Of a stretch of DNA of 64,000 bases, positions 1 to 64,000 are shown in pieces. The stretch spans positions 22,306,507 to 22,370,506 of the forward strand of contig CM066922.1 in NCBI GenBank assembly GCA_033964015.1. Direction: 5' to 3'. The position numbers and the translations under genes were made by a program. Within the stretch, counting starts at the first letter, position 1. The number at the start of each line of letters is the position of its first letter. The DNA comes from Scolanthus callimorphus. Its lineage: Eukaryota; Cnidaria; Anthozoa; Actiniaria; Edwardsiidae. The notes under the pieces were generated by a model. The model did no database searches and was not told the origin of the DNA. It was given only the letters and a program-made list of their open reading frames with translations.

Positions 1-1770
1 TCTCCCTGTCCCCAAGGGTATAAAAAATTCACGCACTAAGTGCAAATTTTTTTAGATATTCAAAGAATTTGCAGTTAAACTCATATGCCTTATTTGCTAA
101 AAAATTTGGCCAAACCCAATTTCTCATCCTTGAAGGCAAATTTCCTATGGACCATCATCCTGTTTATAACTGTATCTTTTAAATTATTGCCAACAATAAG
201 CCCTGTATACTTTTAGGGGGAGTTTAAAGTGCCACTAGCACCTAATTTGTCACTTGCCTGAAATGTCACCAAATTCGGCACATAAGTAGAAGACACCATG
301 ATCTTTAGCTCCACATCATGTTTTTTTTGCCAGAAGTTGAAAGGAAAATAGTGTATTTTCACGCGTATTTTCATGGCTCCCTGTGCTGGGTCACGTGCTG
401 GGTCCCTTGGGAATTGACTCTATAAATATCAGGGCGAAAACAGCTCATTAAATTCAAACTTTGGCATGGAAATACGCTATTTTCCTTTCAACTTCTGGCA
501 AAAAAAAAATCACGTAGAGCTAAAGATCATGATGTCTTCTACTTGTGTGCCGAATTTGGTGGCATTTCAGGCAAGTGGAAATTAGGTGCTAGTGGCACTT
601 TAAGGGAGTCACCGTCCCCCTCGGCTCTAAGGGTTTAGCACCTGTAATTCAGACCCTGGCGATTTGTTACTACCAGTACTCTTCACTCACCCAACCGCTA
701 GCATCAGGTGATCAGGGCTAATGGCAAAAGCAGTAACTTCTGACTTTGATCCTTTCAAGACCAACACCTAAACAACAACATCAAAAACTGTCACAATATC
801 TACCAACTCTCCTGCACTTTGCAGGAGTCTCAAGACTGTACACCTTACCTCAATGCAGGGTCCAACATTAACTTTTTTTGCTAAGCGCCATTGGCGACTA
901 ATTAAAAAGTTTTTGTCGCCAAAATGCAAAGATTTAGTCGCCACATCAATGTGGATCTCAGCTGAACTTGGAAAAATGGGGTGCCATTTGGCGACTAGCT
1001 CTAAAATTTTGGTTGCCAAGCCCCGAATTTAGTCATCATTGGCCACCATATGGTCACAGTGTCGGGCCCTGCAAAGGTTAACATTTTGCTTCATTTTTAC
1101 ACATATTTCTCCTGCATTATATCATTGGACATCAGAGCTGTAACCGAAGCTAATTTAAGTTTAAAAGGAAACACGGTTGTGTGTAGCACGTGTATCTACA
1201 AACGAGATGCAAAAGGCCTTATTATTATATTAAAGGTTTAGGTATATCCAGAGAGGTGCAGAAAAGTGGTGAAATTGCATTATAGTTAGATACAATACTC
1301 CCATGCCGGTTTTCGCAAATACCGGGAGGAATGCTTGCAATGGTGAAACAGCTTGCTCACCTTTTCTTGTCGTCTAACATCCCAAACAACAACATCTTCG
1401 AGCGCCCCGGTCGCAGCTGAAACCCCTTTTTATCTTGTTTGTTCAGAAATATAGTATTACATTTCTGGGAAGCTACTACACCGAAGTTTGCAGCAGACTC
1501 ATAGCGAAGGTACGACTTTGTTAGTACCATTATGGCGAAAACTTAGCGATAAATATGCAAGAAGTATGTTATTCCACGTTGTCCGCCATATTGGATTTTT
1601 ACACGTGCGGGAGTAAAAGAGCATGTTACGCATCGCCAATTTGTTAACACAGGAAGCCGAAAGAAAGCGGAAACGCGCGCGAAATGTCTTATGGGAAGGC
1701 TATTTTTCCAAGAACTGACACTGACAGAGTCTAGACAGAGTCACGAGATAAGATACAGTACTTTATCGAA
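1..1770. other. intergenic region upstream of the HEPN/SAMD9-like gene
   Basis: No coding exon is supported here. It contains one inverted-repeat element (224-603, listed separately) and otherwise unique AT-rich DNA. The last 200 bases are more GC-rich and carry a YY1-like block (CCGCCATATTGG, about 1585-1600). No TATA box is obvious, so a TATA-less promoter somewhere at 1550-1770 is an inference from position only. Confidence 0.5.
224..603. repeat. foldback/MITE-like inverted repeat, arms about 135 bp
   Basis: The left arm (224-360) starts TTAAAGTGCCACTAGCACC. The right arm (468-603) ends with its reverse complement, GGTGCTAGTGGCACTTTAA. The match continues inward through the GCCAGAAGTTGAAAGGAAAA block with scattered mismatches. 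There is no coding capacity, consistent with a non-autonomous DNA element. Confidence 0.8.
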
Positions 1771-4700
1771 ATGGCTTCAGTAGTGGAAGAATGCGTTGCC
1801 AGAAATGGCCCAAAAACAAGCGCTAAGAAGAAGAGGAGGGGTAAAACAAAAACTCCAGATGTTACCGAATTTGAGGATACAGATACAAAAGAAATAACCG
1901 CAAATTTTGCATCAGATGGCGACGATAAAGTTGCACCCACTGAAAGCTCCTTCCTCCCTGTCATAGATCCAGCTTCTTCGCTTGAAGGTGCAGCGATGAC
2001 CAAGACAACAACTGATTCAGACTCGCCAGGATCTAATAGGAGGAAGAAAAAGAAGAAAAAGAAAAAGAAAGGAAACAAGAAAATGGGCATTCTGGTTTCC
2101 GATTTCACAGGCGAAGAGACAGTTGCGGGCCCATCGAAGGCCGACCTACAAATGTTTGCCAATGAAAAGTCATTGCTGGAAGCAAATAGCGAAGAGTAAG
2201 ATTTAATACGTTAACGCTCTAATAATGCACCAGTCAATTGACAGTAATGCACCAGTCAATTGACAGCCCCGCACCCCCCCCCCCCCACCCCCCCCCCATT
2301 CGCGCATTAGCGGGGTACTAGCGGGGCTTTCGTACAGAATTCACACTACATTATGCACCAGTCAATTGACAACCCCACACCCCCCCATTCGCGCATTAGC
2401 GGGGCATTCACCTTATTGGCAAGTGAAAGGCAGTGAACGCCTCGGTTTGCGGGGACAATCTGAGAGGTGAATGCACCATCCCCAGAGTAACAATTAAGAG
2501 TGAATGTGCTCCTTGCCCAACGAATTTAGAAAAAATAACACAAAGAATTTTTACTCACTGAAAAGAGTCATGTCAATGGTGCCCAGTTTTCAATGCAGCG
2601 GCAGCCGATCGCAAAGTGCAAAACCATATTTTTCTACTTGCATGTACTTTCGCTAGTGTAGATTAAAATTTAATACGTGTAATTCAAGTAACAAAAATCT
2701 GTATTTGTCGTGTCTTTTGTGAAGTAAGGGCTGTTTATATGGAGGTGAGACAGCCCGGAAAGCGGGCTGGTTTCTGTTGTGTTGTGTCCCGGGGAAGAGA
2801 GTGACTCCCCGCTCGATGTACTGTGTGGAAGCTGTGAAAGAAAGCGCATCTCCCGACCAACGGGGCAGTAATGTAGTGTGAATTCTGTACGAAAGCCCCG
2901 CTAGTACCCCGCTAATGCGCGAATGGGGGGTGCAGGGCTGTCAATTGACTGGTGCATTACTGCCCCGTTGGTCGGGAGATGTGCTTTCTTTCACGGCTTC
3001 CACACAGTACATCGAGCGGGGAGTCACTCTCTTCCCCGGGACACGAACACAACAGAAACCAGCCCGCTTTCCGGGCTGTCTCACTTCCATATGAACGGCC
3101 CCTTACTTCACGAAAGACACGACAAATACAGATTTTGTTACTTGAATTACACGTATTAAATTTTAATCACTAGCGAAAGTACATGCAAGTAGAAAAATAT
3201 GGTTTTATTGCGCTTTGCGACCGGCTGCGGCTGCATTGAACTGGGCACCATTGACATCACTCTTTCAGTGAGTAAAATCCTTTGTGTTATTTTTCTAAAT
3301 TCGTTGGGCAAGGAGCGCATTCACTCTTAATTGTTACCCTGGGGACGGTGCATTCACCTCTCAGATTGTCCCCGCAAACCGAGGCGCTCACTGCCTTTCA
3401 CTTGCCAGAAAGGTGAATGCCCGCTAATGCGCGAATGGGGGGGGTGCAGGGCTGTCAATTGACTGGTGCATAAGCCCCATCTCTCTAAGGGACCAATCAT
3501 CTCATTTGTTTTGTCCACGTAGGGCGGTGGTTTTCTAAATTTACTGAATGTTTAAATTCGCATCCCCGGAAACAATATATGAAACAATCTCCAAGCAAAA
3601 AATGTCGTTTTTCAACACCTCATGGCCAAAACCATATTTGGAATCATTTACCTTATAAGGAAGTGACAGGAGATCCTCTTTTGATAATAATTTCGGCAAA
3701 TAGAGTGGATTTCAGATGACTGTTGTGAGTACTTGGTAATTTGTAATTACTCCTATATGTTTTGTTCAGAATTGGTGTAATTACTTTGCGATTGGTTTCA
3801 CTACAGTCCTATGAAAACCACTCTATAGGTGATACAAAAAATAACCCCCACATGACATCTACGTACATTCTCAAAAAACTTACCTATATCCTTGACCAGA
3901 TTTGGTTGTTGTTTCCAAACTGCCTTGATGTATGTTGGTCAGACCTGGTTCATGTTTTATCACGCTGGCACCAACACCCCCCCAAAATGCGTCATCCAAA
4001 CTTTGACTCTACATGACTTTCCATCCCAAGTGGCTATTTTGATCAAATTTGGTACATAGGATGACATCACAATGATAAATATTTTTCATTAATTTTGACG
4101 TCACTATGATGGTTTGTGACGTCACCAGAGATTGCACAATCGTTTGATCATTTTTACGAATTGAAATATGCACTATTTCTGTAATGGCGATGATACACCT
4201 CAGCAAGAGATGTTGAAAACCGAAAACCGTTTGTTGATAGCATAAAAAACAGCTGAGTTCTAGTTTTTCAAAGATTGACCCCTCCCCTCCCCTAAATATT
4301 TTGTTACAGTAACAAATGTACGGTAAAACAAACTTACTGGTTATTTTTTTCGAGTATTTCGTCAATTGAACCGATTTCTGTTGTTAAGTGTCAAGCAAAA
4401 TGGTATCTAAAATCGTATGATTTTAAAATTTTGAATTTCGTCCTTAGAGCGAAGATAGAAAGCATTGTTAGATTGTGACGTCATAATCTATGACGTCATG
4501 AGTTTACATTTTTGGATTTTAAACACGGAAAATAGATGATCGAGAATGGAAATGATTGCAATTCTTTTGTAGTCAACTAGTATAACTTATATACTAAGAT
4601 ATTTGACTGTGTAATGACGTTACCCTACAAAAATTAATTAATTGTAATTTTTTTCAATTGTTAAGGTAGATCCAACCTTATACGAATCATTAAAAAATCA

Positions 4701-7700
4701 TAACTCAGCTAATATAAACCCAAAACGCAAACGGTTTTCGATTTTCAGCTTCTCTTGTTATAATCTATCATTGCCGCTACAAAAAGCAAGCAGATTCGAC
4801 ATAATAAAAAATAGTCCAATAATTACGTCATCCCCAGTGACGTCACAAACACCATGGCGACCACTCAATAGGTGAAAAATGTGTGTCTTCATAATGTCAT
4901 CCAATGTACGAAGTTTGGTAAAAATAGACACAAAGGGTAGAAAGTTATGTTGAGAATTGATTTTTGCCCACGTTTTGATGACTCATTTAGGGGGGTGGTT
5001 GGTCCCAGCGTGTATGTGTTATTGTGTGGTTCCAGAAAATATCTTTAACACCCTTCTGGGGGGAAGGGGGGGGGGGATGGATATTTTCTGGACACACATT
5101 TGGGCAAAATAGAATAGCAAATCAATTTCTGCAATGCAAGATTTATTCTACTGACTCAAATAGTCTCAATAGAATTGTGTATGGCACCAGTACTGTAGTA
5201 AAAATAACTTTACATCAAAAAGCTGTCTACGTTTCTGCATCTTTATGATAATAAAATGCAGAAATGGACTGTGTTACGACAAATGGCTCATTGAAAAATT
5301 GTGACCCTCCCAAATCCGCTAAAAATCTTGGGGTCCTCGTCCCTTTAAATGAGCTTTAAAAATGTGTGGCCCTCCCCCAAAAAACAAAAAACAACCCCCC
5401 CCCCCCCCGTAAATAAGAAATAGACATGGTTTATTGGTACCATGTATATAAAAATACATAGGCATTAGGTTCCAAGAAATGTGAAATTAAAAACAAATCA
5501 AAAAATACAGATATAATGAGAGCTCCCTCAGTCCCCATGATTTCAAGTAATAACTTAAACTTAATGTGAGATGTATTTTACCATGTCCTTTCACCATGTT
5601 TTATAATTGTTCTCCTCCTAACTTCCAAAGGCATACTCTATGGGCGTCTCTAACTGGTTAAAGTATTTCTTATTCATATAATTTTTTTCCATTTTTTTTT
5701 TCTCATGCCGGTACTGTATTAGGTCCATGGTATGACTAGCTTTACGGGAAAACTAGGTGGATCCAGCAACACATGGTCACTCAGTAAATTTGGATTTTCT
5801 TTTTCAGAATCAACATACTACGAATTTTCAAGCTGTTGTATGGGATAGGATTACCAGCCCTCCGAAATGTGTTCATGAAGATTCACCCCAAATGGTCTAA
5901 TCAGCCTAGTGATGCAACATTCTTAGCAAAAGGAAGCATGAAACTTAAAAGCCACGAACTTACCAGTTTCAACACTGGAAACATTGCCAAGTGGGATTTC
6001 TCGCTGATCACAACTGTGCTCTTGTTCTCAAACGTTTGTGCAAAGGAAGTAAAGAAATTAGGCTACAAAGCTACTTTGCATTCGCTGAAACAGCACAAGA
6101 ACATGTTGCTGAGCCACCCGACCAATGACAAAATGAGTGATGGAGATTTTGAATCATTCTGGTCAGGCATATCAAAGGATTTAATTGCTATTGATGCAGA
6201 TGCAGAAAACATAAACCAGATCCTGGAAGGTAAGTTTCTTCAGCCAAAATATTTATTATATAAAAAGATTTGGCTGTAGTACTTCATGCCCGGATATATG
6301 ATACTGATAGGATCTCACCGAGTTTATGCGAGATAACTAAGGGGGAAATGGTCCAATTGAAAGGCGAGATAAGGGACAAAATGGACAACCTGAATTAGCA
6401 ATTTATAACTGGTGATTTGTACTTGCGAGATAAAGCGAGATATGGAAAAATTGTGCCAATCAGGAAGCTGCGAGATAAGGCAAGATAGGACGAGATAAGG
6501 TCCCAGAGTCGGCCTAATGATTGCCTAGGAGCTCTTCTTTCAACACTGAATTAAGGTTAGCCTCACCCCCTAGGCGTCTTGTGTTAGCTTCGCGTGTCAT
6601 GCAACACATCTGTGATGTCACTAACTGACGACCCGCACAACCAAACGGAAATTTAATACCTGCAATACGTCTGTCGATGGGTAATAAGTGTTTTTAAGTT
6701 ATTTAGGGGTGGCGAATGGTCAATGCGAGAATTCCGAGAACGCGAGAACGCCGCTTTCAAAATCCGAGATCGAGAACTCGATTTGAGATTCGCCATATAA
6801 ACACAACAAACTGGAAAATCCGAGATCCGAGACGACCTGAAAAAAAATCCGAGATCCGAGAACGGCAAATTTAAAAATACGAGAATTCGAGAACGCCTAA
6901 AATTTCGCGAGAAAACAGTTTTTTGAAGGACCATTCGCCACCCCTTTATTTCTACTAATAATTATCACAATTGTTATAGAAAAAACGAATATTTCGATGT
7001 CTAAGATCTCAAGATGTTCTGTACTCGCTTTCTGATTTGCTAACTTCTTACAAAATGGCCCGGTTGACGTAGTCGCACAGTAACTTCGAATATGCAAAAC
7101 GTCAGCAGTAAAATTTATTTGCAATTTCGTAAACATGACAACTAAAAAGTGTGTTTGCCCTCCAGTCATGCTCGGTTGATTTCCCCTTAGGAATCTAGAG
7201 GTCTATTGATAGGCTCGTAAGCGACGTAATAACCACATATTGACTGTTCAACTGCAAATGGCCTATTCTTCTGAAAAGCTGTGGTGTTTGGGATCGATTC
7301 CCAGTTTGAGAAAATTTCCCTTCTGTTGGAGTCGTTATGGAGACTGGTTCGTTTGTGGGTTGGACTGAGTTTAATAAACCGTTTGGCCTGTTTACCTTTC
7401 TTTCTATCCCTGTACAAGGTGGACACTAAAATGGCCCATTGCACTCTTCCTACGGTATAAGTGTAGGTGGATTGTTTCCCGTTGCAATGGCCTCGCGCTA
7501 TCGAAGGCATTTATAGCGGAGCTCCTTAGCGGCCGAAGGCCGCAGAGCGGAGCACCATAGGTATCGCAGGAAGAATACAATAGCTCAAAGTGGAACTCAG
7601 GTATACGATCGACTTCATTTTTCATGGTTCAGCGGTATTCCCATTCTGGTATCGCAGGCGCGTGTCTGCGTGCGTGCCCCACCACAGGTAAACCAAGACC

Positions 7701-10700
7701 CTTTTCACCGTTTATTAATAGAATCCCATGCTATGACTCTATCTCGCGCGCTGATTGGCTGAAATCGAGGGAGATTTTTTGTGGAATTACATGGCTGCAA
7801 AAGTAGAATCTAATGAAAACACAGGACGCCCACGAAATTAAATTTCTACGAAATTAAATTTCGTCGCGGCGATATCGATTTTTCGCGTGAGATTTAGTGT
7901 GGAGTTTCCTCGTCGGGTAATGGATTTACCTATAGAAGTTAGCTACGATAAAAGCAGGGGAAATGTATTTATCTCCATTTTTCGTATCACAGTTTTTCGC
8001 GCGCTTTGTGAAACGTGGGCACACACGCGCCTCCACAAGACACAAAACTCTCGTCTGGTCAATACAACAAGTTTTGGAAACAAAATCTCTCTGGTTCCTC
8101 CAACGTTTCGGGTATTTCTACCCTGGGTATGCAAGGCAATGTCCAGATATTTACTTTACAAGATAATTTCAACGAGAAGCTGTTGGCTAGTTCGACTTAA
8201 AAGTTCTGTCATCGATTGAAAAGTTCTGTCAAATGTTAGAGGTGGAAAGCACATGCAAAACGAAAAACACTACAGGAGCTGCACTTTTTAACAAGAATAA
8301 AGGAGATAGAAAGCCGTAAGGGAACAAGAAATCAAACAAGTAAGCTTTAAAAGTTAAAACATTTTCGATCAGTAAGATAATTCTACTAATTCAAATCATT
8401 TGAAACTCTTTGTAGACTCGATCGCTTTCATAGTCAAATTGGCTTCAGTCACTTTCAGTGTGTTGACACTGAACTGAATGAACACGGAACTGAATGAATT
8501 TTCTCTCATCTAAACATTTATATATTGTAATTTCATGTTTTAAAGATTCGCTATTGCAGCAAAGCCTAATTTCAAGGGACTTTCGTTTTGAGATTCAGAA
8601 AATTGCATCGCTTTCGCACTAGCGCGGCTTTCAAGCACGGCTTTCAATTCCCTTAAATTTAGACTTATTCTCTAAAAATGTCCAGCATGGGATTCAAAGA
8701 AAATCCATTACCTGACTCGGGAATTCCACGCTAAATTTCACTTGAAAAACCGATATCGCTCTCGTCGCTGCGCGACTCGAGCGATATCGGTTTTTCGCGT
8801 GAAATTTAGCGTGGAATTCCCTCGTCAGGCAATGGATTTACCTATAATATCTCAAGAAGGGATGGACCCAGGCGGTGTGCGCGCTACGAGCGTGATGCAT
8901 CATGGGTACTACGTAATCTTCGCTCATTTGCCACACGCCGCCGTTGAGTGCACGTTTGTTAGCGGAGTTCCCGCGGGCGCCGAAGGCGCCCGCGAGCGGA
9001 GCCCCATAGCTACATGCAGGAGAAAAAGGAAAAAAAAAAGTGTATATGCATCCAACGATTCTGTCATGGACTTCCGGTTTGTGCGTTCGTTCGTTCGTTC
9101 GTTCGTCCGGAATGACGTCATCGAAACTAGAAAAATCAAATTCTCAAGAAGGCAACATCGATAGGTGACCAAACTTGGGTAAAGTTATTCTGGAGGCAAG
9201 GGGGTGCACTACAAAGGTCACGTGACATGACGTCATCGATGACGTCATCAAAACTAGAAAAGTCAATATCTCAAGAAGGCAACATCGCTAGGTGACCAAA
9301 CTTGGGTAAAGTTATTTTGGAGGTAAGGGGGGTGCACCACCAAGGTCACGTGACATGACGTAATCGATGACGTCATCGAAAACTAGAAAAGTCAATATCT
9401 CAAAAAGGCAACATCGCTAGGTGACCAAACTTGGGTAAAGTTATTTTGGAGGCAAGGGGAGTGCACCACCAAGGTCACGTGACATGACGTCATCGATGAC
9501 GTCATCAAAACTAGAAATGTCAATATCTCAAGAAGGCAACATCGCTAGGTGACCAAACTTGGGTAAAGTTATTTTGGAGGCAAGGGGAGTGCACCACCAA
9601 GGTCACGTGACATGACGTCATCGATGACGTCATCAAAACTAGAAAAGTCAATATCTCAAGAAGGCAACATCGCTAGGTGACCAAACTTGGGTAAAAATAT
9701 TTTGGACGCAAGGGGGATGCACTACCAAGGTCACGTGACATGACGTCATCGATGACGTCATCAAAACTAGAAATGTCAATATCTCAAGAAGGTAACATCG
9801 CTAGGTGACCAAAACTTGGGTAAAGTTATTTTGGAGGCAAGGGGAGTGCACAATCAAGGTCACGTGACATGACGTCATCGATGACGTTATTAAATCTAGA
9901 AAAGTCTATATCTCGAGAAGGCAACATCGCTAGGCAAACAAACTTGGGTACAGTCGAGAAAACATCCTGAGTATGTGGGTATGAAGCTCTTTGAAATGCA
10001 ACAAAAAAAATCTGAATTTGCAAGTATGGCAATGGAGAACAAGAAGAATGCTTTCTATAGCAAGTGAAGTCGCGATACGTCACATTATTAATCTTTTGCA
10101 GGACTTATAATTTTCCCTAGCAACGGCCCAACAAGATAGGTAAACGCACCCTTTTATAAAAATATGTAACCGGGAGCTCCGCTTTTAGCCAGTGGCTAAA
10201 TCTATATATTATAGTGTATAACAGCTCTCATGATTGTAAGCTGTCCGCAACTTGTGCCATCCTTGCAGCCCGTTAAGTCCTCAAACCTCACCTTGTCTAA
10301 TGGTCGTGTATATTCGACCGCTTGGAGTTCCCTTACGATGAGGAGAAGACCCTTCGGGTTTTTTTTTTGTGGATATTGCACAAAGGACAATCCGATTGGG
10401 AAATTGAACTGCCTCTTTTGTTTGGTTGCAGATGACGTTCTTCAGACAGGTAGATTCTATCGCGAAATGTTTCTTCAGGAATACGCGAATGAGTCGGCTG
10501 TCCAGGCCCAAGTCGACAGAATAGAGAAAAAAATTGACTCGATGGCTAAACTGGCTTATCCGGAGCAAGAGCCAGCTCTTCCGTCATCAGTAGGCCGTGA
10601 TGTGGGTGAGCCAAGCTGGAATGACTGGGTCAGGTTCTGCGAAAGTGTCCGCGAGTTCAATGCTGCCAAGAATCAGTATATCCTGATTACAGATGCTATG

Positions 10701-13700
10701 TCAGCTGAAGACTTGCAGCATTTTTCAAGTTTGAGGAACGTTTCCTGGAAAATGGTCCTCGACTTTGACCCATCTTCAGAACGAAAAGGGATGTACAATG
10801 ACTTCTCGTCAAAAGACGGGAAAGACAGGCTTATCAACATGATAACTCCATCAGAAATAAAAAGCCACCTCACCGCCAACTTAGCAAGGCAGATTGATCC
10901 GAGCAAGACTCAGTGGCTTTTTGTGAACGGACGAGATGATGATAGCCCAGCTGATGGCGGGCCTCAAGGTTTGGCAGATTGGGAAGCATCTTCCGTGAAA
11001 CAAATTAGCAAGTTTTTTAGTTTTTGCTCAGACCCTGATAAATTTGACAAACATAAGCCTATCATCTGTTTGATGCTGCCTTTCCGTGAGAGAAACATCC
11101 CTTATTTGGAAACAACTATCAACAGACTCCTAGAGAACTTTGACGAATTCCCTGTCCAGTTTGTTGCAATAAAACCTGATTTCGGCCCGCTGCCGCACAC
11201 AAAAGTCGATTTCCAAACTTGCAATTTACCTCCTTCACTTCTTAGTTCTGGTCTCAGTGAAATGTTCAATGTTCCTTCTGTCCAAGAGTATAAAATTCCA
11301 ACATCGCAAGAAAACTTAACAGCAAACCTGAAGCAAAATGAGTATTTGTTTCTAAAGGAGTACCTCGATGTGATGTATATAGGCTGCGAAGACCTACTGA
11401 CACCTTACGGCGAAGAGTTGGATGAGCAACAACTGAAAGACGAGCTCGACCGTCACCGCGAGTCTTTTTTGTCAGGCAATTGGATTTCTTTTGCAAGCTT
11501 ATATGATAACCATGATGCCAGAAGAGAGCTAGGGAACGAAGTGAAAAACTTTCTCCAACGTCTTCTGGAGAGCAACGGCCCAAAGCACCCTTCCATTGTA
11601 GAAATACGTCATTCACCTGGAACAGGCGGCACCACAATAGCACGACGCGTCTTGTGGGACCTACATAAATCGTATCCATGTGCCATTGCAAGACTGGAGG
11701 ATCACTATTACGAATACGAAGATGATTGCATCTTTATTAACGCTCTTGCAGATCGAATCAGCACACTGCAAGGGATCTGTCACACAACGCCTGTGGTCCT
11801 GCTTGATGGGAAGCACATGAGAATAGAAGTCCTAACTAGTCGGCTGGCCAGGGTTCTCGAGAACAGAGGTCAAAGAGCAATTCTACTGAAATGTCAACAT
11901 GGTTCCAAACTCAATGTCATCGACTTACCTCCGGACTGTTCTCATGTTGTCAAGCAATTTTCTGTGAATGTTAAGCTCGAAGAATCAGTTACTGATCTGC
12001 ATGAATTCCAAGCAAAGTATAAAGAATACATTGAAGATTTTTCAAATGGGTCCCTCGCACCGAGACGCGTCTTCCATTTTCCACTGATGGCGATGCTCGA
12101 GGGATTTCGCCCGAAGCTGCAACAAATAATATTCGAAACCTTAGATGAAATGTCTCCGCTTGAAAGGGAAATAGCAGTACTTGTCGCTTTTGTCCAGAAA
12201 TATGCAGGGCAGGCAACACCGGCTGCACTTTTGTACAAAGCTTTTAAACAAAACTTTCGTGAAGGAAGAACGAATGAAGGTGTGACTTATGAAGACATAA
12301 ACCAGTTGTTTACTGAACATTTGCTGAATCTAATGGTGTCCGCACATCCGGTTCGAAAGCATCGCACAGGCAGACTGCATCAGCAGGAAGACTTCCCTGA
12401 AATGTATACCTTACAGCACCCCGTGGTTGCCGAACTTGTTTTGAAGAAGTTGCTGCAAGATCAGAAAAGGGATCTCTTTGCTGTTACACGCCAGTTTTTG
12501 AAGTATTCCATCTTCGATGACGGACGTTTCTGGGCTCTCATGAGTGATTTATTCGTTCGTAATAAACCTAATGACAGCCGAAAAGGAACCAAGTTTTCTT
12601 TGCTTTTCGAGGAACTGAAAGATAGAAATACAGAACGTGCAGCAGAGATTTTCCGAGAAGCCGCCGAGAAAACGAATGATGCTTACGTGTTCACAAATGC
12701 TGCTCGCTTCTATGCAAGGAAACTATCTCCGCCTTCATTTCCCAAAGCGAAGGATATGATCGACAGAGCATTTAGAGCAAGAAATGCGAAGTCAAGGACA
12801 AGAATGATATATGACACGAAAGGCCACATTCTGTATTGTGAAATGGAAAGAAAATCAAACGGAAAGAAAATTAAGTCCATAGAAGAGCTCCAAATAGCTG
12901 CAGACGAGGCAATCCAGGCATACAAAAGGGCAAGGGACTTTCCTCCAACGTTTGCATACCCTCTCATTGGAGAAGTAAAAGTTTGGCTTGTCTGCATTGA
13001 GTGGATCATGAAGCATGAGTGTGGTGGAGACTCTGATGAGACCCTAAAGTTCATTTCATCGAAAGCACCTGCATTTTTTCGTACCTGCATAAGCGACTCG
13101 TTTTACCTACTTGACATTGTGGATAATATTGTGCATTCAGAAGTAACATTGCAGCACCCAGAAGATACACAAATTCAAGCCAACAACGTACGACTGTCTT
13201 TGGTGAAAACTTTCAACAAGGGAAAGAAGGGAGGAAGGAGAGCCCCAGAAAGCGTGATACGGACATGCAAGGCTATTTGTTCTGAAGAAAACTTTCCCCA
13301 TTCAACAAAGTCTGAACTGAAGCGACTTCAAGCGCATTTTATTTTGAGCTCCACCGATCAGATCGAAACATTACCAAGGGAGCAGCTTGAATACCTTCGC
13401 AAGCTTTTGGACGACATTGTCTTGGTAGAGGGAATTGGCGGTATGGGATACCACCTGATGAAGATAAGTGTGCTATTTAGTGGGCCACAGTATTACACGT
13501 TGGACAAAGGCCTCAGAATTGTAGATATATGGAGCAAAGCATTCCCTTACGATCCTTTCCCTCACTATTATCAAATGGTCATATCATTTCTTCAAATTCT
13601 TGATGGGAATACTTTCCAGTACACAGCAGAATTTCACAAGGCTAGAAAGATGTGCCAGGAGAGATCTGTGAACCATTATCGTAGTGTTATGTCTACACAC

Positions 13701-14057
13701 TATCTCAGGAACGGAGGCGAAGGGATGTATCGTCTGATTACGTATAACACCCTACGAAGAAATGAAGATTACGAGAATTCGGTGGATATTCAGAGATTTT
13801 GGGAAGTCGAAAGCCGAAAAAAGCTCCGAGAATGCAGCGGTAGAATCAGGATGCACTCAAGGTCAGGCCGAAAGCGCGCACAGCCTTATATTGAGCTCAC
13901 ACAAGGTAATGTTGAAGTCTATGTGGGAAAAAGTGCTGATATTGGTCAAGTGGAAAAGGATTTTACTGCTGGTAGCCTGGTTTACTTTGTTGTGAGCTTC
14001 ACGCTTCAGGGTCCCGTAGCTAACGGAATTACCTTCAAGCCTGTCTTGAAAGGATGA
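1771..14057 (+). CDS. HEPN (DZIP3-type) + SAMD9-like STAND NTPase, 1490 aa, 3 exons
   Basis: Exons are 1771-2195, 5808-6229 and 10432-14057, with junctions GA|GTAAG...CAG|A, GAAG|GTAAGT...CAG|AT and GT-AG introns. The summed length is 4473 nt, an exact multiple of three. Residues 1-141 are charged and low complexity, with a nine-Lys run near residue 95. Residues 143-283 resemble the DZIP3-type HEPN domain: YGIGLPALRNVF, then FNTGN, and KNMLLSHP at 239-246 where the R-x(4-6)-H motif normally lies. About 284-330 is coiled-coil-like and about 340-600 resembles the SIR2-like part of SAMD9. The P-loop is SPGTGGTT at 677-684 and Walker B is VVLLDG at 737-742. Helical, TPR-like sequence follows (around 1000-1200), then a C-terminal beta segment from about 1435 (OB-like in SAMD9). 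SAMD9 relatives are STAND-type innate-immune regulators acting on translation or viruses. No SAM or AlbA domain is seen; HEPN replaces them. A role in RNA-targeting defence is inference. Confidence 0.88.
2196..5807 (+). other. intron 1 of the HEPN/SAMD9-like gene
   Basis: It is bounded by donor GTAAG at 2196 and a pyrimidine-rich acceptor TTTTCAG ending at 5807. It holds the large foldback element (2226-3474). From 4000 to 5000 is AT-rich sequence with scattered TGACGTCA-like blocks that look like diverged satellite, and there is a poly-C tract near 5397-5408. I see no further exon. Confidence 0.75.
2226..3474. repeat. long foldback element, arms about 520 bp
   Basis: The main arms are 2351-2873 and 2955-3473, near-perfect reverse complements. 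Shared landmarks are TTATGCACCAGTCAATTGAC at the left end, GTGACTCCCCGCTCGATGTA near the inner end, and their complements on the right. The 81-bp spacer is itself an inverted copy of 2240-2350, containing the CCCCGCTAGTACCCCGCTAA block, so one inverted repeat is nested in another. No open frame of note is present. It lies inside intron 1, so unspliced transcript could form a long hairpin. Confidence 0.9.
6705..6945. repeat. MITE with inverted ends AGGGGTGGCGAATGGTC
   Basis: The left end AGGGGTGGCGAATGGTC (6705) is mirrored by GACCATTCGCCACCCCT (ending 6945). The interior is made of short repeats of a GAGATCCGAGAAC-type motif. About 240 bp, non-coding. Confidence 0.8.
7513..7700 (+). repeat. 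fragment of the AGCGGAG repeat family
   Basis: It begins AGCGGAGCTCCTTAGCGGCC and shares the blocks AGCACCATAGGTATCGCAGG and ATACGATCGACTTCATTTTT with the copy at 14469-15078. A small hairpin (CGGCCGAAGGCCG) follows the start. Confidence 0.65.
8702..8836. repeat. palindromic element, arms about 60 bp
   Basis: The left arm runs AAATCCATTACCTGACTCGG to CCGATATCGCTC. The right arm runs GAGCGATATCGGTTTTTCGC to CAGGCAATGGATTT. A partial relative lies at about 7860-7935 with the same GATATCG...TTTCGCGTGA and TAATGGATTTACCTATA blocks. Confidence 0.8.
8951..10209 (+). mobile_element. AGCGGAG-family element carrying a 128-bp satellite
   Basis: The 5' part has AGCGGAG plus a GC-rich hairpin (GGGCGCCGAAGGCGCCC) and a (GTTC)n microsatellite at 9084-9106. 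The interior is the 128-bp array (9112-9955). The 3' end is GGGAGCTCCGCTTTTAGCC, then a small hairpin (TTTAGCCAGTGGCTAAA) and TCTATATATTA. The same end signature occurs at 15036-15078 and, inverted, at 44465-44510. The layout (end hairpins, internal tandem repeat, microsatellite, no coding) resembles non-autonomous Helitron/Helentron-type elements; that class assignment is inference. Confidence 0.6.
9112..9955 (+). repeat. 128-bp tandem satellite with CRE-like palindromes, about 6.5 copies
   Basis: The CGTGACATGACG block recurs at 9221, 9349, 9478, 9606, 9734 and 9862, a period of 128-129 bp. Each unit carries the palindrome TGACGTCATCGATGACGTCA (two CRE-type octamers, some units with one substitution) directly after TCACGTGA (an E-box). 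The other landmarks are CAATATCTCAAGAAGG and CCAAACTTGGGTAAA. Confidence 0.93.
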
Positions 14058-14120
14058 ATCATCTCTAAAAGGACACGTTCCCCAAAAAGGGATTGCCCTC
14101 TCACGGAAAGACAAAAAAAC

Positions 14121-14126
14121 ATTAAA
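14121..14126 (+). promoter_or_regulatory. possible polyadenylation signal ATTAAA
   Basis: This common AATAAA variant lies 64 bases beyond the stop codon of the HEPN/SAMD9-like gene. Only its position supports it; no transcript evidence is available. Confidence 0.35.
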
Positions 14127-14468
14127 CACTTGACATCAAAATCATGGTCTCCGAAACAACGACCAATGCACAGCTCAACACAATAACCACACATAAGACC
14201 TCTTGCCCAAGATTTCATTGCTGAAAGCTCGCTACAACAGAAATTCTGATCTCATTCCGGGACATTTCAATTGAATGCACGCATCTAAAAGATGCAATGC
14301 AACTGAATGCAACTAAATTGCAAACATCAACCACAAAGCTACGGTTGCAGTGGCGAGGGAAACACCATTGGTTTGTTGTCCTATGACTACATATCACTTA
14401 AACCAGTTTAAGACCAAACGGTGAATCGAAATTACTACTTTACCGTTTCCTCGTTAGCATAGACTTTT

Positions 14469-15078
14469 TAGCGGAGCTCCTTGAGCGGAGCACCATAGGT
14501 ATCGCAGGAAGAATACAATGGCTGATTGCATTTTTAAACCACACCGGGGGGTTGAGGACCTCCCTTAAAAAGACCCCCTCCCCTGGAATTTCCACTCGTG
14601 AAACAGACCCCCTCCCCTGGAATTTCCAACCTCATAAAGGACCCCCTCCCCTGGAATTTCCATTTTTTCTGGCAAAATACCCCTGGAAAATCTATTTTTG
14701 GATAAAATGACCCTGGAAAGTCACCTTTTTTACCCCTTCCCCCTGGAATTTCCAGTTTCCAGACACACCCCCTCCCGTGGAATTTCCAGGGTCCAAAACA
14801 ACCCCCCTGGAAAATTTTCCATAGGTCCTCAACCCCCCCGGTGCGGATTAAAAATTCAATCAGCCAATAGAACTCCGTATACGATCGACTTCATTTTTCA
14901 TGGTTCAGCGGTATTCCCATTTGGGTATCGGGGGCGCGTCCGTGTCTGCGCGCCCCTACTACAGACTACCCAAAAACCGTATTTTTTCGTTTCGGCGGGA
15001 AAATGGGCTGCGCGTCCGTTAACAGAAAAATATGTAACCGGGAGCTCCGCTTTTAGTCGGTGGCTAAATCTATATATT
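14469..15078 (+). mobile_element. AGCGGAG-family element interrupted by a MITE
   Basis: It starts TAGCGGAGCTCC and ends GCTTTTAGTCGGTGGCTAAA plus TCTATATATT. AGACTTTT occurs on both sides (14461-14468 and 15079-15086), an 8-bp direct repeat that would fit a hAT-type target duplication. The body matches 7513-7700 until it is interrupted at 14520 by the MITE. There is no coding capacity. Confidence 0.6.
14522..14872. repeat. nested MITE with ends GGCTGATTG and internal CCCCTGGAATTTCC repeats
   Basis: The left end GGCTGATTGCATTTTTAA and the right end TTAAAAATTCAATCAGCC are inverted. The next layer, ACCGGGGGGTTGAGGACCT against AGGTCCTCAACCCCCCCGGT, is also inverted. The centre holds about six copies of a CCCCTCCCCTGGAATTTCCA-type unit. 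It splits the host element, whose related copy at 7590 is uninterrupted. Confidence 0.75.
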
Positions 15079-15220
15079 AGACTTTTATGGGTTATGGCAC
15101 CATGATATACTATCACGAAATGCAACGCTCTGAACGCTGTAAAATAATTGTGTGCATGGTCAGTGCTCCCCGTCGCGAAAGGTGGGGTAGAACATGTCTA
15201 TGGTAGGACATTATAGTGAT

Positions 15221-15404
15221 AGAGCAGATTTCGTATGACTGTGAAAAGTGCCGCGGTACGGCGCGGTACTGTCGCGGTGGCGGTACGTAACCTGGCCTGC
15301 TGTAAATGGAATGAAATCGCCAATGAAATCGTGTAGTCGCGGTACGGTCGCGGCGCGGAACAACTTTGTCACGGTACTTTTCACAGTCATACGAAATCTG
15401 CTCT
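15221..15404. repeat. MITE with ends AGAGCAGATTTCGTATGACT
   Basis: The left end AGAGCAGATTTCGTATGACT is mirrored by AGTCATACGAAATCTGCTCT. The interior is GC-rich with repeated CGGTACGG-type motifs. Diverged relatives with ATCTGCTCT or ATCCGCTCT ends and ACAGTC occur at about 17330-17605 and 60590-60625. Confidence 0.8.
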
Positions 15405-17329
15405 AGCAAGACATGGCAGTCTAGTCATGGTAACCAATGTCTAGACTGATACTGCACCGTGTGTCAACAGTATTGTTGGGAATCGCTCAGTGTAAACGTA
15501 TCATAGGGCTAGGGCTGGTTCACACTTAGACTCAAGCGCACGTTAGCGTACTCATATGTGAATAACACAAACGCGCCGTACAGGGAAGCAAACAAATTGC
15601 TGATTTGTGGCTTGTGTTTGTCTACTTCATGGCCAGGGGCGTAGCCAGGTTTTTTAATACGAGAGGGGGGGAGGGGGGCCCATTTTCTCTTTTATTTTAA
15701 ATAATGCCCCAAACATTTACCGGTACTGTATTTTTGGTTGCTAGAAGAGGGAGGGGGCTCTTCCTAGCTACGCCCGTGACGACAGTTGCTCCCTGTGCTT
15801 GTACCTGGGATTAAGTGTGAACCAGTTTTTAGGATATCGTAGGCTGACCTTCAGTGATGCATGCAGACGTTAAATGTTTAGTTGCATAGATCAAGCGGCC
15901 ATTTAAACGCAAATGATACACAGTCGCATAAATAAACAGAACCCGAATTCCCGCGTGGGGAAACAGGTTGATTTCCAATTTCAAAAAGTTGCACTTTTAT
16001 GCTCTACTTACAAATGTTATCACTTTTTATCTAGCAATGCATGGCACTCCCGTATCTGTCTCCGTCATAGTACGGTCTTTTTCTTTAAGTTTTCATTAAT
16101 AGTTTTCTAGCGATGTCGGGGATAGATATCAAACGGAGCTCTCAGTCCTTAAGCTTTTCCACAAGTTACTCGACAAGTTTTGTCAACTTTTGACAAAAAA
16201 GCAATTTTCTTGGCTCGATCTTCTATTCCACATAAAGTTATATTTCTTTTGAGCGACGAATCTGAGCCACTGTTTTATGATACCTTGCGCGCCGTGATGA
16301 TTGTGTTTTGGTTTTCAAAACGAACAAAAAAGGGTCTCTCGATCAATAAGTTTAGTTGGGATGTCAAGAACATGAATAACACGGTGCGCAATGCATTATA
16401 CAACGGTGGTATAGGCTTTCAACTGAGCTGAACAATTTAAGAAACAGTTTTCCATTGTTTTGCTTTTTTACAAGCCCGACTCCCTTGTAGGGAACAAAAA
16501 TCTTCTTTTCGGTCTGATTTTTTAGTTCGTTTTAGTTCATTTTCATTTTAGTTCGTTGTCAAGCTACAACTGTGACTTATGTTGATCAAGAAAACTGTTT
16601 CTAAAATTGACTCCTCGCTTATATATCTTAGATGGAAGGTCCTACTAATAGGCTCATGGAATAAGTAATGTATGTAAAGGCCGCGCGTAAAGCAGGCTCG
16701 TAACGTGGTATATGGGCTTATGGATCAAAGCCCAAAATATTGCCAGGATCAGGGCTCCGACGAGTGAGCCCAAGGATCAATGAGTTAGGAGAAGGGACTT
16801 TATAGCTGTTTCATGCCCGGATGAAAGATCAACGAGAACAGGATGAAAATTAAGGTACCATTAATTTGGCTCAGGGATCACAAAAATACTGACAAAAACA
16901 AGGGATCTGTGTGGCTTAAATATACCATGTTACGAGCCTATGTACGGTTAATGTATATGACAAGAAACATGCAAATAAAGGTATCCTCGCGTTGTTTACT
17001 CTGGTGGTTTTTTTTGTTGTGTTGTGTCGTGGCGTGTTGTTGCGTTTAGTCGTGCTAAGTTATGTTGTTCATCATATGAATTGAGCTTACGCCCCGTTGA
17101 GGGAGGACTCCCATTCGTCGGGCGGGGGTGCTCGTCGTCTCTTTAGGGGTTAAAATCGTGGCCTGCCGTATCTTTTGGGGGTAATAATATGAACGCCAGG
17201 AAATGTTGGAAATCTATCTTTTAGGGTGTCCAATGAAGCAAGAAAAAGCGCTTTGGATCGCTATAAAACCGCTGTCAGCTTTTTTGTGGCTATTTGAAAT
17301 GTTAGTGATTTAGCATTACGCTCTACCTT

Positions 17330-17605
17330 AGAGCGGTTTTCACATTACTGTCGTGAAAAAATTGCAATTGAGCAATCACTAGCCAATCAGAGTCGAGAGA
17401 AATCACGACTTGCTCTAAAATGGCTTTTTTCTTAGCCAATTACAAGCCGAACCCATTACTAAGTAATTACACAATTGTATTTACTGCAGAATTTGATTGG
17501 CTGAGAAAAACGAGTAGCAAATGAGAACGCAATCGCAATTACATAACAAGTCTTGACAGTCGTGTGAAATCCGCTCTATACAGTCATACGCAATCTGCTC
17601 TATTA
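17330..17605. repeat. diverged MITE of the AGAGC...GCTCT family
   Basis: The left end TAGAGCGGTTTTCACATTACTGTCG faces the right end GACAGTCGTGTGAAATCCGCTCTA. A second CAGTCATACGCAATCTGCTCT end follows immediately. The interior is AT-rich with AGCCAATCAGAG and its near-complement. Confidence 0.6.
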
Positions 17606-17672
17606 TAAAACAACAGGGTTTAAAATCAAGACGTGCATCTGGCGCAGTTCTAATTGGCAAAAGGACACGTTT

Positions 17673-20600
17673 TTATCTTGCTTTTGTCTCTGCCGTTTTC
17701 CCTTCCAACTTGGCGAGTAGTTGATTGGAATCGTAGTAAACATTAATTGATGTAAATTTGAGGTTGTCGTCTACCACAGCCACGCCCATTCCATACATGA
17801 CAATTTCTTCACCCGTGGGAGGGTTGTCTCGGTAAGGGCCAGTAAAATGCCCCCAGTGACGCCAAGAGAAGACCACACGGGGTGGCTCTAGAGTAAAATA
17901 AGGAGCACGGTTAGTGGTACGTCTACGATGCATGCTGCGATATATGCTGCAATTTGGCAGTTTCCAGTGAATAATAGCGACCACACATCCAGTGGTGAGA
18001 ACAGCCAGCGAGTTTGCACTTTGATAAGCTGAGGGACGTTTACACGTTGCAAATGAAACCAAGACAAGAATAGGACCAGACAGGACAGGGCACGAGGACA
18101 GGGCAGGGGACAACATGGAAATAGGAAACGACGGGACCGGGCAGGACAGGACATGAGGATAGGAAAGAACATGTGGTCATGACATGACATTGGAACAGTA
18201 CAGAACATGATGACGACAGGACATGACGTGAGGTTAGGACAAGACATGGAGACAGCATGTACAGGGCATGAGGACGGGACAAAGGGCAGAACAAAGCATG
18301 AGAAAAGGACATGACATGTAGACAGGCCATGAAGACAGGACATGAATATTAGCCTTGAAGACAGGACATGAATATTAGCCATGAAGACAGGGCAGAAAGA
18401 CAGGACATGAATATTAGCCATGAAGACAGGCCATGAAGGCAGTACATGAATATTGGCCATGAAGACAGAACATGAAGACAGGACAGAAAGACAGACATGA
18501 ATATTAACCATGAAGACAGACATGAAGACAGGCCATGAAGACAGAACACGAAGACAGGACATGAAGACAGGACATAAAGACAGGACATGATATTAGCCAT
18601 GAAGACAGGCCATGAAGGCAGAACATGAAGGCAGAACATGAAGACAGACATGAAGACAGGACATGAAGACAGGACATGAAGACAGGACAGAAAGACAGAC
18701 ATGAATATTAGCCATGAAGACAGGACATGAAGACAGGACATGAAGACAGGCCATGAAGACAAGCCGTGAAGACAGAACATGAAGACATACATGAAGACAG
18801 GACATAAAGACAGGACATGATATTAGCCATGAAAACAGACATGAAGACAGGCCATGAAGGCAGAACATGAAGACAGACATGAAGACAGACATGAAGACAG
18901 GACATAAAGACAGGACATGAAGACAGAACATGAAGACAGAACATGAAGACAGGACATGAAGACAGGACATGAAGACAGAACATGAAGACAGAACATGAAG
19001 ACAGGACAGAAAGACAGACATGAATATTAGCCATGAAGACAGGACATGAAGACAGGACATGAAGACAGGCCATGAAGACAAGCCGTGAAGACAGAACATG
19101 AAGACATACATGAAGACAGGACATAAAGACAGGACATGATATTAGCCATGAAAACAGACATGAAGACAGGCCATGAAGGCAGAACATGAAGACAGACATG
19201 AAGACAGACATGAAGACAGGACATAAAGACAGGACATGAAGACAGGACATGATATTAGCCATGAAAACAGACATGAAGACAGGACATGAAGACAGGACAT
19301 GAAGACAGAACACGCAGACAGGACATGAAGACAGGACATGAAGACAAGCCATGAAGACAGAACATGAAGACAGAACATGAAGACAGGACATAAAGACAGG
19401 ATATGAAGACAGGACATGATATTAGCCATGAAAACAGACATGAAGACAGGCCATGAAGGCAGACATGAAGACAGACATGAAGACAGGACATGAAGACAGG
19501 ACATGAATATTAGCCATGAAGACAGGGCAGAAAGACAGGACATGAATATTAGCCATGAAGACAGGCCATGAAGGCAGTACATGAATATTGGCCATGAAGA
19601 CAGGACATGAAGACAGAACACGCAGACAGGACATGAAGACAGGACATGAAGACAGGACATAAAGACAGGACATGAAGACAGGACATGATATTAGCCATGA
19701 AAACAGACATGAAGACAGGCCATGAAGGCAGACATGAAGACAGGACATGAAGACAGGACATGATATTAGCCATGAAAACAGACATGAAGACAGGACATGA
19801 AGGCAGACATGAAGACAGGACATGAAGACAGGACATGAAGACAGGACATGAAGACAGGACAGGACATGAGGACAGGACAAGACATGAGGACAGGACAGGA
19901 CATGAGGACAGGACATGAGGACAGGACATGAGGACAGGACATGAGGACAGGACAGGACATGAGGACAGGACAGGACATGAGGACAGGACATGAGGACAGG
20001 ACAGGACATGAGGACAGGACAGGACATGAGGACAGGACAGGACATGAGGACAGGACAAGACATGAGGACAGGACAGGACATGAGGACAGGACAGGACATG
20101 AGGACAGGACAGGACATGAGGAGAGGACAGGACATGAGGACAGGACAGGACATGAGGACAAGACAGGACATGAGGACAGCACAGGACATGAGGACAGGAC
20201 AGGACATGAGGACAGGACAGGACATGAGGACAGGACAGGACATGAGGACAGGACAGGACATGAGGACAGGACAGGACATGAGGACAGGACAGGACATGAG
20301 GACAGGACAGGACATGAGGACAGGACAGGACATGAGGACAGGACAGGACAGGAGGACAGGACAGGACATGAGGACAGGACAGGACAGGAGGACAGGACAG
20401 GACATGAGGACAGGACAGGACAGGAGGACAGGACAGGACATGAGGACAGGACAAGACATGAGGACAGGACAAGACATGAGGACAGGACAGGACATGAGGA
20501 CAGGACAGGTCATGAGGACAGGACAAGACATGAGGACAGGACAAGACATGAGGACAGGACAGGACATGAGGACAGGACAGGACATGAGGACAGGACAAGA

Positions 20601-23600
20601 CATGAGGACAGGACAGGACAGGAGGACAGGACAGGACATGAGGACAGGACAAGACATGAGGACAGGACAAGACATGAGGACAGGACAGGACATGAGGACA
20701 GGACAGGACATGAGGACAGGACAAGACATGAGGACAGGACAGGACAGGAGGACAGGACAGGACATGAGGACAGGACAAGACATGAGGACAGGACAGGACA
20801 TGAGGACAGGACAGGACATGAGGACAGGACAGGACATGAGGACAGGACAAGACATGAGGACAGGACAGGACAGGAGGACAGGACAGGACATGAGGACAGG
20901 ACAAGACATGAGGACAGGACAGGACATGAGGACAGGACAGGACATGAGGACAGGACAGGACATGAGGACAGGACAAGACATGAGGACAGGACAGGACATG
21001 AGGACAGGACAGGACATGAGGACAGGACAAGACATGAGGACAGGACAGGACAGGAGGACAGGACAGGACATGAGGACAGGACAAGACATGAGGACAGGAC
21101 AGGACATGAGGACAGGACAGGACATGAGGACAGGACAGGACATGAGGACAGGACAAGACATGAGGACAGGACAGGACAGGAGGACAGGACAGGACATGAG
21201 GACAGGACAAGACATGAGGACAGGACAAGACATGAGGACAGGACAGGACATGAGGACAGGACAGGACAGGAGGACAGGACAGGACATGAGGACAGGACAA
21301 GACATGAGGACAGGACAAGATATGAGGACAGGACAGGACATGAGGACAGGACATGAGGACAGGACAGGACATGAGGACAGGACAGGACATGAGGACAGGA
21401 CAGGACATGAGGACAGGACAGGACATGAGGACAGGACAAGACATGAGGACAGGACAGGACAGGACAGGAGGACAGGACAGGACATGAGGACAGGACAGGA
21501 CATGAGGACAGGACAGGACATGAGGACAGGACATGAGGACAGGACAAGACATGAGGACAGGACAGGACAGGACAGGAGGACAGGACAGGACATGAGGACA
21601 GGACAGGACATGAGGACAGGACAGGACATGAGGACAGGACATGAGGACAGGACAAGACATGAGGACAGGACAGGACATGAGGACAGGACAGGACATGAGG
21701 ACAGGACATGAGGACATGAGGACAGGACAGGACATGAGGACAGGACAAGACATGAGGACAGGACAGGACATGAGGACAGGACAAGACATGAGGACAGGAC
21801 AGGACATGAGGACAGGACAGGACATGAGGACAGGACATGAGGACAGGACATGAGGACAGGACATGAGGACAGGACAGGACATGAGGACAGGACATGAGGA
21901 CAGGACAAGACATGAGGACAGGACAAGACATGAGGACAGGACAAGACATAAGGACAGGACAAGACATGAGGACAGGACAAGACATGAGGACAGGATATGA
22001 GGACAGGACAGGACATGAGGACAGGACAGGACATGAGGACAGGACAGGACATGAGGACAGGACAGGACATGAGGACAGGACAGGACATGAGGACAGGACA
22101 GGACATGAGGACAGGACAGGACATGAGGACAGCACAGGACATGAGGACAGGACATGAGGACAGCACAAGACATGAGGACAGGACAGGACATGAGGACAGG
22201 ACAAGACATGAGGACAGGACATGAGGACAGGACAAGACATGAGGACAGGACTGGACATGAGGACAGGACAAGACATGAGGACAGGATAAGACATGAGGAC
22301 AGGACAAGACATAAGGACAGGACAAGACATGAGGACAGGACAGGACATGAGGACAGGACAAGACATGAGGACAGGACAAGACATGAGGACAGGACAAGAC
22401 ATGAGGACAGGACAAGACATGAGGACAGGACAAGACATGAGGACAGGACAAGACATGAGGACAGGACAGGACATGAGGACAGGACAAGACATGAGGACAG
22501 GACAAGACATGAGGACAGGACAAGACATGAGGACAGGACAGGACATGAGGACAGGACAGGACATGAGGACAGGACAGGACAGGAGGACAGGACAGGACAT
22601 GAGGACAGGACATGAGGACAGGACAGGACATGAGGACAGGACATGACATGAGGACAGGACAAGACATCAGGACAGGACAGGACATGAGGACAGGACAAGA
22701 CATGAGGACAGGACAAGACATGAGGACAGGACAAGACAGGACAGGACAGGACATGAGGACAGGACAGGACATGAGGACAGGACAGGACATGAGGACAGGA
22801 CAGGACATGAGGACAGGACATGAGGACAGGACAGGACATGAGGACAGGACAGGACATGAGGACAGGACAAGACATGAGGACAGGACAGGACATGAGGACA
22901 GGACATGAGGACAGGACAGGACATGAGGACAGGACAGGACATGAGGACAGGACAGGACATGAGGACAGGACAAGACATGAGGACAGGACAGGACATGAGG
23001 ACAGGACAGGACAAGACATGAGGACAGGACAGGACATGAGGACAGGACAAGACATGAGGACAGGACAGGACATGAGGACAGGACAAGACATGAGGACAGG
23101 ACAGGACATGAGGACAGGACAGGACATGAGGACAGGACAGGACATGAGGACAGGACAAGACATGAGGACAGGACAGGACATGAGGACAGGACAGGACAGG
23201 AGGACAGGACAAGACATGAGGACAGGACAAGACATGAGGACAGGACAAGACATGAGGACAGGACATGAGGACAGGACATGAGGACAGGACAAGACATGAG
23301 GACAGGACAGGACAGGACATGAGGACAGGGCATGAGTACAGGACAGGGCCAAAATTAAAACCCACAGTGAGAGAGGCAAAAGCCCAAGAGCGAGTCAAAA
23401 GTAGGCTAATGTTTCTACTAACTTCTACTTACTTGTAAAGACTTCCTGCACTTCCCAAGGAAAGCCGTCCTTGAAAGCTGTCCTGAACAGTTTGTGCGAT
23501 GATTCAAGTGTCTCGCTATCAGCGTCGTACAGCGGGTTGTTTTGTATCAAAAGGTTGTAGGAGCCAAATTTGTTGAGCGTTTCGCTGTCAAAGACTGCGT

Positions 23601-24811
23601 CATTGTTAACGATGAGCTTGAACAACTCTGGATCGACACTTCCCCAAGTCTAATAAAAAATAAATAAAGTAGAGGCGTATCAACCGAACTGATCTTTAGA
23701 CCGGAACAGCGGCGTAGCCAGAGATTTCTGAAGGGGGGGGGGGGGGGCCGGATAGTGAAAACACGGGACGAAAATGCTCAAATTTTCTACAGCAAATACA
23801 GTAAATGTATGGGAAAATTTCCGAGAAAGGGGACCCCCCCTGGACCCCCCTGGCTACGCCCCTGCGGAACATGGAGGAACTTGCAATCATCAACAAGAAT
23901 TCACAGATCAATACGAACAAGAATCATAAACATAGGGAGGGGGCAAAATAGTGGCAATGTACAAGAATCATAGAAACCAAAGTTAGAGGGACGAGTTACA
24001 ATGCGGACATTGAAATAAACATGGACGGGTGACTCCCATATTTTTTGTCGGTGATGACCGATCGGAATTTTCAGTTTTACCCCTAAAAGATTCCCAAAAA
24101 GGGTGTGCCTCAAATAATTTTTCACCGTAAAAGATATCCATCATGAAATTTCCATCTTTGATTGAGATGCTACCTTGGATGTTGCTTAATTTATCGTCTT
24201 GTCAACAAGTACTCTCTCTCTCTCTTTCTTGAAGGTTTGCCGCCGTGTTAGAGCCCTAAACGATACCAATCTCTCAAAACCCGTGATTTTAACCCCTAAA
24301 AGATACGACGATCATCCCCGACCAAAAAATATGGGAGTCCCCCTTACTCACCTTTAGGGCCTTTAAAAGTCAGCGTGTTGTCATTGATCCGTTACCCAGG
24401 CAACCTACGCGTTTATGCTGGTTTATTGATTCAGTTTTGAAACCACAGTTCCTACCTCGTCAATATGGAAATGTTCCAGCTCGTTGCCTTTTCCGCTTGC
24501 ATCGGAACCCAGGACAAACCCGATAAAGGGCGGCTGGCGGCTTAAAAAGTACGTTTTTGTAAACGGATTTTATTTACCTTGTAATCTGGTTTATGAGTTA
24601 TTTCCATTTCCCAAGTCTTCACTAAGTTTTCCACAACTTTTTCCAAGGAATCACTCTTGTGTTTCTTGGTTCTACCCCTCAGGTAAGTATGGTCTGCCTT
24701 GGTGTAGTCCGGTTTTCCTTCGTTCCAATTGATGTCCGGGTCGTCCATATAAGAACGTGTTGGACGCTCTTTCTCGAAGTCATACTCTTCGATACCTTTG
24801 TGTTCTGACAT
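17673..24811 (-). CDS. pathogen-related protein-like (NTF2/SnoaL-like fold), 221 aa, 3 exons
   Basis: Coding exons on the minus strand are 24811-24578, 23649-23433 and 17887-17673. Donors are AAG|GTAAAT and ACAA|GTAAGT; acceptors are TTAG|ACT and CTAG|AGCC. The total is 666 nt, in frame. The protein opens MSEHKGIEEYDFEKER, then has LEKVVENLVKTWEMEITHKPDYK (residues 56-78) and ends with FSWRHWGHFTGPY and GEEIVMYGMGVAVVDDN in exon 3. These blocks and the length are those of the plant 'pathogen-related protein' family (about 235 aa), which has an NTF2-like alpha+beta fold with no established enzymatic activity. An acceptor (TTATTACAG) lies 10 bases before the ATG, so a non-coding 5' exon probably lies upstream. 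Intron 2 (5.5 kb) contains the giant GACAGGACATGA array. Gene identity is firm; function in animals is unknown to me. Confidence 0.88.
18040..18310 (-). repeat. degenerate edge of the GACAGGACATGA array
   Basis: The motif GACAGGACA(T/G)GA recurs at irregular spacing with many substitutions (GGGACAAC, GGAAACGACG), as expected for the decayed edge of a tandem array. Repetition becomes regular from about 18310. Confidence 0.7.
18310..19860. repeat. 13-bp minisatellite, unit CATGAAGACAGGA
   Basis: The 13-bp unit CATGAAGACAGGA and variants (CATGAAGACAGAC, CATAAAGACAGGA, AATATTAGC insertions) are arranged in higher-order blocks. For example, a stretch with ATATTAGCCATGAAAACAGAC recurs at about 18820, 19140, 19255, 19425 and 19690. 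The mix of 12-, 13- and 14-bp steps gives shifting frames. Confidence 0.93.
19860..23345. repeat. 18-bp minisatellite, unit CATGAGGACAGGACAGGA, about 190 copies
   Basis: The unit is the 13-bp CATGAGGACAGGA plus an extra CAGGA (or CAAGA), giving 18 bp. Occasional 13-bp units (CATGAGGACAGGA alone) shift the phase. Because 18 is a multiple of three and the unit lacks stops in several frames, open frames of up to about 1300 codons appear on the minus strand and up to 573 on the plus; these are artefacts. On the plus strand the array is almost all A and G with isolated C and T. Confidence 0.96.
24029..24344. repeat. MITE with ends GACTCCCATATTTTTTGGTCG
   Basis: The left end GGTGACTCCCATATTTTTTG faces the right end CAAAAAATATGGGAGTCCCC. 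The interior has CCCCTAAAAGAT on both arms in opposite orientation. The copy at 38588 onward is the same family and is interrupted by another element; this copy supplies the uninterrupted site. Confidence 0.8.
24456..24533 (-). other. open 78-nt segment with splice-like borders, possible exon
   Basis: On the minus strand, CGCCAG| precedes 26 codons reading PPFIGFVLGSDASGKGNELE and then HFHIDE, followed by |GTAGGAACT. The composition looks protein-like and both ends are phase 0. However, it starts only 44 bases after the first-exon donor of the pathogen-related gene, too short for a normal intron, and the exons on either side already join in register with the family. Unassigned. Confidence 0.25.
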
Positions 24812-24941
24812 TTCCAAAGTCTGTAATAAAACACTGGAAGAGAGAAATAAACGGGATTTTCTTTGAGTTATCAAGCAAATGTTTTCGCACTGTTATAACG
24901 GCTCCGAAAATATGTTCCATCAGACAAGCATGCAATATTAT

Positions 24942-25079
24942 ACACTTAATGACTGCTCCCGAGGGAAACATCAGTTTGTTTCCCGAGGATCTCGATGTTT
25001 CCCGAGACGAAGTCGAGGGAAACATCGAGATTCGAGGGAAACAAAACTGGTGTTTCCCGAGGGAGCAGTCATTAAGTGT
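24942..25079. repeat. hairpin MITE
   Basis: ACACTTAATGACTGCTCCCG at the left faces CGGGAGCAGTCATTAAGTGT at the right (one gap), with further internal pairing around GGGAAACATCGAGA. About 138 bp. Confidence 0.8.
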
Positions 25080-26209
25080 TTTGTTATATAGCAGAAAATA
25101 TACTGCAATTATTAAATCAAAACAAATGTATTTCAAGAACGAAAGAGAAGTTACAAAGTGTGTGCGCGACTGCATCGTGTAAAATAAAAACACTCCTAAA
25201 ATCCCACAATTTTCTTGCATTAGCAAAACATATCAAAATTAGCAAAGGTTTTTAAAGAGACACGCGTGTTTACAATAAACTTCTATTTTTCCCGCTCTCA
25301 AACGCGACGCGCGAAAGCAATATTCCCCGACCAGTCAATAATTTTTCGAAATATTGACTGATCGGGGAATATTTGATTTGTACTTCACCACGTGACCTTG
25401 ATTTAGCCAATAAGAGCGCGCGCTCGGTTGGAGTGAGCACTCGCTATATAACAATGAAATATGCAGAGTTGTGTATCTGTTGTTAGTTTAATTCCATGCA
25501 TTTTCTGTAAAATAAAAAATCTGGTCATAACTTTTATAATATTCGTGTGACGGATATCAAACTTGGACGACAGTAGGAGGTGTCATTTAGCAATAGTTTA
25601 ACATATTGCGATCTTTATTTGCGTTAATGCTTTTAACAATATTCCGCGAATTCCGGCTACAGTGGACCCCCCTTTTCCTCTTTAAACATCTCTAGAACAA
25701 ACTTTGTTATCATTTTTATTGAATGAAATGTCAAAATTGGTGTTTAATTGGTGCTCAATCTCACTCTCAAATCTTTTGATTTTGAGCGGGCGTCTATTAA
25801 CTCAGCTAGCCCTACGTTTGCCCTTTGAACATTATTTTTAAAAGGCTCGGATGGGAATTTGTTTTTGGTGTTACTATCAGTTAATGAGTAACACCACTAG
25901 CTTTAAGGAAATGCAAACAGAATTTGAATATCTTTCTAAAGCCTGAAATTGCTCGATTAATTCCTCAATAACTTGCGCCGTAGCTAGCACTGTGGGCGCT
26001 TTTGGATGAACAAGATTTGTGTGAGTTATAAAATTGTAATTAATCCTTATTTTGTTTCATATTATTTTATCTTTTATCCGTCACTTCTCAAGCACCGAAT
26101 CATATGGGTCAGAGGATTTTGGGTAATACAAGGTCAAAATGCAGTGATCCTCTATAAGTACAGTGATTAACGTGATCCCCCCTCAGAGCAGTTAACGTTT
26201 TCGTGCCCC

Positions 26210-26240
<31 letters not shown>

Positions 26241-26660
26241 CCTATTTCACCTAGTAGAAGACAATTTTTTTTGATATTCGTGAATCCCAGAGCTAGTTTA
26301 GACCATATGTTAAAATGAACAAAATCCCCCTACCCCTCTTCCCCAAAGATTTTGTGTCAAAAAATAATTAGCCTGTACATAAATTACTAATGAGTACAAG
26401 CTCTGATAGTCATAAATTGCCCAATGTGTCCAACATTAAGCTTGCAATATGAAAAATTCACGTCTTTTTCGACTTTTGCAAAACATGCATGTCAAAAATT
26501 GGTTGCCATGGAAAATGTCATTGACAGCAAAATGTCCCCAGATAAATTTTAGGAAAAGTCATGAAGTTTCACCATCATAGCGGCAGTAGTTTTAGAGTAA
26601 TCAGGATTTTACTGTAAGGGGGCTCGAAAAGCCCCCCCTCCCCAGTCTGAATAGGGTTAA

Positions 26661-26796
26661 GAAATAAAAAAGAAATTCTGTGCCCTCATAGAGTTTTGAA
26701 AACCGAGGCGTTGTTTGGGAGAATTCGAGAGCGTCCAAGCGTCGAGGTTTTCAAAACTCTATAAAAAGGCACAGAAAAAAATTGTCTTATTTCTTT
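26661..26796. repeat. hairpin repeat around AGAGTTTTGAAAACC
   Basis: The left arm contains TAGAGTTTTGAAAACCGAGGCG; the right arm is CGTCGAGGTTTTCAAAACTCTA. Outer A-rich and T-rich ends also pair. A second CATAGAGTTTTGAAACACAG lies at 26901. Confidence 0.65.
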
Positions 26797-28215
26797 TATA
26801 AAATAATTTCTAAAGCGAGAACAATAATCATACGCGGGAGGAGAAGTTTCAATAGCGCATCTGCCGATTTGCCGCGTTTTGGCGTCATTTCTATGACCTT
26901 CATAGAGTTTTGAAACACAGCTCTCGACCAATCAGAGCGCGCGAACTCAACTATTTTATAATGCAATTCATTCCAAATTGAACGAGAAAAGTCGTATGAT
27001 TACCTATAAAATTATCTTCCGAAACTTGTGGATAGCAAAATGTGAATTCCTTATGGACTTGAGCACGACTTGTTTTAGTTTTCATTCTTTATTTCCCGGG
27101 TCAATTCCTGTAAATCTTCGTTGCTTAGCTGTTACAAGAAACGTTGTTTACACAAGTCGAGAAGACTTCAGGTATGTCTCCTGTGGAAGTTTACCCGTTT
27201 TTCCAGTAATATTTTGCCCGTTTTGCTTGACCGAAAATGCACAAACAAAAGCAATTCAACTGTCGAAAGAAACCTATGTTATTGTACCTTTGAATCTGAA
27301 ATAAAGTTGATGATTGACAAAAATAATTTCACCTGCTTCTTGTACAAAATGAATTTGTTGTGTTAAGTCAAGTTAGGTTTTGTAAACGTTACTCGTTTGT
27401 TTGGCACGCGTTCGGTGCATTTATGGCCGCTACAAACCTACTGTCTTTCTCTGAAAATTTTTGCATCTATATTATTAATAAGTAATCATTACGACTATTC
27501 TCGTTCATTTGGGATATTACACTTGTGAGTACGGGCTCGTGCAATTTTGATACTTTTTGAAAAAATCACTTGTGTAATTTATCCCAAATTGAATTCGAAG
27601 TCGTGTGATTATCTAACCAAATGCTAAAGGTCCCAAGAAACTGCCACGTTGCTAGCCAATCAAATTCGTTGTATCAGACTCCTGACATAGGCAAGATATG
27701 CACGTGCAAGCACTGATTTCTTGTTGTTCTCTGCTATTGTTATTCTAAATAAACGGGACCGCAGCAGCATAGAAACAAGAGTAAATACCAATCTAAAAAT
27801 AACTAGGTCTGTCACAAGACGCCTTATCAAGAATTATATATCAGAGGGACGCCCCGTGATATATGGCAAGACGTTACGCTATGCACGTGAATGCAGCATA
27901 ATGTTTTTCACAAGTTGAACAATAGAACATTTGCATTTAGAGGGACTCGAAAGCCTACGATATTTTGAGTTATAGTGACATGACATGTAATATAAATCCA
28001 TCAGAATTTAGACTGCTAGCAGCCCCTTCCTTGGCGAACGTCCGTAAATCGAGAATAAAGTCCTTGTCCTACATTGTAGTTTGTTTGCGCGCTCGTATTT
28101 CTACCCGTCGACCCTTTTTCTCTCTATTTCTCGATTTTGACGTTCGCTCAAGAAGAACTTAGATACAGTACTTCTATGGTAGCTTTCGCTAATACTAGAA
28201 GGGCGGTCAAGAGGT

Positions 28216-28446
28216 TTAAAGCCTCCGAAGGTGGGCTGGTGTCTTCAATGCCCGTATTGCAGGCAAGGCGGTCTCTTTAAAGCTAGACAGAGTGTTAGAG
28301 GAGACAACAGTGCACGGTAGAGAGTTCCAGACTCTAATTGTTCTTGGGAAAAAGCAGTAGCTGAAGGACTGCAGACGAGACTGCAATAGTCTGCCAGCTA
28401 CCCTGCTAGCAGAGGTTTTTTCTGTCAGTCTTTTATTACCTAGCAA
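28216..28446 (-). mobile_element. non-LTR retrotransposon fragment, RT C-terminal end
   Basis: A 76-codon minus-strand frame contains SYCFFPRTIRVWNSLPC then a SFKETALPAIRAL-type ending. This FFPRTI.WN.LP...FK pattern is the usual C-terminal tail of LINE reverse-transcriptase proteins. There is no RT core, so it is a 5'-truncated dead copy. Confidence 0.7.
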
Positions 28447-28650
28447 AGTTGTTCGCGTGTTCGCGACATACCAGACACGCGAACAACTTAATGCTAACTA
28501 TATAAAAGACTGACAGAAACATTTTACCTTGCCGTATAACCAGGCTTGCTGCATCAAGTTGTTTTCTCTGCAATGCCGTCGTCATCCAAGTCACGCGGAA
28601 AGACAAAAGCAGCTACCAAGCGGTGAACGGAACTATGGATACATTGTCTG

Positions 28651-28678
<28 letters not shown>
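28651..28678 (+). repeat. (GATA)n microsatellite
   Basis: About seven GATA units. Confidence 0.95.
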
Positions 28679-28681
<3 letters not shown>

Positions 28682-29522
28682 ACGCTAATAATGCTCACGA
28701 TACCCTTAGTCAAAGCTTTGTGCCTTTTCTCTTTCTGCGTGACTGATTTTATTAGAAATGATACAGACACAAGTTTTCAAGCGAATTAGCCTTTCACCTC
28801 GCCCTGCTTTGCATGTGTCCGAATATTTTATGAGTCACAAGTCTAGCTGTGAGCTAAACGTGACTTGAAGTAGAATCAATACATGAAAAGCGTGATCAAG
28901 GGGAGGTGAATAGTGGTGCATATACACCTGTTTCAATTGTCGAGGGACTAACTCGGTAGAGTTGGTTGACGTTAGTTTATTCACTCCGTAAAAGCTTCTC
29001 CTTTAGTCTTACTTTACAAGCGTTTTTATGTAAGCCTATGTAAAATAAATAATGCGTGTATGTGGTAATCCCACACTTTTCCAGCAAGTACTTTTACACT
29101 TATGAGAAAGGATAACTGTTGACAACAGGTGGATCACGCGAAACTTTAGCGCATTCCTGGAAATGGACAAATGGGAAAAGACTGTGACTCAACTAGAAGT
29201 CAGGTGCTAATATTTTAGGAATTCCAGAGATGAGAACCATGAGTGTAAATTATAGTTCCGAAGTAGAGATCTACAACAGAACATAAGGCTAAGTGTTAGC
29301 GTGATCCTCATTTGACAACAATAAATATACGAGACTAAACAAAATATTGAATTATCCTAAGCACTGTTGTCTGCTGCTGGTGGTTAAATCACGAGAGCAG
29401 GTAACACCTAGGGAGAATCCACGGAGTTGAAGGGACGGTGTTGCCATGTAACGTTAGCAACCAAGTCGTGATTTCAGTCTCACGACACAATTAACGTTGC
29501 TCTGCAAAACGCGCAAAGCCCT

Positions 29523-30450
29523 TTGCTGTCTCTTTACTGGCAGAAAACTATCCGTATACTCGCGCACAGCCCCTTGCTGTTTTTACCGATAGAAAACTAT
29601 CCGTATACCCGCGCACAGCCCCGTGCTGTTTTTACCGGCAGAAAACTATCCGTATACTCGCGCACAGCCCCTTGCTGTTTTTACCGGCAGAAAACTATCC
29701 GTATACTCGCGCACAGCCCCTTGCTGTTTTTACCGATAGAAAACTATCCGTATACCCGCGCACAGCCCCTTGCTGTTTTTACCGATAGAAAACTATCCGT
29801 ATACCCGCGCACAGCCCCGTGCTGTCTTTACCGATAGAAAACTATCCGTATACCCGCGCACAGCCCCGTGCTGTTTTTACCGATAGAAAACAGTCCGTAC
29901 GTTCGCGCAAAGCCCTTTGCTGTCTCTTTACCGGTAGAAAACTATCCATATACTCGCGCACAGCCCCTTGCTATTTTTACCGGTAGAAAACTGTCCGTAC
30001 GTTCGCGCAAAGCCCTTTGCTGTCTCTTTACCGGTAGAAAACTATCCATATACTCGCGCACAGCCCCTTGCTATTTTTACCGGTAGAAAACTGTCCGTAC
30101 GTTCGCGCAAAGCCCTTTGCTGTCTCTTTACCGGTAGAAAACTATCCATATACTCGCGCACAGCCCCTTGCTATTTTTACCGGTAGAAAACTGTCCGTAC
30201 GTTCGCGCACAGCCCCCTGCTATCTTTACCGGTAGAAAACAGTCCGTACGTTCGCGCAAAGCCCATTGCTGTCTCTTTACTGGTAGAAAACTATCCGTAT
30301 ACACGCGCACAGCCCTTTGTTGTCTTTACCAGCGGAAAACCTTTAAAACATAGTACACGCGCAAAGCCCTTTGCTGTCTTTTTACCGGCAGAAAACTATC
30401 CGTATACTCGCGCACAGCTCCGTGCTGTCTTTACCGGTAGAAAACTATGA
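29523..30450 (+). repeat. 49-bp tandem repeat with 100-bp higher-order units
   Basis: GAAAACTATCCGTAT recurs every 49 bp from 29543 (29592, 29641, 29690 and on). From about 29900 two monomer types alternate (CGCGCACAGCCCCTTGCT and CGCGCAAAGCCCTTTGCT), giving three almost identical 100-bp dimers at 29901, 30001 and 30101. The edges decay at about 30430. The open frames across it are periodic and not genes. Confidence 0.92.
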
Positions 30451-32689
30451 ACGTGCACACGCGCACCGGCCTTACCGGAAGGCTCAAATTGACACCCGCG
30501 CACGGCCCGCAACAGAAAACGATTTAACTACAAAGTGAGTACGTTGTTAAGAGGCGAGGCTAGCCCTAAAATAAAGCGAAAAGCGACAGAAAATTAACCG
30601 ACGGGGTAGCTAGAGCCGTAAGAAGAGCAAAGCGATAAAAGCGAAAACATGTACGTAGAAAAGCCAACCTGCCCAGAGTGGTTGGAACCACCGTCTTGAC
30701 TGCACTAAAATCCGTCCACTGCTGGAGACGCATCTCCAGTCTTGGGGGTATTCCCAAATACCTCGCGAAGATCGCAGTCTCTCAATTATTGGCATTCAGA
30801 AGAGCAGCCTACCTAACCCTTGAAGAGCGCAGAGATGCTGCGACTAGGCGTGAACTTGGTAGAAAATTCTGAACAATAAGGTCATCCTAATTTTTCATTG
30901 ATTTCTATACCGTCCGGCAATCGGTATTCCACTCGAAAATGTCCCAATATCAAGAACTACGAGGCACATGACGTCCTTTTTAACTCGTGCGATATGCTGA
31001 AAGCATATCAAAACGAGTTATTGTGGTGAGAGCGAATTTCCTGTGTCGTCGTTGTCGTTAGTTCAACCCGGGCAGCAGGATAATACTTGGGTATCCGAAG
31101 CCTCGCAAGTTCCATTATGCTCCGCTATTTCTCTGTATGTCTTTCTGCGTTGTACATAAACGTCAAAACTTTCCACAAGATTCCTTCTACCAGACGAAAT
31201 AAGCAACAAAAAGTAAACAACAACATTTCTCAAGGTAGTTATTGACGATTCGTAGAGTAATTTGGGTTACCTGTGGATAACCAGGGCAGTAGGATAATTA
31301 GAAGCCTCGCAATTTCTATTTTGCTCAGCTGTTTTCCTTTATAATTTCTTTAGTTACTTGTAAATAGATGTCAAAACTTTCCATAAGATTCGTTTTGACA
31401 GTGGAAATAAAAGCAACAAGTAAACAGTAACATTTCAACATTTCACAAGATTTATTTACAAGTGCAGCTTAATCTGGGCTACCTGTGTGCCGGAAGACCC
31501 TGGGAACAATGTTGCGAGAGAAATACCGCAATGGACGCAATGAAATGGTTACTTTTTAGCAAACATATTGCAGCACTTCAAATAATTGTAAAAGGTAATT
31601 GGTCCTTGTTTATCTGGCGATTATCGTCGTAAAGTGAGTTCGGTTACGAGAGAAAAAAACTGGATTCGATTCCACTCTCAAAAAGGGCTCATAAAACTTG
31701 GGAAAAAAGGCAAGACCCTCGCCAGATATACTAGTACTAGTAACCTTTTGGGGTGTCTAGAAAACTAAGATCTAGAAAACGTCACCATTTCATACTGTAA
31801 TTCCACGCTCATATCCATATCACCAGTGAATTTGCAGTATTCTGGGCATTAAACTAAAAGACACCACTGATTCTGTCTTTACCTTTTTTCAAGCAATAGA
31901 TTTATGCTAATTAGGCTCATGATGATGTCAGGTAAGGCACATCCTCCATAAGCAAAGATCAAGACAAGGATCTTGGATGTGCTTCGAATCATCAAAAGCA
32001 GTGATCAAAAAGCTTAGAAGATTTTGCCTGACCTGGTGTCACCTAATTTTCATAACATTCACCATTCATGATGGGTAGGTGTGATATGCAATTTAATATC
32101 CAGCAACTATTGACCTCCCATTCCAGACACATTGCCTGCTTTCTCATTAGATTTCCAATTGACTAATACATGAAAATAATTGGCTGGTCAAAGCTATCAT
32201 TGAGGATTTTAACACCTAAATATCTAAAAGGTCCCATGTTGTTCATCCCATGCTTCACTGGTTGTGGTGGAATGGTAGGTGGGTTCTCAATCTGTTTTTC
32301 CAGTCAAAAACGTCTCAGAATCTTAGTCCTATTTATTGAAAATCCCAGTTTATTTGTTGGAAATTTAAATCCCATTCCCATTTTCTATTGTTTTAAGGAC
32401 TGCTGCACCCAACCCTAGCCACTCAAATCTTTTTTTTACAACACCCATTGTACCCCTTCTGTGCCCTGATGTAACCTTTGGCACCAACACTTGCATTTGT
32501 TTGGTACTTTTTGCATTTAAGCAAACCTAATGCAGGTCAGTGAATCCAAAATAATCAGAAAATCAGTTAAATAAAATTCAAACTGCTTTGCAGGTTGCCA
32601 AAGAAAAGAGCAACGGTTATCGCTTTAGTTCACGGTTATCGCACGAGTTCACCGTAGCGGTGCTTTGATTACACCTAGGGTCTGTTGCA

Positions 32690-32850
32690 TTTTTAATTGT
32701 AAATAGTTTTTGTATAGTTTTATACACTTCATTTTTCATATACTTCATATTTTATATACTTCTTACTGTAAATTCATAGTAATTTTTATTCAAATGATGA
32801 ATCAATAAAGCTATTATTATTATTACTATTATTATTATTATTAATAATTC
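32690..32850 (+). mobile_element. 3' tail of a non-LTR retrotransposon with (ATT)n
   Basis: TTTTTAATTGTAAATAGTTT, a T-rich untranslated stretch, then AATAAAGC and (TATTAT)n. This layout (3' UTR ending in AATAAA and a short ATT microsatellite) is typical of L2/CR1-like LINE tails. No coding portion is attached. Confidence 0.5.
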
Positions 32851-32975
32851 CTTTGTTCCCATGACGCGCAGGCTATATAACAGGCAGTAGTGACGGTGCA
32901 ACCTTTCTTGAAATAGGTGTATTAACCTAAATCTTTGCTTGAAAGTCCGAGTAACAACAACAACAACAATACAAT

Positions 32976-32981
32976 TTTATT
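32976..32981 (-). promoter_or_regulatory. possible polyadenylation signal AATAAA
   Basis: Minus-strand AATAAA, 129 bases after the methyltransferase stop codon. Its position is suitable; no other evidence. Confidence 0.45.
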
Positions 32982-33109
32982 TGGCAGTCTTTGTTCCATC
33001 ACTTTTCATAGTACGCCATTTCAAAATTTGCAATCCGTGGACCTCTACCTCTCTGGAAATGCAATTTTCACAGCAAAAAAAATTACACGTGATTGAAATC
33101 CAAGAATTG

Positions 33110-36100
33110 TCAAAGTTTAGTTACAAGAATTGCATAGTGCTGGTCATCAAGTGTAATCATGTCGTCATCCTGTTTGCCTTTGTAGATTGTTTGATCCAGC
33201 TCTTGGATTCCTTCTTCAAGTCGCTCATCGGTATATCTTTCTAAACTGGAGAAAAACCTCCCACGAATCATATCATGCCAGTCTCGTTTTGGAATACAAT
33301 ACTCTTTATTCTCAATTGAGACTTCCACTCTTGTATTTGTGCCTTCAAAGCACGCAATTGTTGAAGTTACGTCGTCTTCGAAGTTGTCAGATTGGTCCTT
33401 TCGGATAGATGCAGGAAATTGAAGTAGCACTTTGCCTCTGGTGAGAACCAAGCATTTCCCTGTCGTAGGCAAGCACTCAAGCATGTCTGAAAACACCTCC
33501 TTTTTGCGATCTTGCAAATGATGAACCATGCCGAGCATTAGAATTTTATTGAATGAATACTGGAATCAAGAAAACAGTGTCATTAGTTCGGCCAGAACAT
33601 ATCAAGAAAATTTCGCCAAAAACTGTCAAATTGTCGACGTTGCAAAATTGCCGTATTTAGAACTGGACTGTAAAGCCCCGGGGGACTTTTAGGAGTGACC
33701 TTGAGCTTCAATAAATTTTAGGCAGATTGGTATCTTTTAGGGCTGAAACTGTGTCCAAATTGCTTTTTCTCATGATGGTGCTTCTAAAAACAGTGCAAGA
33801 AAGAGAGATTATTCGATGAGAAGACGATGAATTAGAAACAAACACGGAAATGTCTTCATGGGTATTTTTCCCGTTACCTGTGTCCTTCGCACCTACTTGG
33901 CACATAAGACCTCATCTTTTAGGGTGGGTAATAATTTTTTTGAGCCACGCTTTGGCCCGCCATGTGTGGTATATATGGCCCGCCATGTGTGGTATATATG
34001 GGAGTCCCCCCCCCCCCCCCCCCTGGTGTAAAGTTTCTTTCCTCGTATCTTTGCGAACACACAGCGGGCAATTTCACCAAACCCTGCAGATGTTCGACGT
34101 CGTGGTCGCCAATTTTTTCTTTTCTTTTTATTTGAAGACCGGTTTTCTAGTAAACGTCGACTGTAAAACAATTTTAGTTGGCTGGACGTGCAGTAGTTGG
34201 TATAGTCCGGCGGACTAGAGCAAAGTTTCGAGGAAATTGGGCATTTTAGGCTAAAGCCCCAATTTTTTTCAAAGTGATAGTTTGCAATGTATTTTTAAAT
34301 TGTAGATTTGGAGGCACGCTAGAATGTTTTCTTAAGCCTGGTGCACACTAGCGACATAACGACATAAACACGTTATGTTTGCAAAGAAAACGAAAAAAGT
34401 ACGGGAAAATAATCGAAACAAATCAATATTTTCCAGATGGATCTTCATTAGATTAATTCACCAAAGCAATCTTATGTTATTTTTAGACGACTTCAACTTC
34501 TTGAAACCACTAAATTTTGTTCGCGTGACATTTTTCTTATGTCGTTATGTCGCAAGTGTGCACCAGGCTTTAGCGAAAGCTAGGTAACTTTTAGCGTGAA
34601 CTATTGTTCAGCTCAATAGCAGCCATTTTGAAAGCTTTGTTATTAATGAGGTTTAGAGCTCAGCCATAGCAGCTCAACATTTGCTAATTCTGAACTATGA
34701 ATTGAGCTGACTGACTTCGGCTGAGAGTCTCCTTAGAGTTTTTAGTTTATTGGGAATGTTTATAATTAATATCGTAAAACAATAGCCTGACTGAGATTTG
34801 ATGAAATGTTTCAAGAATGACCAACAAATTCTAAAAAAAGATCGGGATCATTGGTACCTCATGTGTCGAATGTGTAAAAAGAAGCTTGTCTCATGAATAA
34901 CAAAGGATTCAAAGATTAGAACATTAAAACTGTTCTAGCTTTCGCTATGAATAATATTTAGTGTGCCTCCATATCTTATCTTCTATAAAATACTGAAAAC
35001 TATTGACATACAAAGTTTGGTGTCTTTATCCATAAGTGCGCAATTTTTACGCTAATCCGCCGGAAATTTGACTAGCACCTGATCGGGAAGCCATTCAAGT
35101 GCGCGCGCAAAACCGGTTCGTAACCGGTTTGCTACAGTGCAAAAAACGGCTTTCAACCGTGTAATACGGCTCCATATCTGCACTCAATTTTGACCTTATA
35201 TGGTAAAATGACGTTAGTCGAATAAGAAAATGGTTGAATTTACTTTTTGCTTCACAATTGCGAAACCTCTGGTAGTTCGTTTCGAGGTAGAATCCTTTCA
35301 GTACCGGTAGGTGATATCAGTTGAAGCAAGCAACAAACACTGCGCAAACAAACAGGAAAGAAAACAAACAAATACAGACGGAGAAATGGCGGAAAACCCG
35401 ATAACGCGGTTCACGTAGCCTGCTCACAGGCGTTAGAGAGTACTTTTTAGTCGAGCAATCCGAGTTTGCTTTCTATTTTGTCACAAATATCACACCCCTC
35501 TGTAACAACAGACCCGACGAAACCCGACCCGACGGTAATTTTGACCCTAACCGGTGAATTTGTAACCTCCCCGAGACCCGACGGATTTTCTGAATTGACC
35601 CGGACGTTTTTTCCCTTCCCCGGTGCGACAGAGTGTGTTTACCAAGTTTTACGTGCTATATAAATTACGTACTTTGGAAATCGACATAAAAAACGTAAAC
35701 AGAGAGGCTGATAAATGCATTATATATAAAATTAAGGACTGCATAAAGGACTGGAAACTCAAACAGCACTCATACAGAAGAGTACTTGTGGGAATTTTTG
35801 GAAAATGACGGGCAAGAAATTGTAGTCAGTGAAAAAATGAACTGACCCGACTAAAATTTGTTTCACCCGATGACATTTTCCTAAAAACCCGGTGGGAATC
35901 TAGATTTCGTCGGGTCTGTTACAGAAGTGTGTCAAATCCAAGATGGCCGCCACGCGAAAGCAACTCGTGTATCTCGACCTAAAACTACTCTCCAACGCCT
36001 GCGAGCAGGCTACTCACGTGACGGTTTGGTTTTATGTACAGTCAAAACCCGCATAAAAGAACAGGTGTTTTCGGGATACAGGCTGATTTTGTTCTTGTAC

Positions 36101-38535
36101 ATTGGATGGCATGTTTTCTGTAAAATCAGCTTGCTGAAAATGTTCTTAAGGCGTTCTTAAAATTGTTTCTTAACATCAAATACTGCATAGCACTACCAAC
36201 AGTCAAAATAAAGAATGCGATTGGCAGAAGGTAACAGTCATTTGGTAACAACAATTTGTCGAGTCTAAAAACAATATTGCTAAATGTACCCTGGAATTCC
36301 CCATACAGTAACCTGCTGTAGAACTTTATGTGCAATGGTCTAGCACATTCTATTGATCTACTTAGTGCCCTACCACAGTGGGTTACTATACTCAAATCTA
36401 ACTGGCAGTTATTTTTCTTATACAAGAACAATTTTCATTTTTCAGGCTGCATGTGTTCTTATGTCTAAGGTACCTTTTTGACCAAATTTCAGCCTGAGTG
36501 TTCTTAATCCACTTGTTCTTTTACGCGGGTTTTTACTGTATCAATGTTATGAATGCAGTATCAGTATTAACATACCCGATCGCTTTCATCATGCTTTCTC
36601 TTGAGCTGATCCGAGAAGAATTCCTCGGCATCCATGTGTACGGCCATCACTCCCTGTAGCTTGCAAGCTTGTTCGTGTAGCGCAAAGCATGGATCCACAC
36701 TGATCACGGGGCTCTTGAAACCAACGCGGCTCCACAACATATGACCTAGTCGACCTGTCCCACCGCCAATATCCAAGAACTGATCTGATGGCTGAAGATC
36801 TAGCTTTTCTGCGATGGTAGAGCAGTACCCTTGATGGATGGGTGCGTAAAATTTGTCGTAGTTTTTGGAGATCGCGTTATAATGGTTGATTACGTTGTTA
36901 TCTGAAAAACCAAATGACGAGCAAGGGCGATGCGTGTTACAGAGACAGATTTTTTTTCGTAAACCCTGGGGTCTCAGGCGCACAGTTGCAAAGGCAAATT
37001 CTTGGTCATAAATCTGACTATGTTCTATTTCTTATCCTTCAGTGTGTAGCAGAAAAAGAAAGAAAGAATACTCAAAGGGAATGCCGCGTGATCTGAAATA
37101 AGAAAACATTACGCCCAAGCGGAGGAGGTCTATTCCCAGCCCTTGTAGTGAGCTCGCGGTCCGTCCCCCAAACAACGGCTGGATCACACCTGATCACAGG
37201 TCTGGCCCCAATCTCGTCCCCAGAGCCTGGGAACGAGATTGGTCTGGCCTTTGTAACGATCAACCAATCATCTAATAGCCTGCACCTGAGACCGCTGACC
37301 GAAACCTGATGCCATGAAAGGGGTGATATGCGGCGCGCATATAGGGTTCTGATTGGTTGAGCTACTAGTAGGCTATAAGTTATAGCCTACTAGTAGCGAA
37401 AAGTGTCGGATTTGAAAGCTAGAAAATGGCAAATGACCAGAACAAAAACATTTTTTTGCAATACAAATTGACCTACTGGTGTGATTTGACTAAAACAATT
37501 ATTCCTCTCGCCCTCATGGCCTCTGAGTCAATAGCCCATGAGGCCGAAGGCCATTCGGGCTCGAGGAATAATTGTTAAGGTGTCTAGCACATTTGATTTA
37601 AACAATAAACTCTAACAACCGAGCTTTTACATTGATAACGGGATATTAAGCTGCCAAAAGAAAACGAATCTGGATCTTTCAATCCGATGAAAGCGCGATC
37701 GACCATGACGGACAATACTGTAGAAACAATGCAAACCAGTCTTTCAGCACTAACCGCTTTTATTTGCAAAGCGTGAATGAATTTTGCTCAGAAACACAGA
37801 AATGTTCAGTATACTCTTCTCAAAACTTTTGTGATGCTTAAAAGACTAGCGAGGAAGGGATTCCCCAGGAAGAATCGTTGCATGGTTGTTTAGCTTTTGT
37901 TTGTGTTCGTCTTTACATGTCTTAATGATAATGGGGGCCGCGTCGCCTAAATAAGCCACAAAGGTCACCACCTAAGTTTATGTCGAAGGCATGTTTGCTT
38001 TATTTGCGGCCCCTGAGTTCATTGCAGCTACAATAAACAGGTTATGCAGGCCCGTCAACCCCAACAGGGCTTCATAAATCTGGAGACTTGCTGACATTAC
38101 AGTAATCTGTATGGCAGCCGTCTTTTCTCGGGAGAGGAAGCGAAAAATCTTGAGACTCCCGGCACAACCGGGTTAATCAATATATAATTCTGTTTAAAAA
38201 AAACCTTCGCGGTCATTCAATCGCTCTGCGTCCCTTAGAGAACTAGCACCAAGAAAAGCTAAACAACCAACGATTCATGCTAGTAGTTTTCAAACACCAC
38301 AAACGTTTTATAAGAGAACACTAAACATTTCATTTACGCTCCTCTACTCGTTAGAAACATAGCACAAACGAAAAAACTAAACAGTCAACGATTCTTTCCG
38401 ACCTGTTGAAAATACCATCAAAGTTTTAAGAAAAGAAACAAAACAGTTCTCTGAAGTTCTGGAGCAAAATTCGCTTCAAAATTGTCAAAACTAGAGTTCA
38501 AAACTCGGCCCATAAAACAACTCACCGTCCTCCAT
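33110..38535 (-). CDS. class I SAM-dependent methyltransferase, 261 aa, 3 exons
   Basis: Coding exons on the minus strand are 38535-38526 (ATGGAGGACG, then GTGAGT), 36901-36576 and 33559-33110. The split codon G|AT gives MED-DNNVINHYN, and CGG|GTATGT joins TTCCAG|TATTCA to give DESDRYSFNKIL. The total is 786 nt, in frame. Motif I is LDIGGGTGRLG at residues 46-56 (SAM binding loop). An acidic residue ends strand beta2 (VISVDP, D73). MDAEEFF precedes the second junction, and the post-II block reads KILMLGMVHHL. This is the standard seven-beta-strand methyltransferase fold; overall it resembles small-molecule (ubiE/malonyl-ACP-like) enzymes, but the substrate cannot be told. The 10-nt first exon is unusual, but its ATG, phase and donor all agree; an alternative first exon further upstream cannot be excluded. 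Confidence 0.85.
34335..34569. mobile_element. MITE with TIR AGCCTGGTGCACACT and TTA target duplication
   Basis: It starts AGCCTGGTGCACACTAGCGA and ends GTGTGCACCAGGCT, flanked by TTA on both sides (34332-34334, 34570-34572). The subterminal GACATAACGACATAA is also inverted. A TTA duplication fits PIF/Harbinger-type elements. The second copy is at 38649-39205. Confidence 0.8.
35416..36012. mobile_element. MITE with ends TAGCCTGCTCGCAGGCG, split by another element
   Basis: The outer ends TAGCCTGCTCACAGGCGTT and AACGCCTGCGAGCAGGCTA are inverted. Internally GTCGAG..CGAGTTTGCT faces its complement near 35960. The intact short relative is 52451-52645. The middle (35499-35925) is a separate element with ends TCTGTAACAACAGACCCGAC and GTCGGGTCTGTTACAGA. 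Confidence 0.75.
35499..35925. mobile_element. nested element with ends TCTGTAAC.ACAGACCCGACGAAA
   Basis: The terminal inverted repeats TCTGTAACAACAGACCCGAC and GTCGGGTCTGTTACAGA bound about 425 bp of AT-rich interior. A 61-codon frame inside (35623-35808) has no recognisable similarity. Confidence 0.65.
36039..36538. mobile_element. Tc1/mariner-type MITE, TA duplication (copy 1)
   Basis: It starts CAGTCAAAACCCGCATAAAA and ends CGCGGGTTTTTACTG, with TA at both borders (36037-36038, 36539-36540). It shares the interior (AATACTGCATA, ACCAACAGTCAAA, TTGACCAAATTTCAGCCTGA) with the copy at 55519-55971. CAGT ends with TA duplication are typical of Tc1/mariner. No transposase is present. Confidence 0.85.
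36902..38525 (-). other. intron 1 of the methyltransferase gene
   Basis: It holds the hairpin element at 37494-37576 and a short palindrome TAGTAGGCTATAAG/CTTATAGCCTACTA near 37366-37396. It is otherwise AT-rich with no exon I can support. Confidence 0.6.
37494..37576. repeat. hairpin repeat around GAGGCCGAAGGCC
   Basis: AACAATTATTCCTCTCGCCC faces CGAGGAATAATTGTT, with ATGGCC..GAGTC and CATGAGGCC pairing inside. Close relatives lie at 58450-58555 and 58881-58957. Confidence 0.7.
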
Positions 38536-38587
38536 GTTTTAGCCCCTTGTGTCAGCGCTCCGTGTCAACAAGCCAGATGTCATTCAC

Positions 38588-39398
38588 CCCGGGGGGTGGG
38601 GGGATCCCATATTTTTTGGTCGAGGATGCATGATCGTCGTATCTTTTAAGCCTGGTGCACACTTTAGGCTCAGATAAATTATGCCGGCATAATTCATAAT
38701 ACTAAAGTTGGAGCATCGAGCATAATGCCCATATTTTTCTGAAAGAAATATTTAAATAGCACTGACGACTTCCTCTATGATCGCACGGGCTTCCTGTGGT
38801 TGTCTGATTTATCCTTTTCTGTTCTCTGTTTTCAAATAAAACCAACATTTCATGCAAATCAAGTGAGTGCAGTCTGTTTTTTTTTTTTAAGAGCATGGGA
38901 AAGTTCGTCGAAAAAACATGTCGAGCATAATGGTGTTTTTCGAGCATAATTTTGAGCATAATGCTATGTTTTTGGGAGCAATGCTCAAAAGCATAATACT
39001 CGAATTTTCGAGCATAATTTTAATCTGACCCTAGTGGTTTCAAGAAGTTGACAAAAGTCGACAAAAAATAACATAAGATTACTTTGGTGAGGTAATCTAA
39101 TGAAGATCCATGGAAAATATAGATTTTTCAATTATTTTCCCGTGCTTTTTTCGTTGCGACATAACGTCCTTATGTCGTTATGTCGCTAGTAGTGTACACC
39201 AGGCTTTAGGGGTTAAAATCACGGGGCATTGGTCTCTTTTAGGGATGATCTTAATCTTCAATAAAATTAGGGAGATTGGTATCTTTTAGGGCGGAAGTGA
39301 GTGTCCAAATTGTGTTTTCTCATGATAGTGGTCCTTAAAGCCGTGTAAGAAAAGAGAGATTACTCGATGAAAAGACGATAAAATCCCGGGGGAGAGGG
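38588..39398. mobile_element. GGGATCCCATATTTTTTGG MITE interrupted by another MITE
   Basis: The left portion (38588-38648) GATCCCATATTTTTTGGTCG to CGTCGTATCTTTTA and the right portion from 39206 (TTAGGGGTTAAAATCACGGG) are adjacent in the uninterrupted copy at 24280-24344. The 557-bp insert between them duplicated TTA. Confidence 0.75.
38649..39205. mobile_element. MITE with TIR AGCCTGGTGCACACT (copy 2, nested)
   Basis: It starts AGCCTGGTGCACACTTTAGG and ends AGTGTACACCAGGCT, flanked by TTA (38646-38648, 39206-39208). The 3' half matches 34335-34569 (ACGTCCTTATGTCGTTATGT). The 5' half carries extra CGAGCATAAT-rich sequence. Confidence 0.8.
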
Positions 39399-39785
39399 GA
39401 CTCCCTATATTCGAATGCTAGGGTTGACCGTCGTATTAGGGGTTAACTCGGCGATCTAGTATTTTTGGGGGGTTCGAAAATAAAAAGCGGTATGGTAAGA
39501 AAAAATTGGTATTTTTAGGGGGTTCTCACGCAAATAAGGTACTTAGTTCCAAAATATTTGAAAGAATGATAGTGTAATTGAAACTCGAGAGGATACATTT
39601 TAGTATATTAAATAAACCCGGCCAGAATAAAATTTAATCTGCCAAAATTGTTGGTATTTTTTAGGGTATTTTCAGACTGAGGGGTATTTTTAGGGTGGAA
39701 ATTTTTTTTCCACCAGGTATTTTTAGGGTCAAAATTCGAGTTTCCCGACGGTCACCCCTAGCATTTTAACCTTAGAGTTCCCTCC
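39395..39785. repeat. MITE with inverted ends around ATGCTAGGGTTGACCGTCG
   Basis: GGGACTCCCTATATTCGAATGC.. with GGGTTGACCGTCG at the left faces CGACGGTCACCCCTAGCATT and AGAGTTCCCTCC at the right. The interior has repeated TATTTTTAGGG. Confidence 0.65.
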
Positions 39786-40238
39786 ACAAGGTAGACAAGA
39801 CACCACAGGAAGCCCGTTCTATTTCTGAAAAGACGACACCGTTATCTTGATATGTATGAGTATGAGTATGAGCCCCTGTATTTATTTCAGAATAAAAGCA
39901 GTCTGGATGAAGCAAATACCACTATGCAATAAATGACTTTATTATATGGCATCGATAGTACGCGCGTTCTGATTGGTCGACGCGCGGTCCGTAGATTGCG
40001 TATCCGGCCCACGGGCCGTATTTTTCCGGACCGGCTCGATTCTGTCGCGCGAGAAAAAAATCCAATACTTTAAATCATGGTTCTGGCCGAATGCTGTAAG
40101 TTGAACTAGGATCGGCGTTAGGACATCGTCAAAACTCGCCCCAACACAGTTGTCGTTGTTCAGTCACATAACAACAAAAATATACCTGTAAAATACCATA
40201 ACTTTTCTTGAATCTTAGTTGTTTCTAAACGTATTTTT

Positions 40239-40356
40239 AGAAGTAATGTTTACAAAACGAGCTGGAATGTTTTATCAGCAGATAGAAACACGAGGCGAAG
40301 CCGAGTGTTTCTATCTGCTGATAAAACACGACAGCGAGTTTTGTAAACTACTTCTA
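40239..40356. repeat. palindromic hairpin repeat
   Basis: AGAAGTAATGTTTACAAAAC and TGTTTTATCAGCAGATAGAA at the left, with their complements at the right. The loop lies around CGAGGCGAAGCCG. Confidence 0.8.
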
Positions 40357-41262
40357 AAACGGTTGCCAGTAATAATTCATAATTCTAAGCTAGTTAAAAA
40401 AAAGGAAATAAATTTGTGAGAACTACTTCATTGAAATCGAGAATAGGAAATCTGATATAGACTGGCTTCAAGTTGCATTGTTTAGCTATTTTGAAATGGC
40501 AAATAAAAGATCGACAACGAGAGCTTTTCATTACGAATAGTGTATTTAGAGAGGCGTTCCGAATAATTGACATATCTTCTGTGTTGGGACAAAAGGTCTG
40601 TTCATAATTACATGACTTTCAAAAAGAGAAGAACTCCCTTTGGAATAGCTGTCACTTTTTTACCTATAATTATGATGAGCAAAGAAATGCCGTTCAAATG
40701 TCATAGAAAAGAAATGAATGTATTAGCGATACCAGCGATACCTATAATAATGCTAGGGCTTTCTGATTGGCTTTTGTAAAGAAAGTGCTATGTCATTAGT
40801 TTTTGGGGCAGTGTTTCCTATTGTTTTTTATTCTTTTTATGATTCAAATTTCTTTGACGAAATTTTCTTTGTCATGCGCGTAGTGCATCATATGCAATTT
40901 TCCCATTCATTCTCGGTTAACAAAGCAGTGCGGTTCGTACGGACTCGCCAAGTAGAGTAACTTGGACGGGTGAGTTAAATTCGTTTATCTGTGCATGATT
41001 TTGAGCCCAATTCAACTCAAGTATTGCCAAATAATTGTCAAAGATGTCCGTTTTGGCTCGTTTCACGAAATGTTCACAGAAGGGTGGTCGGCACTGCCCG
41101 AGTCGTTGTGGGATGTTTAAATCATGGCCACCGAAAATTAATAAATGTGATAAATGAACTATCGTTTTACAAAATGCACGTATTCATTTCTAACATGCGT
41201 TCTTTTTTTCGTAGGTTACGGGAAAAGGTGGAAATCATGACCACAGAGCGTTTGTAAGAGAT

Positions 41263-41522
41263 GGGGTCTCCATGAATATTATCGGGGAAACATGCTGTTC
41301 TGGTGAGTTGTCCTATCATTACTGATGCTCAGTGAGCCAAACCTGATAGAGAACTGTGCTCACTGAACTGGATCTGATATAGAACTCTGACGTCACCGGA
41401 GTTCTATATCAGATTCAGTTTAGTGCGCAGCAGTTCTATATCGTTTCTGGCTGATTGAGCACCATTATGATATGGCAACCAATCAGAACAGCTGTTCCCT
41501 GAAAATATTCATGGACTCCCCA
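41263..41522. repeat. inverted repeat with ends GGGGTCTCCATGAATATT
   Basis: The left end GGGGTCTCCATGAATATTATC faces the right end GAAAATATTCATGGACTCCCC. The interior has GAGTTCTATATCAGATTCAG facing ATCTGATATAGAACTC. Confidence 0.7.
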
Positions 41523-41892
41523 AAATGCTAATTTCTATCGGGGTATACAAACGGCCTTCGTGGTCCTGATTTCCATTGTGTTTGCCTGATTGACTATTCA
41601 TGAGTTTTAGAATGGTAAATACAAAGATGCGTATAGCGAATCTTCGTAATCTTAAAAAAAAAACATTTTTGTCCGTCTGATTTTTACACATATAAATCGA
41701 AAAACATAGCTTTGGACGCCTTAGCCCTTTTGTCAGGTTGATTTGTGTTTCCATTTTGCTGGACGTGTTCTATATTTTTGGAATAAATTACAAATATTTC
41801 TATGTAAAATAATATTTCATTATGAATTAAATTTATTTTTCAGAGTTTTAATGATTCAGAGTTTTAAATTCTTTGGAAAGGATTTTATACTA

Positions 41893-43035
41893 TTAAGGGA
41901 CGTGTCATTATTTACAGGGGGGGAGGGCTCCCATTTTTTTCAAACAAGACTAAAAAAAATTAGGACCCTCCCCTTGAACATAACAAAAAATTGTGGCCCT
42001 CCCCCAGTCGTAGGTAAAAAACATTGTGACCCTCCCCATGTAATAGATATTTTCTGAAAAAACCTGTTAGTTAGACTCTTGTGCGAATGTCTTTTTCTTT
42101 TCTTAAAGTACAAATACTTTTTTCTTACTTCTGTCAAAGCTAAGGAACCGCGGTCATTATTAATCGCCTCGATTATTTACGTGAGAGGATTTTGGGTAAA
42201 CGGTAAAAATGCAGTGATCCTCCCTCTATAAGTACAATGATTAACGTGATCCCACCTCTCCCGTCCCCTATTTGATCTAGTACTGATTCAGAAGACATTT
42301 TACAGAAAAAGGGGCTCGCACTTTTCTTTCGTTGCGCGCGAAGCGCGCCCGATTTTTGATAACGCATTTCATCAAGCCTAACAGAAAGGGTAGATGAACA
42401 TGTTTTGTGTACGTTATAGTAAACAAAGCCTGTCAGGAGCCCAGGAAGAATGCTACCTCAACTATATAGGTTAGATGAAAGCTTCTCCCTATTGATGGGT
42501 TTCTGAGCCAACAAGGTTATATTATTCATGCGCGCAACTGCGCGCCGCAAATGACGAACTTATTATGATTCATGCGTGAAGCGCGGCCCAAATGACGAAT
42601 TTCTATATGCTTGTAACGTCGAACTCACGCTAATACCTATATGGGGTCTCCTTTCAAACATAGTGACTTCCCGTCAGGCCTATCATTGCAGGGCATTTTG
42701 GGAGAGTTTGCTGTTCCTCATCAAGATACACTTGTTGTTATAAACGGCGTGAGGGTAGCGTCTTCGTTACTGAAAGAGCATATAGTATGTCATTCTTTCT
42801 GCGCGCGAAGCGCGCCGAAATTTTTATTAAGTAAAAAAGCAGATGATCTAGAAGTTGCATCTGCTTCACTCTCTTCGTCGTCCAAATGTTGTTGAAAAAA
42901 ATTATGACCCTCCCCCAAACAGGAGTGAAAAAAATGTGGACCCTCCCTTTAGACACGCGAAAAAAATTAGGACCCTCCCCACAAAAATAGGAGCCCTCCC
43001 CCCCCCCCCCCCCGCTAAATAATGACACGTCCCTA
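41893..43035. mobile_element. 1.1-kb inverted-repeat element with ends TTAGGGACGTGTCATTATTT
   Basis: TTAAGGGACGTGTCATTATTT at the left, AAATAATGACACGTCCCTAA at the right. Subterminal GACCCTCCCC/CCCCTCC blocks repeat on both sides (with a 22-base C tract near 42992). The centre includes a segment (42160-42300) shared with 26100-26270 (GAGGATTTTGGGTAA, TGATTAACGTGATCCC). No transposase frame is recognised. Confidence 0.7.
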
Positions 43036-44337
43036 ACGAGATCAAATTTTATTGAAAGTTTTAAAGATTGTATTTTATGTGAAACATTATGTAAAGTTGA
43101 AATGTAAAATGATTTGCAATCAAGTGTCAAGCATCGAAGCTTAAAGCCCTGGCCAAACGTTCTTGCAAATGGACGCCTAGTTGCACAAAAAATGAACGTG
43201 GTGAAATTCAACGAACGCATTCAAGTCAAGCAAGTACGTAGCAAGACTTGCGTTGATTTGGGTTTCGTTTGGTCAGGACTTTACGCACGTATAAGTTTCA
43301 CTTTTGTTTTGTGTAATATGAATATTGTTGCAAAAGAGAATAAATAATTGATAATTTTTAAATGAAGGAGTCATGTTGCCCACTTCATTGTCTATGTCTT
43401 TGACTATAGTTCTCAACCATTGCATTTTGGCTGCATACCGTGGCGCGGAATTCTATGGACAATTTGCCTGTAAAAATATTGGCTGCGCAAGAAGCGAAAA
43501 TAATATTTAATAAAGAAGCAAATACAAGCAAACAAGATGCAAATACTATATACACAAATTGATCTGCGAACGCGTAAATAATGACTTCACTATTGGTTTG
43601 TTTAATGAGCAAATGTGCAGCAAAGTCGGTCTTCACAATGTTTGTTGCATCAGCAAACTCTTTGCAAAGTGGCATATTTGCAGGTATGGTAAATGCACGC
43701 AAATGCTAACAAATATTAACTTTACCACCATATTTGCTATTGTGTAAATGTGTTGTGCAAATTTGGTCTTTACTAAACCTTTGCAAGGCAAGTATTTTTT
43801 TATGCAAATACGGTCTTCACTTGCTTTGCTTTGGTAGCAAATTTGATTGTAAATTTGAAATTTGAATTTGAGCAAACGTATGCAAAGCTGAGTAAATCTG
43901 GAATTTACTATAGCTACACTCGACATTTACACATGTGCAAATCTAAGTTTTCGTCCAGTGAAAATAGCAAGATTTTCGTTTTCCAGTGACGTTTCCTTGC
44001 ATTGCAGTTGGAGTGATCTGCATTTCGTTTTCAGATCTGTTTAAATGTCCCACGGTCATTTATTCAAAGTCCAGCATTATGAAAATCTTTGTCCAGATAA
44101 TTTTTGTTTGATATTAGAGTGGATATGTAATAAAACGAGCATTTCTTGCTTGCATAAGTTGTAGATAGATAATTGTTTTCACGGCTTGACTTTCGATCCA
44201 TGTAAATGACCTTGCATGCAAATGACCTTGAATAAAAGCGGCGCGCGTGTGTCGTAATTGGCGGGAAACCATTGGCGCGAAATTACTTTTGCAAAGCAAA
44301 ACAATCTTCTTCCAAAAGCCATATAATAAAACTCTTA

Positions 44338-44458
44338 TTAACCTCGTTTGCTCGGTCCGTACTGAGAAATATCAGCCCTTGGTCTTTTCGCACTGCGGCT
44401 CGGTCTGTACTTAAGACCTCGGGCTGATATTTCTCAGTACGGACCTCGCGCTCGGTTA
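44338..44458. repeat. hairpin repeat around GGTCCGTACTGAGAAATATC
   Basis: CGGTCCGTACTGAGAAATAT at the left and ATATTTCTCAGTACGGACC at the right, with a GCGGCTCGG loop. Confidence 0.8.
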
Positions 44459-44699
44459 ATAAGTAATATATAGATTTAGCCACTGGCTAAAAGCGGAGCT
44501 CCTGGTTATAAAATATTCTATGTGAATGAAAGGGATTCCCATGTGTTAGTGAAATCTTAGTGAAAGAAGCAGGAAAATTGACCAAAACTTGCAGATACTC
44601 GAGAAACATCCTTCTCTTGGTCGCCATTTTGTTTTTACCCCCCGCCGAGGGGCCTGAGTCACGTTTTGAACACCACAGGCAACCCACGGGGATTTGCCA

Positions 44700-45660
44700 T
44701 AAAAACGACAGCACTTTCTTGATATGTTGGTTGTTGTAGAGTCTTCCCTTCACGAGATATTAATTTTTTAAGCATAGATGACGTCATCGATGACGTCATA
44801 TCACCTGACCACTTCATTTCGCTCATCTGGTGACCTAGACTACACTTCCCAAGTTTGGTTGTTTTAGAGTCTTCCTTTCATGAGATATTCATTTTTGAAG
44901 CACAGATGACGTCATCGATGACGTCATATCACGTGACCACTTAATTTCGCTCACCTGGTGACCTAGACTACACTACCAAAGTTTGGTTGTCTTAGAGTCT
45001 TCCCTTCACGAGATATTCATTTTTCAATCACTGATGACGTCATCGATGACGTCACATCACGTGTCCGGGTTACAGCACCCCCCTTGTGGCATAGACATCT
45101 GGTGGCCTAGACTACACTACCCAAGTTTGGTTGTTTTAGAGTCTTCTCTTCACGAGATATTAATTTTTTAAGCATAGATGACGTCATCGATGACGTGATA
45201 TCACGTGACCACTTCATTTCGCTCATCTGGTGGTCTAGACTACACTACCCAAGTTTGGTTGTTTTAGAGTCTTCCCTTCACGAGATATTGATTTTTCAAG
45301 CATAGATGACGTCATCGATTACGTCACATCACGTGACCACTTCATTTCGCTCATCTGGTGACCTAGACTACACTTCCCAAGTTTGGTTGTGTTAGAGTCT
45401 TCCTTTCATGAGATATTCATTTTTGAAGCATAGATGACGTCATCGATGACGTCATATCACGTGACCACTTAATTTCGCTCACCTGGTGACCTAGACTACA
45501 CTACCAAAGTTTGGTTGTCTTATCTTAGAGTCTTCCCTTCACGAGATATTCATTTTTCAATCACTGATGACGTCATCGATGACGTCACATCACGTGTCCG
45601 GGTTACAGCACCCCCCTTGTGGCATAGACAAAATATCCCAAGTATGGTTGTCTTAGCGTG
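44700..45660 (-). repeat. 127-bp tandem satellite with CRE-like palindromes, about 7 copies
   Basis: GATGACGTCATCGATGACG-type blocks begin at 44778, 44904, 45033, 45177, 45305, 45432 and 45566 (steps 126-144). On the minus strand each unit reads TAATATCTCGTGAAGGG, CCAAACTTGGGTA, GGTCACGTGA, then TGACGTCATCGATGACGTCA. That is the same landmark order as the 9.1-9.95 kb array, but diverged. One plus-oriented unit lies at 45790-45915. Confidence 0.92.
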
Positions 45661-45714
45661 TTCCTTAGAGGAGATACAATTTTTTCTTTGCATACCACAG
45701 GGTTCCCATGTGTA

Positions 45715-45757
45715 CACGGACGGACGGACGGACGGACGGACGACGGACGGACGGACG
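45715..45757 (+). repeat. (ACGG)n microsatellite
   Basis: About ten ACGG/GACGG units with one slip (CGACGG). Confidence 0.95.
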
Positions 45758-46026
45758 GCGTACGCTATAGGTTTAATACCAGAAAAATAAAGAAAAAATC
45801 ATATCTCCCGAAGGGTAGCTTCTATAGAAGCCAAACTTGGACAAACTTACAAAGACCATAAGAGGAACTCTATACCAAAGTCACGTGCCCTTACGTCATC
45901 AATGACGTCATCAAAAAGATCCACAATGCCCGTGACGTTCAAAAATCAACTCGATAGTATACTATACGTTTTTCTCTTAGGTATGGTGCTCCGCTAGCGC
46001 GGGCCTTCGGCCCGCGCTGGAGCTCC

Positions 46027-47000
46027 GCTAATAATAATAATATAATAATTTATATAGCGCCTATACATATATGTTCTAGGCGCTTTACATCCATTAAAAA
46101 ACAATTAACATTTTGATTCAAAATAAAAACACTAGAACAATAAAATAGTAAAATCAAATTACAATTTCAACTAAAATTATCCGTTTAAAAACTACAATTA
46201 CAATTGATACGCCTGCTTGAAAAGATGGGTCTTAAGAAATGATTTAAAAGTTGAAACAGAGTCGGCACAGCGGATCTTCAGTGGCAGTTGGTTCCAGAGA
46301 ATAGGAGCATGAACAGAAAAAGCTCTGAGACCATAAGACTTAAGAAAATATTTGTTGATTACGAGTTTATTGGGATCAGCAGATGATCGAAGCGTCCTAG
46401 CGGGTGTATAACGAGCGAGAAGATCCTGGATGTAGTTAGGTGCAGAGTCGTTTAGAGATTTAAAAGTAAGAAGATTTATTTTAAAAATGATACGATATTC
46501 AACGGGCAGCCAGTGGAGATCTTGTAAGATCGGGGAGATGTGTTCGTGCTTTTTCACCTGTGCAATGACACGAGCAGCAGCATTCTGCACGTTTTGCAGT
46601 TTATTTAAGAGTTGTTTTGGGAGACCATAAAGTAGGGCGTTACAATTGTCAATTTTAGAGCAGACAAATGTATGGACCAGAGTTTTAGTTGTATCATACG
46701 ACAGATATTTCCTAAATCTTTGAAATGTTTCTCAGGTGATAGAAAGCTGCTTTAACTATAGAATTTATATGCGCGGACATTGCCATGGTCGAATCAAAAA
46801 CTACACCAATGTTTCTTGCTTGTTTTGAGGGAGAGATAGAGTCTTCTCCAGGATGAAAGGGGTAAGTTTAAGGCTGGTCGAAATCTAGAGTGTAGGAGAA
46901 GTAATTCCGTTTTATCAGTGTTGAGCTTAAGTTTGTTGATGGACATCCACTTGTGAATGTCCGCCGCCACACATAGCTCCACACGGTTCTTAACACAGTT
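46027..47000 (-). mobile_element. 5'-truncated LINE reverse-transcriptase fragment (L2/CR1-like), pseudogenic
   Basis: Minus-strand reading from 46982 gives WMSINKLKLNTDKTELLLLH (RT palm/thumb), then FDSTMAMSAHINSIVKAAFY. A frameshift is followed by SKIDNCNALLYGLPKQLLNK and QNAAARVI. The 46590-46198 frame follows with DLHWLPVEYRIIFKI, APNYIQDLL, LWNQLPLKIR and a FKSFLKTHLF end before the stop. The tail has ATGTAAAGCGCCTA and (ATT)n ending near 46027. Catalytic RT motifs are missing, so it is dead. Confidence 0.85.
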
Positions 47001-47167
47001 AAGTTGAATTTCAAGTAGTTATTATCTTGCATTTTACTCAAAACAGTAAATACATTTGACACATATTTTGAGTTAATCAAATATGGCTTTTTTTATTCTC
47101 TACGGACCGGTCATTATTTGTCGCCTCTTTTTCTGTAAAATTGGTATTGCCCCCAATCCGCTCAGAC

Positions 47168-47169
<2 letters not shown>

Positions 47170-47200
<31 letters not shown>
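47170..47200 (+). repeat. long poly-C tract
   Basis: About 30 consecutive C residues; comparable runs of 12-22 occur at 26206, 34008, 42992 and 52208. Confidence 0.9.
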
Positions 47201-47201
<1 letters not shown>

Positions 47202-47457
47202 ACCCAGGCAAGGAAAGAGAAAAGAGATTGAGAGGCCAGTTGATAGTTTAATTTAAGCTTTTGAACAGTTATTTTTATTTTGTTATCTTTTTCTCGTTGC
47301 ATAATGCACTGCACGGTGCGCAGTGCATTATGAAAGGTGTAATGAGCCTTTAAATGTGGCTTTCTTGACTTGCTACTGTGATCAGGGTTGCTATGGAAAT
47401 AAAAGGAAAACACGATGTAAATTTCACCGCCAACCCTCCGTACAAAAGTAAATGTAT

Positions 47458-47851
47458 AGAGTACTCAAGTGTGACGTCATAAATTTGAGAAATCTTGAAT
47501 TTCCGATTTTAATCCACGAATAATGAAAGACAAAAAGTGGAAAGAGAATCGGATGCAAAAAATGAGGCAAATCGGTTGAAACGCGACCGAAAAATGGCCA
47601 CCTGAATACATAATTTTCTTTAACAAATCACTGTATTTTGGACTGCGTTCAAAACTTTATGAACGCAACCAAAAATACAGTGATTTCTTAAAGAAAATTA
47701 TGTATTCAGGTAGCCATATCTCGGTCGCGTTTCAACCGATTTGCCTCAATTTTGGTGTGTAGCATTCATTTATTATGCTATTTCCAAATCCAAGGACAAA
47801 TATTGCTAAATCGAAAATTAGTTTTTTGTGACGTCATCACTTGACTACTCT
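47458..47851. repeat. large inverted repeat, arms about 190 bp
   Basis: AGAGTACTCAAGTGTGACGTCA at the left and TGACGTCATCACTTGACTACTCT at the right. The inner core is nearly perfect (CACTGTATTTTGGACTGCGT and its complement). Confidence 0.8.
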
Positions 47852-47889
47852 ATTGTGACTGACTCTTCAGACCTGCAGCACGCAAGCTG

Positions 47890-48009
47890 AAAGGCCCATC
47901 ATCAACCGAGAGCCTTTGCGGTCTATTAGCCAATCAGAGCACCCGAAAACAATGGATAAATTTGAAGAAAAAAACGGGGCGCAAAATCTCACGGTTGATG
48001 ATGGGCCTT
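47890..48009. repeat. MITE with ends AAGGCCCATCATCAACCG
   Basis: The left end AAGGCCCATCATCAACCG is mirrored by CGGTTGATGATGGGCCTT; 120 bp. Confidence 0.85.
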
Positions 48010-48240
48010 GAATTATGCACTAGGATCGCACGGCGCCAATGGCTGCCAAGCGGTCGTAAGCACAGACACTGAGGAAGGCCACTCCCGCGTCCTAGTGGTT
48101 CCTTGACGTCCCTCTGGTTCAGGTTAATTTAGTGTTTGCAAGAGACGGCATCTACGGTGTACGTCCTCCTTCCGAGGAGACACAACGCAGGGTCTCTGAG
48201 GACGTAAGCCCTCTGGTAGTGGTACCGTGAGGTCGTGAGG

Positions 48241-48436
48241 CCACAGGGAATTTCTGCAGACCACAGAGAATTCCTGCAGAAACCCATCCATGGCAAAAGC
48301 TGAATTTCCGTTGGTAAGATGAGAATGGGAAGTGTTAGGATTTCCCATGGCTATCCATGTGAATTCCGATCACACGTGTGCCTTTAATTTGAAAATTCTG
48401 CTTTTCCAATGGATTTCTGCAGAAATTCCCTGTGGG
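48241..48436. repeat. MITE with ends CACAGGGAATTTCTGCAG (copy 1)
   Basis: The left end CCACAGGGAATTTCTGCAG faces CTGCAGAAATTCCCTGTGG. Subterminal AAAGCTGAATTTCC is shared with copy 2 at 51160-51336. Confidence 0.8.
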
Positions 48437-48616
48437 CCAAGCGTAATATCGGCCTCCTGCATTAATTACCAGAAAATAAAAGATGTAAATTTCACATTGA
48501 AAAGAAATAGTAGAGAAAACAGCGTAATCTTCAATTTCATAGCTCGTCAAAATTTGTTCCAGGATTCCTATGTCGCCAGCGCGCGCGCCAAAAGGGGCGG
48601 GGGAAGAATCAGCCAA

Positions 48617-51600
48617 TCACAGACGTTTCCCTGGCACAAGATTTATACCTGTTGATTCATAGGGGGGTGGTTCGTTGGTGACAGGCTCTCCCTCTCCCAT
48701 CAGAAAGTCAGCGGCATCGGCTTCTACGCATGTTCTAAATCCTTCTCTATGATATAGGCTGCAAACAGATCTAGTAAACATCTGATTGGCCGTACTATGT
48801 GCTGGGAATTTCCCAACGAGCGCTTCGGACACCCAATCAGGACATCCTTCGCAAGATTCACAACAGCATCCACATACACCGTCCACTTCTTCTGCATTCA
48901 CCTCCGGTCCACGTCCCCAAACCCCGCGCTCCAAATCCGGCATACCCACGTCCTAAATATGAAGCATAATAGATAGATTTAGGCACTGCCTAAAAGCTTT
49001 TCGTATCTATGGAGCTGCGCTATAAACACGTTACTACACGAAATGATTGCTATTGCTAATTCTATTGCCGATGTTACTGCTACAGCTCCTGATTATTGAC
49101 CGCCATTTGGTTTATATCAATTTCTGGCTATCGTTACACTCGTTCTCATTATTGCTATTAGGGACTTTAAACATTCTCGAACCCAGAGCTCCTCGGCTCG
49201 TAACCTCGCGGGGGAGGCTCTGGTGACAGCCACTGACGCATGCGCGAGATTTGATACAGAGCCGCTGAGAGAAAGACCTTTCTGCGCATGCTCCAACGCT
49301 CAAAATCAGCCAATCAGCGACGGCCCTCAAATGGATGTCCCCAGAGCCTCCCCTGCGAGCAGACGAGCCGGGGAGCTCTGGGTACGAGAATGGGACTTTA
49401 AAGGGAGCCTTTCACGATATGCGTATGCTCCACCAGCGATTGCTCTGATTCATCAGCAAAACTAATTAGATCATCCTATCAGATAACTATTTAAAGGGAG
49501 CCTGTCACGATACGCGCATGCTCCACCAGCGATCACTCTGATTCATCAGCAAAACTAATTAGATCATCCTATCAGATAATTATTTAAAGGGGGCATGTCA
49601 CGCAACAGCACAGCTGTTCTGAGCATCTCAAAGCATCGTCCCGTAACGATGGCCAGCGAAGACTAAAAACCTCGAAAACAATCGTATATAATCTGGCTAT
49701 TTCTCGCTCCATCAGACCATTCTCTTTAGCATTACATATTCTTAAGTGGTATCTGATAGGATGGTCTAATTAGTTTTGCTGATGAATCAGAGTGATCGCT
49801 CCTGGAGCATGCACTATGTATAGTAAAAAAGAATGGTCCGATGGATCGAGAAATAGCCAAATTATAAACGATTGTTTTGAAGGTTTTTAGCCTTCGCTGG
49901 CTATCGTTACGGGACGATACTTCTCATTCTCGTACCCAGAGCTCCCCGGCTCTGGTGACATCCATTTGAGAGCCGTCGCTGATTGGCTGATTTTGAATGT
50001 TGGAGCATGCGCTGAAAGGTCTTTCTCTCAGCGGCTCTGTATTAAATCTCGCGCATGCGTCAGTGGCTGTCACCAGAGCTTCCCCGCGAGGTTACGGGAG
50101 ACGTCGTCGTTGCCGTTGTCGCATCTTAAAGGGAGCCTGTCATGATACGCGCATGCTCTAGGAGCGATCATGCACTGAATAGGAAAATTTCATTATGACG
50201 TATTTTACTACGACTACCAGAAACCTTTGCGTTGTCCCTTTTGTTCGTGCAATTACCGCCTATTGTTTCCAATAGTGGTTTATCTGCATAAGAAAAGAAA
50301 ACAGAAAAGGATTCTGGTAATCGTAGTCAAATGACGCAATAGTGCAAATGTCCTATTATCAGCAAAACTAAAAAGACCATCGATCCTATCAGATTACGAT
50401 TTAAGAATATGTAAAGCTAAAAGCATGGTCGGATGGATTGAGAGGTAGCGAGATTATATACTAGTTTTCGAGGTTTTTAGCTTTCGCTGGCCATAGTTAC
50501 GGGACGATACTTCTTTGATTTGAGATGCGCAGAACAGCTGCGCAGTTGCGTGACAGCCTCCCTTTAAACTCCCTATTGTTAACACAACCACTATGTAGTA
50601 CCTCCCAATTCATTGGCGTTGATGTCTGTGTTCCCTTATTTGGATGACGGGGTGCAAGCAGCAGAATCTCTCCCTCCCCTGCATAAATGGCTGGATCATA
50701 ATACGAATCCTTCTGGTAGTACTGCACTTTAAAGCGGTACGATCTGGGCTGGTTACCAGGCCTAGTTCTTGCAAAAGTCTCTCTGATGTCGGTAATGACG
50801 TCACCATCATTGTAGCCAATAAACGCGCAGTTAAGGTGATCACGTGCTAGTCTCAAGGAAACCAATATATCGTTAGCGTACGCTTCGTCTGATGTTTTAT
50901 GCGCACCATCAATTACGACGATTTTTTTAAGCCGCCTCTTTAGCAGAGGCAGAAGTCCAAGGTTCTCAAAATGGCCGCCGTCGCTGAGCTCGAGGACTGG
51001 AGGCGGGACAGGCCCGACGTTCGGGATGCGAATGGCGCTTCTAATGAAGTACATCAAGTCGTCATGGGCAACTGCCCACCTATAAAAGCGAAATGCGATC
51101 AAGAGAGCAATGTATAATTGAAAGTGATAGCGGGCCCTCTATAGAGCACCCCTTCACTCCACAGGGCCAAATTCTGCAGAAGCCCATCCCTGGGAAAAGC
51201 TGAATTTCCCATGGTAGGAGAATGGGAAGTGATCGGATTTCCCATGCTATCCATGTGAATTCCAAACACTTCCCATGCTTCTGCCTTGGGAAATTAAGCT
51301 TTTCCCATGGATAGGTTTCTGCAGCAATTCCCTGTGCTCTTTAGCAACAGCCCCTAGCAATGGCGCGAATTCAATCGCACAAACAGCGCAGATCAATGGC
51401 GTGCACATTTCATGCGCAGAATTCAGACTGGAAACGGCACTGAAAAACTGTGTTGGGCAAGTACCAACCTGCATAATCGCTGAAAATATCCGGAATTCTC
51501 TGATCCGGTCTTTTGTATGGCAAAAATTGTAGTCAAAACCATTCCTCCTAAGTACATTAGTGGTCCAATCGCAGCATATTTTGCGTCTCTACCGCCTAGC

Positions 51601-52206
51601 AGCCAAACTAGAGGGAACACAACCAACGGGACGAAGCGAAACAGATTAGAAAGCAACGGTATGAGCTGAAAAGAGTGGAAACGTGCAAGATGAGCATAGT
51701 TGCATAGAGCATAGAACGGGGGGAGGGGGGGGGGGGGGGGGTGTCAGGAAAAAACGTGGCGGGCGGTGCGGCCAACCAAAGAAAAAATATATACACAAGT
51801 CCTAAATTTCATACCCAAAATAATATCTGGCTACAGATTTCGTACCCACAGATACGATGCATAATTAGCTAAAAGATCATTATGCGCTCTCTTATTCGCG
51901 TCTAAAAGCCTAATATTTTATGTCCGACAACGTCCTTTCATCCTCCTTTCTGCATGACATTGTAATCCAAACTCAAACGTCGTGGTTCGGAAACGAGCTA
52001 GTTTCTGATATGCTAATATAAAAGCAACAACGACATCAACAGCATAAAAAAATGGGACCAAAGACTCGTAAACCCCCAAAAATACGCGTGTTTATTTAAA
52101 ACCTTAAACAAATACGCGGCAGATTTCTTGACCATAAAAGATACCGAATGTGTAGAATTTCCAAACCCAAAATATAGTCGGACACCCCCGTCATGTTTTT
52201 CCTGAA

Positions 52207-52237
<31 letters not shown>

Positions 52238-55200
52238 AAAAACTGCAGTGATAGAGTTGGGGAGCAGTAACAGTTCGAAAGAGGACCCCGTCCCCCCTTA
52301 GGTAAAGTGAGTTCGAAGTTGGAAATTCTTCTTTGCAGGGGCGCTCGCGGACGAGTCCTCCATGCATAATACATTGCCCGTATCAATCTTCGAAGAAGTG
52401 ACGAAGAAACGGAAGCCCCCTTTAGTAAACTCATGGATCCGCCAGTGAATTAGCCTGCTCGCAGGTGTTGAATAGTAGTTTAGGTCGAGAAACGCGAGTT
52501 TGCTATCGCGTGGCCGCCATCTTGGATTTGTGACAAAGACCCGCCCCCTCCCCCCGATTTGTCACATTGTGTCACAAATCTAAGATGGCGAGCAACCTCG
52601 CGTTTCTCGACTTAAAACTACTCTCCACCGCCTGCGAGCAGGCTACCAGTGAACATTCCTGATGTAACCATTTCTCCTCGCCTCTTATTCGCCCTTTGTA
52701 GCCCTTACCCGTATCCAAAAGCTCTCGTTGTTGTAAACCTCCTGATCCGTTACAACTGAAGCCCCCACTGCCATTCCAGTGAACTAAAATAATAAATAAA
52801 TAACGAGTTACGCAAATCGGCTTCACACTATATGTAAATGGGTTTTTCTTTCGTTGCGGGACCTACGGTTTTAGGTCCTTATTCGAGAAGACGTGAAGGT
52901 CTAGCCATTTGCAGATATTGGAACAAGGCAGCAATTTCACCTCAATTGTTTTGTTAAAAATAGTTGTTGGTGTTGTTGGTCCGGCTAGGGTTTGAACCCC
53001 CAACCTCCCGCACATCAGCCCGGCGCTCTACCACCGCGTTCTACCACTGCGCTCTACCACTGCGTTCTATCACTGCGCTCTACCACTGCGCTCTACCACT
53101 GCCCTCTACCACTGCACTCTATCACTGCACTCTACCACTGCACTCTACCACTGCGCTCTACCACTGCACTCTACCACTGCGCTCTACCACTGCACTCTAT
53201 CACTGCACTCTACCACTGCACTCTATCACTGCGCTCTACCACTGCACTCTACCACTGCGCTCTACCACTGCGCTCTACCACTGCACTCTACCACTGCGCT
53301 CTACCACTGCACTCTGTCACTGCACTCTACCACTGCACTCTATCACTGCGCTCTACCACTGCACTCTACCACTGCGCTCTACCACTGCCCTCTACCACTG
53401 CGCTCTACCACTGCACTCTATCACTGCACTCTACCACTGCACTCTATCACTGCGCTCTACCACTGCACTCTACCACTGCGCTCTACCACTGCACTCTACC
53501 ACTGCGCTCTACCACTGCCCTCTACCACTGCGCTCTACCACTGCACTCTATCACTGCACTCTACCACTGCACTCTATCACTGCGCTCTACCACTGCACTC
53601 TACCACTGCGCTCTACCAGTGCGCTCTACTACTGCGCTCTACTGCTGCGCTCTACCACTGCGCTCTACCACTGCGTTCTACTGCTGCGCTCTACCACTGC
53701 GCTCTACCACTGCGTTCTACTGATGCGCTCTACCACTGCGTTCTACTGCTGCGCTCTACCACTGCGCTCTAATGATTGATGCGCTCTACTGTGCTTTCTA
53801 CCACTCACTGACTGCGCTCTACTGCTGCGCTCCACCGCTGTACTAACCGGTCAGCATTTTATACCTGAAGAAACGTCTGGACGTTACGCATGTTCGTGTC
53901 GAACTCTCCCATCCTACGGGAGATGCAGCCAGCAGAGATGGTCATAGCTTCAGACAGCTTGATATTATGAGGCATGAGACGGTTCTTGAATTCTGTCTCC
54001 GGGACTGTTAGCTTAGGGTCAATTCTCTCCATGCCCTGGGGTGTTAGCATCAACAAGCCATACGTTGGGGACTATATCGTTTACAAATAATAGAGAATAT
54101 GAGAATTTAATATAAACCAGGGGTCTAAAGGATGTCAGACTAAATTACATTTTCCCATGGCTTGCATTATGACGTCATTACAGTGCATCAATCCTAATGT
54201 CTGCAGTATGACGTCACGAACTGCGCGACAACAAGATTGCGCTGCGTACTCTTAGCCAATCAGAATCGATATAGTGGCATGACTGAATAATAATACCAAT
54301 TCACACATATCACCAACCTCTTTATCCATTTGCCAATCGTTCACCGTTGTATTGACTATTAGCTGGGGTAAGGTATGACTTAGATCTTCCATGGTTAGTG
54401 CACGTTCCCCTAAAGGTCTCGGATCTCGGTCTTTAATCACTCGACAAGGCCACATGTACTTGAATGTCTTGAAGAAAGATATTCCGCGACAACCACATCG
54501 CCCGATCCCCGAAGAGTGGAAAAACGCTTTTTGCAGACGCCATCTGTGAGAAAGTTTTGATCATTAATTAAATCAAGGAGCCTACCAACAGGAGCCTCCA
54601 TCTACTCCACAAAGTCTAGTCATATGTACGGGGAGCCTGCATAAACAGGAGCCTTCATCTACTCCACTAGGTCTAGTCATATTCACAAGGAGCCCATCAA
54701 CCGGAGCCTCCATCTTCTCCACCAGGTCTTGCAATATGCACAGGAAGCCAATCAACAGGAGCCTCCATCTTCTCCTCTAGGTCTAGCCATATGTACAGGG
54801 AGCCCATCAACAAAAGCCTTCATCTTCTCCACTAGGTCTAGCCATATACACAAGGAGCCCATCAACAGAAGCCTTCATCTACTCCACTAGGTCTAGTCAT
54901 ATGTACAAGGAGCCCATCACAGGAGCCTTCATCTACTCTACTAGGTCTAGTCATATGTACATAGAGCCCATCAACAGGAGCCTCTATCTACTCCACTAGG
55001 TCTTGTCATATGTACAAGGAGCCCATCAACAGGAGCCTTCATCTACTCCACTAGGTCTAGTCATATGTACAGAGAGCCCATGAACAGGAGCCTCCACTTC
55101 TCCATTAGCCATATGTACAGGGAGCCCATCAACAGGAGCCTTCATCTACTCCACTAGGTCTTGTCATATGTACAATGAGCCCATCAACAGGAGCCTTCAT

Positions 55201-58200
55201 CTACTCCACTAGGTCTAGTCATATGTACAAGGAGCCCATCAACAGGAGCCTCCATCTACTCCACTAGGTCTTGTCATATGTACAAGGAGCCCATCAACAG
55301 GAGCCTCCATCTACTCCTCTAGGTCTAGCCATATGCACAGGAGCCTTCATCTACTCCACTAGATCTAGTCATATACACAGGGAGCCCATCAACAGGAGCC
55401 TTCATCTACTCCACTAGGTCTAACCATATACACAGGGAGCCCATCAACAGGAGCCTCCATCTACTCTACTAGGTCTAGTCATATGCACAGGGAGCCCATC
55501 AACAGGAGCCTTCATCTACAGTAAAAACCCGCGTAAAAGAACAGGTGTTTTGGAGAATCAGGCTGATTTTGTTTTTGTACATTGGGTGTTTTCTGCAAAA
55601 TCAGCCTGAAATTGTTCTTAAGGTGTTCTTAAAGTTGTTTCTTAACATCAAATACTGCATACACTACCAACAGTCAAATAAGGAATGTGATTGGTAGAAA
55701 GGTGACAAACAAGTCTAAAAACAATTGCTAAATGTACCCTGGAATTCCTGTTGTAGAATGTGTGCATGGTCTGAGCACATTATATTGGTCTCCTCGGTAC
55801 TCTACTACACAGTGGGTTACTGTACTCGAATCTAACTGGCAGCAATTGTTTTATACAAGAACAATTTTCATTTTTCAGGCTGCATGTGTTCTTATGTACA
55901 AGGTACCTTTTTGACCAAATTTCAGCCTGAGTGTTCTTAAACCACTTGTTCTTTTATGCGGGTTTTTACTGTACTCCACAAAGTCAAGTCATATGTAGAG
56001 GGAGCCCATCAACTGGAGCCTTCATCTACTGCACTATAGGTCTAGCCATATGCACAGGGATCCCATCAACAGGAGCCTCCATCTACTCTACGAGGTCTAG
56101 CCATATGTACAGGGAGCCCATCAACAGGAGCCTTCATCTACTGCACTAGGTCTTGTCATATGTACAATGAGCCCATAAACAGGAGCCTCCATCTACTCCA
56201 CTAGGTCTAGTCATATGTACATAGAGGCCATCAACAGGAGCCTCTATTACTCCACTAGGTCTAGCCATATGCACAGGAGCCTTCATCTACTCCACTAGGT
56301 CTTGTCATATGTACAAGGAGCCCATCAACAGGAGCCTTCATCTACTCCACTAGGTCTAGTCATATGTACATAGAGGCCATCAACAGGAGCCTCTATTACT
56401 CCACTAGGTCTAGCCATATGCACAGGAGCCTTCATCTACTCCACTAGATCTAGTCATATACACAGGGAGCCCATCAACAGGAGCCTTCATCTACTCCACT
56501 AGGGCTAACCATATACACAGGGAGCCCCTCAACAGGAGCCTCCATCTTCTCCACTAGGTCTAGCCATATACACAGGGAGACCATCAACAGGAGCCTCCAT
56601 CTACTCCACTAGGTCTAGCCATATACACAGGGAGCCCATCAACAGGAGCCTCCATCTACTCCACTAGGTCTAGCCATATACACAGGGAGCCCATCAACAG
56701 GAGCCTTCATCTACTCCACAAAGTCAAGTCATATGTACAGGGAGCCCATCAACAGGAGCCTTCATCTTCTGCACTATAGGTCTAGCCATATGTACAGGGA
56801 GCCCATCAACAGGAGCCTTCATCTTCATCACCAGGTCTAGCCGTATGTACAGGGAGCCCATCAACAGGAGCCTTCATCTACTCCACTAGGTCTAGCCATC
56901 ATCATCATCGTATCAATAAAATATATCACCAATAAAAAAATCACTTCTCTTCTCACCTGGTATAGGTAAAGACAGCAGATTGTTGTAGTAAATGGAGACT
57001 TGGTGATGCCCAAATTAGTATGCCACTTATAAATAACGCCAAGTCGAACCGATAAGCGCTATATACCACCGCGTCGAACAACTTCTCTTTATAAACTCGC
57101 CAGTAGATCATCAGCCAGTAGAAATACAAAAATAGAATGAAGAACAATTTGGACCTTAGAGCTGGGAAGAAGAACCACATAACAATGGAGGCTGGTATAA
57201 TGGTGATTCTGACCCACAATGGTAAGGTTGTGATGAAGTTGTAGATCAGCCAAGGACCGAACGTGAAAAAGAACACCGCGCCGCACACTGTGGCCAAAAG
57301 CCGGACATAGCCACGAAGTGTCCCGGACAGATTCAAGGAGATGCTGTATAATATGGCAAAAAGTATCCCAGTTGTGGCGAATAAGATTTCACGATAAAAT
57401 GGCTTGGTCCCGGGTTTTTGTCTACATCGTCCATAATTGTCCCAGTCAGAGGGGTTGCACGTGTCCTAGGAAGAAGGAAAATGGAAACATTTTTTTTTAG
57501 TTTTGATAGAAAAATGCGGACTTTATTTTTGATAGGAAAGTGAGGACCTTATTTTTTATAGGAAACTGAAGACCTGATCTGGAAGGTGAAGACCTTCTTG
57601 TGGACCTCCTTTTTTATAGGAAAGTGAGGACCACCTTTTGGACAGGAAATTGACGACGACCTTGTGTCTGAGAAAGGCCTTTTTATGGATAGGTAAAACA
57701 GGGTCATATTTTGGATAGGTAAACGCGGACCTTATTTTAGATAGAAAAATGAGGACTTTATTTTGGATGGGAAAGTGAGGCCTTTATTTGGATAGGAAAG
57801 TGAGGGTCTTATTTTGGAATAGGAAATTGACGACCTTGTCTGAGATAGAAACGTAATTGCCTATATTTGGACAGGTAAAGGAGGGTAAGATTAGGACCTC
57901 AATTAAGTAATGGTCCGTATAAGAACTAGGCAAGCCAACGGCAAAGCACGCTGGAATGCAATTAATTTCTATTGACAATATAGGCAATCTCATTGGCTTA
58001 GACATGAAAATCAGCAAATTCATTATGCTAGAAAAACTTGTTTGAGGATTTTTAGGGATATATAAACACATGTGGTACTCACAAACAGGATATGCAATTT
58101 TAAAAGAATTTGTACGTGGGGAACCTAGCGTAAAATGCTGATTTTCACTCCTTTGTTCTTCTTTAATGTGATTGGTCTAGAGACTTTTTGTTGCCATATG

Positions 58201-60951
58201 TTCTCAAAGCAAGTCGAAATCTATCAATTTTTTACTTTTATTATGTTACTAGTCATGATTACTTTCTGTGGTAAAAAGTATGGGACATATCCCACGTGGG
58301 GAACCATCAATGCCGTAGAACAATGGAGGTTTGCCTAGTTCTTGCATGGATGATTACTTAATACTTTTGATTGTAGTTGTTAAATAACACTTGGTAAAAC
58401 ACCAACCGAATTGCATAAAACGCTTGGAAAATTCATTCGAATTTATTTAACAATTAGACCTCGAGGCCGAATGTGCTATGATGAATAGACCATGAGGCCG
58501 AAGGCCGAATGGTCTATTGATATCACAGCACATGAGGACGAGAGGTCTAATTGTTTTAGTATAAACCAACTAGTTGGTCGGTTTTGGCAATGAATACCAT
58601 TATTTTATGTTGAAAAAATAAAGTTTTCTTGGTTTTGCCAGGTACAGTCTATCACTAATAGACCATTAGTAGCTCAGCCAATCAGAATGCAGGATTTGTA
58701 AATAGACCATTGGCATTAGCTGGTTTATACTAAAGAACATTAGTCAAATCACACTAGTGGTCTATTGTCAATGTTTTGATTAGTTGAGCGCAAAAAGTGT
58801 CGCATTTGGAAGCCATGGAAACTGGCAACTGACCAGTCCAGTTTTTGGCTATACAAATTGACCGTTCTACTGTGATTTGGTTAAAACAATTATTCCTCTC
58901 GCCCTCAAGGCCTCTGAGTCAATAGCCCATTCGGCCTTCGGCTCGAGAAACAATTGTTTCCCAGGTTACAAGCCTGAAGTAACACTTACTGCTGCTCTCA
59001 GAAGCCCACCGAAGACGAACTCCACACAGAAAGCGAGGGGAAGCGCATACGGGGCCCAGATAAGACATGGCAGGACGATCACGATGGTACAAGCAGTAAT
59101 GGTGACGAGAAGGGTCTCCAATATCCCCTGGCACGCGTTATAGTAGTTGCACAGGAACGGGATATGGTTGCGAAAATGGCCGAAGTATTCCTAAGTATAC
59201 AAAAAGGTAAGTTAAAAACGCTATCGTATTTTATTTTTTCAGCGGTCCGGTATCCATCAAATCGCGCGCTCCGATTGGCTTGCGAGCGGTCAGGAATCCT
59301 ACGATCCGGACCCCGGGTCCGGATGAATCGCGCGCGCTCTGAATTACGATATGCGCGTGCTAGTTTCTGTGTAGTTTTACGCTGTTTCAGTGAAAGAAAA
59401 ATATATATATATATATTATTTACCGGCTTGGGGTCGGTCTAGATCCTCCTCCCAGCCGGTAAATATGTGGTTTGGTGTTTCGTGTGAAATGTAACCATGA
59501 CTTATTTCCAAGTAAAAAACAATAGACCAAATCGGCTAACGGCGTTTACATCTTGTTGACACCAATTCAGATCATGTGATGATTCCTTTGTATGATACTT
59601 TTGTTAGTTCTGCACATACACTCGTGCACTCGGTCGAGTGAGAAAAATGTGACAATTGTAACCCACCCAAAGGAATCATCACATGATCTGAATTGGGAGG
59701 CAACAAGATGTAAACATTGTTAGCCGATTTGGTCTATCAGTCTCCGAATATCACGGAGGCTGGGGCGACTAATCATTTTTAAAGTATAATATTATAGCCA
59801 GCTCGAAATCCCATTGTGCCGGCAGATTGATTTTTCTTGAATTGTCCAATTATTTTTCGATCGCGCGCGCTCTAATTGGACACTTCGCACGTTAAAACTG
59901 GACAGTTTGGATTTGAACATGGATGCTATATAATTAATCAATAACAGGACTCCATGCTTGTCCAAATGGAGTCCTATTATATACACTAATCGATGACTCA
60001 TAAGTGACTCATAAAATTAGTTTTTTGTTTATTTATTTCGCAATATTAAAAAATTCTCGCGCGCGCATTCAATGCTTTCAATGTTGTAACCACCGATAGG
60101 TGGTTATAGGTGATTTTTATTTTATTTTATCATAGCAACAAAAAAAAAACAAGACTCTCGACCAAACAGCGCGCGGAAATCCTTATAATCACTCGTGCAA
60201 TGAGCATGACGTGCGGATTTAGGGTGTAGAAATGCCTTTTTGAATGTAAAACAGCCCAGGTATCAAACGGCGAAATGTGAGTTGATGAGAGCTAATGAGA
60301 GTCCCAACTATCATCCACTCTCATCTACTCTCACGAGAAGCGATCAAGCGTTCATGAGAGTTGATGAGTCAGCGTGAGCACTAGCACCCATCCTTTCCGA
60401 GGAGGAAAGCCTGCAGTTCTTTGGAACCAAACCAAAACCTAACTGCAGTTCTTTTGGCGGCAGCTGCTGACTGAAAAACTTTCATCAACTGTCATCCGCG
60501 CGATCAAACGGAAAGACAACTCTCATGGAAAATTTGATTGGTTGATAGAAATAAGCAGCCAATGAGAAAGCAAACCAATCGCAAACGCAATTAAATCACG
60601 ACAGTCATCTGAAATCCGCTCTAAAGGGAGTTGAGAATTGTAATAAAAAGAAAAACAATCAATAACCTTGTGCCAAGAAGGGTGATCTTTGCTGCCATGG
60701 CGCACTTTCCAGTCCATATACGAAATCGCCGCGTACCCTCCTCCAGAAACCGAACTCAAGTAGCCAATAGGAGCCGACTTCTGAAGCAGTCTGCGCAGGA
60801 CACCGGAGCAGAAGGCCGCTGACCGCACACCACCGCCGGAGAAAGCAACCCCGGTTGAGGGGGGCTGCTGACTAGTTAGCTCTCTGAGATCCATGCTCCC
60901 ATAGTCTCGAGACTTGCCTTCGTCACCCGCTTCACCCACCGGATTCAGCAT
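48617..60951 (-). CDS. membrane patatin-like phospholipase, 837 aa, 9 exons
   Basis: Minus-strand exons: 60951-60667, 59190-58990, 57465-56957, 54543-54318, 54071-53865, 52783-52709, 51665-51469, 51079-50602 and 48952-48617. All are AG/GT bordered and phases agree; 2514 nt in frame. Exon 1 carries the oxyanion loop GVAFSGGGVRSAAF (residues 34-47) and the nucleophile elbow LSSVSGGGY with Ser69. Exon 8 carries the catalytic Asp600 in LELSDGGHFENLG. Between them lie about eight hydrophobic segments (roughly 122-150, 188-208, 217-240, 245-286, 301-319, 507-548), so the lipase core is split around a membrane region. The C-terminus (VGKFPAHSTANQMFTRSVCS) matches the FP-STA-Q-F ending of bacterial membrane patatins. 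Predicted role: serine lipid acyl hydrolase in an internal or plasma membrane; substrate unknown. Introns are loaded with minisatellites. The donors of exons 1 and 4 (GTTATT, GTTGGT) are weak. Transcript start unknown. Confidence 0.9.
49172..50102. repeat. inverted pair of about 200-bp elements inside the last intron of the patatin gene
   Basis: 49172-49394 (CATTCTCGAACCCAGAGCTC ... GAGCTCTGGGTACGAGAATG) is itself TIR-bounded. A second copy at 49924-50102 lies in opposite orientation (shared CATGCGCGAGATTTGATACA and complement). Between them AAAGGGAGCCTTTCACGATA is directly repeated at about 49400 and 49495, and inverted pieces recur at 49740-49815. Confidence 0.7.
51160..51336. repeat. MITE with ends CACAGGG..AATTCTGCAG (copy 2)
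   Basis: CACAGGGCCAAATTCTGCAG at the left, CTGCAGCAATTCCCTGTG at the right. The interior AAAGCTGAATTTCCCATGG and its complement show it is less diverged internally than the copy at 48241. Located in intron 7 of the patatin gene. Confidence 0.8.
52208..52242 (+). repeat. poly-C followed by poly-A tract
   Basis: A run of about 19 C then about 15 A, in intron 6 of the patatin gene. A G-rich tract lies at 51720-51741 in the same intron. Confidence 0.85.
52451..52645. mobile_element. short MITE with ends TAGCCTGCTCGCAGG
   Basis: TAGCCTGCTCGCAGGTGTTG faces CGCCTGCGAGCAGGCTA. It contains GGCCGCCATCTTGG and AAGATGGCG, YY1-type words, in opposite orientation. Intact relative of the split copy at 35416-36012. 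Confidence 0.8.
52850..53855 (-). mobile_element. tRNA-derived SINE with an expanded A-box region
   Basis: Minus strand: acceptor-stem-like CCGGTT (53850-53845) with AGTACAGCGGTGGAGCG, then the 13-bp array. Next come GGTAGAGCGCCGGGCTGA and a B-box GGTTCAAACCC (52997-52987), then AGCCGG (52985-52980), which can pair with CCGGTT. A non-tRNA body with CTCGAATAAGGACCTAAAAC follows (around 52870). The tRNA-like head is thus split by about 800 bp of repeated D-arm sequence. No intact tRNA gene remains. Confidence 0.65.
53022..53850 (-). repeat. 13-bp tandem repeat, unit CTCTACCACTGCG, about 60 copies
   Basis: The unit alternates CTCTACCACTGCG, CTCTACCACTGCA, CTCTATCACTGCA and, near the right end, CTCTACTGCTGCG. 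Higher-order blocks of about 130-190 bp recur. On the minus strand the unit reads CGCAGTGGTAGAG, the tRNA D-arm/A-box. Located in intron 5 of the patatin gene; long frames across it are artefacts. Confidence 0.93.
54580..56905. repeat. 55-bp tandem repeat, about 40 copies, interrupted by a MITE
   Basis: The unit contains GGAGCCCATCAACAGGAGCC, TTCATCTACTCCACTAGGTC and TAGCCATATGTACAG; GCCCATCAAC recurs at 55-56 bp steps. Shorter deleted units (CACAGGAGCCTTCATC) are common. It fills intron 3 of the patatin gene except for the MITE at 55519-55971. Confidence 0.93.
55519..55971. mobile_element. Tc1/mariner-type MITE, TA duplication (copy 2, inside the 55-bp array)
   Basis: It starts CAGTAAAAACCCGCGTAAAA and ends ATGCGGGTTTTTACTG. 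The host repeat reads CATCTACTCC when uninterrupted and CATCTA[element]TACTCC here, so the duplicated target is exactly TA. The interior matches 36039-36538 with several deletions. Confidence 0.9.
57480..57900. repeat. degenerate repeat of GATAGGAAAGTGAGGACC
   Basis: About ten diverged copies of a 30-35 bp unit (GGACCTTATTTTGGATAGGA, AAGTGAGGACC) in intron 2 of the patatin gene. Confidence 0.6.
58450..58957. repeat. cluster of GAGGCCGAAGGCC hairpin elements
   Basis: Hairpins at 58450-58555 (ACAATTAGACCTCGAGGCCG and its complement) and 58881-58957 (AACAATTATTCCTCTCGCCC and CGAGAAACAATTGTT) flank an AT-rich interior in which TATAAACCA/TGGTTTATA is inverted. Same family as 37494-37576. Confidence 0.65.
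59522..59738. repeat. MITE with ends ATAGACCAAATCGGCTAAC
   Basis: ATAGACCAAATCGGCTAACG faces GTTAGCCGATTTGGTCTAT. The inner CAATTCAGATCATGTGATGA and complement pair well. Located in intron 1 of the patatin gene. Confidence 0.85.
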
Positions 60952-62369
60952 CGTTTGTTGGTTGCTTGACTATTGCCTTTTGAAAATAACAACTCAAACT
61001 AGTAAACGATCCTTTTAACTTAGTTGATGTGGTGAAAATCTGAGGTAATTTCATTTCAAATTACACCCTACATAAAGAAAGAGGAGTTATTTGGAACCGG
61101 CCTACGCGTGGACATTTTTCAAACACACTTATTTCAAAATTTTAATTCGCTGAAATCTCATGTCAATGGGTTGAAAAACGAATGAATATGGGTTCTGGAT
61201 TCCAGAAACCGGATTCCCCTTCCGGTTTGTAATAGCTGGACTCCGCATTCCAAAACTTTTTAAAAATTGGATTCCATATTCCAGATCCCGCAACATGGGG
61301 GGAGACACAGATACACAAACACATTATAACCGTGTGGTATTATTATAATGAGTACATCGTGCACTATTCAGCTATTGTTAAGTCCCTCTTCGTGCTAAAT
61401 CGCAACCACTTTGTCCACAGCTCCCTCGTTTTGTTTTTAGAGACCCTTTAGGGCCAGAGAGGTCTAGACCCTAATATGTACAAATCCACAAGAAACAGCG
61501 ATAATAACTCAAATTCAACAGTCTGTTTCAAGCGCCTGAGAATAACTGTTTACTACTTTAAATATGAAGTTTTAACTTGTGATTTAATGAGTACACATTG
61601 AAAGAGCACGTCAAGTTTTCTTACCTTTTTTTCGAAGACGAATGGTAACCACATTCAAAGACAAACAATTTTTTTCTCTAGTGTAGCTGAGGGGAAAAGG
61701 ATAACTGAAATACTACTTTCTTGCTTCGGTGTTGAAGTTACACGAGTGATTTTAAATATCGGAATTTTGTGCGTTTCTGGTTTCGTCGGCGAAGCATGGC
61801 GTTGGCGTCCCTTTGTAATGTCTATGCAGCCGAAAATATTCAAATATAACAATTGCAAGCTGTATGGATTACTATGGGATCAAAGCTGACTTCAAGCTTA
61901 ACAAAAGCTGTTTTTGGTGGTAAGAAATCCGAAACAAAGGAACCAGAGCAAAGGAACCAACAAATTCAAATAATGTAATGATTCGTGATACTAACTCATC
62001 ATACAGATCATTTGGGTAACCAAGCGTTAAGTGCACAGATACAGATGCATGAGCAATCTTTAAAAATGTAAATTCGTACTCGTGTAAAAACTGCGCCAGA
62101 AACATGAGAAATGTATAAGAAGAATCGAGAAGAACAGCGAGGGCAGGACGACCCTTCGCGGTTCAGCTTTGAGAAAAAAACGTTTTCGTCATGAGTGTTT
62201 GATACACATGAATTACCATTATTAATCATATGTTCAAACTCTCTGCTGTTTGTAGGTTTTCAATATCTAAAACACTGATTTAGTACTTCTAAACAGCTGA
62301 AAACAACGAATCGTACGCGCGCTTCAAGTATTGAGACAAACTGCGAATTCTTGCGATTCACCCTGCCAC

Positions 62370-62550
62370 TAGAGCACAACTTTCTATGACTTTATCGGCG
62401 CAATAGAGCACGCGTGATGTTGGGAGAGACACGAGAACGTTGTAAAATCACGCCGCAGGCGAGTGATTTTAAAACGTTTCGAGTGTCTCTCCCAACATCA
62501 CGCGTGCTCTATTGCGTATTGGGCCGATAAAGTCATAAAGTTGTGCTCTA
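62370..62550. repeat. inverted repeat around the ATCACGCGTGCTCTATTGCG core
   Basis: TAGAGCACAACTTTCTATGA and its complement CATAAAGTTGTGCTCTA at the ends. CGCAATAGAGCACGCGTGAT and ATCACGCGTGCTCTATTGCG inside. About 180 bp. Confidence 0.85.
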
Positions 62551-63339
62551 ATGCTTTGATGATATATCGGGGATAACCATTGCTATATCGGTGTAATAGA
62601 GCATATATTTGGACCAATCAGAGCGCGCGTTATATCGTAGCTATATTATATATTTTTTTTAATATAAGATGTTTTTTTTCGTATATTTTACGAAAAAGTC
62701 GACAGAACGTAGAGAATAGTTTTATGTACAATATATCGGCTGGCCAAACCAGCCTTCTTCAAGTATTTTTGAATCCAATTTTTCATGTTATCACTATATA
62801 TACTATCTGAAATATGAACTTTATGACGTGACTTATAACGGATAAACTAGATTATTAAAATATGTACATTAATTGCCAACGAGCAGCCGAGCCAAGAGGC
62901 GAGGCTACGATGCGGCATTATAGAGCCGTGCGAGGAGAAAAATTCTGAGTTCAGAGTGGTGTAACCACTAGAGCCAATCAAAGTGCCAGGATTTTGAAAG
63001 TGGTAACCAAATACTTGAGCACTATTAATATCAGAGAAATCTACTATTGACCCCTTGTCCACTTGAAGTGCGCCCGTGTAGCCAACGCCGCGGCGATGCT
63101 GTGTTTGTATATATTTCTCGCGCTGTTGTTATTAGAAATGCAACCTTACATGTATGAAATTTAGAAAGAGGGTATTTGTCTCTATAGTCGGCCAAATGAA
63201 ATTAGGGTAGCAGTGAGTCAGAGGAACTCATATTTTCAAAAGGGCAAAATATGATTCACATGATTGCTCGTTGGCGCACTTTTAGCAAGAGCTACAACTA
63301 GTATATAAAAACAAACAGGCATAATGCAATACAGATCAG

Positions 63340-63580
63340 GTCTCATCTCGTTAAGGGTGTGGAACAGTTGTGCGACATAGAGTGGTACATCAAGAAATGT
63401 AACAGACAACGAAACGATACCACGTTTTACAGCAAACAAGACGAAGACATAACAAATCAAATACAGAAACGTGTTACTACCTACATTAAGGAAATGCACA
63501 AAGACGATTACATAAACGCAAAAACGAAACAATATCTTCCTCCTTAGTACGCTAAAGCCGGCCGTTTCTACATCATCATC
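63340..63580 (+). pseudogene. Penelope-like element reverse-transcriptase relic
   Basis: The plus-strand frame reads DIEWYIKKCNRQRNDTTFYS, then a QIQKRVTTYIKEMH-type helix and KTKQYLPP. A stop follows, then YAKAGRFY. This order (ND..FY.K.D, yI...T.qYL, p....RFY) is the N-terminal part of the Penelope-like RT before its LPKIHK block, which has decayed here. A frameshift upstream (GTVVR then DIEW) is also visible. Confidence 0.55.
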
Positions 63581-63685
63581 ACGTCACTACGTCATCACAT
63601 TTTGATTAATATGTGCCTATAGACCTTTATCACGCAATATTGATTATTAATATGTAATAGTTATCCGAAAATGAAATCCAGTTTC

Positions 63686-64000
63686 CAATTCTACACATCC
63701 GTATTAGTAAAACTGCAAAGTTTCAAAAGAATTACTTGAAAACTGACTGAGATATGAATTTTCAAAACTTCCTATTCTGACTTACTTTTTACAAAGAAAT
63801 GTATGGGCAAATACGTCAAGTCGAGAGGCTGGACGGGCATCGATGCCCGTCCAGCCTCGTTTCGATTTATTTTCCCATACATTTCTTGTTAAAAAATAAG
63901 CCAGAATATGCATGAAGTATTAAAAATTCATATCTCAGTTAGTATTAAAGCAATCTTCAACAAACTTTGCAATTTTACTAATACGGATGTGTAGAATTGA
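63686..64000. repeat. large palindrome, arms about 155 bp, reaching the window edge
   Basis: CAATTCTACACATCCGTATTAG at the left matches the complement at 63979-64000. The centre is CGGGCATCGATGCCCG (about 63836-63851). The arms have scattered mismatches. It may extend past the window. Confidence 0.85.

Follow-up and report, generated by a model that had tools for sequence, protein, structure and literature searches.

A three-exon gene of the sea anemone Scolanthus callimorphus joins a DZIP3-type HEPN domain to a SAMD9-like core, an arrangement also found in other anthozoans

Gene structure and domain organization

Analysis of a 64,000-nt window of the Scolanthus callimorphus genome (GCA_033964015.1, contig CM066922.1, positions 22,306,507-22,370,506, forward strand) revealed a gene in which an exon for a DZIP3-type HEPN domain is joined to a large exon for a SAMD9-like core. 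The product, related to SAMD9, an antiviral protein of humans, is probably an anthozoan SAMD9-family STAND receptor, in which an N-terminal DZIP3-type HEPN effector replaces the AlbA-type tRNase and would cut RNA upon activation. The three exons (Table 1) join into one frame of 1490 codons with no internal stop, and the junctions that the original prediction had placed at 2195/5808 and 6229/10432 are upheld, both introns (3.6 and 4.2 kb) having GT-AG borders (GT at 2196 and after 6229, AG before 5808, TTGCAG before 10432). When 11 of the at least 120 homologs were compared with the window by tblastn, all 11 matched exons 2 and 3 with correct order, strand and frame (E-values of 3e-29 to 2e-40 for exon 2 and 0 for exon 3). 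The open frame, these matches and the same order in relatives bear out the earlier proposal that one gene links the HEPN exon to the SAMD9-like exon.

Long lysine-rich N-terminal regions are also present in most of the relatives inspected; in the Actinostola relative P0001, a similar stretch, SLLRLETKERNNL, lies just before the HEPN domain, versus SLLEANSEEINIL in S. callimorphus. Both introns contain repeats: the foldback element of intron 1 consists of inverted repeats of 62-133 nt, and intron 2 holds a 128-bp satellite at 9112-9954.

Two further gene structures were considered and rejected. A zinc-finger-like string, C-x2-C-x3-N-x6-C-x2-C, lies at 10368, in frame before the exon 3 acceptor, and could mark an alternative start of that exon; it is the sole such string in the six frames of the window, was found in 0 of 125 homologs and has no Pfam match, and we therefore regard it as a chance occurrence favoured by the polypyrimidine tract. 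An overlooked exon encoding AlbA or SAM within the introns is disfavoured because relatives join exon 2 directly to exon 3; neither family was detected in the five scanned of the seven intronic ORFs that are 100 aa or longer, including both on the plus strand, a non-exhaustive scan that gave weak matches only (WKF, E 0.17; DUF6996, E 0.058).

Table 1. Features of the S. callimorphus gene, numbered from the first nucleotide of the window
Feature	Position	Strand	Description
Exon 1	1771..2195	+	Residues 1-142; ATG at 1771, lysine-rich low-complexity N-terminal region, GT at 2196
Intron 1	2196..5807	+	GT-AG; foldback element at 2292-3422
Exon 2	5808..6229	+	Residues 143-282; DZIP3-type HEPN domain (PF18738, tblastn, identity to relatives)
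HEPN catalytic-motif position	6097..6117	+	K239-N-M-L-L-S-H245; Kx5H in place of Rx4-6H
Intron 2	6230..10431	+	GT-AG; position common to relatives
Exon 3	10432..14057	+	Residues 283-1490; linker, SIR2-like, STAND-like P-loop, TPR and OB-like C-terminus, stop
SIR2-like region	10617..11444	+	Around residues 345-620 (approximate borders); colinearity with SAMD9 starts at about its chain residue 252
P-loop domain	11562..12074	+	Around residues 660-830 (approximate borders)
Walker A	11610..11636	+	H676-x-P-G-T-G-G-T-T; HxPGxGGT common to SAMD9
Walker B-like	11799..11807	+	LLD, in P-loop domain
TPR-like region	12411..12923	+	About residues 943-1113, borders approximate; second SAMD9-colinear stretch
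C-terminal OB-like region	13605..14030	+	About residues 1341-1482, borders approximate; ends in GPVANGI

The HEPN domain and its catalytic motif

Exon 2 alone matches the PF18738 (HEPN_DZIP3) profile at 27.4-27.5 bits, narrowly above the curated cut-off of 27; the score is 26.5 bits for the first 337 residues and 23.6 bits for the whole protein, both under the cut-off, and the alignment covers only positions 78-135 of the 144 in the profile. The match is steady in relatives, being present at E<=0.01 in 25 of 25 proteins of alignment A1, which comprises the S. callimorphus protein and 24 of the at least 120 homologs, picked as seeming to carry HEPN, and in all 12 HEPN segments of alignment A6 (best E 1.7e-9). 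Identity between exon 2 and the HEPN segment of each of 11 relatives is 41-54%. Comparison of a HEPN-segment profile with solved structures yielded no significant match, the best being a nucleoporin (E 0.73). The narrow match and its consistency across A1 support the assignment of exon 2 to the DZIP3-type HEPN domains.

The canonical Rx4-6H RNase motif is absent from the S. callimorphus protein, which has Kx5H, and its activity as an RNase is thus uncertain; the original assignment to the DZIP3-type HEPN family holds. Among 27 HEPN-bearing proteins, 19 carry arginine at this position (Rx5H) and eight carry lysine, namely the S. callimorphus protein and seven other anemone proteins. On a tree of 51 of the 126 sequences (27/27 HEPN-bearing and 24/99 others), the replacement of arginine by lysine is a single change. 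The motif histidine, H245, is invariant (25/25); this count is taken from alignment A1 only, since the single pattern used for sorting HEPN-bearing proteins (W[DN][FVL]SL, then the motif pattern) itself requires histidine. In pearl-oyster DZIP3-type HEPN proteins, Rx4-6H is reported to be kept in 194 of 202 (PMC9646362). Weak, altered or lost RNase activity of the lysine-bearing protein is, judging from the motif, a real possibility.

It is possible, though we think it less likely, that the anemone HEPN domain is a dead RNase which serves as an RNA-binding or dimerization/adaptor module, with partners transmitting the signal, as in NLRs. The lysine is found in all eight HEPN-bearing rows of the anemone group, two of which also have aspartate for asparagine; many cnidarian NLR-type proteins are described as combining a NACHT domain with a DZIP3-type HEPN (PMC8260672); and signalling through adaptors or partners is presented as the rule for the other characterized eukaryotic STAND proteins, from which the SAMD9 tRNase departs (PMC13245274). 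However, the histidine is kept throughout A1, lysine for arginine is a conservative change, and exon 2 of S. callimorphus is still 44-54% identical to the coral-type versions.

The SAMD9-like core and its N-terminal partner

Exon 3 was correctly recognized as SAMD9-like: it matches solved SAMD9 with E 1.5e-18 as a single sequence and 8.4e-32 as a profile (main stretch 19-538), and in the profile comparison colinearity reaches the C-terminus, the TPR-like stretch being weak (independent E only 0.1) and the third, OB-like stretch not significant alone (E 390). The predicted succession of HEPN and P-loop is correct, with an intervening SIR2-like region, as in SAMD9, that had been missed; no G[AGST]G string occurs in residues 341-620. 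The C-terminal GPVANGI is invariant in A1.

The Walker A motif, H676-S-P-G-T-G-G-T-T, has no lysine. The same is described for the SAMD9 family, which has GGT/S rather than GKT/S together with a conserved upstream histidine (PMC5445408); in A1 this histidine is invariant, and GAT replaces GGT/S in five of 25 members. The Pfam profiles nSTAND_NTPase7 (20.5 bits) and nSTAND_NTPase5 (18.7 bits) both score under their cut-offs. Of the 'STAND NTPase' initially proposed, a STAND-like P-loop stands, whereas the label 'NTPase' is unproven for a P-loop without its lysine; the motif makes NTP binding plausible and hydrolysis putative.

Like human and rabbit SAMD9/SAMD9L, the protein has, in the same order, a SIR2-like region, an HxPGxGGT P-loop and weakly detected TPR and OB regions, with the effector slot at the N-terminus. 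Unlike them, it has a long lysine-rich N-terminus, a short linker of about 60 residues between HEPN and the SIR2-like region, and HEPN instead of the AlbA-type tRNase-SA; SAM and AlbA families gave no match in residues 1-337 (E<=1) or in the whole protein (E<=0.01), in agreement with the expectation that both are missing and that HEPN occupies the effector position. A SAM-domain protein of an anemone has been reported as strongly induced (PMC5288695); nothing connects it to the S. callimorphus gene.

The SAMD9-family proteins of invertebrates and bacteria surveyed by Mekhedov et al. (2017; PMC5445408) likewise combine this core with a variable N-terminus, for which the main text names AlbA, SAM, CARD, Death, Pyrin, FIIND and kinase domains and in which the word HEPN does not occur. 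According to these authors, SAM is confined to vertebrate members and AlbA_2/tRNase-SA belongs to the core, though lost in some members. Cnidarian and bivalve NACHT NLRs with a DZIP3/hRUL138-like HEPN (PMC8260672, PMC9646362, PMC3710099) are similar in bearing an N-terminal HEPN of the same family on a STAND-type protein and differ in having a central NACHT where the S. callimorphus protein has the SAMD9 core. In bacteria, STAND NTPases are found with an N-terminal HEPN, and certain of these proteins also have a cold-shock-type OB (PMC3710099); these HEPN-STAND-TPR-S1/cold-shock OB proteins and Avs (PMC13245274) share with our protein an N-terminal nuclease-type module, a central STAND module and C-terminal sensor or repeats, with an OB fold in some, but the literature places them in different HEPN and STAND families. 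We found no paper on a HEPN-SAMD9 fusion in the open-access literature, which does not prove absence from print: a paper mentioning SAMD9 and HEPN (PMC12851939) does not, by its title and passages, concern such a fusion, the SAMD9 literature with a coral mention contained nothing about corals by title or abstract start, and SAMD9 appeared in none of the listed matches from the anemone and coral literature.

The existence of bacterial HEPN-STAND-TPR-S1/OB proteins would also fit a history, which we rate as doubtful, in which the SAMD9 core originally carried HEPN as its effector, other animals acquired AlbA/tRNase afterwards, and no exchange into Anthozoa took place; against this, AlbA-SIR2-STAND-TPR-OB has been presumed to be the ancestral core (Mekhedov et al.; PMC5445408). 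A scan of bacterial and archaeal genomes with alignment A5 gave 49 pattern stretches, none of which was confirmed as a relative by tblastn (0/49), a result that cannot decide the matter. PADLOC returned no match for exons 2 and 3.

Distribution in Anthozoa and integrity of the gene

The original prediction had suggested looking for the same domain order in other cnidarians, and it is present in sea anemones, stony corals and one octocoral, at 37-52% identity (24 aligned); the predicted joining is real and is not a one-off, being carried by several anthozoan groups. A profile search with alignment A2 covered the 7992 candidates that had the most words in common with it; of its 144 matches, the best 120 were nearly all already-known homologs, a scope in which vertebrate or distant SAMD9 proteins may be left out. 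A protein search with the HEPN region of P0034 found 14 proteins, the named ones all from stony corals; 12 of the 14 were already known homologs, and no link to NACHT-HEPN proteins appeared at that sensitivity.

That the gene model is false, with the HEPN and SAMD9 exons in separate mRNAs, is very improbable and the chimera is rejected: the long, repeat-bearing introns and the lack of a HEPN signature in 99 of 125 homologs would fit it, but in 93 of these 99 the homologous part does not start before residue 280, as single-exon gene calls would give, HEPN and core are joined in relatives, and the exon 2/3 border is common to them. Nine HEPN-plus-core proteins (P0006, P0007, P0013, P0021, P0034, P0035, P0037, P0039 and P0045, with P0007 and P0035 starting within the HEPN domain) are encoded on contigs of only 4.5-5.8 kb, which could not accommodate introns as long as those of the S. 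callimorphus gene, and ORF P0054, on a 185-kb contig, runs from HEPN to core through an apparent short in-frame intron. Among 41 exon-3-type ORFs with extra upstream residues, many of them near-duplicates, homology starts exactly at residue 283 in 20 and at 276-286 in 37.

Proposed function and implications

The STAND-type logic originally proposed, with HEPN in the effector slot, appears right. The HEPN fold is present in many RNA-cleaving enzymes, and HEPN RNases need a paired active site. In the receptor that we favour, the C-terminal TPR/OB half would sense a signal of infection or stress, nucleotide bound by the P-loop core would bring about oligomerization, and the HEPN domains would thereby meet and form such a site; the paired domains would then cleave RNA, with tRNA, the substrate of SAMD9, as one candidate, and halt translation. 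These steps, and an antiviral role, are our inference; the effector activity of the anemone forms is uncertain. For SAMD9 itself, the N-terminal domain is described as a direct tRNA nuclease, modelled under STAND-type control (PMC13245274, PMC12331169).

More tentatively, the SAMD9 core may serve animals as an interchangeable RNase platform, bearing tRNase-SA in vertebrates and HEPN in anthozoans and cutting without adaptors, with the arginine-to-lysine change having re-tuned or disarmed the anemone effector while the receptor was kept; we put this somewhat below an even chance. If true, HEPN would be a second nuclease-type fold in the SAMD9 effector slot, kept across corals and anemones, which would point to nuclease effectors being exchanged on a common receptor core in animals as they are in bacteria. 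The genes described here constitute a candidate antiviral or stress-control family in corals.

Gene structure and distribution

As the original prediction held, the HEPN exon and the SAMD9-like exon belong to one gene: both introns have GT-AG junctions, the joined exons form one open frame of 1490 residues, relatives share the domain order, and exons 2 and 3 are matched in order and in frame by all 11 of the 120 listed homologs that were used as tblastn queries against the whole window (E ≤ 1e-3). These matches are confined to the gene locus; the window therefore contains a single copy at this sensitivity. ATTAAA begins 64 bases 3' of the stop.

Features of the window
Feature	Position	Strand	Evidence
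Exon 1	1771-2195	+	Open frame, GT-AG junctions
Foldback element in intron 1	2292-3422		Three inverted-repeat pairs, 62-133 nt, 95-100% complementary
Exon 2	5808-6229	+	Open frame, GT-AG junctions
128-bp satellite	9112-9954		TGACGTCA and CACGTG motifs
Exon 3	10432-14057	+	Open frame, GT-AG junctions
5-kb satellite, 13/18-bp units	18308-23347		Long open frames in several frames, both strands
Methyltransferase-like ORF	36570-37031	-	PCMT profile, 21.3 bits (cut-off 20.3)
128-bp satellite	44727-45596		TGACGTCA and CACGTG motifs
13-bp satellite	53023-53771		GCGCTCTACCACT; three plus-strand frames open simultaneously

By eye, the two 128-bp satellites look like one family in opposite orientation. 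One ORF of the 5-kb satellite matches the repeat family DUF963 (34.8 bits, cut-off 21); the ORFs of this satellite are taken as repeat artefacts rather than genes. An in-frame C-x2-C-x3-N-x6-C-x2-C string a short way upstream of the exon 3 acceptor (10368-10421), with RanBP2-type zinc finger spacing, is carried by none of the 125 fetched homologs and is probably due to chance.

Of 130 related proteins found by the search, 120 were listed. Among the matches listed, both parts occur in proteins of sea anemones (Actinostola, Exaiptasia, Actinia), stony corals (Acropora, Stylophora, Pocillopora, Montipora) and an octocoral (Paramuricea); identity to the window protein is 37-52% over the 24 homologs of alignment A1. 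Nine of the listed HEPN-core proteins lie on contigs of 4.5 to 5.8 kb and are read as spliced transcripts because such contigs are too short for introns of the length seen in the window, though introns may be shorter elsewhere. Homologs P0007 and P0035, both among these nine, start within the HEPN domain, and the ORF of P0054, on a 185-kb contig, runs through an apparent short in-frame intron at the exon 2/3 border. Among 41 exon-3-type ORFs, many of them near-duplicates (at least five residues before homology, homology start before residue 300), homology begins exactly at this border, residue 283, in 20 and at residues 276-286 in 37; the intron position is taken as common to the window gene and its relatives. 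Speaking against the join, the HEPN signature is absent in 99 of the 125 fetched homologs; 93 of these 99 start their homology at residue 280 or later, as would be expected of gene calls on genomic DNA, but some may be real HEPN-less forms.

Domain architecture

The assignment of exon 2 to the DZIP3-type HEPN family holds by a narrow match in the window and a steady one in relatives. HEPN_DZIP3 (Pfam PF18738) scores 27.4-27.5 bits on exon 2 alone (cut-off 27), 26.5 on the first 337 residues and 23.6 on the whole protein, both below the cut-off; in the window the alignment is limited to positions 78-135 of the 144-position profile. The family is matched in 25/25 members of A1 and in all 12 HEPN segments of alignment A6 (best E 1.7e-9 in A6). 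Weak second matches of these segments include the HEPN families HEPN_AbiU2 (2/12) and HEPN_Swt1 (1/12), beside unrelated families; a profile search of solved structures with HEPN segments gave nothing significant.

In a single-sequence search with the window protein, SAMD9 chains were the only significant match (best E 1.5e-18), bearing out the SAMD9-like nature of exon 3. The proposed absence of SAM and AlbA also agrees with the data: a Pfam scan of the window protein detected neither family, and HEPN occupies that slot. The predicted NTPase stands as to its SAMD9-type P-loop, and less so as to hydrolysis: its Walker A, HSPGTGGTT, has the GGT/S that replaces GKT/S, with a conserved His upstream, as the SAMD9 family signature, and in this family the P-loop domain may be capable of NTP binding but not of hydrolysis (Mekhedov et al., PMC5445408). 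Five of the 25 A1 members (P0034, P0037, P0039, P0042 and P0055, Pocillopora and Stylophora proteins included) carry GTGATT, with Ala for the second Gly of GGT. Since the SIR2-like region of the window protein contains no G[AGST]G string, the SIR2 motif linked to NAD cleavage, such cleavage would not be expected.

The HEPN active site

The HEPN RNase motif is Rx4-6H. HEPN is borne by 26 of the 125 homologs fetched; with the window protein added, the first position of the motif is Arg in 19 of these 27 and Lys in eight. The Lys bearers are the window gene and seven proteins of Actinostola, Exaiptasia and Actinia, with Asp directly after the Lys in two Actinia proteins; the Arg bearers include eight stony coral proteins and one octocoral protein. 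His245 is invariant across A1. In a tree built from 51 core sequences (a quick one with SH-aLRT values and no bootstraps, in which the branch of P0123 is long and P0124 and P0125 each cover less than half of the columns), the window gene falls within a 13-row group with anemones (SH-aLRT 99; five rows HEPN-less), outside the other 12 rows (SH-aLRT 81), and the Arg/Lys difference requires a single change. Pearl-oyster DZIP3-type HEPN proteins keep Rx4-6H in 194/202 cases (PMC9646362). From this comparison, the Arg/Lys split and the kept His, the coral and octocoral versions appear to be active RNases, and the anemone versions, window gene included, appear altered at the active site; RNase activity is more likely for the coral versions than for the window gene.

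Relation to known systems

DZIP3-type HEPN domains have been described in cnidarian NACHT NLRs (PMC8260672), are abundant at the N-termini of coral immune receptors (PMC10236652), and have tabulated fusions to TPR, ankyrin, CARD, NACHT and others (PMC3710099); cnidarian TRADD-N proteins with N-terminal HEPN are mentioned (PMC8195603), and HEPN-STAND-OB proteins have been reported from bacteria (PMC3710099). SAMD9 in Cnidaria has been published in a paper whose main text lacks the word HEPN (PMC5445408). HEPN-SAMD9 proteins are already catalogued in databases, since names among the matches listed include 'DZIP3-like HEPN domain-containing' and 'SAMD9-like'; in the open-access literature searched, we found no paper on the fusion.

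The N-terminal domain of human and rabbit SAMD9 is a tRNA-Phe-specific tRNA nuclease (human residues 156-385; PMC13245274), whereas in the anthozoan protein HEPN takes this slot, and a ~60-residue linker separates it from the SIR2-like region; the receptor core is kept and the effector fold differs. The parts of the mechanism that we favour are backed by this anatomy, and we infer sensing, oligomerisation and cleavage from SAMD9 and HEPN biology: the protein would be a receptor whose P-loop drives oligomerisation, bringing together HEPN domains that, once assembled, would cleave RNA.
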